Source: Taxillus chinensis (taxonomy: Eukaryota; Streptophyta; Magnoliopsida; Santalales; Loranthaceae). From it: DNA of 64,000 nt. A program made the translations under genes and the position numbers. Below, one piece after another: positions 1 through 64,000 of the stretch. Location: positions 58,081,865-58,145,864 of the forward strand of contig CM042090.1 of NCBI GenBank assembly GCA_023512835.1, written 5' to 3'. The notes under the pieces are model-generated. The model was not told the origin of the DNA. It saw nothing but the letters and a program-made list of their open reading frames with translations, and made no database searches. Numbering within the stretch: the first letter of the stretch is position 1; the number at the start of each line of letters is the position of its first letter.

Positions 1-1170
1 TTGTTAGTTCAAAGTTATATTTGTTATAAAAATACTAAATAAAAATGTCACGTCCCCAAATTCTGAAGACAACAGAACCAGGAACGCGACGTCCTCATGC
101 CCACACCCGAGGGGTCGAGGGGATTAGTAGCCAACTATATCCTGTACAAAACTACAACAGGGGTAGAATTGCACTAAATGATGAAATTCAACATAAAGAC
201 TTGGTCAATAAATATGGTACAGTAATGCTTTCATTCCTTTTCCATAAATATCCAACACACATTAAAATAATTTATGTACATATAAATTCTTAGTACAAAT
301 CTAATACAACTTTCACGAACCCTCGTCCAGATAATTCAAATAAATAAACAAATTATGTTATACAAATCCATAATCCAAGTTTTACAAAATGTTAGTTAAA
401 TAACAAGTAACTTCGGTCCAGCCTCTAACGAATAGGTCAATACCTGAAACATGTCAACAAAGTAGGAGTGAGCACAAATGCCCAGTAGGTGATCTCCATC
501 TCCTCACCATCCTATAATAAGAAATCCTAAGTCTACATGGTGAGTGTATGCTTGTGCCAGTGTAGTGTTCTACTCTATCATAATAAGTTCACATTCAATC
601 ACAAAATATAACATCATACACATTACATTTCATTCGTTAAGGGTACACACCGAATGATCCAACTATCCACTGGATTCCCGCAACCAACACCAAGGATCCC
701 AATGTCACGCCCGGATTTCCAACCCGAGGAAACCGGTGCACGTGACTCCCCTTGTACCCACACGGAGGACAAAGGGGTTAGGGTGCAAACCCCGAATATA
801 ACATTTTAAACATCCACAACACATTCAAGAAAATAAAGTTCATAAAAGCAATCCACAATCCAAACCAGTCTTTATTACAACAAAATCCTCTTTTCAATCC
901 ATCCCCACTGGGGTTACATCAATTCCCATTAAGATAACATAAATGGTAGACAGTAAAGTAAATAAGGTCTTCCACCTTGGGGTCCCACCTAATGCCTGTA
1001 TGTTCCTGAAAGAAAACACAACATAGAGGGAGGGGTGAGCAACCACAGCTTCGGTAGAGGATCATGTCTCCCCAACCCATCCCATGCTCCTAGCGTCACA
1101 TGAGTGTGTACGGGTGCAGTGTAGTGACAATAAAATGTAAACAAGTTATATTCCACATTCACATGGCACA

Positions 1171-1284
1171 CATATCCACAGCCATACAGGCTTAGCCATA
1201 TAGGCTAACATATCCACAGCCACTCAGGCTTAGCCACATGGGCTAACATATCCACAGCCATATAGGCTTAGCCACACGGGCTAA
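1171..1284 (-). repeat. 38 bp minisatellite in the solo LTR
   Basis: Three tandem 38 bp units start at 1171, 1209 and 1247. Each begins CATATCCACAGCCA and contains GGCTTAGCCA and GGCTAA. They lie in the downstream (R/U5) half of the LTR, where the other family G copies carry a different minisatellite. Confidence 0.8.
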
Positions 1285-1592
1285 CAGTTCCAGTCCCGGG
1301 CTTCCACAGCCACCGGGTTCCACAAGCACAGCATACAAGGTCACACAGGCATTAAACCAAACACATAACATACACACTTTCACAGGCATAATACCAAACA
1401 CTTAGTTCGCACAGCCCATCAGGCATAAAATCAAACACTTGACATGCAGAGTCTCACAGGTATTTTACCAAATGCTTAACATGCATACATTCACAAACCC
1501 ACAAACCCAGCCACACAGGCATATTATCAAACACTTAATATGCACACCATCCAACACCAGAATACATCAAAAACTACCATTGAAGGCCAACA

Positions 1593-1620
1593 TTCATATA
1601 GGAGGTCACACCTATATGAA
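1593..1620 (-). other. Conserved LTR hairpin (copy 1)
   Basis: Perfect 10 bp inverted arms TTCATATAGG and CCTATATGAA enclose the 8 nt loop AGGTCACA. The hairpin lies downstream of the LTR TATA box, so it would be present in the transcript leader. The same structure is found in both other family G LTRs. Confidence 0.75.
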
Positions 1621-1885
1621 TTTACATATAAATAGTATAACAATAACAACAGAAGCTCTATAAATCCTTTACCCAGGGCCTAACCCCGCACCCGTATCAG
1701 GTGAGACAAACCCTACCTTAAAGCAGATCTTCCTTGCTCCCGCGTAAACGCCGTCCTCCCCACGCAAGATGCTCCAGGCGAGGAACCAAGAACTCCCCCT
1801 TCCTTCTCTCTCTCTAGCTCTCTCTCTACGACGGCCGTGCAGCAGTCAAGAGAACCCTAAACCTAAAACAGAGGGCTTCTCCTCC

Positions 1886-1963
1886 TTATATAGACAACAC
1901 AACATCAAAACGACGTAGTTTTGATTAAGTGAATCCCAAAGATCAAAACGACGTAGTTTTGAT
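1886..1963 (-). promoter_or_regulatory. LTR promoter: TATA box plus twin ACGT palindromes
   Basis: On the minus strand, TATATAA (1886-1892) lies just upstream of an AAACCCTAG-type leader. Upstream are two copies (1904-1925 and 1942-1963) of a 22 bp near-palindrome with arms ATCAAAAC and GTTTTGAT around an ACGT core. ACGT cores are typical plant bZIP sites. The same arrangement occurs in all three family G LTRs. Confidence 0.7.
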
Positions 1964-3432
1964 GGAACAAGCTATGACCTTCCCACATCCATACACACCA
2001 AAATAGTCACAATTCCAACATGGTCCTTTGGGAAAAGATGATTAGAATGACAAAACCAAGGCAACCATGCAAAAACCGGCCTGCACGCCAATTCCCCAAT
2101 TGGCGTGCAGCTCCAAATGCACTCAAACTTCACCCCAAGCCTCCTTGCATCTTGTAGAGGTCAGAGAAGCAAAAATATGCTTGCACGTGAAATGGGTGAA
2201 TTCACGTGCAGCTCCAAATGCCCTGAAATTTCTGTGGTAGATAGAGGACCTCATTCTAAGAAACTTTTGTTCTTGCACGCCAATTGTTTGAGGTCATCTA
2301 CCCCATCAAAAGTGAGCTCCAAGATCAGCCAAAACAACTTAAAACCGCCTGTATACACATAGCATCTTCCTAGGGCATAAATGCACGTTACCACTTGTCA
2401 CATGCACCTCCCAAAAGTCCCCTCTTGGGCTCATCTCTTACCTCAAACTTGTGCACCAACATCCAAGGTGTTTGTGGTTAACTTCTTACACACGGGTTAC
2501 ACATGGGTCATTACACCCAATCACTATTAGACAGCCATATGTGGGACCTGTGGTGTCCCTAATGACAACCTGCCACATATGAAACCTAGGTTAACCAGCC
2601 ACATAGAGGACCCGCGGCCTCTTACCTGCCCTATGTGGGACCCGAGGTTAACCCAACCACACATAAAGTCGATAAATAGAATTTTTTTAATAATTTAATA
2701 TTCAATACAACAGCCCCACTAAACATTTAGATCACCCGACCAGTGATAGCGTACCACAAATGATATATATATATATACACACTTTATCAAATTAATAATA
2801 TTAAGCCACAAATAATACTTTTAACGTCAAGTTAATAATATCACGGGCCGGCTAATATTTTCAATGTCGAATTAATAATATCAAGCCTAACAATATTTAT
2901 ATTATTAAACTAACATATTTTAACCCAAGCAGTAGTTGTATTGTGAAACCAACAATATAAAGCAATCTGTATATATTTTTGCATACAATTACCAAGAAAT
3001 CTGTATTTCTCTCTAACAATCTGCGTTGATGCAATAGAACAGCAAAAAATTAAGAAATCACCTACCTCTTGCCTTCCGAAGGGATTAAACTCGCAAGAAC
3101 AGTCTAGAATCGGCGAAGAGCGACGAAGAACACGAAGAACACTATGAACTCTCCTCCGACGGCTAGGGTTTCTCAAAACAAAGTTATAATGAATAATAAA
3201 ACCCCAAAACCTTATTTTTAATTAAAATTCGTCCTCCTTTTTAATAATTTCCAAAAAGCCCTCCTAAATTCTATTTTTCACTTATTAACTCTCAATTTAA
3301 CTCCAAAAATTACTAAATAACCCATGGAGGCTTCTGGACCTCAAATTAGGCCCAAATATAATCAAAACGATCATATTAATGGCCACATTCTCAAAATAAT
3401 ATTCTTAACATCAAATATAGATTAGAAGTTAT

Positions 3433-5596
3433 GCTAATACATATACGGATCCTTACAAAGATACTAATAAAAAGATATCAACAAGGTTTTCATCCTTGTA
3501 AAGAGAAGGAAACAACCTAGATTCTATCTTCACAGCTAGAGCAAAGTTGTTAATGCTTTCAGTAGTGTATAGTCCCTCAGCAACAAGTATTTTGCTTATA
3601 TCTTAAGGTAAGAAAGGAAACATAGTTAGACAACTTCGCTCAGTAGTGGAGTTGGTATACTCTTTCATTGTATTAAAAATACTTTCATCTTCATCAGCCG
3701 GATCAAGTTTTGCATATGATGGGAGGAAGGTGATGTCCGCAGTAGGAGCAGAAGAAGATGGAGCGGCACTGGAGGAGCTGGCCTTGGAAGGTGGGTAGCA
3801 GCTACATTTTGGGATAACGAGGCCCGAAGGTAGAGTAGTAGCAGGCCGCTTTCCAGTATTTCGGGTCCGAGCGAAAGGATTAGCAACGTCCTCAGTAGCA
3901 GCAGTAGCAGCAGGAGCAGATGGCAAATTCTCCCCCTTTTTGGAAGATCGGTGATGGGTGCTAGGGACGTGAGCCATGGTATGCGCCAGATCCGCAAAGG
4001 AAGAAGACAGGGAATGAACCGAGGAGGCCACCAGTTCCATCTTTTGCTGCATGGAGGTGGAGGAGTTAGTGAGGGTAGAAAGGAGTTGAGCACCAAGAGC
4101 ATCAACCTTAACGACGATGACAATAATTTGGGAGTGGACCGTGCCATAAGAGGCCTGTCCAAGGGCAAACTCCGGAGCTTTGGAAGACTCCCACGTATAA
4201 AGTGGGGTAGGAGTGTGCTGGGCAGAGGAGTCAGTAGGAGAAGAAACCGGAAGGTCGGCAGCAACAGCATCCGGAGCATCAGAGGCATCTGGGGCGGTAG
4301 ACCTGCTATGACCAGAGAGGTCCATAATTGGGACATCCGCCAGAGAAGAAGGCCCGACCTCAGCAGGGAAAGAAACCCGTGCATCGTGGGCCAGTCCGGA
4401 GGAAGCAGTAGCAAGAGGGGCATCTTGGAGGGAAGCCGGCGAGAGAAAACCATATTCCAAGTTCCGAACGATCATAACATCCGGGGTTTGGGTATGTTGA
4501 GCATAATATACCTAGAGATCGTTGTCAGGGATGGTGCCAATGTAGGCAAGACTGAAATGGAACCATAAGTCCGTAAGAATGTTGGCAGAGAGATGATTCA
4601 GGTAGTCTTGAGGCTGGAGGGGCAAGTTCGGAGTAATGGCCGGAGGAGAAGCAAGAGTAGTAGCAGCAGGTTCAGCAGGAGCAGGGGCATCAGCAGAAGA
4701 TGGTGCTGAGGGTTCAGCCGGAGTAGAAAAAGGTTTAGATGACCCCGCAACTTTGGACGAATCAGTGCGAATGCTGTACTGTGAGCCTCAGGAGAAGGAA
4801 GGAGTGGCAACAGGTTAGATTTGGGAGGAGTGGTGGGTAGAACTAACCTCATGGGTGGAGCTGTCAGCTGGGTCACCAATAGAACTACCCTATTGTTCCG
4901 GGGCGGCTGGAAGTAGGAGGCCGGTGAACAGTCAGATTCCTATCGGGTGTTAGATGGTGAAGATAGTAAGCCTGAGGGAAAGTGACGATAGAATGTCCGT
5001 TGAAATGGGACGGATGAAGATGCCAGAAGACAATGGTGAGTACCCACCCAAAGGATAAGTCTTTACGTTGTTGCCCATCAACCGAAATAGGAATGCCCCC
5101 CAATCCATTGGCAAACACTCAAAAACTCCATACATAGCTAGAAGCAGATCGTATGGGACGGAGTCGAGGGCAGATGTCCGAGTTAGTAAGCACCAGCTCA
5201 GGATTGTGGTCGTACAATGATAGCGGCCTCGGAAGGACTTCAGCTTGTATTCCTTCCCTTTGTGTGTGCAACCCATCTTGCTGCCATTGTCTTTGGCTCT
5301 GGCTGCGGGTGAGTACCAGGAGGTAGGTGAAGAGCTACACGAAGAACGTTAAGGGTGATGACGATGGACTCACCTCGAATAGTGGATTTATTGGAGTCGA
5401 TGGTGCAACGGATGTTCTGGTAGTATTCAAGGATGTCGTTGAGAAGTAAGTCGACTGGATTAGAGACCAGATTTAGAAAGTGGTTAGCGTCGAGAAGTGG
5501 GCGGAGCTCCAGAAACCATGTCGGAGGATTAGAAATTCCGTTCCAATCAACTAGGTAGCCTGGATTTACTCCAAATAGTGCAGCTTTGGGTGCCAT
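3433..5596 (-). pseudogene. ORF3 of element A, broken
   Basis: The ATG at 5596 opens a product beginning MAPKAALFGVNPGYLVDW, clearly homologous to the ORF3 copies at 38164, 49434 and 56929. The first frame breaks near 5240 and homology continues in other frames (5276-4950, 5118-4885, 4879-4598, 4475-3603). Next comes a Pro/Ala/Ser-rich part with a heptad-like stretch (VDALGAQLLSTL), then the conserved SFLPSY-like segment and TTERSCL. After a stop near 3603 the same frame still encodes SLYKDENL. The copy is cut off there, before the protease-like C-terminus seen in E. The N-terminal 150 residues resemble the plant-transposon Transposase_32 family, which needs a profile search. No signal peptide or membrane segment is visible. 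Confidence 0.7.
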
Positions 5597-5706
5597 TGAT
5601 TTCGAAGGGCAAGAAGGTAAGGAAAGCTAAGGTTGAGAGAATAAGAGAGCGATGAAGGATTTGGGGATTTGAAAATGCAATGTCACTCTATGCTTGAATG
5701 CATAGG

Positions 5707-5714
5707 ATATATAG
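5707..5714 (-). promoter_or_regulatory. TATA box upstream of ORF3 (element A)
   Basis: CTATATAT on the minus strand lies about 115 nt upstream of the ORF3 ATG at 5596. The intervening leader is CT-rich, contains TTTTCAAATCCC, and has no ATG beyond the first few bases. Spacing and leader match the B, D and E copies. Confidence 0.5.
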
Positions 5715-6737
5715 ATGACTGGGTTGTGGATGCCAGCGGGCTAGGGTTTAAGCAAGATGAATAGTGAGCCGCTGCCTGACAACTTACATCATTAGACTTG
5801 ATAGTTGAATGTCTCCAGATAATAAGATGACATGGAGCCCGTAAGAACCAAGCATTTATGATAGCTGTATACCTACTCTCAGAAATTTGAAACGACTAAT
5901 TGCCCAACTCGAGACGTGCATTTAATGGATCATCATTATTCCTCCTCAAAAATACCCAATGTAAGATAATATGTGGATTACCACGATTTGAGAATTCCAA
6001 GAGTCAGAAGGAAGGAAACCGATTGTCATCCGGAGTAAAAATAATCCGTAGGAAGAATGATCCGGTTGAATGATAGACTTGTTCCATAGTAACAGGTGCT
6101 GACGAAGAGAGAAGAAGATTCCTTTGTTGTCTTGAAGTTGATAAGATAGGAGGTACCACAACACCTTAAATCCGAGACATCAGACAAGATATATCGTTGA
6201 AGTGCAAAGAGAATCCGAACCTGTAGCTTTATAAAAGTATACTAAAGAGAGCAAAAGACTCAATAGGTTGAGATTAGTACGGATATGAGATAAATAATAT
6301 GAGTAAACTTAGTATATTCCGAACTAAAGAAAAACATAACTTATGCATAAAAATGATAGTGATAGACACATACATACGAGTTAATGATCAATTTACTGAA
6401 ATCAATGCATATGACAGATAATAAACACATAAGTTCAATTGGTCAACATATCGAATCTTTCATACTGAGATAGATAGCAAAGATGAATTAAAGCTATATG
6501 AATTTATCTAACTTAAGATTCATGAGTGAGGGTGAATAAGAAGGCCCATGATATATGATTAATCAATTGATAGTTAGGCTTAAGATATAAGGTTGAAGAA
6601 GAAATCATTCTAGTCATTCCACAGTTCCGATTCAACAATGCAAGTTTAATCAGATCCAAGAGTGTGAGTTGGTAGGGTAGAGTGGCCGAGAGATATTAGG
6701 GGGGTATTACTTAAGTAATAAATGAAGCACTTTCTCC
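5715..6737 (-). other. Element A pol-ORF3 spacer, proximal part
   Basis: Non-coding spacer homologous to 36694-38163 in B. It holds a 72-codon ORF (6164-5946) whose counterparts in B and E have 75 codons and end with the same IIH..SYI..F pattern. It also has a TACTAAT box (minus strand, 6279-6273) followed by a pyrimidine tract and CTACAG. No known domain. Confidence 0.5.
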
Positions 6738-8542
6738 TTGATTGACAATTTTCAAGTGTACAAATCGTGACAAGTAATAAAGTGGATATTTAAGTCCAGT
6801 TTGTCAAACCCAAGTGAAGGATGAAGAAATTGGAAATTTTTACTAGCTTATGAAAAGATTTTGATTGAAAATATATAAAACAAAATTGAATTTGAAATAA
6901 GTTGATTGAATGAATGTGAGAAATGGAAATAAGTTTTTTCGAGTAGAGATAAGTTCAATTGATAAAGACGAATGGAGTTAGGATTTCATTTAATGTATTT
7001 TTCCCAAGATTATGTCTTAGTTCAATTTAATTCTTTCCTTGTGATCATATTTAATACCCAACCTCTAATCCATGAATTAGCCTTTTTCAAGTGCCATAAT
7101 TCGTGTGTACACCCTAGCATGGGGGAAGGGTGACCCATTAAGATTTGGGTTGTTTAGTCTAGAGCTAGCATCACACTCACTCTTAACTTGGTATCCTAGG
7201 TTTTACACTGGCTTTCGCAAATTATGCAACCCCTAGTTTAATTATCTTGCTTTTTCTAGTAACTATGCTTCATTTTTCAATCCTTCACATAAATACCTAT
7301 GATGATAAAAGGAAGTGATCAAGTCCATTTTATATTTTATCCCAAGATATTCAATAAATACTCATAAGGTGAAAAAGATTAAACTAAAACATTTCAAATT
7401 AATTTATTACATCAAACTTTATCCTAACCCCAATCAAAGGTTTTTAAGCTTCCATAGTATAATTGAAAATAATAGAATTACAATACATGAAATAAGAATA
7501 CCAAAAGGATTGCTTGCCTATATTAATCAAGAAATTCCAAGGTTAATCTTCTTTTCCCAGCAGATTGCCTTCAAGCTCCAAGTGAAACCCCAAACCTTCT
7601 TCAATCTCCCTTTCTCTACTCTAGATGAAGATGAAATTGTAGAATGATATAAAATTGAATGATTATTGGATCACTAGATCCCTCAATGATTTACAATAGA
7701 GGATCTGATACCCTTTTATAGCCTCCCAAGCCGAATTTGAATTTATGAATTTTAAATTTTCTAATATTCCTCGTAATTCTTTAAATAAACACCCCTTATT
7801 TAATCTCTTGTAACTCCTTGTTTTTGAATTTGAAAAAGAGATTAAATATTGTCCTTAACCCTCTCTTAAATCCTTAAAGACTCCAGTCCCAATGCAAAGC
7901 ACTAATTTTGAATTTGAATTTCTTCTATAAATTTTCTTTGACTTGAGTGTTTAGTGCTTGTCCTTTGTTCAAATGACTTTGGTCCAGAAGAGAATAACTG
8001 AGCTACAAAAATGAGGATTCCAATGCTGAAATTTGGGCTTGGTTAGGTGAAGAAGGCTTCACCCGACCTTCACCCGACCAACACCAGACCACATCAAATT
8101 TCACCCAACTAAAAGGAAAGTGTCTTCAGTGAAGCTCAGAGACTCCATATATGCAAAAATCAGCTTCACCCGACCTTCACCCGACCACCTCGGATTTCAT
8201 CCAACCAGAAGGAAAGTATCTTTCTTGAGGTTCCAAGACTCTAACGGTGCAATTTGGGCGTCATACGACTTGGTCAGGTGAAGGTCTTTCACCCGACTAA
8301 CTTGAAATTTGGTCATCATGGTCTTTAGGTCTTTGGGATTCCATCTCCCTTCTGATGATCTAGTGAATTCTTTTTCAATTTTTGATTTCTGTCAAAATAT
8401 AGCAAAAAAAACCACAAAACTACAAGAAATCCTCTTTTCCGAGGTAGGGCATAAAAATATAATATTGTAGCTCAATTGGGCATTAAATGAAGCAAAAGAG
8501 TATGAAAATATACCCAAAATGGCTCTAAAAAGGGGGTATAAA
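6738..8542. mobile_element. 1.8 kb insertion in the element A spacer (LTR-like)
   Basis: Compared with the uninterrupted spacers of B, D and E, extra sequence begins after 6737 (TTGATTGACAATTTTC) and ends before 8543. It is flanked by direct copies of TTCTCC (6732-6737 and 8543-8548). The plus-strand start, with CAAGTGTACAAATCGTGAC, resembles some Ty3/gypsy LTR ends, but the other end lacks a clean CA. No coding potential was recognised. Between 8030 and 8310 there are diverged repeats of a TTCACCCGACCTTCACCCGAC motif. It is probably a solo LTR, with exact ends uncertain. Confidence 0.5.
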
Positions 8543-8548
8543 TTCTCC

Positions 8549-9138
8549 TGATTACTTCCCCTTAGATCATGCGATCCTCTCGATAGGAACTCTCCCTCAG
8601 ATAGACAGCCAAGAAAGAGGTCACAAGACATCAGGGGGTATTACTTAGTTAATAAATGAAGCATTTTCTCCCCCTTAGATCATGTGATCCTCTCGATAGA
8701 CTTTTCCTGTAAAATGATTTTAGATCGTGAGAAAGTGCTATCTATCCGAGATAAAACTCCACTCAAGGTGCTGAGTTGACTGCAACTATGATTCTATCCA
8801 CTAGGCATTCCGAGCCAACCCATTTCATATCTTCAACAATGCATGTTAGACATTTCATTCAATCATAAAAATCATAAGACATGTGGTGACAGATGGAAAT
8901 GGAATCATGACATTGAAGGAAGATTTGATCCATATATCATTAATTATGTTGACTTTACCTATTTCAGTTTGGATTAGCAAGCATCCTCCCAAATGAATTA
9001 TGAGAAAATCATCAGAAACAGGATGCATGACTTGAAAAGTAAATATGATCAGCATGAAGTACATTAAGTGTCTTTCACTATTCACGAAGCATGATGCATG
9101 TTCTGAAAAATATACTGCTGGATAATTAAAGTTATAGA
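8549..9138 (-). other. Element A pol-ORF3 spacer, distal part
   Basis: Non-coding. It contains two copies of the CTCCCCCTTAGATCATG block (8543-8590 and 8665-8705), which correspond to the repeated polypurine block at 36921-37110 in B. The remainder aligns with the region just 3' of pol in the other copies. Confidence 0.6.
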
Positions 9139-10920
9139 CTATGCAAAAAGGTCAAGCATACCTAACTTGAGGAGCAGTTCAAAGAATCTTGTGTCGGGTA
9201 GGGGCATTGTGAGTATGTCTGCAAGTTGATCATCCGTAGCAACATGTTCAAGAGATATGTGCTTTTTGAGAACATGGTCTCGAATGAAGTGATACTTGAC
9301 CTTGATATGCTTTGTCTTCGCATGCATGACTGGATTGTTGCTAATTGCAATAGCACTCGTATTGTCATAGTAGAGTGGAACAGACATCATAGTGAAACCG
9401 TAGTTAGTAAGTTGACTTTGCATCCATAAGAGTTACGTGCAGCAACTCCCAGAAGCTATATATTCCGCCTTAGTAGTAGAGGTTGATATGGAGTTCTTCT
9501 TCTTACTGAACTAGGAGATAAGTCTGTTTCCAAGAAACTGGCACATACCACTGGTGCTCTTCCTGTCTATGCAACACCCGGCAAAATCAACATCTAAATA
9601 TCCGAATAAAGAGAAATTGGACTCCTTTGGATACCAGAGTCCCAAATTCACTATCTCTTTGGTACCGCAATATCTGTTTGATATAAAGCATGTGTGATTC
9701 TTTAGGATCCGCGTGATATCTTGCATGTATGCAGGTTGCGAACATGATATCTGGACTACTTGCAGTAAGGTACAGCAATTATCCTATCATACCTCTGTAT
9801 TCAGTCACATTTACTGATTTGCCGCTGAGATCAAGATCTAATTTAACAATAACTGGCATAGGAGTTTTCATGGGAGATGAATCTTTCATACCAAACTTCT
9901 TGAGTAAGTCCCTTGTGTACTTAGCTTGGTTAATGAAGATTCCTTTCTTCATTTCTTTGACTTCTATACCAAGGAAGTAGGATAGTTCTCCCATCATGCT
10001 CATTTCGAACTTACCAGTCATCAACTTTGCAAATTCTTCACATAGCTTCAGATTTGATGATCCGAAAATGATGTCATTCACATATATTTGCATAGGAATA
10101 ATGTAGTGTCAATCTTCCCTTTTCCGAAGTTGTGTTCGAGTAAGAATTCTGACAATGTGTCATACCAGGCCCTTAGAGCTTGCTTCAATCCGTATAAGGC
10201 TTTCTGTCGTTTGTAAACTATATGTTTAGCCTTGTGTTCAATGAATCCGGGAGGTTATTCAACATAAACTTCTTCTTGAAGATCTCTATTTAGAAAAACG
10301 CTCTTGACATCCATCTGATAAACCTTGAAGTTTTCATATGATGCATACGCCAGGGACATTCTGATTGTAATGACCTGTGTGTAAGAAGTTAACCACAAAC
10401 ACCTTGGATGTTGGTGCACAAGTTTGAGGTAAGAGATAAGCCCAAGAGGGGACTTTTGGGAGGTGCATGTGACAAGTGATAACGTGCATTTATGCCCTAG
10501 GAAGATGCTATGCATATACAGGCGCTTTTAAGTCGTTTTTGTCGGGTTTTGGAGATTTATTTTGACCTAGTAGATGGGCTCAGATGAATTGGCGTGCAGA
10601 GCAAAAGATTCTTAGAATGATGTCTTCTATCTACCACAGAAGTTTCAGGTCAAAAGGACGTGCACGTGAATTGGACCCATTTGGCGTGCAAGGTTATTTT
10701 TGCATGGATGTCTTTTACATGATGCAAGAAGGCTTGGGGTAAAGTTTGAGTGCATTTGGAGCTACACACCAATTGGGGAATTGGCGTTCAAATTGGCGTG
10801 CAGGCATATTTTTGCATTGTTACCTTAGTTTTGTTATTCTAATCATCTTTTCCCAAAGGACCATGTTGGAATTGTGGATATTTTGGTGTGTATGGATGTG
10901 GGAAGGTCATAGCTTGTTCC

Positions 10921-10994
10921 ATCAAAACTACGTCGTTTTGATGTATGTCACTTAATCAAAACTACGTCGTTTTGATGTTGTGTTGTCTATATAA
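10921..10994 (+). promoter_or_regulatory. LTR promoter with twin ACGT palindromes
   Basis: Two 22 bp near-palindromes (10921-10942 and 10955-10976; arms ATCAAAAC/GTTTTGAT, core ACGT) end 11 bp before TATATAA (10988-10994). The layout is the same as in the other two family G LTRs. Confidence 0.7.
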
Positions 10995-11278
10995 GGAGGA
11001 GAAGCCTCTCTGTTTTAGGTTTAGGGTTTGTTGCTCCACCAGCCGTTGCAGAGAGAGAGAGAGAGAGAGGGAGAGGGAAGGAGAGCTCCTGGTTGCTGCC
11101 GGGCATCTTGCGTGGGTGGTCGGTGTCTCGTGAGCGGACGGCGTTCGGCATGGGAACAGAATATTGCTGTGTTGTTGCATTTTACTTGAGGTAGGGGTTC
11201 TGTTTCTGCTAATCCCTCTCTGTTCTAGGGTTCTTAGGTAGAATTCGGTCTATACCTGCTATTATGTATATATATAAA

Positions 11279-11306
11279 TCCATATAGGTGTGATCTCCTA
11301 TATGGA
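11279..11306 (+). other. Conserved LTR hairpin (copy 2, compensatory change)
   Basis: Arms TCCATATAGG and CCTATATGGA form a perfect 10 bp stem around TGTGATCT. Relative to copies 1 and 3, one stem pair has changed on both sides (T:A to C:G), so pairing is kept. It lies about 285 nt downstream of the TATA box. Confidence 0.75.
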
Positions 11307-11585
11307 TGTTGGCCTTCAATGGCATTTTGGTGTGATTCTGTTGATGGGTGGTCAGTGCATGTTATATGTTCGATGAAATGCCTGTGTGAATATAGCTGTG
11401 TGTATGTGCCTATTACATGTTTGATAATATGCCTGTGTGGCTGGACTTGTGATTTTGGTGTATGTATGCATGCTGGGTGTTTGTTCTATTGCCTGAACGG
11501 CTGGGTTTGTGCACTTGTGAACGGGTGCACACCAAGTGTTTGGTTTTATGCTTGAGTGACCGTGGTGTATGTTGTGTGCATGAAT

Positions 11586-11735
11586 GTGGTATCTGGCCTG
11601 AAGAGGCGGTTAAATTACTTTGCCTGAGAGGCGGTTAAACAGTGGCCTGAAGAGGCGGTTAAATTACTTTGCCTGAGAGGCGGTTAAATCAGTGACCTGA
11701 AGAGGCGGTTAAATTACTTGCTTGAGATGTGGTTT
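11586..11735 (+). repeat. GAGGCGGTTAAA minisatellite in the solo LTR
   Basis: About five alternating units of GCCTGAAGAGGCGGTTAAA and GCCTGAGAGGCGGTTAAA, at the position equivalent to the minisatellites at 1171-1284 and 62414-62517. Confidence 0.75.
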
Positions 11736-12525
11736 GTTAGCCAGGTGTGGGTCGGGCGAGGTTACGCCCGCTTGTGTGGAATGCTTTATTTTTCTTAATA
11801 CTGCCACGTCACTACACCTGTGCACATGCATGTAGCCGCTAGGAGCATGGGAAGGGTTGGGGAGACTTGATCCCTACTGAGCTGTGGTTGCTCACCCCTC
11901 CTACTGTGTTTGCTTGCTTTCCAGGGACTTACAGGCATTAGGTGGATACACCAAGGTGAAAGACCATCTTCATTTTATTGTTCACTTCAGTGATGTAATT
12001 TCATAATTTATGTAACCCCAAGGGCGGAAATGTACTAAGGGATTTGAATTGTAGTAAGGAACATGGTTGGTTTGTGAATCTTAAATGTTTGAAATTAAAT
12101 AAAGATGTGGCTTGTTTGATTTATTGTAATTGTTAGTCTTGTTTGTGTGGCATCCAGTAATCCAACCCCGTTGCCCTCCGTGTGGGTGAATGGGGAGTCA
12201 CGTACCGGTTTCCCCGAGTCGGAAATCCGGGGCATGACACTGATCGCCTCAAGTCTAGCCACTAGAGCAAAGGTCTCGTCGTAGTCAATGCCTTTTTCTT
12301 GACGATATCCTTTAGCTACGAGTCGCGCTTTGTTCCAGATTACTATTCCATCCGTATCAAGTTTGTTCTGGAACACCCATTTGATGCCAATTATTTGTTG
12401 TGACTTTGGCCTTGGTACCCATGTCCACACGTTGTTCCTCTTGAACTGATTTAGCTCTTCTTGCATAGCGTCTATCTAGTTTGAATCTGAAAGGGCTTCA
12501 TCCACCACCTTTGGCTCTACTTGTG

Positions 12526-12928
12526 ATAAAAAGTTTATTTTTCCTTGTCTAACCTAAGCTTATTTCTTTTTCTAAGGACCTAAAATTCCTACTCATTTTA
12601 TTATCCTAAGCCATTGGTTAAGTTTGAAATTAAGTTTAATTTTCCCTAGGGATTTAAGGTCAACCTACAAGTTTGAAGTGTTCAAAAACAATCCTAAAAG
12701 ACTAGTTAAATTCTAAGTTATTTATTTGAAGAACTCTAAAAAAATCAAAGGAAGCAAGTTTTCATGAAAGGATTCAAAGAATTTAACATTTTTGGTGAGA
12801 AAGCATTTTTGGATTTGGATTTTTTTATTTTCAAAAGATGATTTTTTAAAAAGAATTTTATTTTTTGGAAGTATGTGCATAAAAATAAAAATAAATCTAA
12901 ATAATCATAATTCAAAGTGTTGTGTGTG
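12526..12928. other. AT-rich stretch, nothing recognised
   Basis: Sequence between the truncated 5' end of element A and the next LTR. AT-rich with A/T runs and no open frame of note. I see no feature. Confidence 0.6.
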
Positions 12929-12933
12929 ATGAG

Positions 12934-15105
12934 TGACATCCAAAAAAAAATTAATATTCTCTCTTTTCTTCCTTTTCTTTTCTATTCTTTTTCATTTATT
13001 TTCTTTTCTCTATTTTTTTCACTATTTTCTTTCTTTTTCTTTTTTCACTATATTGGTCATTTACATGTTACAAAATAGAAAAGAGAGGTCACATGACCTT
13101 ATTACAATATGGGATTAGAAAAGATAATGATACAAAGGGGATAACAGAAAATAAAAAAATAAAAAAATAAATAAAAAGAATAAGAAACAGAAAGACTAAT
13201 TATTTCCTGCAACACAAAAAATTAGAACAACCATATAATATGTCACCCAAATAAATAAACAAGGGGACGTGCAAGCCAGAAACTCTTCATTACTTGAAAC
13301 CAAAACAAAACAATATCAAGCGGACAGTAACTGAAATTAGAACATCATTGGAGCAAAACAATTTGTCAGAACAAATATTTGTGAAAAAAAGCTATTGCTA
13401 TCGTGGTCTATTCTGATAAGGAAAGGTTCGCTAGTTTGCCGACATCTCATGTGGGGGAAAGTGTCAAGCAGTGAAGAACCAGAAATCAAAACAAGAACAA
13501 AAATACAAGAAGGCAAATCAGAAACAAATGAAATAAGAACCAAGAACTAGAAAGCATTACATCAAAGCAAAAACTCAAAGGCCACACTAATGCAACAAGA
13601 ACCAGTTTAAAAAAATGTCGTGATACTAATTTTGTAACAAAGCAACCATTCCAGACTCTAGTTCAACCAAAGAAAAATCAGGCAGGGGAAGGAGTTTTGA
13701 AAGCATGATAGAAAGAAACACAGCTACTCAATCCAATAATAAAAACAAAACGTTCATCAAGCATAGTATTCAGGCAGAGATGCAAACCAAACATAGGTTC
13801 GTGATATACTAGGAGAGATAACACAAAGGTCAGGATAAAATAACACTAAACAAATCATTTAGATAACTTATCTACACATTTCACATAATAACAAACATGG
13901 GATTCAAATAAAAATGAAAAAACCCACAAGATAGCAAGCAGTCTCCCACACAGCCCTTGTCTCTAGTTGATAGATGAACCTCAACTTTCTTTTCGTCTTT
14001 CCAAGCTTCAACAAGGTTGTATGGCTACCCCCTTCGCTCCACGTGTGCTGGGAGATCAATGCAGCGACTGCGAGCTTTTCCTCCGTGATTTGAGCAGCAC
14101 CAAGCAAGGCGTCACACCTTTGATGGTTATCTCCCTTAGTACTAGGCAAGAGAGCAAAGGACCAGTACTGGTGGAAGAAAAAGAGAACAATGAGGGTTAG
14201 GAATGGTGGATTCTAGTTTTGTAGTGGTGACAGACGATGTTGGTAGAAGTCGTCAGAGCGATCGGTCTCCGTTGAGGGTTGACGCGTGACAAGGAACAAT
14301 AGTCATGGGCTGAGGCGGCAGAGCTGTCAGTCGACGCTCAATAGGTTGTCATGGTGGAAGGGAAGAAATGGGCAGGAAGAAGGGAATGAAGGTGGTAGTC
14401 GATTTCGAAATAGAGGTGGTCGGCAGCTAATGGCCTTGAGGCGACGGCGGCCGGCGGAGCAATTACCTGCCGGGGGACTCTCGTTGGAGATGAGGGAGAA
14501 GATGAAGGGTTATAGGATAGATTTTTTTTTTTGGATTTGAGAGCCCCCCCCCCCACTATTGTGATGTAGCTTGCTTTTTATAGGCTGTGGATAGAGGGTT
14601 CGGCTATGGCAGAACATGGATCGATAGGAGTTCGGCCATGGGTTCAAGGAGGATGGGTTCTAGTGTGGGGTGTGAGCCATGGACTAGGTTCGGCCAAGAG
14701 AAAGGGTATGGTATGGACTTGGTCTGGCTATGCTAGCGAGATTTGAGCTAGAGAGCCAGGTGTCATAGCAGCAACGGCGTGGCTCGGTGGAAGATGCCAA
14801 TGGAGAAGAGAGGGGTGAGAAAACAACGAGGGGATTAGGTGATAGAGATAGGAAGAGTGAATTTGTGTGGCTATTGTTTTTTGCTTTGTTTTATTTTATT
14901 TTTATTTTTGTTTTATTGTTATCAAGCCAATGAGGTCTTGACACATGCCTAAGGGGAGGCGGGAAAGAAAAGAGGAAAGAGATAAAGGAATCTTTATTGC
15001 CATATTTTGTAATTTTTAACTGATGTTTTGGGTTTTTGGGATCGACGGAACAACTTGGTCTTCAATAAAATGTGAAAAAATAATTTTTGGACTCGGGGCG
15101 TCACA
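12934..15105 (-). mobile_element. Probable solo LTR (gypsy-like), different family
   Basis: On the minus strand this begins TGTGACGCCCCGAG (15105) and ends in GGATGTCA (12934). Near-matching 5 bp flanks are ATGAG (12929-12933) and ACGAG (15106-15110). Within it on the minus strand a TATAAAAAGC box (about 14584-14575) precedes a run of G and a TC-rich leader, the arrangement of an LTR promoter. The small ORFs around 13904-14556 are weak, overlapping and low-complexity, and I do not take them as genes. Identity as an LTR is inferred from the termini and the imperfect TSD. Confidence 0.55.
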
Positions 15106-15875
15106 ACGAGCGACCCCATGCCATTTCTATTTTAAAATGGTCTCGTTTTTGTGCCAAGACTATACTGTGTCCTAAATCGCTCTATTACCGGAAAGCATTT
15201 TTTTATTTCTTGAAAACAAGATTTGTGTGTGAATATATGCAATATATACAAAATCCTCAGACTAATGAGAGGATTAAGAGCATGAGATTCATGACCTGAT
15301 TCGGAGTGTCATTTTGAATATTGGCCGCTAGTTCATTGCTGTTAGCGGTCCAAATATGATTTTGATCGTAACTTCTTTGTTTGATCTTGGATTTGAGCAT
15401 GGTCGAAGGCATTGGTCCTCAAATTTTATTCTCTATCACCTCAGACTATCTTTTAGGCATTTGAAAGCCTTTTTAAAGAAGTCATCGAAATTGCACCCTT
15501 CGAATCAACGGTCACATCTCTTTATATACAAAGTGAGTAACAAATAGAAAAAAAGTATAATGTGAAAAAATAAATGTATATGTCCAACCCGGACAAAATA
15601 AGGTCCAACAGCTGCCTCTCTTTATACATTGTTTGTATACAAACAGTGTGCAAAGATAAGAATGGACTTATTTTGGACGGGTTGGAGCACTTACCTGACG
15701 TACCTGATGTGAAAGCAAGGTAGAACGTCATGGTCGTGTCTATCCTCAAGAAGGAAAGGAAGCTTCTAAAGCCAATGAAAATTCAAGAAACATCTAGGGC
15801 CAACGGGAATTGGAAAGGGCAAAAGGTCGAAAGGTTAAAAGGTATCTATGGGTAGTAAGAATTGAAAAAGCAAAG

Positions 15876-16507
15876 TGGGATAGATGCAGAGAACTGCCTG
15901 CGAACTTCCCAAATGAAAAAAATGAAAAGGATAAGTGCAGGGGAACCACCTGCAAACTTACTTGAAAAGGAAAAGAAAATATGGGATAGGTGCAGGGGAA
16001 CTGCCTGTGGACTTATCGAAATTAAATTTAACAACTGAGGATAGGTACCGGGGAACAGCTAGTGGACTTCCTGAAAGGATAAAACAGAAAAGGTGGGATA
16101 GGTGTAGGGGAACTGCCTGCGGACTCCCCAAAAGTAAATTTAAAAACTGAGGATATTTATCGGGGACTTGCCGGTGTACTTCCTGAAAGAATGAAAAAGA
16201 AAAGTGGGATAGGTGCAGGGAAACTTCCTGCGGACTTCCCAAGAGTAAATTTAAAGACTGAGGATAGGTACCAGGGAACTACCAGTAGAGTTCCTGAAAA
16301 AATGAAAAGGAAAGATGGGATAAGTGCAGGGGAACTGCCTGTGGGACTTCTCAAAAGTAAATTTAAAGACTAAGAATAGGTACCGGGGACCTGCCGCTGG
16401 ACTTCCTAAAAAAAGTATAAAAGAAAGATGGGATAGGTGCAGGGGAACTGCCTGCGGACTTCCTGAGAGAATAAAAAGGATATGGATATGTACCAGGGAT
16501 AACCTCT
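15876..16507 (+). repeat. Tandem array, about 111 bp monomer, six copies
   Basis: Monomers start near 15876, 15982, 16094, 16205, 16316 and 16429 with TGGGATAGGTGCAGGGGAAC. Each is bipartite. A second half of about 55 bp, starting GAGGATAGGTACCGGGGA, repeats the same pattern (GGATAGGT, GGGGA, CTGCC, GGACTTCC), so the array grew from an older short repeat. Open frames on both strands follow from the repeat and are not genes. Confidence 0.85.
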
Positions 16508-18059
16508 AAGGTTGAGAGGGACTGAAATGGCATCTAGGGCCTAGAAAGGAACTAATGATTCCTGAAGAAATTTGCTAATGATTCAATATGGGCTCCTAAT
16601 ACAAGTTCACTCAAGGAGATCGCTCCACGAGATTAGCTAGAAAAGAATAAGATGTTAACAGATGCTTTTGGGCTTGGGAAATCACAAAGAATGACTCTAT
16701 GATTGAACAACAGAAGCCTTTAGTGCTTGGTTATTTTGGGAAGTTTGTTGAGGATGATCTCTTGGGATGTTCAGAGGTAACAACGTTCCTAAAATTAAAT
16801 AAAATGATGAATGTATGCAAGTGATGCGTGGAATGCAATTATCCCATGTGGTGCACGTCTAGGATGCATGATGAATTTTAAGTTAAAAGGGAGCTTAAAC
16901 TGATGGGGGTTGGCACTGCAGGAATTCAACTGGACTTGCTAGGGAATGTGATTTAGATCTCATCTGGAAAACTCTTTAATTGAGGGTGCTCTGACTGTTG
17001 GGGAGGCTTGCTTTCTTTTTTCAGAATTTTACAGCTCCAAATCAATTAAACCTTGCTAGGAGGTCAGTAGTTTTGGATCCAATTAGGAAGTAGGTTCATT
17101 CAACCAGGGAACCCTTTTTTGCTTGGTCGGGGCATTCTTGCTGAGTGACACCCTGGAAACTTAGTTAGGGAATAAGCATTTTATTGAAAACAATGCACAC
17201 AAAGCTGTTGAATTTTGAAAATAAAATTTGGTTAAAAATGATTTTTGAAACATGATTATGCAACGTAGAATCACCACTTATTTTCTCACTTGAGAGAGGT
17301 AAAAGCTTTTAAGGGGGAAGCCTCCCAAAGTTTCTGAACTAGCTAAGTGTAACCTTTAGCTTGGCCTTGCATGAATTTGAAGGTTTGGAAATATCAATGG
17401 ACAATTCTATCTGATGGCTTGGATCTAGGTATTCAGGGACAAGGTTAGAGGGAATGTCTGGTTGTTTGAATCTTAAGGCTTAGGGACTTGATTGGAGATT
17501 TTGGCTGCTTGCTTGGTAGTCTTAGACCCTTGATGTTTCGAAGCTCAGAGAATAGAGAAAATATTGGGATGATCTTGGACCTCCATTGATGTTCAAGGGT
17601 ATAGTTGTAGAAGATGCTTGCAAATTTTGGGGTTGTTACGTAAAGGCTTGATTGAAAGGATACCTGAATGCTTAAGTCTTGATGCTCCGAAACTCAATAG
17701 TGGAGATATTGAATGATCTTGGGTCTTGAATGCTTGACCTTCTTTTCTTGGCTTTGAATTTTGCTCTTAGTGTCCTTTTGGGTTTTCACTAAGCCCGCCT
17801 TGTTTTTTTGCTTGTTGTTCCTTCTGCCTTGTAGTTGGCTTTGTATTTTACTCTTGATGCCCTTATGGGTTTTCATCAAGTCTGCCTTGAATATTCATGA
17901 CCTTGTTTCTTTTTGAGCATTTGAGTAATAATATTGATTGTTTAATCCGAGAGGACTTTATTAGGACCGTAATGTAGGCTTGGGCTATTGGGTTTAACAA
18001 GAAAGGATATAAAGTGGCTCGAACTTATTCTAGGCTACATTTAATCCATAGTTCATACT

Positions 18060-18615
18060 ACACTTTACAAAATTGCTAAAATTGCCCCAATGCGGTGGTA
18101 CTTTACAAAATTGTCCCAATGCTAGATTTTTTCCTTCTTCTTTTTTTCGCTATTTTGCCTAACAAAAACTACCCCGACTATGGGATGTATCTCTATGAGG
18201 GGTCTTAATTGCCCTGATGTGAGAGTTATGCTTTTTCTTTCTTTTTTTATTTTTACAAAAACTACCCCAATTGTGGACTATGTAGCTATGAAGGGTCTTA
18301 AAAACTGCCCCAATATAAGAATTATTTTGCAAAACTACCCCAGTGTGAGGCCTTGACACTTAATTTTGCCCCAATGTGGGATATACCCTTATGGGGGTCT
18401 TAAAAACTGGCCAACACGAGGGTTATGCTTTTTATTTCTTTCTTTTCTTTTCTTTTTTGCTCCTTTTTGTTTTTAAACAAAAACTACCCCGATTGTGGGG
18501 TATGTATCTATGAGGGGTCTTAAAAAATGCCTCAGCATAAGAATTATTTTACAGAATTATCCCAGCATAGGGCCTTGACACTTATAGATTGCCCCAATGT
18601 GGGGTGAACTACGGA
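18060..18615 (+). repeat. Irregular tandem array, about 95-120 bp units
   Basis: Diverged repeats of AACTACCCC..TGTGG, TATGAGGGGTCTTAA, TGCCCCAAT and pyrimidine runs, with unit landmarks near 18190, 18287, 18391 and 18510. Non-coding. Confidence 0.65.
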
Positions 18616-18948
18616 TTAGGTTATTTGAAAAAAATATACTCAGGCTCAAAAGGGCTAGTGATGGTAGTATTACGAGGAAAGAAAAGACAGCCTCTCTTCA
18701 TTTCAAACAATCAAAATTTGTCTCAAAATGCTCAAAACAGAAATGAACTTATCTTTCGGTGGCAGAAAGAACCCTTCAGTGTCAAATGCCCCTGTTTGAA
18801 GTGGATGTCGCTTCTCTTGGATCTGGTCCCCTGATTTTAATGGTAATTGCCCCTTGATCATCCTTTTGGCTTCTATTAAACTTAAATAGCCCAGATTCTT
18901 TGTTTGGTATGCCCCTGTTGGGCTTATTACCCGTGCCAAGAGAGTAAA

Positions 18949-20267
18949 TGTTGGATCAAGCCCAAAATTTGGATAATGCTGATAAAGCCTTATGTAATTT
19001 GATCTAAGATCTTTTGTGTTTCTTTGATTGTTGCAGAAGATATGTTATTAATCCGGAGATACACTCGTGAGAGCAAAGCTGAGGACAGGATACATAATCC
19101 TGATCCGGACAAGAGTGAGTGTCGTCAAACACTTGGTAAATAACCAAGTCACCAATACATACGGAATAAGGAACATTCGTGCGGACTAAGAACTTAAAAG
19201 CTACGGATTACGGAATCTGTTCCTAATACCTCAAACGGACTAAGTCAAACTAATGCGGAGTAAGAGTCTTGGTCTACAAGGTCGCACGAAGTAAAAGGTT
19301 AAGTCTTCCCCTCAAGCGAACTAAAGAAGACACGGAGTAAGAGATACGAGTCTTTCATAGATACGGAGTAAGGAAGTATTGATGCGGAATAAGGACCCGA
19401 GTCTTTATTCGCACGGAGTAAGGAAATTAGACACGGAGTAAGGAAATTAGATGCAGAGTAAGGAATCCGGGCCACTCACTCATACGGAGTAAGGAACTTA
19501 CATACGGAGTAAGGAACTTACATACGGAGTAAGGAACTTACATGCGGAATAAGGAAGCACTGACACGGACTAAGGATTCCAGTACCTAATAGATACGGAG
19601 TAAGCAACCACTGACACGGAGTAAGGTTCCGAGCTTCATTAGCAACGGAGTAAGGAAAATTACACCGGACCAAGAAGATGCTACTTCAAACTACCGCATT
19701 TAAAGTTATCAGCTCGTGGTGTCCCGATGTAAGACAAACTCGTTGAGAACCTGAAGAATCTTACACGTGGATCACCCGGATATGTGGACACAACCTCAAT
19801 TATATTTGGGAACTCACAAAGGCACTTATACTCTTCAAACCCAAGATCTTGAGCTCCACAAACCGCAGCAGTCAAGGCAGAGAGATTACCGAGGAATAGT
19901 TAGTGCTGAACGCATTCCGGAACTACAAGTTCCAAGGTTGTCTCTTAGGAATGTTTGTATAAATATTCATACTTGTACATTTGTGTAGGGTGTGCGTATG
20001 TGAGCGAAGATCAACCCTGTGTATGCACAAGAGTTCAAAAGATAGAATTTGGCTAGTGTGTGAATTCCTTTGTAAACAGAGTGTAAGAGAGTATTCTTTC
20101 TATTTTGTTGTATTTATCTTTTGGTAATAAAACAAAATACTTCCACTATCTGGTTATCTTCCGCAGTGATTCTATCACTTAACTGGATAAGTGTTTGTGT
20201 CTTAAGAGATTAAAAAGAGTTTAGATAAGAGCCTATTCACCCCCCTCTAGGCTCTAAGGGACCATCA
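18949..20267 (+). repeat. 5' LTR of copia element B
   Basis: Begins TGTTGGATCAAGCCC and ends GGGACCATCA (TG..CA), directly before AG and the primer site. It is 1319 bp, against 1541 and 1520 bp in element E; the difference is mostly copies of an internal minisatellite. The likely TATA box is TATAAATA (19958-19965). A poly-A-type AATAAAAC follows in the R/U5 part. A 64-codon antisense ORF (19875-19681) and a 73-codon sense ORF are open in this LTR, as in its relatives. Confidence 0.92.
19370..19665 (+). repeat. CGGAGTAAGGAA minisatellite in the copia LTR
   Basis: Irregular tandem units built on ACGGAGTAAGGAACTTACAT, perfect near 19485-19550. It lies in U3, upstream of the TATA box. Homologous arrays at 42831-43370, 52690-53200, 53812-53990 and 61320-61620 differ in copy number. 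Confidence 0.85.
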
Positions 20268-20269
20268 AG

Positions 20270-20281
20270 TGGTATCAGAGC
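20270..20281 (+). other. Primer-binding site, tRNA-iMet (element B)
   Basis: TGGTATCAGAGC lies 2 nt after the LTR end. It is the usual plant primer site, complementary to the initiator methionine tRNA 3' end, where minus-strand DNA synthesis starts. Confidence 0.93.
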
Positions 20282-20328
20282 AAGTTCTATTTGTTCTAAA
20301 TAGAGATCCCACTCTTTCGCTCTCAGCA

Positions 20329-20890
20329 ATGGCTGAAGAAAGCAGTATGCTATTCAACACTTGCCTTAACTCCGGAGGTGCACAAGAGCCCATCCCAAAT
20401 CGAAGCAGCAGTGAAAACATCAACCCACCTCAACCTGCTGCTGCCTCCACTGTTCAACCACGGAGTTCTGGTTTTACTTTGACAAAACCGCCAAAATTCA
20501 CACCTGAGCTTTTCTCCCAGTGGAAAGCTCGCATGAAGATGTTCATGGTATGCCATGACCATCTCATGTGGCCCTGTCTTCATCAGGAGATTCCAATTCC
20601 GATGACAATCGGAGAACATGGAGTTAGAAGGTCAAAGACGGATGCCGAACTTACCAATGATGAAAGAGCCTGGCAGTGCGCTAGCGAAAAGGCTCTGGCT
20701 TATGTTACATCGTCTTTGGATTACGAGGCTTTCACGGACGTCCAGGGCTGCACAACAGCAAAAGCTGTTTGGGATAAACTGACAATCCTCTATGAGGGGA
20801 GTCAATCCCAGGTGCAAAACATTATTTGTACTCTCAGGCAGAACTTTGAGAGTTTCAATCATAAACCAGGCGAATCACTTGAAAGCATCT
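20329..20890 (+). pseudogene. gag N-terminal part of element B
   Basis: The ATG at 20329 is chosen because it starts the conserved MAEESSMLFN. The upstream open frame only begins at a GTG inside the primer site. The product is a copia capsid-type Gag: FTLTKPPKFTPELFSQWKARM, then DERAWQCASEKAL, AKAVWDKLTILYEGS and LRQNFESFNHKPGESLESIY. It then ends abruptly. The continuation is found inverted at 21380-23033. Homologous N-termini occur in E (44029) and D (60659). Confidence 0.9.
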
Positions 20891-21379
20891 ATGTACTCTC
20901 AGTACATAGATAAACTTTGAGGTTTATCTATGTAACATAAGCCAGAGCCTTTTCACTAGCGCACTGCCAGGCTCTTTCATCATTGGTAAGTTCGGCATCC
21001 GTCTTTGGCCTTCTAACTCCATGTTCTCCGATTGTCATCGGAATTGGAATCTCCTGATGATGTAACATAAGCCAGAGCCTTTTCACTAGCGCACTTCCAG
21101 GCTCTTTCATCGTTGGTAAGTTCAGCATCCGTCTTTTAGCCCTGGACATCTATTCCTTTGAGGTTTATTGAACTTTGAGTTTCAATTATAAACCAGGCGA
21201 ATCCTTTGTTTTGCTCGAAGAACCCTTTTTATTTAACTGATCTTTATTGGTATGAAATTGATTACAAAGCTAGTTATCAGATAAACTCCAATATTCATAG
21301 TGATAATGACCTATTTCCCTACAGATGGAACAGACACTATAATGTGAAGTACAAACAGGGGATACAGGTCTCTTAGATT
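20891..21379. repeat. Scrambled gag fragments and small hairpins
   Basis: At 20891 the sequence turns into short palindromic stretches (TACTCTCAGTACATAG; AAACTTTGAGGTTTATC). Two inverted copies of part of the upstream gag (20575-20710) follow, at about 20931-21060 and 21061-21135. Then comes a short direct gag piece (21171-21203) and the reverse complement of a region with CSICREIGHYHYEY, a zinc-knuckle-like motif with the last Cys replaced. The patchwork suggests template switching or repair, not selection. Confidence 0.75.
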
Positions 21380-23033
21380 TTACGAGACTTTACTACTCTT
21401 CCTGTGGCCTAATCCATTGCGTTTGGGTGACGCGCTCTTGGCCCTAGATGCGTCAGCCTTAGCCTTTCCTTTCTTTTTGGGTGCTACAGTTTTGGCTTTA
21501 ACTGCAGCAGCCTTCCCTTCACCATTAGTTACGGGTGCTACTACTTCGGGAAGTGCAGTAACAGCCTCAACTCCATAGTCATAAACTATGGTGCCACCTA
21601 AAATGAAACCATCCAACGGTTTAGATGTACTAACAGGATATAAGTTGGTTAGTTTAGGAGTGAAATCCGGAGGGCACTCAGTAGCTTGAGCTATGGAAGT
21701 CGATGGTTCGGAACCTAGGCCAGGTTTGACTCGGATGTTGTCAGGATCAGTCCTAAAGGTAGAGGCTATTTCCCCGGATTTTAGCCACTTACGATTGATT
21801 TCCCTTTCCTGTTCCAGTTCATTTTCGAGTCATTTCACAATAACTTTTAGGCCCGTTAGGTTGGTATTTAACAGATGATTTTCAGCTCCTAGATCATGAT
21901 ACCAAGCCTCTTTTCCTCTGAAGTCAGCTATGTCCTTTTCAAGTCTAGTGATTGTAAATTCAAGACGTTTATTCTGACTTTCCACATCTTTGTACATTTG
22001 AGTAATTATTTGTCTCTCATTCTTTTCATGATCACGTTCACTAATAAGAGATTCTAATTGACTCATGAGCTCAGAGATAGAAGGTACCTCAGTATTTGCC
22101 ATGAGGCAGACGTTCGGCTTAGGAGTTGGCTCATCATCCGAGGATTCCTCCTCTTCTTCCGAGCCACTGATGTACTTTGTCACGAACGCCTTCTTCTTGT
22201 TCTTGCTGTTGTCTGAGGTGGAGCGGCGAGGAGTTACCTTGTCACTTTTCTAGGCCACTTTTGATTTGGATCTGCATTCCTTGGCTCAATGACCGGTTTT
22301 CCCACAGTTCTAGCATTCCTGGGAACTGGACTCCGGTCTCTCCTTCCTTTGAAAAGATGATGATGAGCGTCTCCTGAATCCTTTTCTGCTTTTCCATTGG
22401 AATCGCTCAAAGGATTTGACGAGAAGAGCTATCTCCTCCTCCTCGTCAGAGTCAGAATTCTCGGACACGTCCGTATCATCATTCCTCAGTATGTTTAAAC
22501 ATTCCGTAGCTTTGAGAGCTACCTCCTTTTCTTTCCGAGCTATTTTCTCATCCCGGTCAGAGTACTTAAACCTGACTTCGTGAGTCCGCAGCTCTCCATA
22601 TAGTTCTTCAAGGGGAACATACGCGCTTTTTGTCTGATTGCATCTGGAGTTGTTTGGAGTAGTATCGATCCGGCAAGGAGCGAAAGAACTTGTCATTGAT
22701 CTGAGATTGAGAATAATGCTCATTGACAGTTTTCAGCTCAAGAATGAGCTTGCCAAATCTCCGATAGATACTTTCGAGTGATTCGCCTGGTTTATGATTG
22801 AAACTCTCAAAGTTTTGCCTGAGAGTACATATCACATTTTGCATTTGGGACTGACTCCCCTCATAGAGGATTGTCAGTTTATCCCAAACAGATTTTGCTG
22901 TCGTGCAGCCCTGGACGTCCGTGAAAGCCTCGGAATCCAAAGATGATGTAACATAAGCCAGAGCCTTTTCACTAGCGCACTGCCAGGCTCTTTCATCGTT
23001 GGTAAGTTCAGCATCCGTCTTTGGCCTCAAAGG
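21380..23033 (-). pseudogene. Inverted gag C-terminal segment (nucleocapsid, coiled coil)
   Basis: Read on the minus strand from 23030: DERAWQCASEKALAYV, AKSVWDKL, ESIYRRFGKLILELKTVNEH, RSLPDRY, then VPLEELYGELRTHE, an acidic SDSDEEEE stretch and SSSFQRKE. A CCHC zinc knuckle follows near 22320-22275 (C-x2-C-x4-H-x4-C) but is interrupted by two stops. Next are a Glu-rich stretch with SDDEPTPKPNVC, a long coiled coil (ERDHEKNERQI, MYKDVESQNKRLEF), and a basic Ala/Lys-rich tail ending HRKSSKVS. It belongs between the plus-strand gag pieces ending at 20890 and starting at 23039, so about 2 kb of gag is inverted. It cannot be translated in place. Confidence 0.85.
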
Positions 23034-23038
23034 AATAA

Positions 23039-26000
23039 ATGTCCAATAAACCTCAAAGGAATATCTCTCCCAAGAAAACCCAAATAAAAGAGGCCGCTGA
23101 AACTAACAAGTTAAAGTCAACTTGGAGAGCTAAAAGTCCTAGCAAAATCAAATCCGTAACTGTTGACATTACTGCTGCTCTCTCTAACCGCCCGAAACAA
23201 GTTTGGGCACCAAAAGTGTAAACTGTTATCTTTAAGGAGCATCTCTGGAATGCATTGCCGGATCACTTGAAGTTAAAGATCAATCAAAGCAAGTGGATCC
23301 TCGATAGTGGATGCTCCGGACATATGACGGGTGATCAGACTCTGCTTATAGAAGTTAATGAAAAACGAGGTCCATCCGTTTCATATGGTGACAACAGCAA
23401 AGGTAAGACTGTCGGGTATGGCACTTTAACTAACGGCTGTGTATCAATCACTAGAGTTGCACTAGTCGAAGGTTTGAAGCATAATTTGCTAAGTGTCAGT
23501 AATTTATGTGACAAAGGATTTACTGTTTCCTTTATGTCCAACACCTGTACAGTAAGAGAAAACTTATCCGGAGATGTTAAGTTACCCGGATCAAGAGATG
23601 GGGACATATACTCAGTGGTCTTAAGAAATAATTCTTCTGACCCTGTATGCTTCCTCACTAAAGCATCAGATGAAGATAGTTAGCTATGGCACAAGCGATG
23701 CGCACATTTAAACTTTAAGACTTTGTCTAAATTAGCGTCACTTGATCTTGTTACTGGTCTACCTAAACTCAAATTCTCCGAGACACCTCTCGTCGAGAAT
23801 GCCAATTGGGCAAGCGGACCAAACATAGCTTTAAGAGCAAATCGGTTAATTCAATAATCGCTCCTCTACAACTTCTTCATATGGACCTCTATGGTCCTAT
23901 TTCTTCCGTCACTTGGGTCGGTGCGAGATATACCCTTGTGGTTATCGATGATTTCACCAGGTATACATGGGTGATGTTCCTGAAATCAAAGGATCAAACT
24001 TTTGAGCATCTTGTAGATCTTTTCAACTGGATAAGCAACTCACAAGGACTGAGCATAAAGTGCATCAGGAGTGAATATGGTACAGAATTTGATTTTTCAG
24101 AAATGAGATCATATTGTTCAGAACAGGGCATTCAGCATGACTTCTCTGCGCCCAGAACTCCGCAACAAAATGGGGTAGCTAAGCGCCAGAATTGTACTTT
24201 AGTCGAGGCTGGCAGATCTATGTTAGCAGGGGCAACGCTTCCTCTCAGTCTATGGGCTGAAGCTGTGTCCACTGCCTGCTATGTTCAGAACAGAACTCTA
24301 ATAAATAAAACTACCATGAAAACACCCAATGAGATGTGGAGAGGTCGAAAGCCTTCAATTTCACATTTTAGAGCCTTTGGGTGTACATGCTATATATTGA
24401 ACAACGGCAAAGAACCCCAGAATAAATTTGAACCGAAATCTGATGATGGGATCTTTGTCGGGTACACATTACATAGCAAAGCTTATCGGGTCTTCAATAG
24501 AAAACTTTTTAAAGTTGAAGAATCTATCCATGTGACCTTTGATGAAACTAATCTTGATTGGTCAAAAGTTGCTTCTTCAAGTTCTAACGTACAGGTTCAA
24601 GACAACAACATCGACTATTCAAAGTTTATGACGTTCTCGTTATACATACTGACCAACCAAGCGGCACCAGCGGAGCACAAAGAAATGATATGGACGATGC
24701 TACGGATGACTCGGACTTTGGACTACCGTTTAGCTCCGGACATACTCCTACGGATACCCAAAATTCTGGAGCACCTTCAAGTCCGTCCGGACTAGTTAAC
24801 ACTGATAGAAATAGTGTTGAAGAACCATCTAATTCTACTGTACCTTCTAATACGGAAACATCTAGCCCGGAAGAAGCTCAACCAGCAGATATACGTGAAC
24901 CACCTAATCTGGCAGAGCTTCAAATTATTCACGATCAACCATCACATGCACAGAATTACAGATGCACCTGAAACCATCCCTCATATCAAGTGATTGGTGA
25001 TCCTACTGTTGGTGTAAGAACAAGAGCAGCCACCTCCAACATGAGTCTTTACTCGTGTTTTCTATCTCAAATAGAACCAAAGGTGGTAGATGAAGCTCTT
25101 TAGGATTCGAATTGGATAGAAGCCATGCAAGAAGAGCTGAATCAATTTAAAAGAAATAATGTGTGGACCTTAGTACCAAGGCCTAAGTCTCAGCAAGTCA
25201 TTGGCGTTAAATGGGTGTTCCGGAACAAACTTGATACGGATGGAATCGTAATCCGGAACAAAGCCAGACTGGTAGCCAAAGGATATCGTCAAGAAGAAGG
25301 AATAGACTATGATGAGACCTTTGCTCCGGTGGCAAGACTTGAGGCAATCCGGATGTTTCTGGCGTATGCTTCATATGAAAACTTCATAGTTTATCAAATG
25401 GACGTCAAGAGCGCATTCCTCAATGGAGATCTTCAAGAGGAGGTTTACGTAGAACAACCTCCCGGTTTTATTGAACCTAAAGCAGGACATCTAGTCCACA
25501 AGCTTCGGAAAGCTTTATATGGTTTGAAGCAAGCTCCAAGAGCTTGGTACGACACACTGTCAGAATTCCTACTTGCTCACAACTTCCAAAAAGGAAAGAT
25601 TGACACCACCTTATTTCTACGAAAAGAGAAAGGACACACTCTAATTGTACAGATATACGTGGATGATATCATTTTCGGATCAACGAATCCGAAGCTTTGT
25701 GAAGAGTTTGCTAAGTTGATGACAGGCAAGTTTGAGATGAGCATGATGGGAGAACTGTCCTACTTCCTCGGAATAGAAGTTAAACAATTGAAGGAAGGAA
25801 TCTTCATTAATCAAGCTAAGTACACTCACGATCTTATTAAGAAGTTTGGTATGGAAGGTTCATCTCCCGTCAAAACTCCCATGCCTGTCAGTGCCAAGTT
25901 AGATCCTGATGTGGACGGCATATCATGAAATGTGACCGACTACGAGAGGGATGATAGGATCCTTGTTGTATCTTACAGCAAGTCGCCCAGACATTATGTT

Positions 26001-26603
26001 TGCAACTTGTACTGTGCACGATATCAGGCGAATCCCAAGGAGTCACATATGCTTCATGTTAAACGGATATTAAGGTATCTCAAGGGAACGATGAATTTGG
26101 GACTTTGGTACCCAAAGGAGTCCAACTTCACCTTATCTGGATACTCTGATGCCGACTTCGCTGGATGTCGCATCGACAGGAAGAGCACAAGTGGTATGTG
26201 TCAGTTTCTTGGAAATAGATTAATTGCATGGTTCAGTAAGAAGCAGAATTCCGTATCAACCTCTACTGCGGAGGTGGAATACATAGCTGCTGGAAGTTGC
26301 TGCGCACAGCTACTTTGGATGCAGAGTCAACTTACTGACTACGGTTTCAACATGTCATCTATTCCACTCTACTGCGACAACACTAGTGCAATTGCTATCA
26401 GCAACAATCCTGTCATGCACCCTAAGACGAAGCATATTGAGGTCAGGTATCACTTCATACGCGACCATGTTCTGAAAAATCACATTTCCTTGGAACATGT
26501 TGCTACTGAAGATCAATTGGCAGACATACTTACAAAGCCCCTACCTGATGCAAGATTCTCTGAACTACTCATCCGATTAGGTATGCTTGACTTCTCTGTA
26601 TAG
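23039..26603 (+). pseudogene. gag end and pol of copia element B
   Basis: The end of Gag (QRNISPKKTQIKEAAE to QVWAPKV) is followed by an in-frame TAA (23219-23221). Next is the protease with WILDSGCSGHMTGD, then the integrase zinc-binding region (LWHKRCAHLNF). The integrase core (23806-24795) has HMDLYGPI, but the second catalytic Asp is Glu (RSEYGTEF) and the third residue, Glu, is Lys (GVAKRQN). RT (25125-25928) keeps [21 protein letters not shown] and an intact YVDD ([11 protein letters not shown]). A stop at 25928 and a frameshift follow. RNase H (25932-26603) has [18 protein letters not shown] and DNTSAIAISNNPV and ends LGMLDFSV. Several stops occur, as at 23683. With an altered integrase and an inverted gag it is not autonomous. 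Confidence 0.92.
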
Positions 26604-26815
26604 CTTCATATTTAAATTACCCAACAGTATACTTACTATCAGAACATGCATTGTGCTTTTATTGAAAGTAGAAGATACATACTGACTTTAATGCTGATCA
26701 TACTTACTGATTAACGGTCTCATGCTTCTGATATTAATATCAACTTCATACTGGAAGGATGCTTGCGTTTCCCGACTAAAGTCGTTAAAGCAAACATGAT
26801 TAAAGTTTATATGAT
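26604..26815 (+). other. Element B spacer 3' of pol (first part)
   Basis: Non-coding sequence directly after pol, continuing at 36694 beyond the CACTA element. Nearly identical sequence is uninterrupted in E (47742-47953). Confidence 0.85.
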
Positions 26816-27180
26816 CACTACAAGAAATTAGGCCTTTAGTAACACAGAAAGTGTGTTAGCGTAGGATACCGTAACACTTTTTGGGGTGTTAGGTCTGCTT
26901 GGCTTATGGAAAGTCTCCCAGCTTTCAGTAACACTTTTTGATGTGTTACAATTTTATGTTACGGTAGGTCATACAGTAACACATGTTATTGTATTATGAA
27001 ACACTTTCGTAAGCTTTTTTTAAGCTTACTATAGAACTCTCTACATAACACTTTTTAGTGTCTTACAATTATGTGTTGCCGAAAATCATACAATATGACC
27101 TTTTTTGTGTTAGGGAAAGTGTCCGACATACCATAAGCCAAGCAGACCTAACACACCAAAAAGGCTTACAGTAGATGCCA
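26816..27180 (-). repeat. CACTA left end: TIR, subterminal motifs, inverted repeat
   Basis: After the 13 bp TIR, repeated TAACACTTTTT/GTGTTAC motifs occur about every 40-60 bp; subterminal repeats of this kind are where TNPA-type proteins bind. Arms of 39 bp at 26871-26909 and 27131-27169 (core GTTAGGTCTGCTTGGCTTAT) are inverted copies with about 4 mismatches and enclose about 220 bp. Confidence 0.85.
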
Positions 27181-28440
27181 CAGAAATACAATAAGCCCCC
27201 TCAAATGGTTACAATTATTGGTTTCAATTTCATAAATACCATTAAAGTTCGAAAACTACAAATATTAAAAAAACAAACCATCAAAAATAATAATAATATA
27301 TTTCCCCATTGAACATATAAAACAAACCATCATAAATACCATTAAAGTTTGATTTTATTAAGTGTTACAATCCAAAATAAGTAACTATGTTCAAAATATT
27401 TTACAAACCATAATACAAATTCAAAATGTCTCAAAATAAAATCCCTAATGTAATCTTCATTCCATGCCAGACAGTTACTTGCATTAATTCTGTAAGAAAA
27501 AAATAATAATAAGTCTGTCAATATTATTATATATCTATATCATTAATTTGATTTACAAATTGAATGAACAGTTACCTTAATTATCACCTGCATTGAGCAC
27601 TCCAGTTCTGGCATTTGTTATTACTTACCTATGCAAGACAGAATATATAAGTATTAATATGTATCATGGCAGAATATATGAGCATTATGTGGATAAATGG
27701 GGGTATGAGATTTCAATAAAACATGAAATAAACCTCAACAGAAGATTTTATCAGGGCAAGCAATTGGAGTTTTCATTTTTTTTTCCTGAAACCAACAACC
27801 AAAAAAATGGGGTATGAGGTTTCTTAAACAAAAATAAAGTCCCCACAAACACACTAACCCTTTTCCAATGTGAAGCCATTGCAGAAAATCAGCAGACGTG
27901 CCTAGAAGACGTGTTGTGGAAAAAACTCAACCTAAGACGAAATTCAGCAAGGACCTAATGCAACCCAAGAAATTTCAAAAGCAAAACCCACAAATATGCA
28001 ATGTTTCTCATCAATGACCGCTCAATTTCACATGGAATAGGTGGGTTCAAAATTACATAGCAAGAGTTTAGACCCAAGGTTTGTACATACAAATCAAATT
28101 AACCGAAAAGAATGGGAAGATGTACCTGTTGATGATAAGCATAGAACGCTCCTATTCGTCTCAAACTAACCTATCTTAGAGGGCAAGGGGAAAAAAGGAT
28201 GAAAAATCTAGGGTTTATGTGTAAACCTTGAAGGTTGCAGTCATTTGAAGGATAGGATTTTAAAACATGAAATAACTATAAAAAAGATAATGCAAATTAA
28301 GCTCCAGTTGCTTGCCCTACTCGTGGAAAACATGAATTAACATGCATACAACAAATGAAACTTCCAGCAAGATAAAGTAGGGGAAGAAACACATTTTAAA
28401 AGCATACAAACACATGTATATGCATATTTCACAAAGGAAA
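27181..28440 (-). other. CACTA 3' non-coding region
   Basis: AT-rich sequence between the subterminal repeats and the TNPA-like gene. No domain recognised. It may contain the 3' end of the TNPA-like transcript, because the last recognised exon (28446-28664) ends in GCAAG followed by GTGAG, a possible splice donor. Confidence 0.5.
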
Positions 28441-28445
28441 ACATC

Positions 28446-30767
28446 TCACCTTGCAATAACTTTTTCAACGGGCCATGCAACTGTCGTACCAACAGCTTCT
28501 CCAATAGTGAGCATCTCCCGGTTTGGGCGAAATAAATAAGCATTTGGTGCTTTTGCCACATCAACCCACACTCGCATGAATTGTTGTCCAAGAGGAATGT
28601 TGTGAACCATTACATTGGGATCACTAGAACTCCAACGACCCTCGCAACTACTTCTCCAGACCAATCAAGCAAGTAGCAAGCATCTCTAGTGGCAGAAAAT
28701 TTATGGCCTACACTCTACCATAATATCCAACAACCAAGTAATAAATTATAAACACTTGTATATATAGTCCAATTAACTATCACAAAGGAAATTATACTTT
28801 GTTTACCTGTGGGGATGGTATAGTGTGGGATTGCTCTTCACTTTGTGGTGGTTTAGAACCCTAAGGCGAAAAGTACATTAGAAAGATTTTTTAGAATATA
28901 GTCATTTATGGTATGATTATTGATATAAAAGGATCTTACCACATGACCCTTTAACATATCCATCATCTCAGACATTTGGGTCTTGAGGGCATCTTGCTCT
29001 TTCTCATACATCTCCATCTTGGATTGACAAATATCAAGAATTGTCAAGCATGATTTGGTAACCCCTCTTCCTTGGCCTAATATACGACCAGATTTGGGAT
29101 GACCTAACAAAATGGTTAGTGCATCCTTATTTACATTGGTCGTTGTAGATGATTCCGGGTTATTACGTATAATTTCATCCAATTTTTCCTACACAAAAAT
29201 GTAAGTACAAAGTTAGTATAGCAATCACACCTGAACATAAATAATAGACAAAATTGTAACAAGTTTAGTACTCACAAAGAGGGCAGAAGTGCTCATTTAC
29301 AGGCTCACCACTCTTCTTGGTATGGGCCTTCCGAAAGGCTTGTATCCTATGTATACGTTCACCCTTATTCTCTTGACCCTACCAAAAATATTGGAATATA
29401 TCAAAAAATAACTACGAAAATAATTAGACCCATGACCCAAGAGGGAAGAAGTCCGAAAACACAAACCCACAATGACAAGAATAAAAATACACAAAGTGGA
29501 TAAAAAAACACAAAATTGCATACCATGTCTGCAATGGTTCGTGCATAACCTCTCGCACCCTAAGGTAATTGGCGCTTTTTTCATTCTTCTCTCTTGGAAT
29601 TTAGACCTTATATTCTATTCATGCAAATTTTGAACAATTTAAAAACACCAATTAGTTGAGCATCAATAAATTAGTGTACTGTCCCATACTAATTAAGCAA
29701 GACAAACTATTTTACTTACATGATGTTCCTTGCTAGTTTTAAGTCTCACAAAAGCTTTCCATTCAGCAACACTCTTTATGTTATCTGGTTTTAATGCTAG
29801 GCGTTCGAGTCTCGCTTTTTAGCGTTCACAAGTTCCGTGACTACCCTAGACTTTGAGGATCTCCATAAACCATTCATTTGTTTAAAGCACCACTTCTTTT
29901 GCCAGTCTGTATTGACATCATATTTTGCCTACAAGAAGAAATGAATAAGATTATATATATAAATTTTTGCATGTGTATGAAAAGTGAGATACTTTAAAAC
30001 AACCATAATATGTGTAAGCTTTTTTTTTACCTGAATTGAGGCCCAAAGAACATCTTTCATAGCTTTTGACATTCTCCTCCAATCACTAAGGTCGTATGGG
30101 ACAATCTCTCTAACCAAGACACCCAAGAATGAAGCCAACCATACGAATGGGTACCAACTGGTTGTCCTTTGTTGTTCCATGTAATTTGTATCAATCCTTC
30201 ATTCTTCTTAGTCAAGATAATCTAGTTTTGCCTCTTTTCTTCCCACTACTAGAAATTGAGCACCCAGCTGGTTCATTCATTGAATCTGTCATTGTTTATA
30301 ATGGGTTCTTCCACTTCACCCACATTTTCCAGATCTGCTGTTTCTCGCATCTGCCTTATCCGCTGTTTCTCTGCATCTGCCTTATCTGCCTGTTTCTCTA
30401 CATCTGCTAAATTTTCTGGATCAATCTCATCAGCCACATTTGCTGGATCTCCTTCATCAACTAAATTTTCTGGTTCTGCTATAGTATTTATTGGTTCTTC
30501 CTCAACCAACGCATCAAGTTGATCAGTAAGGGATCTTCTCCTCTTTCTTGAAGTATCTGGAGGTAATTCCCCTTCATTTATTGGAACTAATGGAACTGGT
30601 GGTGAGTCCAACACTACTCTAGCAGGGGCTACATTCCTCTTGTTGTAGCTCGGGGCATTTACTCTTACTAACTCTAACCTTATACCTTCTGGTTATCCTT
30701 TCTTCCAAATTTTGTGCAGTGTACCGTTTGCATGTATTGTTTCTTCACTGGCTTTAACTCGCTTCAT
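28446..30767 (-). pseudogene. TNPA-like CACTA protein (Transposase_24 type)
   Basis: Minus strand, apparently spliced. The ATG at 30767 (MKRVKASEETIHANG) is followed by PEGIRLELVRVNAP, then an acidic linker (RKRRRSLTDQL, NLVDEGDPANVADEID) to about 30273. Exon 30180-29929 has WYPFVWLASFLG and DWRRMSKAMKDVLWASIQ. Next is KKWCFKQMNGLWRSSKSRV (about 29890), then GARGYARTIADM, IQAFRKAHTKKSGE (about 29330), the exon 29182-28940 with LDEIIRNNPE, GHPKSGRILGQGRGVTKS and a short coiled coil ending at a GT donor, GSKPPQSEEQSHTIP (28860-28805), and 28664-28446 with WSSSDPNVMVHNIPLG, RVWVDVAKAP and EAVGTTVAWP. This order matches plant Ptta/En/Spm proteins. An in-frame stop near 30693 (KKG-stop-PEG) argues for decay, unless it lies in an intron. 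Confidence 0.8.
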
Positions 30768-30959
30768 TTGATTGCTGGCCAACGATTTTACCCTTCCGTA
30801 GCAATGTCATCTTTCTACCTACTTCAAACCCCTGCAACATCAAACAAATCATAAGTTTTATGTCATTTTTGTATGGAAAAAATAGCAAATAGTAATCATA
30901 TATATTTTCACGTGTCAGAAAAGTGAAAAGCAAGCAGTTTTGTGATTCACACCATAACA

Positions 30960-31130
30960 CAGTTCAATGTTTACAATACATTGAAGAAACACAAATCTGT
31001 CAAAGCCCCAATTAAATCTGACAAAATTAAATGTTTACAATACACTAAAGAAACACAAAAGTCTGTCAAAGCCCCAATTAAATCTGACAAAATTAAATGT
31101 TTACAATACACCGAAGAAACACAAAAGGAA
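30960..31130. repeat. Tandem repeat, about 65 bp, 2.5 copies
   Basis: Units contain TGTTTACAATACA, GAAACACAAA, CTGTCAAAGCCCCAATTAAA and TCTGACAAAATTAAA. They lie between the two CACTA genes, probably in an intron or intergenic space. Confidence 0.8.
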
Positions 31131-31216
31131 TTTCCCTGCTATTCACTGTTTTCCAACCCAAAAGAAAACTACAGTGCATTAAATGGATGAAAAAGGCCAA
31201 AAGAACACAATAACAT

Positions 31217-34200
31217 TCATTGTTCTTCACTGTCATCCATCCCAAAACACCCTCTTGGTGAAGCCTTTAAAGCTATATACCAATTTGATGTGTCATTCTC
31301 TCTTGCATAGAATGCCTGTTTAGCTTGCGATGACAGTATAAATGGATCCCTAATTGACTGAGCTTGGCCTACATTAAAGTTTACAAGAGTATAAAAGTCA
31401 AGCTTCTTAACACCAGCTTTAATGTTTGCCCAATCACACCAAAACAGAGGCACCTTAAAGGTGCGATAGTCAAGCAAAATGATTTCCTTAATAATCCCAA
31501 AATACTCCTCTATCTCATTCAACTGTCCGTTGCTTTGTGATTCCAAATAAACACCACTATTTTGAGTAGTTTTCTCTGCCATTTTTTTTGTGGAACCGCA
31601 TCCCATTAATCATATAGCCTTTGTAAGATATGACATTGGGGCTTGGACCTTGTCTTAATTGATGTAGCATGTCATCTCGTTGTAGTACATTTTAAAAAGC
31701 TGGAAAAAAATATTTTCTGTCAACAAGTTATTATATATGAATTTAATGAAAAAGAAAAACACATATGTTTGGTTTCTACTTATAACCTTGTTGTAATACC
31801 ACAAGGGGAACCCTTCTGAATGTTGATTCCATAGTAAGTATGGATTTTCTTTCAAATTTGGATGCAACTCCTTCAATTCGGCAATATGCATTCTATAGCA
31901 ATTGTGCAAATTAGTAGATATTGAAAAAAAATACTTCTCAATATAATAATATATACTTAGTTAAAGAAGAGTACTCACTTTAGGAATGACTCGAACAGCC
32001 AAGTTAAATAGCACATAGCGGTGTGCTATAGCTATATGTTTCCCATCAAGTGACATACTTATTCCGATTGAAAGTGGACGCTCTTCAAGCCGTGTAGGAG
32101 ACAAAATATCACCATAGCTGGGACTTTTCTTCAAAAAAGTCTCACAAAAACGTACACATTCAAGAGAAAGATACCGATTTGCAATAGATCCTTCAGGCGT
32201 GCATAGTTTGATACAAACCCTTTGAGTACCTTCATATATCTAGTAATATTGTGAGGGAAGTTATTAAGCTTAGTAAGAATTAATTGTATGAGAGAAAAAA
32301 ATATGAATTAATTATATGAGAGAACAAAGTATTTCCATAATACAAAGTAAAATCACCTCTCAAAATGGTACATCCATCGGAATTGTACTGGCCCACATTG
32401 TCTCACTTCTCGTGGAAGATGTACCACCAAATGAATCATTATATCAAAGAATGAAGGTGGAAAATAATCTTCCAATTTGAAAAGAATTTCTGCTGCCTCT
32501 AATTCTAATTGTACTATCTCCTCCTTGTCAACAACATGTTGACACATTCCATGGAAAAGCTTGCAAAGTCGAAGAATCTCCACTCTAGGACCTTCTTCCA
32601 TTAGACCCTTAATTGCAACCGCCAACAATTGTTGCATAAGAACATGACAATCATGGGATTTAAGTCCTGTCAGCTTATGCTTCTCCACGTCAACACAATT
32701 GCTAATTTTAGAACTATAGCCATAAGGCAATTTTAGGTCAAATAGTCTTTTACAAAACAACTTCTTATCAGATTTTGATAGTGTATATGCTGCAGGAGGA
32801 AGGCGAGTGATATTGTTTTCTTCATATGGATGGAGCTGTGGCATAATGCCCATCAATTCTAAATCTAATCTTGATTGATAGTGATCTTTTGATTTCCCCT
32901 TGCAATCTAATAGTGTATTGATTATACTTTCACAAACGTTCTTCTCAACATGCATGACATCCAAATTGTGACGCACAAGCAAGACCTCCCAATAAGGTAG
33001 AGTGAAAAAAATTGATTTCTTCTTCCACATTGTATCTTCTCCATCATAGCTCCTCTTCTTCGTACCTTTTCCAAAATTATTGACCACATAGAGTAATTGC
33101 TCGGCCACTTCAGTACCCTTTGCTATGGTAGGATATGGTGTTGCTTTATTCCTTAACTTAGTAGAAGTAAGTTTCTTCTTCCTGTAAGGATGATTTGCAG
33201 GTAGAAATCTGATATGATTACAAAAGCACATCTTCCTACTATGCTTCAACCATTGAGCATGTGTATTTGGGCCACATAAAGGACAAGCGTATCTCCCTTT
33301 AGTTGCACAACCAGCAAGATTTCCATATGCTGGAAAATCATTTATTGTCCATAACAACATAGCCCTCATATTGAAAAATTTCTTCTCAGAAGCATCATAT
33401 GTATACACTCCTCTCCATAAATCTTGTAACTCATCTATCAAGGGTTGCAAGTAAATGTCTATGTCATTTCCAGGTTGTTTAGGTCCTGGAATCAACGTAG
33501 ATAGGAAAGTGAACTCATCCTTCATGCACAACGAAGGTGGTAGGTTATATACAACAAGCATTACTGGCCAACAACTATATGTGGAACTCATATTTTTGTA
33601 TGGGTTGATCCCATCAGCAGCAAGTCCAAGCCTAAGATTATTAGGCTCAAGTGAAAACTCTGGCCACCTTTCATCAATAGCATTCCAAGCCTCCGAATCT
33701 ACAGGGTGTTGCATCTTCCCATCAGTGCTTTTATTATAAGAATGCCATCTTAGATTTAAAGCTGTCTCCTCAAATCTAAACATCCTCTGCAGCCTAGGTA
33801 TAATGGGAAAATACCGTACAACTTTTGCCGCCTGGCCTATCATAATTTCCTTAGTATGTTCATTTTCCTTCCATCTTGAGGTTTCACACTTGGGACATAG
33901 TTGGGCAGCAGCATTTTCTTTTGTGAATAAGCAACAATCATTGACACAAGCATGAATTTGGGTGTAGTTTAGATTAAACTTGTTCAGGAACTTTTTCAAC
34001 GAAATAGATAGATGTCGAAGAAGATTATTTTCTGGCAACATATCCGTCATTAGCTCTAACACTCATTGAAACTTGCATCTGACCATCCATGCTTTGTTTT
34101 CAAATTGTATAGTTCAACGATTGAGGAAAGTTTACTATATTTTAAACAACCATCATATAGTGGACTTTTTGCATCTTCCAAAGCAGATCTGAATTTTTCA

Positions 34201-34627
34201 TCACTATTGTTAACCCCCAAATCATTGGTATTTTCGGTGTTAATTTTATAACCCATAAAGAACTCATGAAATGCGGCTCCAACATCTCTATCATTGTCAT
34301 GATTCTGAATCGGATCCTCTCCATGATGAAACCACGTTGTGTAATTTCTATCCATGCCATATAGTACCAAGTGAACATGAACCTCATCTATGAGTTGATG
34401 ACATAGATTTTGACATTGATTACAAGGGCAAAGGATCTTATTTGGAAAACCAGCATTTCTTTCAACAAGTGTTGACAAAATCTCTTGCTCCTTTATCGTA
34501 CTCCTCTCGTATCTACATTAGTGACATGAAGTACTCACTTACTAATCATGTGCTTAACTAGTGGGTAGAAGTAGCAAAAAACTTATGTACTTACTAACCT
34601 ATTAAGATGGACCCATGTCTTGTCCAT
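31217..34627 (-). pseudogene. TNP2-like CACTA transposase
   Basis: Catalyses excision and insertion in CACTA elements. Minus strand: a short first exon MDKTWVHLNR (34627) is followed by GTTAGTAAG. The Transpos_assoc domain has EYDKGARDF, FPNKILCPCNQCQN, VHLVLYGMDRNYTTWFHHGE and GWSDASFNE. The transposase (TNP2) domain (34062-32353) has CLFTKENAAAQLCPKCETSRW, GLAADGINPYKNMSSTYSCW, FLSTLIPGPKQPGNDIDIYL and FPAYGNLAGCATKGRYACPLC. The DUF4218-like end is LVVHLPREVRQCGPVQFRWM, then a probable intron (GT at about 32353, AG before YMKVLKGF) and ANRYLSLECVRFCETF. The DUF4216-like part (31606-31217) has VPLFWCDWANI and DPFILSSQAKQAFYA. One-base frameshifts near 34475, 34060 and 32200 break it, so it is probably inactive. 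Confidence 0.9.
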
Positions 34628-34869
34628 AGAAATCAGATCTACCCAACACCTTTTAATATCATAAAAAAATCACAAATTATTCAATGGTTAGCAAACACTA
34701 CTTGCAACAAAATGGACAAGACATGGTGGGTTCAACTTTACCATGCAATACATATATAAAACTGAAGAACACAACAAAATAATATTTAGTGCAGTCCAGT
34801 GCCTTCATTTTACACCTAGAAATGTTTGGAGCAGTCCATAATATATAAAAATGTTCAATTTTACCCTGC

Positions 34870-35065
34870 GGTCCAGTGTACTTCACTATCTTCCAATCAA
34901 TGTTCAATGCAGTCCAGTGTTCAGTGTTCAGTGTAGTCCAGTGTTCAGTGTTCAGTGCAGTCAATTTTAGTGTTCAGTGTTCAATGCAGTCCAATGTTTA
35001 GTGCAGTCAATTTTAGTGTTCAGTGTAGTCCAGTGCTCAGTGTTCAGTGCAGTCAATTTTACCTT
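34870..35065. repeat. Short tandem repeat of GTGTTCAGTGCAGTCC type
   Basis: Irregular tandem copies of CAGTGTTCAGTG, GCAGTCCAGTG and GCAGTCAATTTTAGTG. Upstream of TNP2 on the CACTA 5' side. Non-coding. Confidence 0.8.
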
Positions 35066-36680
35066 TGAAATGTTCGGTGCGATCTAGTATTCTTCACTGT
35101 CTTGCAGTCCAGTCCGATGTTTTTTATTTGTGGATAGATGTTTCTCAATCTCTTTGATGATCGAAGGTAAACCTGATCAGCTTTTTGGTAATTTAATTGG
35201 AGAATGAAGTCTATTGCAGAGGAAAAGATAGCTTTTTCGTAAATGAATAAATATGCAGCTAATGTTTTGTTCATAAATATAGCTTTGAATTTTATTTTTA
35301 TCAGTGGATACATTAACAGACCCTTATCTCTTTAAAAAAACTTGGATTTTCATTTGCTCCAGTTTAGGTGCAAGTTTGAAGGACAAGTTCAGTTTATGAT
35401 ATATGTTTATGTGGCTTGGGATTTAAGAATTTTGTGTATATACTTCAAGCGTATACCTTGTCGGAGTCAATCATAAGCCATATTCAACTCAGACTTGGGT
35501 CACAAGAATGGTAGCTCCATCATTTTTATGCTTGTCACAGTATTTTAGACTTTTGCGACTTCTACAAACTTAATTTTTAATATTTAATTTTAGGGTCATT
35601 AATTTCCATTGGGGTTTTTTTAATTAATAATACTTTATGTGTGCTACCAATATTCTTAACAAATATCTATATATACTTATTTTTTGACAACTTCTTAGTA
35701 ACTTTTTTAAAGGAGATGCTACCAATTATCCTTGCTAGCATTGTATTTTGATCTTCAATCATCTTTTCTAGCGTTGGATTTCCATACATAGAAGCTGTGA
35801 TTGGATTCGTGATGAAGTTCATCCACTTGCACGGGTCTTTATAATTCACAAAAAAACCAATATAAACTAATACCTATTTAAACTTCTTTACAAACATCAT
35901 ATAGCATAAAATAACCCAAAAAATGAAGAGAACAAAATAAGACAAAACAAATAAACATAAGTAGCTAAACGAAAAACCCATATATGACATGCCAGAGAGT
36001 CTAACAAAGAAACCAAGCCAAAACGAAGCCGTAGCACGGAATACACAAAGAAACCAAGGTACACGCATAACCAAAGCCAGAATTTCACGTAGACGAAATC
36101 AAAGTACAAAACAATTCCAAAATAAGATCGAGTAGAAATTAAAAGATAAGATCGAGTAGAAATTCTTACAGGATGTAGATGTGAACTAATTGGAAGTCAA
36201 AAACGGACGGATGGATCTTCAATCTCTTTTTCGTTCAGAAACTCCCTTCCAAACCCCCAAAGTGAAAGACCTCGATTCACGTCGTTGAGGTGAGAAAAAG
36301 GTGATGCGAAGGAGATCCCGCGTGCGGAGGACTTCGGATCACAGAGCCTTGGGTTGGGTTGGTGCAATTGGGAGATTCCTTATAGCTAGGGTTCGTCGAT
36401 GAAGGATTGAGCGAGTGTGTAGGGTTCGTCGTGAGAGAGAGAGAGAGAGACTGTGTCGCGTTTGAGAGAGGGAGATTTTTTTGTTTTTTTAGGTATGGGC
36501 TAGGGTCAAAAATAAGGGAGGGATTAATTTTGGGCGTGCCGGTAACACTAAAAATATCCCGCTCACCAAAAATGGACCGCGCGCAATCCAAACCCAATTA
36601 AGATGCTGCGCGCGTTTTTAATACCAACATATTGTAACACTTTTTCAATAATGTTACCCTTTGATGTTACGGTAGAGCTG
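35066..36680 (-). other. CACTA 5' non-coding region
   Basis: AT-rich sequence without recognised domains, then a GC-richer part (36260-36600) with a GA microsatellite at 36431-36450 and AGGGTTCGTCG motifs. It may be the leader or promoter of the minus-strand TNP2 transcript. The last 90 bp carry the GTAACAC and ATGTTAC subterminal motifs. Confidence 0.55.
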
Positions 36681-36920
36681 ATTTCTTGTAGTGGATTCAC
36701 CTCTTTCTGGATTCATGATCTTAATTTCCACTGATCACCACATGACAAAAGCATGTTCACTTAGATTACTCTATTAACATGTATAGTTGAAGAAATGAAA
36801 TGGGTTAGCTCGGAATGCCTGGTGGATGAATACTCAATCGCAGTCTGATCAGCTTCTGAAGTATAGTTTTCTAATAAGATAGACAGAGCTGAATTTCTAC
36901 AAACCGGAAAGGTCAACCGA

Positions 36921-37110
36921 GAGGATTGCACAATCTACGGGGGAGAAAATGCTTTATATATTATTCAAGTAATACCCCCCGTATATGTCTCATGACCTCT
37001 TTCCTGGCTGTCTATTTGAGGGGGAGCCTTTCATTGAGAGGATCAAATGATCTACGTGGGAGCTTAAATTTCATCTATTACCTCAGTAATGGCCCCCTAA
37101 TATGTCTCGG
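36921..37110 (+). repeat. Duplicated polypurine block in the spacer (B)
   Basis: Two units read GAGGATTGCACAATCTACGG/GGGAG and GAGGATCAAATGATCTACGT/GGGAG. Each is followed by ATTACTCAGTAAT-like palindromes, CCCCC and TATGTCTC, with another AGGGGGAG between them. The same block is at 48172-48362 (E), 57982-58172 (D, minus) and, diverged, in A. The GGGGGAG runs resemble the true polypurine tract before the 3' LTR. Confidence 0.75.
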
Positions 37111-37513
37111 ATACTCCCTCCTCTAAACCTTTACTTCCGGATCTGACTGGACATGCTGTTTTGAATCGGAATAGTGGCATGCTTGGATGTATTTTCCTTC
37201 TTCAACCATGCATTTTAATCGGCTAATCACCTGCTTACTTTTGACATGTGTCCGCTTCCTCATCTTTCACTCATGAATCCTAATTTGGCCAAATTATATG
37301 ATTTTTAATTAATCTTAGCTATGTCATTCAGCAGGACGGTTTCGCTATGTTGATCTATATGAACTTGTGTATTTTTATCTGACATATGCCCTGATTCAGT
37401 AATATGATCATTCTCTCGTATGTATATGTCTATTACATTCTTTGTCATACATAAGTTCTGTTTCTCATTAGTTCGGGTTATGTCGTTCTTCACAGCCTAC
37501 TTTCTCTTATCCG

Positions 37514-37571
37514 TACTAATCCTTACCTGTTGAGCTTTTGTATTTTTAGTTTATCTTGTTTTAAGCTACAG
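37514..37571 (+). promoter_or_regulatory. Possible splice acceptor in the spacer (B)
   Basis: TACTAAT (37514-37520) resembles a branch point. A T-rich tract with TTTTTAG (to 37549) and then GCTACAG (to 37571) follow. The arrangement is kept in E (48764-48822), D (minus, 57581 downwards) and diverged A (minus, 6279 downwards). It could serve a spliced ORF3 mRNA; this is inference only. Confidence 0.35.
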
Positions 37572-38042
37572 GTTCAGATTTTCTTTGCAACCTTATCGGT
37601 AAATCTAGTCCATCATCTTGGATTTGAAGTGTTGTGGTACTTCTCTTCTCTTCGACTTTTTGACACGCAAAGGAATCTATTTCTCTCTCACCGCACTTTG
37701 TTACTATGGAAACGGTCTACTTTTCATCCGGATACTCGTCACACGACTATCGTTAATTCCGGATGATTGTGGGTTTATTCCTCCGAACTCCAGACACTGT
37801 CAAATTGCGATAATCCATGTCTTCTCTTATATCGCGTGCTTTTGAGGAGGAATCATGATGATTCATTAAATGCATATCTCAGGATGCACACACTTCTCCA
37901 GAAGGCGAACAGCTGTTACCCTTATTTGGTCATGCCGCCTCCACGTCATCTTATAATTCGAGGTGCATTGATATCAAGACTAATGACATCAGCCTGTCAA
38001 GCAGTTCACTGTTTCACCCGCTGACATTTACGGACTCAGTCT

Positions 38043-38048
38043 TATATA
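38043..38048 (+). promoter_or_regulatory. TATA box upstream of ORF3 (element B)
   Basis: TATATA in CTTATATATTCTGG lies about 120 nt before the ORF3 ATG (38164). The leader in between is CT-rich and has no ATG. Same spacing in E (49312) and D (57050). Confidence 0.55.
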
Positions 38049-38163
38049 TTCTGGTCATTCCTGCGAAGCACGAGTATTGCTCTTTTCAAATCCCTAAATC
38101 TCTCGTTGCTCCTACAATCCCCAAGACCTCACCTTTCCTCTCGCCCTTCAACTTTCGTTTGCA

Positions 38164-39529
38164 ATGGCAACCAGAATCTCTCTTTCCGGCATTAATCCCG
38201 GCTATCTGGTCGATTGGAGTGCTGTCTCCAACCCACCGGACTGGTTTTTCCATCTTCGCCCTCTACTAGAAGCCTTGCATATACTCAACTTGATCTCCAA
38301 TCCTGTCGATCTTCTTATAGACGACATTCGCAAGTATTACCAACGGATCCGCTGTACCACCGACTCAATCATCTCCTATGTTCGCGGTGAATCCATCCTC
38401 ATCACTCCCATCGTACTCCGCGCTGCTCTTCATCTTCCCCCCGGTGAACCACAGCGCCCTAATGCCGATCCGATGGTGGCTTCTATGGGTTGCACCCAAA
38501 AAGGCAAGGAATACAAGGTGAAATCCTTCCAAGGTCGTTATCGCTGTATGGCGACCATACTGAGTCGCTGTTTAATGGCTCGCACTTCAGCTCCGGACTC
38601 GGTTCCTTACGATCTTCTCCTGGCCATGTACGGCGTTTTTGAAGGTCTTCCAATGGACTGGGGGACATTTTTGTTTCGACTGCTGCAGAATGGTCCCAAG
38701 AACCATTCCTTCGGGCGCATACTTAGTATTGTCTTCCGGCATCTTCATCCGGACCATTTCGCCCGCTATGATGCCGTTCCATTTCCGTCGGCTTATTACC
38801 TCCGTTATCTTGCACCGGATGGGAACATGACAGCCTGCCGTCCCTATGCAACTCTCCGCATTCTCCCTGCCTCGGAACAACAAGGTAGTTCTATTGGTGA
38901 CCCCTCCGACAGCCAAGCCCCTGACGTCAGTTCTGCTCCCCGATCCTCCCGGATTCGGTCCGTTGCAGCACCCTCCCTTTCTCGGGCCTCCCAGCACAGC
39001 GTCCGTGCCGAACCGTCCGAGGTTGCGGGGCCATCTCAGTGCAATGCCCCTAATGCCGTTTCCTCAGCCCCCTTTGCTGTGGATGTCCCCACTCCCTCCA
39101 CCTCCGCTGTTGCTGCCGCGGTTGATACCGATGTTGCTGCCGTCATTGCTGATGTCCCAGAATCTACTCCCGAAGCTCCTTTGCCTCCCCTACCTCAACC
39201 CCGAGATTACCTTGACCATCTCTCCGCCGACACCTTAACGGACCTATGGCTCCGTTTCAGCCTTGCCCACACTGCCTCCATTCCTGACACCGATCTCCGG
39301 GTGTTTTACACGCGCCATACCCAATCCCTGGAGACCATGATCATCTGGAACTTGGACCAAGGCTTTCTTACGCCGGCCTCCATTCTAGATGTGCCATTCC
39401 CTACACCTTCCAGCCTGGTCCATGCCGCACGGAGTTCTTCCCCTGCTAAGGCTGGACCTTCTTCTCCTGCTGCCGCCATTCCCGTTGTTGGCCTCTCTGG
39501 TCAAAGCGGGTCTGCTGCTCCGGATGCTA
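38164..39529 (+). pseudogene. ORF3 of element B, 3'-truncated
   Basis: The ATG at 38164 (context GCAATGGCA) opens 455 residues of ORF3, starting MATRISLSGINPGYLVDW. Residues about 1-230 form the conserved N-terminal domain (PVDLLIDDIRKYYQRIRC, SYVRGESILITPIVLRAALH, MGCTQKGKEYKVKSFQGRYR, PYDLLLAMYGVFEGLPMDWG). Residues 230-455 are Pro/Ala/Ser-rich linker including DYLDHLSADTLTDLWLRFS. The N-terminal domain resembles Transposase_32; this is not proven. No signal peptide or membrane helix is evident. At 39529 it runs in frame into the RT of fragment C, making a 737-codon chimera. The coiled coil and the C-terminal protease-like domain are absent here. Confidence 0.75.
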
Positions 39530-40625
39530 AAGAAGTACAAGAGCACAAGGTATACAAACTGAAGAAGGCTCTGTATGGACTAAAACAAGCTCCCAGAGCG
39601 TGGTATGAAACACTGTCAGAGTTTTTAACCAAGAACAAGTTCAGAAAAGGCAAAATTGACCCCGCACTGTTTCTCAAGGAAGGAAAAGGATCACCCTTGA
39701 TAGTACAAATTTATGTGGATGGCATCATTTTCGGATCAAAGGACAAAAGGCAATGTGAAGACTTCTCCCATCTAATGAAAAGTGAATATGAAATGAGTAT
39801 GATGGGAGAACTCTCATTCTTCCTTGCATTGGAGGTCAAGCAGTTGGAGGATGGGATTTTTATCAGTCAAACCAAATACACAAAGGAGATACTAAAGAAG
39901 TTTAAGATGACTGATGTGACACACATGAAAACTCCCATTCCTACAAACGCCAAACTGGATATGGATGAAGCAGGCAAGGAGGTGGATATCTCAGAATACA
40001 GAAGCATGATTGGATCCTTGCTGTACCTAACAGCAAGCAGACCTGACATAATGTTTGCAACATGCATCTGTGCCAGATACCAAGCTAATCCCAAGGAATC
40101 CCACTTATCACATGTCAAGAGGATTATGCGGTATCTGAAGGGAACTGAGAATTTGGGACTACGGTATCCAAGAGAGTTTGATTTCAAACTGAGAGGATAT
40201 TCAGATGCAGACTTTGCAGGATGCAAGATTAATAGGAAGAGCACAAGTGGAACATGCCAACTTCTTGGCAACAGACTTGTATCCTGGTTTAGCAAGAAAC
40301 AGAATTCAGTTTCAACCTCCACAATTAAGTCAATATATTCTTTGCAGAAGTTTGTTGTGCTCAATTGCTTTGCTTGAAGGCCGTGCCTCTATATTGTGAC
40401 AATACAAGCGCCATTGCAATCTCCAACAATCCTGTTATGCATACCAAAACCAAGCACATTGAGGTCAGACATCACTTCATACGTGACCATGTGCTGAAGA
40501 AAGACATTTCCCTAAAGTATATATCCACTGATGACCAGCTTGCCGACATATTCACCAAACCACTGCAAGAAGCCAGGTTCAATGAACTTTTGACAAAACT
40601 TGGCATGTTAGATTTAAATTTATAA
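39530..40625 (+). pseudogene. Copia fragment C: RT C-terminus and RNase H
   Basis: Starts inside RT ([20 protein letters not shown]) and belongs to a related but distinct copia copy (QCEDFSHLMKSEYEMSMMGE). The catalytic YVDD reads YVDG (QIYVDGIIFGS). RNase H includes [19 protein letters not shown], then degenerates near 40322 and changes frame. It resumes at 40365 with VPLYCDNTSAIAISNNPV and ends LGMLDLNL at 40625. The reading frame is continuous with ORF3 of B upstream, by accident of the junction. Confidence 0.88.
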
Positions 40626-41701
40626 ATGTCTCAGCATGCCTTGTGTTTCATTTCAACCTAATTACCTGTGCATGAACATAAGTATGACACTGTTAATAAC
40701 TGTTTATGTCTCCATGAAAATTAGCAATGGCTAAGTGTGATTCATGCATGTCTACTGCGGGAAAGTGAGAAATCAGATGGATGAAACTTGCCACCTCTGA
40801 ACCTGGTTCAAGTCTTTTGTGCAACCTGTCATGAATGCTCAAGTCTTGAGTGAAATGAGTGCAATTCCCTTTATGGTTAAATTAAATGATATTCCATTAT
40901 CTGTCATCTTCATTTTGAGTGAATATCACTTGTGTGATATTGCATTCATTAACTAGCAAGAACTGTTGTATCTCACGATACTGTTGGCTTGCACGGAAAG
41001 GATCCTCAATGATTTAATGCTCAAAGGATGACTGAGACTGTAGTAGTTGAGAATCATAAAAAGCCTATTACTTAAGAAGAGCCACTACCTTTCACTAGAA
41101 AAAGGCAAGGTGAAAAAGGCAAAATGAAAATAGACAATAGATTGAATGCCTATCTTAGGGGGAGTCCTCACTATTCCCCTTGACTGTGTCTCTGTTAGAG
41201 TAATAGTTGGAGGTAACATTGTATGATCATGTGATTCAAAAAGATACTGTGTTGAGCTCTGTCCATGTAAAAAGGCTCATGAATAAGCACTGAAAATTGG
41301 TGCTCCACAAAAGAAAAGAGACAACTCACACAGACAATCCAAATGATCAAACTCCAAATTTTACCTATACTATGTTGTAAATTAGACAATGATAGAGTGT
41401 GTGTTCTGATTCTCAATAGGGCCATCTTGTCTCTCAAGTCATCTATGCTGAACTGAAACTCATTGTTGGGTCAGGGTTGTAGTAAGATTCGGTTGACCAT
41501 GAGCATACCAAATAGTATAATTCTAGTTCCTGAATCAAACTCACATACTGATCCGAGAGTGAGAGGGTGAGGCCTCCGCTGAGTGAGTTTTACTAAATAT
41601 GTGAGGAGACTCTAAATTCATGACTGGGTTGGAACACCTTGGTGCTGCAGCCAGTGACTCCGATGCAAGAGCTGTCCCACAGGTCCCTAAGACTGTGGAA
41701 A
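40626..41701 (+). other. Fragment C 3' non-coding region
   Basis: Downstream of RNase H, without recognised coding sequence. It contains GGGGGAGTCCTCAC near 41158, polypurine-like. It stops at the end of D's LTR (41702). No LTR of C is seen. Confidence 0.65.
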
Positions 41702-42426
41702 TGATGGTCCCTTGGAGCCTAGAGGGGGGTGAATAGGCTCTTATCTAAACTCTTTTCCTCTCTTAAGACACAAACACTTATCCAGTTAAGTGATAGAATC
41801 ACTGCGGAAGATAACCAGATAGTGGAAGTATTTTGTTTTATTATCAAAAGATAAATACAACAAAATAGAAGGAAGACTCTCTTACACTCTGTTTACAGAG
41901 GAATTCACATACTAGCCAAATTCTATCTTTTGAACTCTTGTGCAAACACAGGGTTGATCTTCACTCACATACACACATTTACACACATGTACAAGTATGA
42001 ATATTTATACAAACATTCCTAAGAGACAACCTTGGAACTTGTAGTTCCGGAATGCGTTCAGCACTAACTATTCCTCGGTAATCTCTCTGCCTTGACTGCT
42101 GCGGTTTGTGGAGCTCAAGATCTTGGGTTTGAAGAGTATAAGTGCCTTTGTGAGTTCCCAACTATAATTGAGGTTGTGCCCACATATCCGGGTGATCCAC
42201 GTGTAAGATTCTTCAGGTTCTCAACGAGTTTGTCTTACATCGGGACACCACGAGCTGATAACTTTAAATGCGGTAGTTTGAAGTAGCATCTTCTTGGTCC
42301 GGTGTAATTTTCCTTACTCCGTTGCTAATGAAGCTCGGAACCTTACTCCATGTCAGTGGTTGCTTACTCCGTATCTATTAGGTACTGGAATCCTTAGTCC
42401 GTGTCAGTGCTTCCTTATTTCGCATG
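41702..42426 (-). repeat. 3' LTR of D, part 1
   Basis: Reverse complement of the copia LTR, starting TGATGGTCCCTTGG. Broken at 42426 in the minisatellite by element E. GCATG (42422-42426) is the target site of E. Confidence 0.9.
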
Positions 42427-43967
42427 TGTTGGATCAAGCCCAGAATTTGGATAATGCTGATAAAGCCTGATGTAATTTGATCTGAGATCTTTTGTGTTTC
42501 TTTGATCATTGCAGAAGATATGTTATTAATCCGGAGATACACTCGTGAGAGCAAAGCTAAGGATAGGATACATAATCCTGATCCGGACAAGAGTGAGTGT
42601 CGTTAAACACTTGGTAAATAACCAGGTCACCAATACATACGGAATAAGGAACATTCGTGCGAACTATGAACTTAAAAGCTACGGATTACGGAATATGTTC
42701 CTAGTGCCTCAAACGGACTAAGTCAAACTGATGCGGAGTAAGAGTCTTGGTCAACAAGGTCGCACGAAGTAAAAGATTTGACGTGGAGTTAAAAAGTTAA
42801 GTCTTCCCTCAAGCGAACTAAAGTGAAGAAGACACGGAGTAAGGCATCCGAGTCTTTCATATATATGGAGTAAGGAAGTATTAATGCGGAATAAGGACCT
42901 GAGTCTTTATTCGCACGGAGTAAGGTAACTAGATGCGGAGTAAGGAATCCGGACAACTTTACTCATACGGAGTAAGGAAGCTCTAGTACGGAGTAATCAT
43001 TCCGATCCCTTAGACTCGCCCGGAGTAAGGAACTTACATACGGAGTAAGGAAGCGCTAGTACGGAGTAAGCACTCAGATCCCTTAGACTCACCCGGAGTA
43101 AGGAACTTACATACGGAGTAAGGAACTTACATACGGAGTAAGGAACTTACATACGGAGTAAGGAAGCGCTAGTACGGAGTAAGCACTCAGATCCCTTAGA
43201 CTCGCCCGGAGTAAGGAACTTACATATGGAGTAAGGAACTTACATGCGGAGTAAGGAAGCGCTGACACGGACTAAGGATTCCAATACCAAATAGATACGG
43301 AGTAAGCAACCACTGACACGGAGTAAGGTTCCGAGCTTCATTAGCAACAGAGTAAGCAAAATTACACTGGACCAAGAAGATGCTACTTCAATTCACCGCA
43401 TTTAAGGCTATCAGCTCGTGGCGTCTCGATGTAAGACAAACTCATTGAGAACCTGAAGAATCTTACACGTGGATCACCCGGATATGTGGACACAATCTTA
43501 AGTATATTTGGGAACTCACAAAGGAACTTATACTCTTCAAACCCAAGATCTTGAGCTCCACAAACCGCAGCAGTCAAGACAGAGAGATTACTGAGGAATA
43601 GTTAGTGCTGAACCCATTCCGGAACTACAAGTTCTAAGGTTGTCTTTAAGGAATGCTTGTATAAATATTCATACTTGTACATTTGTAAAAGTATGTGTGC
43701 GAACGAGCCTGAATAACCTGTGTATGCACAAGAGCTCAAAGAGATAATCTAGGCTAGTGTGTGAAATCCCTTTGTAAACAGAGTGTAAGAGAGTCTTGCT
43801 TCTATTTTGTTGTATTTATCTTTTGATAATAAAACAAAATACTTCCACTATCTGGTTATCTTCCGCAGTGATTCTATCACTTGACTAGATTAGTGTGGTG
43901 CCTTAAGAGATCAAAAAAGTTTCGATAAGAGCCTATTCACCCCCCTCTAGGCTCCAAGGGACCATCA
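42427..43967 (+). repeat. 5' LTR of element E
   Basis: TGTTGGATCAAGCCC to GGGACCATCA, 1541 bp. The CGGAGTAAGGAA minisatellite spans about 42831-43370 and has one or more extra units relative to the 3' LTR. TATAAATA at 43660-43667. Confidence 0.95.
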
Positions 43968-43969
43968 AG

Positions 43970-43981
43970 TGGTATCAGAGC
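43970..43981 (+). other. Primer-binding site, tRNA-iMet (element E)
   Basis: TGGTATCAGAGC, 2 nt after the 5' LTR, as in element B. Confidence 0.93.
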
Positions 43982-44028
43982 AAGTTCTATTTGTTCTAAA
44001 TAGAGATCCCACTCTTTCGCTCTCAGCA

Positions 44029-44593
44029 ATGGCCGAAGAAAGCAGTATGCTATTCAACACTCGCCTTAACTCCGGAGGTGCACAAGAGCCCATCCCAAAT
44101 CGAAGCAGCAGTGAAAACGTCGACCCACCTCAACCTGCGGCTGCTGCCGCTCCTCAACCACGGAGTTCTGGTTTTACTCTGACGAAACCGGCCAAATTCA
44201 CACTTGAGCTTTTCTCCCAGTGGAAAGCTCGCGTGAAGATGTTTATGGTATGCCATGATCATCTCATGTGGCCATGTCTTCATCAGGAGATTCCAATTCC
44301 GATGACTATCGGAGAACATGGAGTTAGGAGGCCAAAGATAGATGTTGAACTTACCAACGATGAAAAAGCCTGGCAGTGCGCTAGTGAAAAGGCTCTGGCC
44401 TATGTTATATCATCTTTGGATTCCGAGGCTTTCACAGACGTCCAGGGCTGCACGACAGCAAAAGCTGTTTGGGATAAACTGACAATCCTCTATGAGGGGA
44501 GTCAGTCCCAAATGCAAAATGTGATATGTACTCTCAGGCAGAACTTTGAGAGTTTCAATCATAAACCAGGCGAATCACTCGAAAGTATCTATC
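44029..44593 (+). pseudogene. gag N-terminal part of element E
   Basis: The ATG at 44029 gives MAEESSMLFNTRLNSGGA and about 188 residues of capsid-type Gag, nearly identical to B (WKARVKMFMVCHDHLMWPCL, AKAVWDKLTILYEGS, GESLESIYR). At 44593 it jumps directly into the sequence that follows the protease active site in B (VALVEGLKHNLL, in another frame). The nucleocapsid zinc knuckle, the coiled coil and the protease DSG motif are deleted. Confidence 0.9.
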
Positions 44594-47500
44594 GGAGTTG
44601 CACTAGTCGAAGGTTTAAAGCACAATTTGCTAAGTGTCAGTAATTTATGTGACAAAGGATTTACTGTTTCCTTTATGTCCAACACCTGTACAGTAAGAGA
44701 AAACTTATCCGGAGATGTTAAGTTATCTGGATCAAGAGATGGGGACATATACTCAGTGCTCTTAAGAAATAATTCTTCTGACCCTGTATGCTTCCTTACT
44801 AAAGCTTCAGATGAAGATAGTTGGTTATGGCACAAGCGATGCGCACATTTAAACTTTAAGACTTTGTCTAAATTAACGTCACTTGATCTTGTCACTAGTC
44901 TTACTAAACTCAAATTCTCTAGAGACTCTCTCTGACGAGAATGCCAACTGGGCAAGCAGACCAAACATAGCTTTAAGAGCAAATCAGTTAATTCAATAAC
45001 TACTCCTCTACAACTTCTTCATATGGACCTCTGTGGTCCTATTTCTGTTCCATCACTGGCTGGTGCGAGATATACCCTCGTGGTTATCGATGATTTCACC
45101 AGGTATACATGGGTGATGTTCTTGAAATCAAAGGATCAAACCTTTGAGCATCTTGTAGATCTTTTCAACTGGATAAGCAACTGACAAGGACTGAGCATAA
45201 AGTGCATCAGAAGTGATCATTGTACAGAATTTGATTTTTCAGAAATGAGATCATATTGTTCTGAACAGGGCATACAGCATGACTTCTCTTGCTCCCGAAC
45301 TCCACAACAAAATGGGGTAGCTGAGCGCAAGAATCGTACTTTAGTTGAGGCTAGTAGATCCATGTTAGCAGGGGTAACACTTCCTCTCAGTCTATGGGCT
45401 GAAGCTGTGTCCACTGCCTGCTATGTTCAGAACAGAACTCTAATAAATAAATCTACCATGAAAACACCCTATGAGATGTGGAGATGACAAAAACCTTCAA
45501 TTTCACATTTCAGAGCTTTTGGGTGTACTTGCTATATATTGATAAATGGCAAAGAGACCCGAAATAAATTTGAACCGAAATCTGATGATGGGATCTTTGT
45601 CGGGTACTCATTACATAGCAAAGCTTATCGGGTCTTCAATAGAAAACTTTTTAAAGTTGAAGAATCTATCCATGTGACCTTTGATGAAACTAATCTTGAT
45701 TGGTCAAAAGTTGCTTCTTCAAGTTCTAACGTACAGGTTCAAGACAACAACATCGACTATTCAAAGTCTATGACTATTCCTGTTATACATACTGACCAAC
45801 CAAGCGGCACCAGAGGAGCACAAAGAAATGATATGGACGATGCTATGGATAACTCGGACTCCGGACTACCGTTTAGCTCCGGACATACTCCTACGGATAC
45901 CCAAAATTTCGGAGCACCTTCAAGTCCGTCCGGACTAGTTAACACTGACAGAAACAGTGTTGAAGAACCATCTAGTTCTACCGTACCTTCTAATAAGGAA
46001 ACATCTGGTCCGGAAGAAGCTCAACCAGCAGATATACGTGAACCACCAAATCTGGAAGAGCTTCAAATTATTCATGATCAACCATCACATGCACAGAATT
46101 ACAGATGGACCCGAAACCATCCCTCAAATCAAGTGATTGGTGATCCTACTGTTGGTGTAAGAACAAGAGCAGCCACCTCCAACATGAGTCTTTACTCGTG
46201 TTTTCTATCACAAATAGAACCAAAGGTGGTAGATGAAGCTCTTCAGGATTCGAATTGGATAGAAGCCATGCAAGAAGAGCTGAATCAATTTAAGAGAAAT
46301 AATGTGTGGACCTTAGTACCAAGGCCTAAGTCTCAGCAAGTCATTGGCGTTAAATGGGTGTTCCGGAACAAACTTGATACGGATGGAATAGTAATCCGGA
46401 ACAAAGCCAGACTGGTAGATAAAGGATATCGTCAAGAAGAAGGAATAGACTATGATGAGACCTTTGCTCCAGTAGCAAGACTTGAGGCAATCCGGATGTT
46501 TTTGGCGTATGCTTCATATGAAAACTTCATAGTTTATCAAATGGACATCAAGAGCGCATTCCTGAATGGAGATCTTCAAGAGGAGGTTTACGTAGAACAA
46601 CCTCCCAGTTTCATTGAACCTAAAGCAGGACATCTAGTCTACAAGCTTCAGAAAGCTTTATATGGTTTGAAGCAAGCTCCAAGAGCTTGGTACGACACAC
46701 TGTCAGAATTCCTACTTGCTCACAACTTCCAAAAAGGGAAGATTGACACCACCTTATTTCTACGAAAAGAGAAAGGGCACACTCTAATCGTACAGATATA
46801 CGTGGATGATATCATTTTCGGATCAACGAATTCGAAGCTTTGTGAAGAGTTTGCTAAGTTGATGACAGGCAAGTTTGAGATGAGCATGGAGGGAGAACTG
46901 TCCTACTTCCTCGGAATAGAAGTTAAACAATTGAAGGAAGGAATCTTCATTAATCAAGCTAAGTACACTCGCGATCTTATTGAGAAGTTTGGTATAGAAG
47001 GTTCATCTCCCGTCAAAACTCCCATGCTTGTCAGTGCCAAGTTAGATCCTGATGTGGATGGCATATCAGTAAATGTGACTGACTACAGAGGGATGATAGG
47101 ATCATTGCTGTATCTTATTGCAAGTTGCCCAGACATTATGTTTGCAACTTGCATTTGTGCACGATATCAGGCGAATCCCAATGAGTCAAATATGCTTCAT
47201 GTTAAACGGATATTAAGGTATCTCAAGGGAACGATGAATTTGGGACTCTGGTACCGAAAGGAGTCCAACTTCACCTTATCCGGATACTCTGATGCCGACT
47301 TTGCTGGATATCGCATCGACAGGAAGAGCACAAGTGGTACGTGTCAATTTCTTGGAAATAGATTAATTTCATGGTTCAGTTGAAGCATTTCGTATCAACC
47401 TCTCTCATGGAGGCGGAATACATAATCTTTGGGAGTTGCTGCGCACGACTACTCGGATGCAAAGTCAACTTACGACTACGGTTTCAACATGTCATCTATT

Positions 47501-47741
47501 CCACTCTACCTGCGACAACACTAGTGCAATTGCTATCAGCAACAATCCTGTCATGCACCCTAAGACGAAGCATATTGAGGTCAGGTATCACTTCATACGC
47601 GACCATGTTCTGAAAAATCACATTTCCTTGGAACATGTTGCTACTGAAGATCAATTGGCAGACATACTTACAAAGCCCCTACCTGATGCAAGATTCTCTG
47701 AACTACTCATCCGATTAGGTATGCTTGACTTCTCTGTATAG
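44594..47741 (+). pseudogene. pol of copia element E
   Basis: Starts after the protease active site (VALVEGLKHNLLSVSNLC), then the integrase zinc-binding part (LWHKRCAHLNF). The integrase core has HMDLCGPI, an altered RSDHCTEF around the second Asp (Asp kept, Gly changed), and GVAERKNRTL with the catalytic Glu. Stops occur near 44935, 45183 and 45487. RT (within 45539-47383) is long and open, with [30 protein letters not shown] and intact YVDD ([11 protein letters not shown]). RNase H has [19 protein letters not shown], then a stop at 47383 and frameshifts. The end (47436-47741) has NTSAIAISNNPV and finishes LGMLDFSV. Best preserved RT of the window. Confidence 0.92.
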
Positions 47742-49433
47742 CTTCATATTTAAATTACCCAACAGTATACTTACTATCAGAACATGCATTGTGCTTTTAT
47801 TGAAAGTAGAAGATACATACTGACTTTAATGCTGATCATACTTACTGATTAACGGTCTCATGCTTCTGATATTAATATCAACTTCATACTGGAAGGATGC
47901 TTGCGTTTCCCGACTAAAGTCATTAAAGCAAACATGATTAAAGTTTATATGATTCACCTCTTTCTGGATTCATGATCTTAATTTCCACTGATCACCACAT
48001 GACAAAAGCATGTTCACTTAGATTACTCTATTAACATGTATAGTTGAAGAAATGAAATGGGTTAGCTCGGAATGCCTGGTGGATGAATACTCAAGCGCGA
48101 TCGATCAACAAGTATAGTTTTCTAATAAAATAGACAAGTGCTGAATTTCTACAAACCGGAAAGGTCAACCGAGAGGATTGCACAATCTACGGGGGAGAAA
48201 ATGCTTAATATATTATTCGAGTAATACCCCCCGTATATGTCTCATGACTTCTTTCCTCGCTGTCTATTTGAGGGGGAGCTTTTCACTGAGAGGATCAAAT
48301 GATCTACGGGGGAGCTTAAATTTCATCAATTACATCAGTAATGACCCCCTAATATGTCTCGGAAACTCCCTCCTCTAAACCTTTACTTCCAGATCTGACT
48401 GGACATGCTGTTTTGAATCAGAATAGTGGCATGCTTGGATGTATTTTCCTTCTTCAACCATACATTTTAATCGGCTAATCACCTGCTTACTTTTGACATG
48501 TGTTCACTTCCTCATTTTTCACTCATGAATCCTAAATTGGCCAAGTCATATGATTTTTAACTAATCTCAGCTACGTCGTTCAGCAGGACGGTTTTGCTAT
48601 GTTGACCTATATGAACTTGTGTATTTTTATCTGACATATGCCCTGATTCAGTAATATGATCATTCTCTCGTATGTATATGTCTATTACATTCTTTGTCAT
48701 GCATAAGTTCTGTTTCTCATTAGTTCGGGTTATGTCGTTCTTCAAACTACTTTCTCTTATCCGTACTAATCCTTACCTGTTAAGCTTTTGTATTTTTTAG
48801 TTTATCTTGTTTTAAGCTACAGGTTCAGATTCTCTTTGCAACCTTATCGGTAAATCTAGTCCATCGTCTTGGATTTGAAGTGTTGTGGTACTTCTCTTCT
48901 CTTCGACTTTTTGACAAGCAAAGGAATCTATTTCTCTCTCACCGCACTTTGTTACTACGGAAACGGTCTACTTTTCATCCAGATACTCGTCACACGACTA
49001 TCATTAATTCCGGATGATTGTCGGTTCATTCCTCCGAACTCCAGACACTGTCACATTGCGATAATCCATGTCCTCTCTTATATCGCATGCTTTTGAGGGG
49101 GAATCATGATGATTCATTAAATGCAAATCTCGGGATGCACACATTTCTCCGGATGGCAAACAGCTGTTACCTTTACTTGGTCATGCGGTCTCCATGACAT
49201 CATTTCATTCGTAGGCGCATCGATATCCAGACTAATGACATCAGCCTGTCAAGCGGTTCCCTATTTCACTCGCCAAATTCCTAGACCCGTTGACATTTAC
49301 GGACTCGGTCTTATATATTCTGGTCATTCTTGCGAAGCACGAGTATTGCTAATTCCAAATCCCTAAACCTCCCGTTGCTCCTTTGATACCCAAGACCTCA
49401 CCTTTCCTCTCGTCCTTCAATCCTTCATCTACA
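47742..49433 (+). other. Element E pol-ORF3 spacer
   Basis: Uninterrupted version of the spacer broken by CACTA in B. It holds the duplicated polypurine block (48172-48362), TACTAAT (48764-48770) with TTTTTTAG and CTACAG (to 48822), a 75-codon ORF (48869-49096), a 62-codon antisense ORF (48745-48557) and the ORF3 TATA box. Confidence 0.8.
49312..49317 (+). promoter_or_regulatory. TATA box upstream of ORF3 (element E)
   Basis: TATATA in TCTTATATATTCTGG, about 120 nt before the ATG at 49434, followed by a CT-rich leader. Confidence 0.55.
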
Positions 49434-52142
49434 ATGGCACCCAGAATCTCTCTATCCGGCGTTAATCCTGGCCATCTGGTCGATTGGAGTGCCGTCTCTA
49501 ACCCTCCGGTCTGGTTTTTCCAACTTCGCCCTCTACTCGAAGCCTCGCATATACTCAACTTGATCTCCAATCCTGTCGATCTTCTTATCGATGACATTAA
49601 TGAGTATTACCAAAGGATTCGCTCTACCACCGACTCCATCATCTCCTATGTTCGCGGTGAATCCATTATCATCACTCCCGCCGTTCTCCGCGCTGCTCTC
49701 CACTTACCCCTCGGTGAACCACAGCGCCCAGATGCCGATCCAATGGCCACCTCTATGGGATGCACCCAAAAAGGCAAGGAATACAAGGTGAAATCCTTCC
49801 AAGGTCCCTATCGCTGTATGGCGACCATACTGAGTCGTTGTTTACTGGCTCGCACTTCAGCTCTGGACTCGATTCCTTACGATCTTCTCCTGGCCATGTA
49901 CGACATTTTTGAAGGTCTTCCGATGGACTGGGGGATGTTCTTGTTTCGACTGCTGCAGAATGGTCCCATGAACCATTCCTTCGGGCGCATACTCAGCATC
50001 GTCTTCCGGCATCTTAATCCGGACCATTTCGCCCGCTATGATGCTGTTCCATTTCCCTCGGCTTATTACCTCCGTTATCTTACGCCGGATGGGAACATGA
50101 CAGCCCACCGTCCCTCTGCAGCTCTCCGCATTCTCCCTGCCTCGGAACAACAAGGCAGTTCTGTTGGTGACCCCTCCGACAGCCAAGTCCCTGACGTCAG
50201 TTCTGCACCCCGATCCTCTGTTATTCAGTCTGTTGCAGCACCTTCTGTTTCTCGGGCCTCCCAGCACAGCGTTCGTGCCGACCCATCTGAGGTTGCGGGG
50301 CCATCTCAGTGCAGTGCCCCTAAAGCTGTTTCCTCCGCCCCCTTTGCTACGGATGTCCCCACTCCCTCCACCTCCGCTATTTCTGCCGCGGTTGATACCG
50401 CTATTGTTGTCGTCATTGCTGATGTCCCGGAATCTACTCCTGAAGCTCCTTTGCCTCCCCTACCTCAACCCCGAGATTACCTTGACCATCTCTCCGCCGA
50501 CACCTTAACAGACCTATGGCTCCGTATCAGCCTTGCCCACACTACCACCATTCCTGATAACGATCTCCGGGTGTTTTTCACACGCCATACACAATCCCCG
50601 GAGACCATGATCATCTGGAACTTGGATCACGGCTTTCTTACGCCGGCCTCCATTCCAGATGTGCCGTTCCCTAATCCCTCCAGCCCAGTCCATTCCGCCT
50701 GGGGTCCTTCCCCTGCTAAAGCTGGCCCCTCTTCTCCTGCTGACGCCATTCCCGTGGTTGACCTATCTGGTCGAAGCGGGTCAGCTGCTCCGGATGCCTC
50801 TGATGCTCCGGATGCCCCTTCGCTCGTCTGCTTGATATTCGGCGGACTCCCTCGCCCAGCCGCACTCCTGCTCCTGTTCATGCGGGGGAGTCCTCCAAAG
50901 CTCCGGAGTTGGTCCTTGGGCGTGCCTCTTTTGGCACGGTCCACTCCGACGCTGTGCTCTCCGCCCAGCTGGACCGCCACGCTTAGGCTCACAACGCCCA
51001 AATATCCGCCATCGCCGCCAAGGCTGATGCACTCGGTGCCCAACTCCTCTCCGCTCTCACTGACTCCTCCACTTCTATGGAGCAGAAAATGGATCTCATC
51101 GCCTCGTCCGTCCATTCCTTGTCTACTTCCTTCACGGACCTGGCTCACACGATGGCTCGCCCACCCGTTGCTTCCCGGTGATCTGCCAAACCGGGGGAGA
51201 GAGTGTCATCTGATCCTGCTCCTTCTGCACCACAACCATCCACTCGTGCTGAGAAGCGGCCTACCTCTTCAGTGCTTCAGGGAGTTCAAATTCCCAAACG
51301 TAGCCGCTTCTCTCAGCCAAGCTCCTCTTCTATCCTCCTTATCCGCAGCTGACACCTTCCTCCCATCATATGCGGCATTTGACCCTTCTGATGCGGATGG
51401 AAGTGTGCGCAAGGCAATGAAGTCATATGCTGCTTCTTCTACTGAGAGAAGATGTCTTTCTGACCTGTACCCTTTCTCCCCGGCCGACATTCAGACCCTT
51501 TGTTCGGAGAAATGACTCTTTACAACAGAAGACATTGACAACTTCTCTAGGGCAGCTAAAATGGAGATGAGGCTGTTTCCATCTCTATACAAGGATAGGC
51601 ACTTGTTTGAAGTTCTGCCGTGATGGAATGAAGGCTATCTTCCCAGTGTGGATCTCATTCAGTCCTTCATCGACGGAACTACTGAGGATAGCAAGCCATG
51701 GAAAACTCTCTCAACTATCCTCATTCCATACTGGATCATGTCGCCACAATTCATGATGGTTGTCTTCATGATTCAGTCCAAGCAAATGATTCGGATTGAT
51801 TCTCATCAGATTGTGGAACATTTTGTAAGAAAGAATCAATGGGAACCACTGTGTCTCAGGCAGACTGAAGCTGTGAAGAAAGCTGGATTATATGAAGAGT
51901 TGGGCATCACACCCTTGAGTCCAACTGAGAAGCTGAAGGCGACATTTCGGGGCAAGAAGCAAGTTCCACAACAACCGGATGGAGATAGCTGCGGGGCCTT
52001 TCTCTGTTACTTCATCAAGTCATTCTTGACTATGGACAAATCTTGGAGCCAACACACTACTTATACGATGAAGCGGACAATGGAGCTTAGAGAGAAAGCA
52101 GCAATTATGATCTTCAAGTATAGTAAGCCTTATGTACCTTAG
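49434..52142 (+). pseudogene. ORF3 of element E, with Ulp1-like C-terminus
   Basis: The ATG at 49434 (context ACAATGGCA) starts MAPRISLSGVNPGHLVDW. The N-terminal domain (about residues 1-230) is as in B and resembles Transposase_32. A Pro/Ala/Ser-rich linker follows; between about 50813 and 51290 it is read out of frame, then the original frame returns at SAADTFLPSYAAFDPSDADG. The first stop is TGA at 51513-51515; the same frame continues (TTEDIDNFSRAAKMEMRLFP, SLYKDRHLFEVLP), has a second TGA at 51621 where D has a Cys codon, and ends TAG at 52142. Full length would be about 900 residues. The C-terminus is described separately. It is not an obvious envelope glycoprotein: I see no signal peptide or membrane segment. 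Confidence 0.78.
51648..52142 (+). pseudogene. Ulp1/SENP (C48)-like protease domain of ORF3
   Basis: C-terminal 165 residues of ORF3. LSTILIPYWI corresponds to the IFIPI strand before the catalytic His in Ulp1 proteases. SPQFMMVVFMIQSKQMIRID then aligns with HWvLlvidl..k.iyvlDS, with the catalytic His replaced by Gln (PQF for the usual HW) and the Asp kept (RIDSH). KKQVPQQPDGDSCGAFLCYF matches vpqQ.ngyDCGvf, giving the oxyanion Gln and catalytic Cys. Ulp1 enzymes cleave SUMO-type conjugates. Such domains are known as cargo of some plant DNA transposons. Here it is part of a copia element, bounded by the polypurine tract 133 bp downstream. The lost His suggests this copy is inactive. Confidence 0.78.
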
Positions 52143-52274
52143 TGAAAATCTTGTATTAAGGCTGAATTGTATTTTGTTGCTGATAAATGAAAATTAGTTG
52201 TGATGCGTATTCTGTATGTTATATTTTTGCACTGCTTACCAGATCAGATTACAAAGGGTTTGGGCATATCCATA

Positions 52275-52286
52275 ATTGGGGGAGAT
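52275..52286 (+). other. Polypurine tract of element E
   Basis: AATTGGGGGAGAT directly before the 3' LTR; primes plus-strand DNA synthesis. Confidence 0.9.
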
Positions 52287-53806
52287 TGTTGGATCAAGCC
52301 CAGAATTTGGATAATGCTGATAAAGCCTTATGTAATTTGATCTAAGATCTTTCGTGTTTCTTTGATTGTTACAGAAGATATGTTATTAATCCGAAGATAC
52401 ACTCGTGAGAGCAAAGCTAAGGACAGGATACATAATCCTGATCCGGACAAGAGTGAGTGTCGTCAAACACTTGGTAAATAACCAAGTCACCAATACATAC
52501 GGAATAAGGAACATTCGTGCGGACTAAGAACTTAAAAGCTACGGATTACGGAATATGTTCCTAGTGCCTCAAACGGACTAAGTCAAACTGATGCGGAGTA
52601 AGAGTCTTGGTCAACAAGATCGCACGAAGTAAAAGATTTGACGTGGAGTTAAAAAGTTAAGTCTTCCCTCAAGCAAACTAAAGTGAAGAAGACACGGAGT
52701 AAGGCATCCGAGTCTTTCATACATACGGAGTAAGGAAGTATTAATGCAGAATAAGGACCCGAGTTTTTATTCGCATGGAGTAAGGAAACTAGATGCGGAG
52801 TAAGGAATCCGGACAACTTTACTCATACGGAGTAAGGAAGCGCTAGTACGGAGTAATCATTTCGATCCCTTAGACTCGCCCAGAGTAAGGAACTTACATA
52901 CGGAGTAAGGAAGCGCTAGTATGGAGTAAGCACTCAGATCCCTTAGACTCGCCCGGAGTAAGGAAGTTACATACGGAGTAAGGAACTTACATATGGAGTA
53001 AGGAAGCGCTATTACGGAGTAAGCACTCAGATCCCTTAGACTCACCCGGAGTAAGGAACTTACATACGGAGTAAGGAACTTACATGCGGAGTAAGGAAGC
53101 ACTGACATGGACTAAGGATTCCAGTACCAAATAGATATGGAGTAAGCAACCACTGACACGAAGTAAGGTTCCGAGCTTCATTAGTAACGGAGTAAGGAAA
53201 ATTACACTGGACCAAGAAGATACTACTTCAATTCACCGCATTTAAGGCTATCAGCTCGTGGTGTCCCGATGTAAGACAAACTCATTGAGATCCTGAAGAA
53301 TCTTACATGTGGATCACCCGGATATGTGGACACAATCTTAAGTATATTTGGGAACTCACAAAGGCACTTATACTCTTCAAACCCAAGATCTTGAGCTCCA
53401 CAAACCGCAGCAGTCAAGACAGAGAGATTACCGAGGAATAGTTAGTGCTGAACGCATTCCGGAACTACAAGTTCCAAGGTTGTCTTTTAGGAATGTTTGT
53501 ATAAATATTCATACTTGTACATTTGTAAAAGTATGTGTGCGAACGAGCCTGAATAACCTGTGTATGCACAAGAGCTCAAAGTGATAATCTAGGCTAGTGT
53601 GTGAATCCCTTTGTAAACAGAGTGTAAGAGAGTCTTGCTTCTATTTTGTTGTATTTATCTCTTGATAATAAAACAAAATACTTCTACTATCTGGTTATCT
53701 TCCGCAGCGATTCTATCACTTGACTAGATTAGTGTGGTGCCTTAAGAGATCAAAAGAGTTTCGATAAGAGCCTATTCACCCCCCTCTAGGCTCCAAGGGA
53801 CCATCA
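52287..53806 (+). repeat. 3' LTR of element E
   Basis: 1520 bp, TGTTGGATCAAGCCC to GGGACCATCA. Minisatellite at about 52690-53200, TATAAATA at 53500-53507. Confidence 0.95.
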
Positions 53807-54363
53807 GCATGTAAGTTCCTTACTCCGTATGAAAGTTCCTTACTCCGTATGAGTGAGTGGCCCGGATTCCTTACTCTGCATCTAATTTCCTTACTCCGTG
53901 CGAATAAAGACTTGGGTCCTTATTCCGCATCAATACTTCCTTACTCCGTATCTATGAAAGACTCGAATCCCTTACTCCGTGTCTTCTTTAGTTCGCTTGA
54001 GGGGAAGACTTAACCTTTTACTTCGTGCGACCTTGTAGACCAAGACTCTTACTCTGCATCAGTTTGACTTAGTCCGTTTGAGGCATTAGGAACAGATTCC
54101 GTAATCTGTAGCTTTTAAGTTCTTAGTCCGCACGAATGTTCCTTATTCCGTATGTATTGGTGACTTGGTTATTTACCAAGTGTTTGACGACACTCACTCT
54201 TGTCCGGATCAGGATTATGTATCCTGTCCTTAGCTTTGCTCTCACGAGTGTATCTCCGGATTAATAACATATCTTCTGCAACAATCAAAGAAACACAAAA
54301 GATCTCAGATCAAATTACATAAGGCTTTATTAGCATTATCCAAATTCTGGGCTTGATCCAATA
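53807..54363 (-). repeat. 3' LTR of D, part 2
   Basis: Continues part 1 after element E, beginning with the duplicated GCATG. Ends GGGCTTGATCCAATA, so the LTR terminus reads TATTGG where the family has TGTTGG: a point change of the terminal G. Confidence 0.92.
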
Positions 54364-54375
54364 ATCTCCCCCAAT
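54364..54375 (-). other. Polypurine tract of element D
   Basis: ATCTCCCCCAAT on plus is ATTGGGGGAGAT on minus, directly before the 3' LTR. Confidence 0.88.
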
Positions 54376-54504
54376 TATGGATATGCCCAAACCCTTTGTA
54401 ATCTGATCTGGTAAGCAGTGCAAAAAGATAACATACAAATACGCATCACAACCAATTTCATTCATCAAGAATGAATACAATTCAGCCTTTATACAAGATT
54501 TTCA

Positions 54505-56929
54505 TTAAGGTACATAAGGCTTACTATACTTGAAGATCATAGTTGCTACTTTCTCTCTAAGCTCCATTGTCTGCTTCATCGTATAAGTGGTGTGTTGGCT
54601 CCATGATCCAGTATGGAATGAGGATAGTTGAGAGAGTTTTCCATGGCTTGCTATCCTCAGCAGTTCCGTCGATGAAGGACTGAATGAGATCTACACTGGG
54701 AAGATAGCCTTCATTCCAGCACGGCAGAACTTCAAACAAGTGCCCATCCTTGTATAGAGATGGAAACGAGCCTCATCTCCATTTTAGCAGCCCTGGAGAA
54801 GTTGTCAATGTCTTCTTGTAAAGAGTCCTTTTTCCGAACAAAGGGTCCAAATGTCGTCCGGGGGAAAAAGGGTACATGTCAGAGAGACATCTTCTCTCGG
54901 AAGAAACAACGATAGGACTTCATTGCCTTACGCACGCTTCCATCCGCATCAGAAGGGTCACACGCCGCGTATGATGGGAGGAAGGTGTCAGCTGCGGATG
55001 GAGAGGATGGAGGAAGAGCTGCACTCGAGGAGCTTGGCTGAGAGAAGTGGCTACGTTTGGGAATTTGGACTCCCTGAAGCAATGAAGAGGCAGGCCGCTT
55101 CCCAGCACGAGTGGATGGTTGAGGTGCAGGAGGAACAGAAGGATCAGATGACACTTTCTCCCCCGGTTTGGCATATCGTCGGGAAGCAACGGGAGGGCGA
55201 GCCATCGTATGGGCCAGGTCCATGAAGGAGGTAGACAAGGAATGGACGGATGAGGCAACAAGATCCATCTTCTGTTCCACAGAAGTGGAGGAATCAGTGA
55301 AAGCGGAGAGGAGGTGGGCGCCAAGTGCATCAACCTTGGCGGCGATGGCGGATAATTGGGCGCTATGAGCTTGAGCGTGGCGGTCCAGCTGGGCAGAGAG
55401 CACAGCGTCGGAGTCGACCGTGCCAAAAGAAGCACGCCCAATGATCAACTCAGGAGTTTTGGAAGACTCCCCCGTATGAACAGGAGCAGGAGTGCGCTGG
55501 GCAGAGGAGTCCACAGGAGTATCAGCAGCAGCAGCAGAAGGTGCATCCGGAGCATCAGAGGCATTCGGAGCAGCAGACCCGCTTTGACCAGATAGGTCAA
55601 CAATGGGAATGGCGGCAGCAGGAGAAGAAGGTCCAGCCTTAGCAGGGGAAGAACTTCGTGTGGCATGGACCGGGCTAGAAGGTGTAGGGAACGACACATC
55701 TGGAATGGAGGCCGGCGTAAGAAAGCCTTGGTCCAAGTTCCAGATGATCATGGTCTCCGGGGATTAGGTATGATGCGTGTAAAACACCCGGAGATCGGTG
55801 TCAGGAATGGAGGCAGTGTGGGCAAGGCTGAAACGGAGCCATAGGTCCGTTAAGGTGTCGGCGGAGAGATGGTCAAGATAATCTCGGGGTTGAGGGAGGG
55901 GAGGCAAAGGAGCTTCGGGAGTAGATTCCGGGACATCAGCAATGACGGCAAGAATAACAGCGGATCAACCGCGGCAGCAACAATGGAGGGAGGTAGAGGG
56001 AGTGGGGACATCCGCAGCAATGGGGCCTGAGGAAACAGCTTTAGGGGCACAGCACTGAGATGGCCCCGCAACCTCGGACGGTTCGGCATGGACGCTGTGC
56101 TGGGAGCCCGAGAAAGGGAGGGTGCTGTAACGGACCGAATCCGGGAGGATCGGGGAGCAGAACTGACGTCAGGGGCTTGGCTATCCGAGGGGTCACCAAC
56201 AGAACTACCTTGTTGTTCCGAGGCAGGGAGAATGCGGAGAGCTGCAGTGGGACGGCGGGCTGTCATGTTCCCATCCGGTGTAAGATAACGGAGGTAATAA
56301 GCCAAGGGAAATGGAACAGCATCATAGCGGGCGAAATGGTTCAGATTAAGATGCCGGAAGACGATGCTTAGTATGCACCCGAAAGAATAGTTCTTGGGAC
56401 CATTCTACAGCAGTCGGAACAACAACATCCCCCAGTCCATCGGAAGACCTTTAAAAACACCGTACATGGCCAGGAGAAGATCGTAAGGAACCGAGTCCAG
56501 AGCTGAAGTGCGAGCTAGTAAACAACGACTCAGTATGGTCGCCATACAGCGATAGCGACCTTGGAAGGATTTCACCTTGTATTCCTTGCCTTTTTGGGTG
56601 CAACCCATAGAAGCTGCCATTGGATCGGCATTTGGGCGCTGTGGTTGACCGGGGGGTAGGTGGAGAGCAACGCGGAGAATGGCGGGAGTGATGATGATGG
56701 ATTCACTGCGAACATAAGAGATGATGGAGTCGGTGGTACAGCGAATCCTTTGGTAATACCCAATAATGTCGTCAATAAGAAGATCGACAGGATTGGAGAT
56801 CAGGTTGAGGATATGCGAGGCTTCGAGTAGAGGTCGAAGTTGGGAAAACCAGTCCGGAGGGTTAGAGACAGCACTCCAATCGACCAGATGGCTAGGATTA
56901 ACGCTGGAAAGAGAGATTCTGGGTGCCAT
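54505..56929 (-). pseudogene. ORF3 of element D, protease core deleted
   Basis: The ATG at 56929 starts MAPRISLSSVNPSHLVDW. The frame is open to 56405, where a TAG replaces the Gln codon of the other copies, and continues as YYLRYLTPDGNMTARRP with a frameshift near 56100. The segment 55751-54879 preserves the linker and a heptad-rich stretch (LSAIAAKVDALGAHLLSAF, EQKMDLVASSVHSLSTSF), then basic GKRPASSLLQGVQIPKR and ADTFLPSYAACDPSDADG. After a one-base shift comes FEVLPCWNEGYLPSVDLIQ and IPYWIM. There about 340 bp are missing relative to E, taking away the whole catalytic part of the Ulp1-like domain. The natural stop codon equivalent lies at 54505-54507. Confidence 0.78.
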
Positions 56930-57044
56930 TGCAAATGAAAGTTGAAGGGCGAGAGGAAAGGTGAGGTCTTGGGGATTGTAGGAGCAACGAGAGATTTAGG
57001 GATTTGAGAAGAGCAATACTCGTGTTTCGCAGGAATGACCAGAA

Positions 57045-57050
57045 TATATA
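57045..57050 (-). promoter_or_regulatory. TATA box upstream of ORF3 (element D)
   Basis: TATATA on the minus strand about 120 nt before the ATG at 56929, with the same CT-rich leader. Confidence 0.55.
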
Positions 57051-58605
57051 AGACCGAGTCCGTAAATGTCAGCGGGTGAAACAGTGAACCGCTTGACAGG
57101 CTGATGTCATTAGTCTTGATATCGATGCGCCTCCGAATTATAAGATGACGTGGAGGCGACATGACCAAATAAGGGTAACAGCTGTTCGCCTTCCGGAGAA
57201 GTGTGTGCATCCCGAGATATGCATTTAATGAATCATCATGATTCCTCCTCAAAAGCACGCGATATAAGAGAAGACATGGATTATCGCAATTTGGCAGTAT
57301 CTGGAGTCCGGAGGAATGAACCGACAATCATCCGGAATTAGCGATAGTCGTGTGACGAGTATTCAGATGAAAAGTAGACTGTTTCCGTAGTAACAAAGTG
57401 CAGTGAGAGAGAAATAGATTCCTTTGCTTGTCAAAAAGTCGAAGAGAAGAGAAGTACCACAACACTTCAAATCCAAGACGATGGACTAGATTTACCGATA
57501 AGGTTGCAAAGAGAATCTGAACCTGTAGCTTAAAACAAGATAAACTAAAAAATACAAAAGCTTAACAGGTAAGGATTAGTACGGATAAGAGAAAGTAGGC
57601 TGTGAAGAATGACATAACCCGAACTAATGAGAAACAGAACTTATGCATGACAAAGAATGTAATAGACATATACATACGAGAGAATGATCATATTACTGAA
57701 TCAGGGCATATGTCAGATAAAAATACACAAGTTCATATAGGTCAACATAGCGAAACCGTCCTGCTGAACGACGTAGCTGAGATTAGTTAAAAATCATATG
57801 ATTTGGCCAATTTAGGATTCATGAGTGAAAAACGAGGAAGTGAACACATGTCAAAAGTAAGCAGGTGATTAGCCGATTAAAATGTATGGTTGAAGAAGGA
57901 AAATACATCCAAGCATGCCACTATTGTGATTCAAAACAAGATGTCCAAATGATCCCAAGTAAAGGTTTAGAGGAGGGAGTTTCCGAGACATATTAGGGGG
58001 TCATTACTGATGTAATAGATGAAATTTAAGCTCCCCCGTAGATCATTTGATCCTCGCAGTGAAAAGCTCCCCCTCAAATAGACAGCCAGGAAAGAAGTCA
58101 TGAGACATATACTGGGGTATTACTCGAATAATATATTAAGCATTTTCTCCCCCGTAGATTGTGCAATCCTCTCGGTTGACCTTTCTGGTTTGTAGAAATT
58201 CAGCACTTGTCTATTTTATTAGAAAACTATACTTGAAGTGATCGGGATCGGATTGAGTATTCATCCACCAGGCATTCCGAGCTAACCCATTTCATTTCTT
58301 CAACTATACATGTTAATAGAGTAATCTAAATGAACATGCTTTTGTCATGTGGTGATCAGTGGAAATTAAGATCATGAAACCTGAAAGAGGTGAATCATAT
58401 AAACTTTAATCATGTCTGCTTAAGAGACTTCAGTCGGGAAACGCAAGCATCCTCCCAATATGAAGTTGATATTAATATCAGAAGCATGAGGACGTTAATC
58501 AGTAAGTATGATCAACATTAAAGTCAGTATGTATCTTCTACTTTCAATAAAAACACATTGCATGTTCTGATAATAAGTATACTGTTGGGTAATTTAAATG
58601 TGAAG
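57051..58605 (-). other. Element D pol-ORF3 spacer
   Basis: Non-coding. Carries TACTAAT (minus, 57581-57575), the duplicated polypurine block (57982-58172) and a 62-codon ORF on plus (57602-57790) matching the antisense ORFs in B and E. Confidence 0.8.
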
Positions 58606-60659
58606 CTATGGCAAGAAGTCAAGCATACCTAATCGGATGAGTAGTTCAGAGAATCTTGCATCAGGTAAGGGCTTTGTAAGTATGTCTGCCAATTGATCTT
58701 CAGTAGCAACATGTTCCAAGGAAATGTGATTTTTGAGAACATGGTCGCGTATGAAGTGATACCTGACCTCAATATGCTTCGTCTTAGGATGCATGACGAT
58801 TGTTGTTGCTGATAAGAATTGCACTAGTGTTGTCGCAGTAGAGAGTGGAATGGATGACATGTTGAAACCGTAGTCGCAAGTTGACTCGCATCCGGAGTAA
58901 CTGTCTGCAACGAACTTCCAAGCGTATGTATTCCTCCTCCGCCGTAGAGGTTGATACGGAATTCGTTTCATCGAACCATGAAATTAATCTATTTCCAAGA
59001 AACTGACACGTACCACTTGTGCTCTTCCTGTCGATGCGACATCCAGTGAAGTCGGCATCAGAGTATCCAGATAAGGTGAAGTTGGACTCCTTTGGGTACC
59101 AGAGTCCCAAATTCACCGTTCCCTTGAGGTACCTTAATATCCGTTTAACATGAAGCATATGTGACTCCTTGGGATTCGCCTGATATCGTGCACAGATGCA
59201 AGTTGCAAACATAATGTCTCGGCGACTTGCTGTAAGATACAGCAAGGATCCTATCATCCCTCTGTAGTCAGTCACATTTACTGATATGCCATCCACATTA
59301 GGATCTAACTTGGCATTGATAGGCATGGGAGTTTTGACGGGAGATGAACCTTCCAAAGGTTCATCTCCTTTGGCTACCAGTCTGGCTTTGGTCCGGATTA
59401 CTATTCCATCCGTATCAAGTTTGTTCCAGAACACCCATTTAACGCCAATGACTTGCTGAGACTTAGGCCTTGGTACTAAGGTCCACACATTATTTCTCTT
59501 AAATTGATTCTGCTCTTCTTGCATGGCTTCTATCCAATTCGAATCCTGAAGAGCTTCATCTACCACCTTTGGTTCTATTTGAGATAGAAAACACGAGTGA
59601 AGACTCATGTTGGAGGTGGCTGCTCTTGTTCTTACACCAACAGCAGGATCACCAATCACTTGATCTGACTGAGGGATGGTTTCGGGTCCATCTGTAATTC
59701 TGTGCATGTGATAGATGATCTTCAACAATTTGAAGCTCTGCCAGATTAGGTGGTTCAGGTGTATCTACTGGTTGAGCTTCGTCCGGACTAGATGTTTCCG
59801 TATTAGAAGGTATGGTAGAACTAGGTGGTTCTTCAACACTATTTCTTTCAGTGTTAACTAGTCCGGACGGACTTGAAGGTGCTCCGGAATTTTGGGTATC
59901 CGTAGGAGTATGTCCGGAGCTTAATGGTAGTCCGGAGTCCGAGTCATCTGTAGCATCATCCATATAATTTCTTTGTGCCTCGCTGATGCCACGTGGTTGG
60001 TCAGAATGTGTAACAGGAACATTCATAAACTTCGAATAATCGATGGTGCTGTCCATGACCTTTGCTGTTGTCACCATATGAAACGGATGGACCTCGTTTT
60101 TCATTAACTTCTATAAGCAGAGTCTGATCACCCGTCATATGTCCGGAGCATCCACTATCGAGGATCCACTTGCTTTGATTGATCTTTAACTTCAAGTGAT
60201 CCGGCATTGCATTCCAGAGATGCTCCTGAAAGACAACAGTTTACACTTTTGGTACCCAAACTTGTTTCGAGTGGTTAGAGAGAGCAGCAGTAATGTCAAC
60301 AGTTACAGATTTGATTTTGCTAGGACTTTTAGCTCTCCAAGTTGACTTTAACTTGTTAGTTTCAGCTGCCTCTTTTATTTGGGTTTTCTTGGGAGAGATA
60401 TTCCTTTGAAGACAGGGCCACATGAGATGGTCATGGCATACCATGAACATCTTCATGCGAGCTTTCCACTGGGAGAAAAGCTCAGGTGTGAATTTTGGCG
60501 GTTTTGTCAGAGTAAAACCAGAACTCCGTGGTTGAGCAGTGGAGGCAGTAGCAGGTTGAGGTGGGTCGACGTTTTCACTGTTGCTTCGATTTGGGATGGG
60601 CTCTTGTGCACCTCCGGAGTTAAGGCGAGTGTTGAATAAAGATACGTTTCTTCGGCCAT
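58606..60659 (-). pseudogene. Deleted gag-pol of element D
   Basis: The ATG at 60659 (MAEE) is frameshifted almost at once. Gag then runs GGAQEPIPNRSNSENVDPPQ to HDHLMWPCL and jumps to QRNISPKKTQIKEAAE, deleting most of gag. QVWVPKV is followed by TAA (60243-60241) and then PDHLKLKINQSKWILDSG, an intact protease DSG. After SVSYGDNSKG the sequence jumps into the region after the integrase (TIDYSKFMNVPVTHSDQP), so the integrase is gone. RT begins ([36 protein letters not shown]) but then jumps to [18 protein letters not shown], removing the catalytic core with YVDD. RNase H follows with frameshifts and ends near 58606. Confidence 0.9.
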
Positions 60660-60707
60660 TCTTAGAGAGCGAAAGAGTGGGATCTCTATTTAGAACAAAT
60701 AGAACTT

Positions 60708-60719
60708 GCTCTGATACCA
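60708..60719 (-). other. Primer-binding site, tRNA-iMet (element D)
   Basis: GCTCTGATACCA on plus is TGGTATCAGAGC on minus, 2 nt from the 5' LTR. Confidence 0.93.
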
Positions 60720-60721
60720 CT

Positions 60722-61880
60722 TGATGGTCCCTTGGAGCCTAGAGGGGGGGGGGGTGAATAGGCTCTTATCTAAACTCTTTTCCTCTCTTAAGACACAAAC
60801 ACTTATCCAGTTAAGTGATAGAATCACTGCGGAAGATAACCAGATAGTGGAAGTATTTTGTTTTATTATCAAAAGATAAATACAACAAAATAGAAGGAAG
60901 ACTCTCTTACACTCTATTGACAAAGGAATTCATACACTAGCCAAATTCTATCTTTTGAACTCTTGTGCATACACAGGGTTGATCTTCGCTCACATACACA
61001 CATTTACACACATGTACAAGTATGAATATTTATACAAACATTCCTAAGAGACAACCTTGGAACTTGTAGTTCCGGAATGCGTTCAGCACTAACTATTCCT
61101 CGGTAATCTCTCTGCCTTGACTGCTGCGGTTTATGGAGCTCAAGATCTTGGGTTTGAAGAGTATAAGTGCCTTTGTGAGTTCCCAAATATAATTGAGGTT
61201 GTGTCCACATATCCGGGTGATCCACGTGTAAGATTCTTCAGGTTCTCAATGAGTTTGTCTTACATCGGGACACCACGAGCTGATAACTTTAAATGCGGTA
61301 GTTTGAAGTAGCATCTTCTTGGTCCGGTGTAATTTTCCTTACTCCGTTGCTAATGAAGCTCGGAACCTTACTCCGTGTCAGTGGTTGCTTACTCCGTATC
61401 TATTAAGTACTAGAATCCTTAGTCCGTGTCAGTGCTTCCGTATTCCGCATGTAAGTTCCTTACTCCGTATGTAAGTTCCTTACTCCGTATGAGTGAGTGG
61501 CCCAGATTCCTTACTCCGCATCTAATTTCCTTACTCCGTGCGAATAAAGACTCGGGTCCTTATTCCGCATCAATACTTCCTTACTCCGTATCTATGAAAG
61601 ACTCGGATCCCTTACTCCGTGTCTTCTTTAGTTCGCTTGAGGGGAAGACTTAACCTTTTACTTCGTGCGACTTTGTAGACCAAGACTCTTACTCCGCATC
61701 AGTTTGACTTAGTCCATTTGAGGCATTAGGAACAAATTCCGTAATCTGTAGCTTTTAAGTTCTTAGTCCGCACGAATGTTCCTTATTCCGTATGTATTGG
61801 TGACTTAGTTATTTACCAAGTGTTTGACGACACTCACTCTTGTCCGGATCAGGATTATGTATCCTGTCCTTAGCTTTGCT
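60722..61880 (-). repeat. 5' LTR of element D, truncated
   Basis: Starts TGATGGTCCC on plus; TATA box TATAAATA on minus (61034-61027); minisatellite about 61320-61620. Homology stops at CTTAGCTTTGCT (61880), followed by CCCCCTGTTTC and the gypsy LTR, so about the last 120 bp are missing. A run of G at 60746-60754 is longer than in the other copies. Confidence 0.9.
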
Positions 61881-62413
61881 CCCCCTGTTTCTGTCACGCC
61901 CCGGATTTCCAACCCGAGGAAACCGGTACGTGACTCCCCATTCACCCACACGGAGGGCAATGGGGTTGGATTACTGGATGCCACACAAGCAAGTCTAACA
62001 ATTACAATAAATCAAATAAGCCACATCTTTATTTAATTCCAAAACATCAAAGGTTCACAAAACAACCAAGTCCCTGATTACAGTTCAATCCCTTAGTACA
62101 TTCCCCTCCCTGGGGTTACATAAATCATAAAAGTACATTACTGAAATGAACAATAAAGTGGAGAGGGTCTTCCACCTTGGTGTATCCACCTAACGCCTGT
62201 AAGTCCCCTGGAAAACAAACAAACACAGGTAGGAGGGGTGAGCAACCACAGCTCGGTAGGGATCATGTCTCCCCAACCCATCCCATGTTCCTAGCATCTA
62301 CATGCCATGTGTACAAGTGCGGTGTCGTGATACAATAATTTCAACAAACATAATAACAACCACATCAACAATTTACAATCTTCCACTGCCACACAAGCTA
62401 ACACTTTAACCAC

Positions 62414-62517
62414 AAGTGATTTAACCGCCTCTTCAGGCCAAGTTATTTAACCGCCTCTTCAGGCCAAGTGATTTAACCGCCTCTTCAGGCCAAGTGATTT
62501 AACCGCCTCTTCAGGCC
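62414..62517 (-). repeat. 26 bp minisatellite in the LTR, four copies
   Basis: Four near-perfect units AAGTGATTTAACCGCCTCTT/CAGGCC starting at 62414, 62440, 62466 and 62492. Confidence 0.9.
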
Positions 62518-62789
62518 AGATACCACGATCAAGCACACAACACACATGGTCACTCAAGCATACAACCAAACACTTGGTGTGCACCTGTTCACAAGCGCAC
62601 AAACCCAACCATTCAGGCCATAGAGCAAACATCCAGCATACATACATACACTAAACCACAAGTCCAGTCACACAGGCATATTACCAAACACGTAATGGGC
62701 ATATGCATACAGCTATATTCACACGCATTTCATCGAACACATAGCATGTAATCCACGAAATCACACCAACATGCCATTGAAGGCCAACA

Positions 62790-62817
62790 TTCATATAGGA
62801 GGTCACACCTATATGAA
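62790..62817 (-). other. Conserved LTR hairpin (copy 3)
   Basis: TTCATATAGG, loop AGGTCACA, CCTATATGAA: identical to copy 1. Confidence 0.75.
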
Positions 62818-62997
62818 TTTACATATAAATAATATAACGAGATATAACTCATATTCGCCCTAGGACCCTAGGACGGAGGAGGATTTAGGAAGAACAGAAC
62901 CCCTACCTTGAAAACGTCCTCCAGCTCTTGCTTCCACGCTAGACGTTGTCTTCCCCACGCACGACGCTCCGGCAGCAAGCCAGCAGCTCTCCTTCCT

Positions 62998-63000
<3 letters not shown>

Positions 63001-63068
<68 letters not shown>
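63001..63068 (-). repeat. (CT)n microsatellite in the LTR leader
   Basis: About 34 CT units, GA on the sense strand, shortly downstream of the TATA box. Much shorter runs occupy the same position at 1805-1827 and 11051-11069. Confidence 0.95.
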
Positions 63069-63070
<2 letters not shown>

Positions 63071-63116
63071 GTCGACGAAAAGAACCCTAACCCTAGAACA
63101 AGGAGTCTCCTCATCC

Positions 63117-63193
63117 TTATATAGACCTCCCATTATCAAAACGACGTAGTTTTGATTAAGTGAAACCCAGGATCAAAACGACGTAGTTTTGAT
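63117..63193 (-). promoter_or_regulatory. LTR promoter: TATA plus twin ACGT palindromes
   Basis: TATATAA on minus (63123-63117); near-palindromes at 63135-63156 and 63172-63193 with the same arms and ACGT core as in the other two LTRs. Confidence 0.7.
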
Positions 63194-63757
63194 TACACAA
63201 GCTACAACCTTTCCGCATCCATACACACCAAAATACTCACTATTCCAACCTGGTCCTTTGGAAAAAGATGATTAGAATAACAAAACCAAGGTAACCATGC
63301 AAAAATATGCCGCACGCCAATTTGAACGCCAATTCCCCAATTGGCGTGCAGCTCCAAATGCACTCAAACTTTACTCCAAGTCTCCTTGCATCTTGTAGAG
63401 GCCTGAGAAGCAAAAATATGCTTGCACGTGAAATGGGTGAATTCACGTGCAGCTCCAAATGCTCTGAAATTTCTGTGGTAGATAGAGGACCTCATTCTAA
63501 GAAACTTTTGTTCTTGCACGCCAATTGTTTGAGGCCATCTACTAGGTCAAAAGTGAGCTCCAAGATCAGCCAAAACAACTTAAAACCGCCTTGTAAACGC
63601 ATAGCATCTTCCTAGGGCATAAATGTACGCTATCGCTCGACACATGCACCTCTCAAAAGTCCCCTCTTGGGCTCATCTCTTACCTTAAACTTGTGTACCA
63701 ACATCCAAGGTGTTTGTGGTTAACTCCTTACACACGGGTTACACACGGGTCATTACA

Positions 63758-64000
63758 TCCTCTCCCCCTTAAGACTTTTCGTCCTCGAAAAGAAATGACA
63801 TACGAGGAAAACAAACACAAGCTACCCATTTGCCACACGGCGAGCTACAACACCCAAATGGGTCATACACCGCACATTGTACACAATAAGCACATAACAT
63901 AGTGTCACCACGAGTCCATAACCACATGCATCACAATCTATGGAAACACATCCACATGTCACAAATATCCATCACAAGCACATTTCATTAACACATTCAA
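63758..64000 (-). other. Polypurine tract and 3' untranslated interior of family G element
   Basis: Polypurine tract at 63758-63770, then interior sequence with no coding domain visible before the window ends. Confidence 0.7.

Follow-up and report, generated by a model that had tools for sequence, protein, structure and literature searches.

Structure of the copia element

The window, by which we mean the whole stretch of 64,000 nucleotides analyzed here (C7:58081865-58145864 in the 521-Mb assembly of Taxillus chinensis), contains a copia element, E, with the features listed below. Positions are counted from the first base of the window.

42427-53806, plus strand: element E, a complete copia element by its LTRs, target-site duplication, gag and pol
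42422..42426, no strand: left target-site duplication GCATG, the same 5 bases at both ends of E
42427..43967, plus strand: 5' LTR (TG...CA), 95.07% identical to the 3' LTR by self-comparison
43970..43981, plus strand: primer binding site TGGTATCAGAGC after the 5' LTR, read in the sequence
43969..44643, plus strand: gag, Retrotran_gag_2 (PF14223, 51 bits)
45539..47383, plus strand: pol, reverse transcriptase (PF07727, RVT_2, 262.3 bits) and retroviral-polymerase SH3-like domain (PF25597, 55.1 bits)
47742..49433, plus strand: linker between pol and the third open reading frame (ORF3), with three GGGGGAG tracts upstream of ORF3 at 48191, 48272 and 48308
52277..52284, plus strand: polypurine tract (PPT) TGGGGGAG, starting 10 bases 5' of the 3' LTR and followed by AT/TG
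52287..53806, plus strand: 3' LTR, by self-comparison and sequence reading
53807..53811, no strand: right target-site duplication GCATG, the same 5 bases as at the left end

The characters of the Ty1/copia class were all recovered, with gag, RVT_2 and LTRs flanked by a 5-base duplication in E itself, and with the integrase core profile matched in a relative within the window (23806-24792). The two LTRs are separated by a K2P distance of 0.037 over 1520 aligned sites, and E appears to have inserted within the 3' LTR of copy F, a relative on the minus strand. The primer binding site TGGTATCAGAGC is presumably of the tRNA-Met type. Priming by tRNA-Met has been described for most copia groups (PMC6317226; here and below, PMC sources are cited from excerpts unless their main texts are named).

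By its polypurine tract, the LTR junction and an inverted repeat, E is a copia element with Sirevirus-type signals. The criteria for Sireviruses, as given in PMC2829016, include the octamer AGGGGGAG, from which the tract TGGGGGAG of E differs by one base; the octamer with the AT/TG junction is exact in a distant family described below. The inverted repeat around the PPT/LTR junction of E reached a local alignment score of 27, a value attained by 3 of 2000 random stretches from the window. The motif GGGGGAG occurs six times in the sense and never in the antisense direction of E, with three occurrences before ORF3 and two within it. In Sireviruses, additional PPT copies are located mostly after the extra open reading frame, whereas the additional tracts in E are located before or in ORF3.

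ORF3 in element E and in the window copies

The initial annotation described a long frame downstream of pol that combined a plant-transposon domain, a coiled coil and a Ulp1/SENP-like (C48) protease domain. The parts of this frame, and the corresponding remnants in two other copies in the window, are as follows.

49434..50150, plus strand: N-terminal part of ORF3, with a weak likeness to Transposase_32
50815..51340, plus strand: middle segment, the putative coiled coil of the initial annotation, frame-shifted in E
51516..52142, plus strand: C48 domain at the end of ORF3, by its PF02902 match and by alignment to C48 genes of the genome; the open part is 51648-52142
51747..51749, plus strand: catalytic His column, Gln in E; His in 29 of the 30 best-scoring of 150 genome copies, E being the exception
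51798..51800, plus strand: catalytic Asp column, Asp in 30 of these 30
51972..51974, plus strand: oxyanion Gln column, Gln in 29 of these 30, with one stop
51990..51992, plus strand: catalytic Cys column, Cys in 30 of these 30
54508..54766, minus strand: copy F, both edges of the C48 domain with the core missing (tblastn; 305-base gap relative to E)
3474..3572, minus strand: copy A, beginning of the C48 domain, truncated by other sequence (tblastn, 60.6% identity; reading of the sequence at 2300-3700)

ORF3 does extend from an ATG at 49434 to 52142, but the frame is broken in E by two in-frame stop codons (51513-51515 and 51621-51623) and by the frame-shifted middle segment. In addition, the catalytic His column of E is occupied by Gln. 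Because of this Gln and the stop codons, we rejected E's own copy of ORF3 as an active gene.

Copies E and A differ at 694 of 2070 aligned bases. The dN/dS ratios for this pair (NG86) were 0.12 for the N-terminal part, 0.31 for the next segment, 0.37 for the middle segment in its shifted frame and 0.26 for the segment before the C48 domain, as compared to 0.66 to 1.76 in the other frames (0.87 and 1.76 for the middle segment).

The plant-transposon domain proposed for the N-terminus is weaker than the C48 match: the Transposase_32 profile (PF20167) scored 20.9 bits in E and 20.4 and 16.7 bits in two further window copies (F and G), below the cut-off of 45 bits. Beyond the window, it scored 19.5 bits in locus L011 and gave no match at an E-value of 0.01 in loci L047, L052 and L010. 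A partial similarity to PF20167 has been described for the aORF of sunflower Athila elements (PMC11728184), and the N-terminal part of ORF3 may therefore be a domain of LTR elements rather than one derived from a DNA transposon. The Athila aORF is comparable to ORF3 in being an extra frame of an LTR element, but Athila belongs to Ty3/gypsy and the PF20167 score of ORF3 stays below the cut-off.

Identification of the C48 domain

The C-terminal domain was identified by profile comparison and by alignment to host genes. The translation of 51648-52139 matched PF02902 with an E-value of 3.9e-5 and 24.0 bits, above the cut-off of 20.7 bits, over residues 103-156 of 164, and none of seven control sequences (one reversed and six shuffled) gave a match. 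This agrees with the proposal that the third open reading frame of a copia element ends in a C48 domain. The half with the Cys column alone matched the C48 profile at 8.4e-6, and the first 102 residues, which constitute the other half, gave no C48 match on their own. When the longer stretch 51516-52142 was aligned to C48 genes from other parts of the genome, residues 6-204 were covered with an E-value of 4e-17 and 26.6% identity, which shows that the half with the His and Asp columns is part of the C48 domain as well. In a scoring against the corresponding segments of Ulp1 and SENP1, the His-Asp segment of E ranked fourth among 31,140 stop-free six-frame segments from the window. With its end at 52142, the domain stops short of the polypurine tract at 52277-52284 and the 3' LTR at 52287 and is thus located inside the element, as the initial annotation had it.

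In common with SENP1 and yeast Ulp1, the domain has a His-to-Asp distance of 17 residues, a Gln-to-Cys distance of 6 residues and a PQQ..G..CG box. The spacing between Asp and Cys, 64 residues in the domain of E, is longer than in these enzymes, where it is 53 residues in SENP1 and 49 in Ulp1. A further difference concerns the Trp beside the catalytic His, which is not a residue of the triad: family 1, to which E belongs, and the lineage of copy A have Phe at this position, whereas Trp is present in the distant-family frames L009-L011.

Searches in other collections yielded little. The best direct PDB match of the E domain had an E-value of only 0.02, and with a complete ORF3 as the query, only an imine reductase was recovered from the PDB (E-value 0.04). 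AlphaFold models were too poor for use, with a pLDDT of 44.7 for the C48 frame alone and 35.4 for the N-terminal part (four rows). The protein database searches gave no matches for ORF3 (7989 best candidates scored), the C48 frame (5) or the N-terminus of copy G (1010), and no relative of the C48 frame was confirmed among 5 pattern matches in IMG/VR and 22 in GTDB. We attribute this to a scarcity or absence of plant elements in these collections. Three proteins of the window had no match in NCBIfam.

Conservation of the domain in family 1

A search of the genome with the C48 domain of E returned 8311 first-look candidates, and all 150 places that were scored, E included, matched at 88-99% identity. 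The copy number of family 1 is a lower bound, because 150 of the 8311 candidates were scored. The domain is thus carried by the family, as had been suggested, and copy F in the window retains both of its edges. A private insertion in E was ruled out by copies F and A and by the genome copies; neither of the two outcomes named beforehand as contrary to the annotation, a lack of C48 matches in every copy or a restriction of the C-terminus to E, was observed.

The catalytic columns were read in the 30 best-scoring of the 150 places, E included, a selection that leans towards E-like copies. His was present in 29, Asp in 30, the oxyanion Gln in 29 (with one stop) and Cys in 30. The Trp column contained Phe in all 30. 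Among these 30 best-scoring copies, the domain stretch was free of stop codons in 25, the tail of the element followed directly after the C48 domain in all, with the LTR starting 145-148 bases 3' of the domain, and the exact TGGGGGAGATTG junction was found somewhere in the locus in 23.

For ten copies from the 150-place list, picked because of their long open frames, a longer upstream region was retrieved as well. In two of them ORF3 was recovered as a single open frame, of 907 and 910 amino acids, with a shared N-terminus, and in both the C48 domain scored above the cut-off (21.5 and 22.3 bits, as compared to 24.0 bits in E). One of the ten long-frame copies, L055, is without the SCG box. Since the family-1 domain scores barely above the Pfam cut-off, this may be one reason why it has been overlooked.

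ORF3 in two further copia lineages

The A lineage was sampled with the sequence of copy A, which gave at least 44 matches, of which 20 loci were included, A among them. His, Phe and Asp were each present in all 15 readable His-to-Asp stretches. At the Cys box, 13 loci were readable, with Gln in 11 and Cys in 9, while three have Tyr in place of Cys and one has a gap.

A more distant Sirevirus-like copia family was recognized by its gag, reverse transcriptase and LTR junction.

C2, about 19.027-19.041 Mb, minus strand: distant Sirevirus-like copia family

Its copia gag scored 68.2 bits, its reverse transcriptase is 53.7% identical to that of E over 555 amino acids, and its primer site is the same as in E. 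The AGGGGGAGATTGTTGG junction is present together with three more octamers after ORF3, and four PPT copies are clustered there. The 5' LTR of this copy is incomplete and a 5-base duplication was not seen. Its ORF3 is 997 amino acids long from the first Met and ends in a C48 domain of 50.5 bits with HW, DS and SCG boxes. L011, a relative of this family in which the C48 domain scored 56.4 bits, had no copia reverse transcriptase match within the fetched flanks.

ORF3 of the distant family aligned to a family-1 ORF3 in two blocks. The first covers the N-terminal two thirds at 1e-26, with low-complexity sequence making up much of it, and the second covers the C48 domain at 2e-14. The case for a common origin of ORF3 is based on these two blocks rather than on a tree. 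A C48 tree of 18 rows, in which the host-like row has a long branch and resolution is lacking at the deep forks, did not distinguish between one and several origins within C48 for the domains of family 1 and the A lineage on the one hand and of the distant family on the other. An ORF3 that ends in a C48 domain is present in all three of these copia lineages.

The substitutions near the active site bear on whether the domain could have been kept as a binding module, a reader of SUMO or ubiquitin that does not depend on catalysis. The Phe in place of Trp in all 30 best-scoring of the 150 family-1 copies, the Gln in the His column of E and the three Cys-to-Tyr copies of the A lineage would fit such a role. 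A pure binder would not need all four of His, Asp, Gln and Cys, however, and these are retained in 29, 30, 29 and 30 of the same 30 copies, so that we regard this explanation as very unlikely. Given the Phe, seen in 15 of 15 readable A-lineage loci as well, the activity of the domain may differ from that of SENP1 and Ulp1.

Selection on the C48 domain

The C48 domain is under purifying selection. Across all pairs of 29 family-1 copies (E left out), pS was 0.146 and pN 0.015, with a dN/dS ratio of 0.093, whereas the two alternative frames gave 1.37 and 2.58. Sites that vary in at least two of the 29 copies numbered 8, 6 and 40 at the first, second and third codon positions. Between the two complete ORF3s of family 1, pN was 0.028 for the C48 domain (ratio 0.087) and 0.073 for the rest (ratio 0.219), and C48 is thus the more constrained part of ORF3 in this pair. 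In the distant family, the comparison of L010 with L011 gave a ratio of 0.064 for C48 and of 0.19 and 0.18 for the rest of ORF3, but synonymous sites in C48 are near saturation and pN is not lower for C48 (0.231, as against 0.227 and 0.187), which indicates constraint but no extra constraint on C48. For E and F alone, the edges of the domain showed 2 synonymous and 7 nonsynonymous changes and hence no sign of constraint, in a comparison of few changes between two broken copies.

A domain that is a mere passenger, captured by chance from a host Ulp1 gene or carried by a transposon that hopped into one copy, would have precedents, as gene capture is common in plant transposons (PMC13317346) and Ulp1 cargo is known from MULE and CACTA elements (PMC2528002). 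The presence of the domain in 150 of 150 scored places, with the same junction in the 30 best, the purifying selection on C48 and the homologous frame in a distant copia family nevertheless leave this origin with a negligible probability.

Another explanation is that the domain serves the particle cycle of the element, by trimming gag, integrase or ORF3 or by removing ubiquitin-like tags from them, which would allow the particle or preintegration complex to survive and to enter the nucleus; the target would then not be silencing. The aspartic protease that is usually encoded by copia pol itself speaks against this role, whereas the C-terminal placement of C48 in a frame at the env position and its greater constraint relative to the rest of ORF3 in the family-1 pair speak for it. 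It is also favored by the occurrence of Ulp1 and OTU domains on several transposases, for which an aid to transposition itself has been proposed (PMC2836005). On balance, we consider a particle-cycle function unlikely, albeit a stronger candidate than a binding module.

Comparison to known systems

E resembles the SIRE elements that carry an extra frame, eORF-3'F, in its copia gag-pol, in the position of ORF3 between pol and the 3' LTR and in its LTRs of more than 1 kb. It further shares with SIRE a PPT octamer (one base off in E) at a distance of 10 bases from the LTR, the AT/TG junction and an inverted repeat around the PPT (PMC2829016); several PPT copies occur in E as well, but with the placement described above. 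Among SIRE elements, 74% have an eORF-3'F, which is highly heterogeneous (PMC6317226). The function of the extra frame of Sireviruses is unproven and its role as an "envelope" disputed (PMC2829016). The difference is the peptidase domain, which is found here and is not reported for the SIRE frame in the sources examined.

Ulp1 domains are known from several DNA transposons. KAONASHI-Ulp1 (KIU)/VANC-Ulp1 of the Vandal non-TIR MULEs is conserved in eudicots, the function of its Ulp1 domain is unknown, and Vandal MULEs with KIU hypomethylate their own kind (PMC13317346). These genes are comparable to ORF3 as extra transposon genes with a Ulp1 domain, but they belong to DNA transposons and join the domain to another partner. 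CACTA-ULP and MULE-ULP elements occur in grapevine and rice, and CACTA-ULPs are common in plants (PMC2528002); they share the ULP1 domain but, unlike LTR elements, move by cut-and-paste with Tnp2 or MULE transposases. Ginger1 DNA transposons contain a C-terminal Ulp1 or OTU protease (PMC2836005), so that there, too, a protein of a mobile element ends in C48, but the domain is fused to a transposase and not to an env-like frame.

We found no report of a C48 domain in a copia element, in a literature that largely excluded subscription papers and is therefore not proof. Ulp1, C48 and SUMO are absent from the main texts of PMC11728184, PMC7264820 and PMC11963269, and a screen of 121 genomes recorded no domain gain in Copia. 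Within the excerpts available, C48 in copia is not reported in PMC5821449, PMC4759884 merely names the domain, and PMC5316927 merely mentions C48 genes in lupin.

Proposed function of ORF3

ORF3 is located between pol and the 3' LTR, is homologous to C48 peptidases at its C-terminus, has conserved His, Asp, Gln and Cys residues, evolves under purifying selection and is present in three copia lineages. We conclude that it probably represents the eORF-3'F of Sirevirus-type copia elements, with a C-terminal cysteine peptidase of class C48 that is intact in the transposing lineages. The domain is also likely to have catalytic activity, with SUMO or a different ubiquitin-like protein as the substrate. 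Points against this reading are the Phe beside the His, the Tyr in place of Cys in three A-lineage copies, the missing SCG box of L055, the broken state of E and the lack of constraint in the E and F pair.

What such an activity would achieve is a more tentative matter. The peptidase may remove SUMO from chromatin, from silencing factors or from proteins of the element itself, which would help the expression or integration of the element, and the N-terminal part and the middle of ORF3 may then serve in targeting; we put this forward as a possibility at somewhat less than even confidence. The VANC/KIU Ulp1 domain of Vandal MULEs is a possible parallel to the C48 domain of ORF3. In yeast, the tethering of Ulp1 to the nuclear pore goes along with a restriction of Ty1 transcription (PMC8585004). 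SUMO is thus of importance to copia elements, but whether it helps or hinders them does not follow from this case. A relief of SUMO-dependent silencing by the ORF3 peptidase is more weakly inferred, and the maintenance of the domain by selection hints that these elements tamper with the SUMO system of the host.

In its widest form, the hypothesis would be that an ancient, selected C48 gene belongs to the core of a Sirevirus branch, and that the "envelope-like" frame encodes no envelope but a protein for the manipulation of the host, by which SUMO-dependent silencing, or the SUMO or ubiquitin tags on the particle of the element, would be erased. We hold this to be doubtful as yet. If true, it would mean that copia elements and Vandal MULEs have independently recruited the same class of enzymes against the same defence. 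For the families described here, a peptidase domain that is conserved together with its catalytic residues provides the extra open reading frame with a concrete, testable activity.

Element F and its interruption by E

Around the copia element E lies a minus-strand relative, F, whose 3' LTR appears, from the arrangement of the sequence, to have been the landing site of E, so that F was cut in two. The alignment with E shows that most of the core of the C48 (Ulp1/SENP-like protease) domain is gone from F. At the remaining edges of this domain (51576-51746 and 52040-52139), about 3-5% of the sites differ between E and F, as compared to 221 of the 2398 aligned bases over ORF3, the extra gene between pol and the 3' LTR.

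Further features of the window
41702-42427 and 53804-61881, minus strand: element F, two pieces either side of E (window self-comparison)
38164-40377, plus strand: 737-aa open frame, ORF3 part plus reverse transcriptase (self-comparison and profile search)
32353-34062, minus strand: 569-aa open frame matching the Transposase_21 (tnp2) and DUF4218 profiles
10373-12239, again at 61892-63739 and partially at 700-2518: 1.9-kb repeat (window self-comparison)
15857-16499: repeat of about 112 bases, head-to-tail
42948-43258 and 52808-53098: within the LTRs of E, repeats of roughly 73 bases

Fusion frame and other transposon traces

In the 737-aa frame, 460 N-terminal codons from an ORF3 copy are joined in frame to a reverse transcriptase (RVT_2, 124.7 bits) from a different copia family, which is about 67% identical to E in this part. 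The 569-aa frame combines Transposase_21 (281.6 bits) with DUF4218, a pair known from CACTA transposons. The pol region of copy A is broken up by the 1.9-kb repeat at 10373-12239, a possible solo LTR from another element.

C48 domains in the host genome

Three loci (L062, L069 and L074) of the A-lineage, the copies resembling A, have a tyrosine at the catalytic cysteine column, with His, Asp and Gln all retained. In the PF02902 search of the 521 Mb host assembly, all 150 scored sequences, out of 4308 candidates, were above the cut-off. Among the few genome matches examined, L009-L011 are ORFs of the type found in the distant Sirevirus-like family (reverse transcriptase 53.7% identical to that of E).
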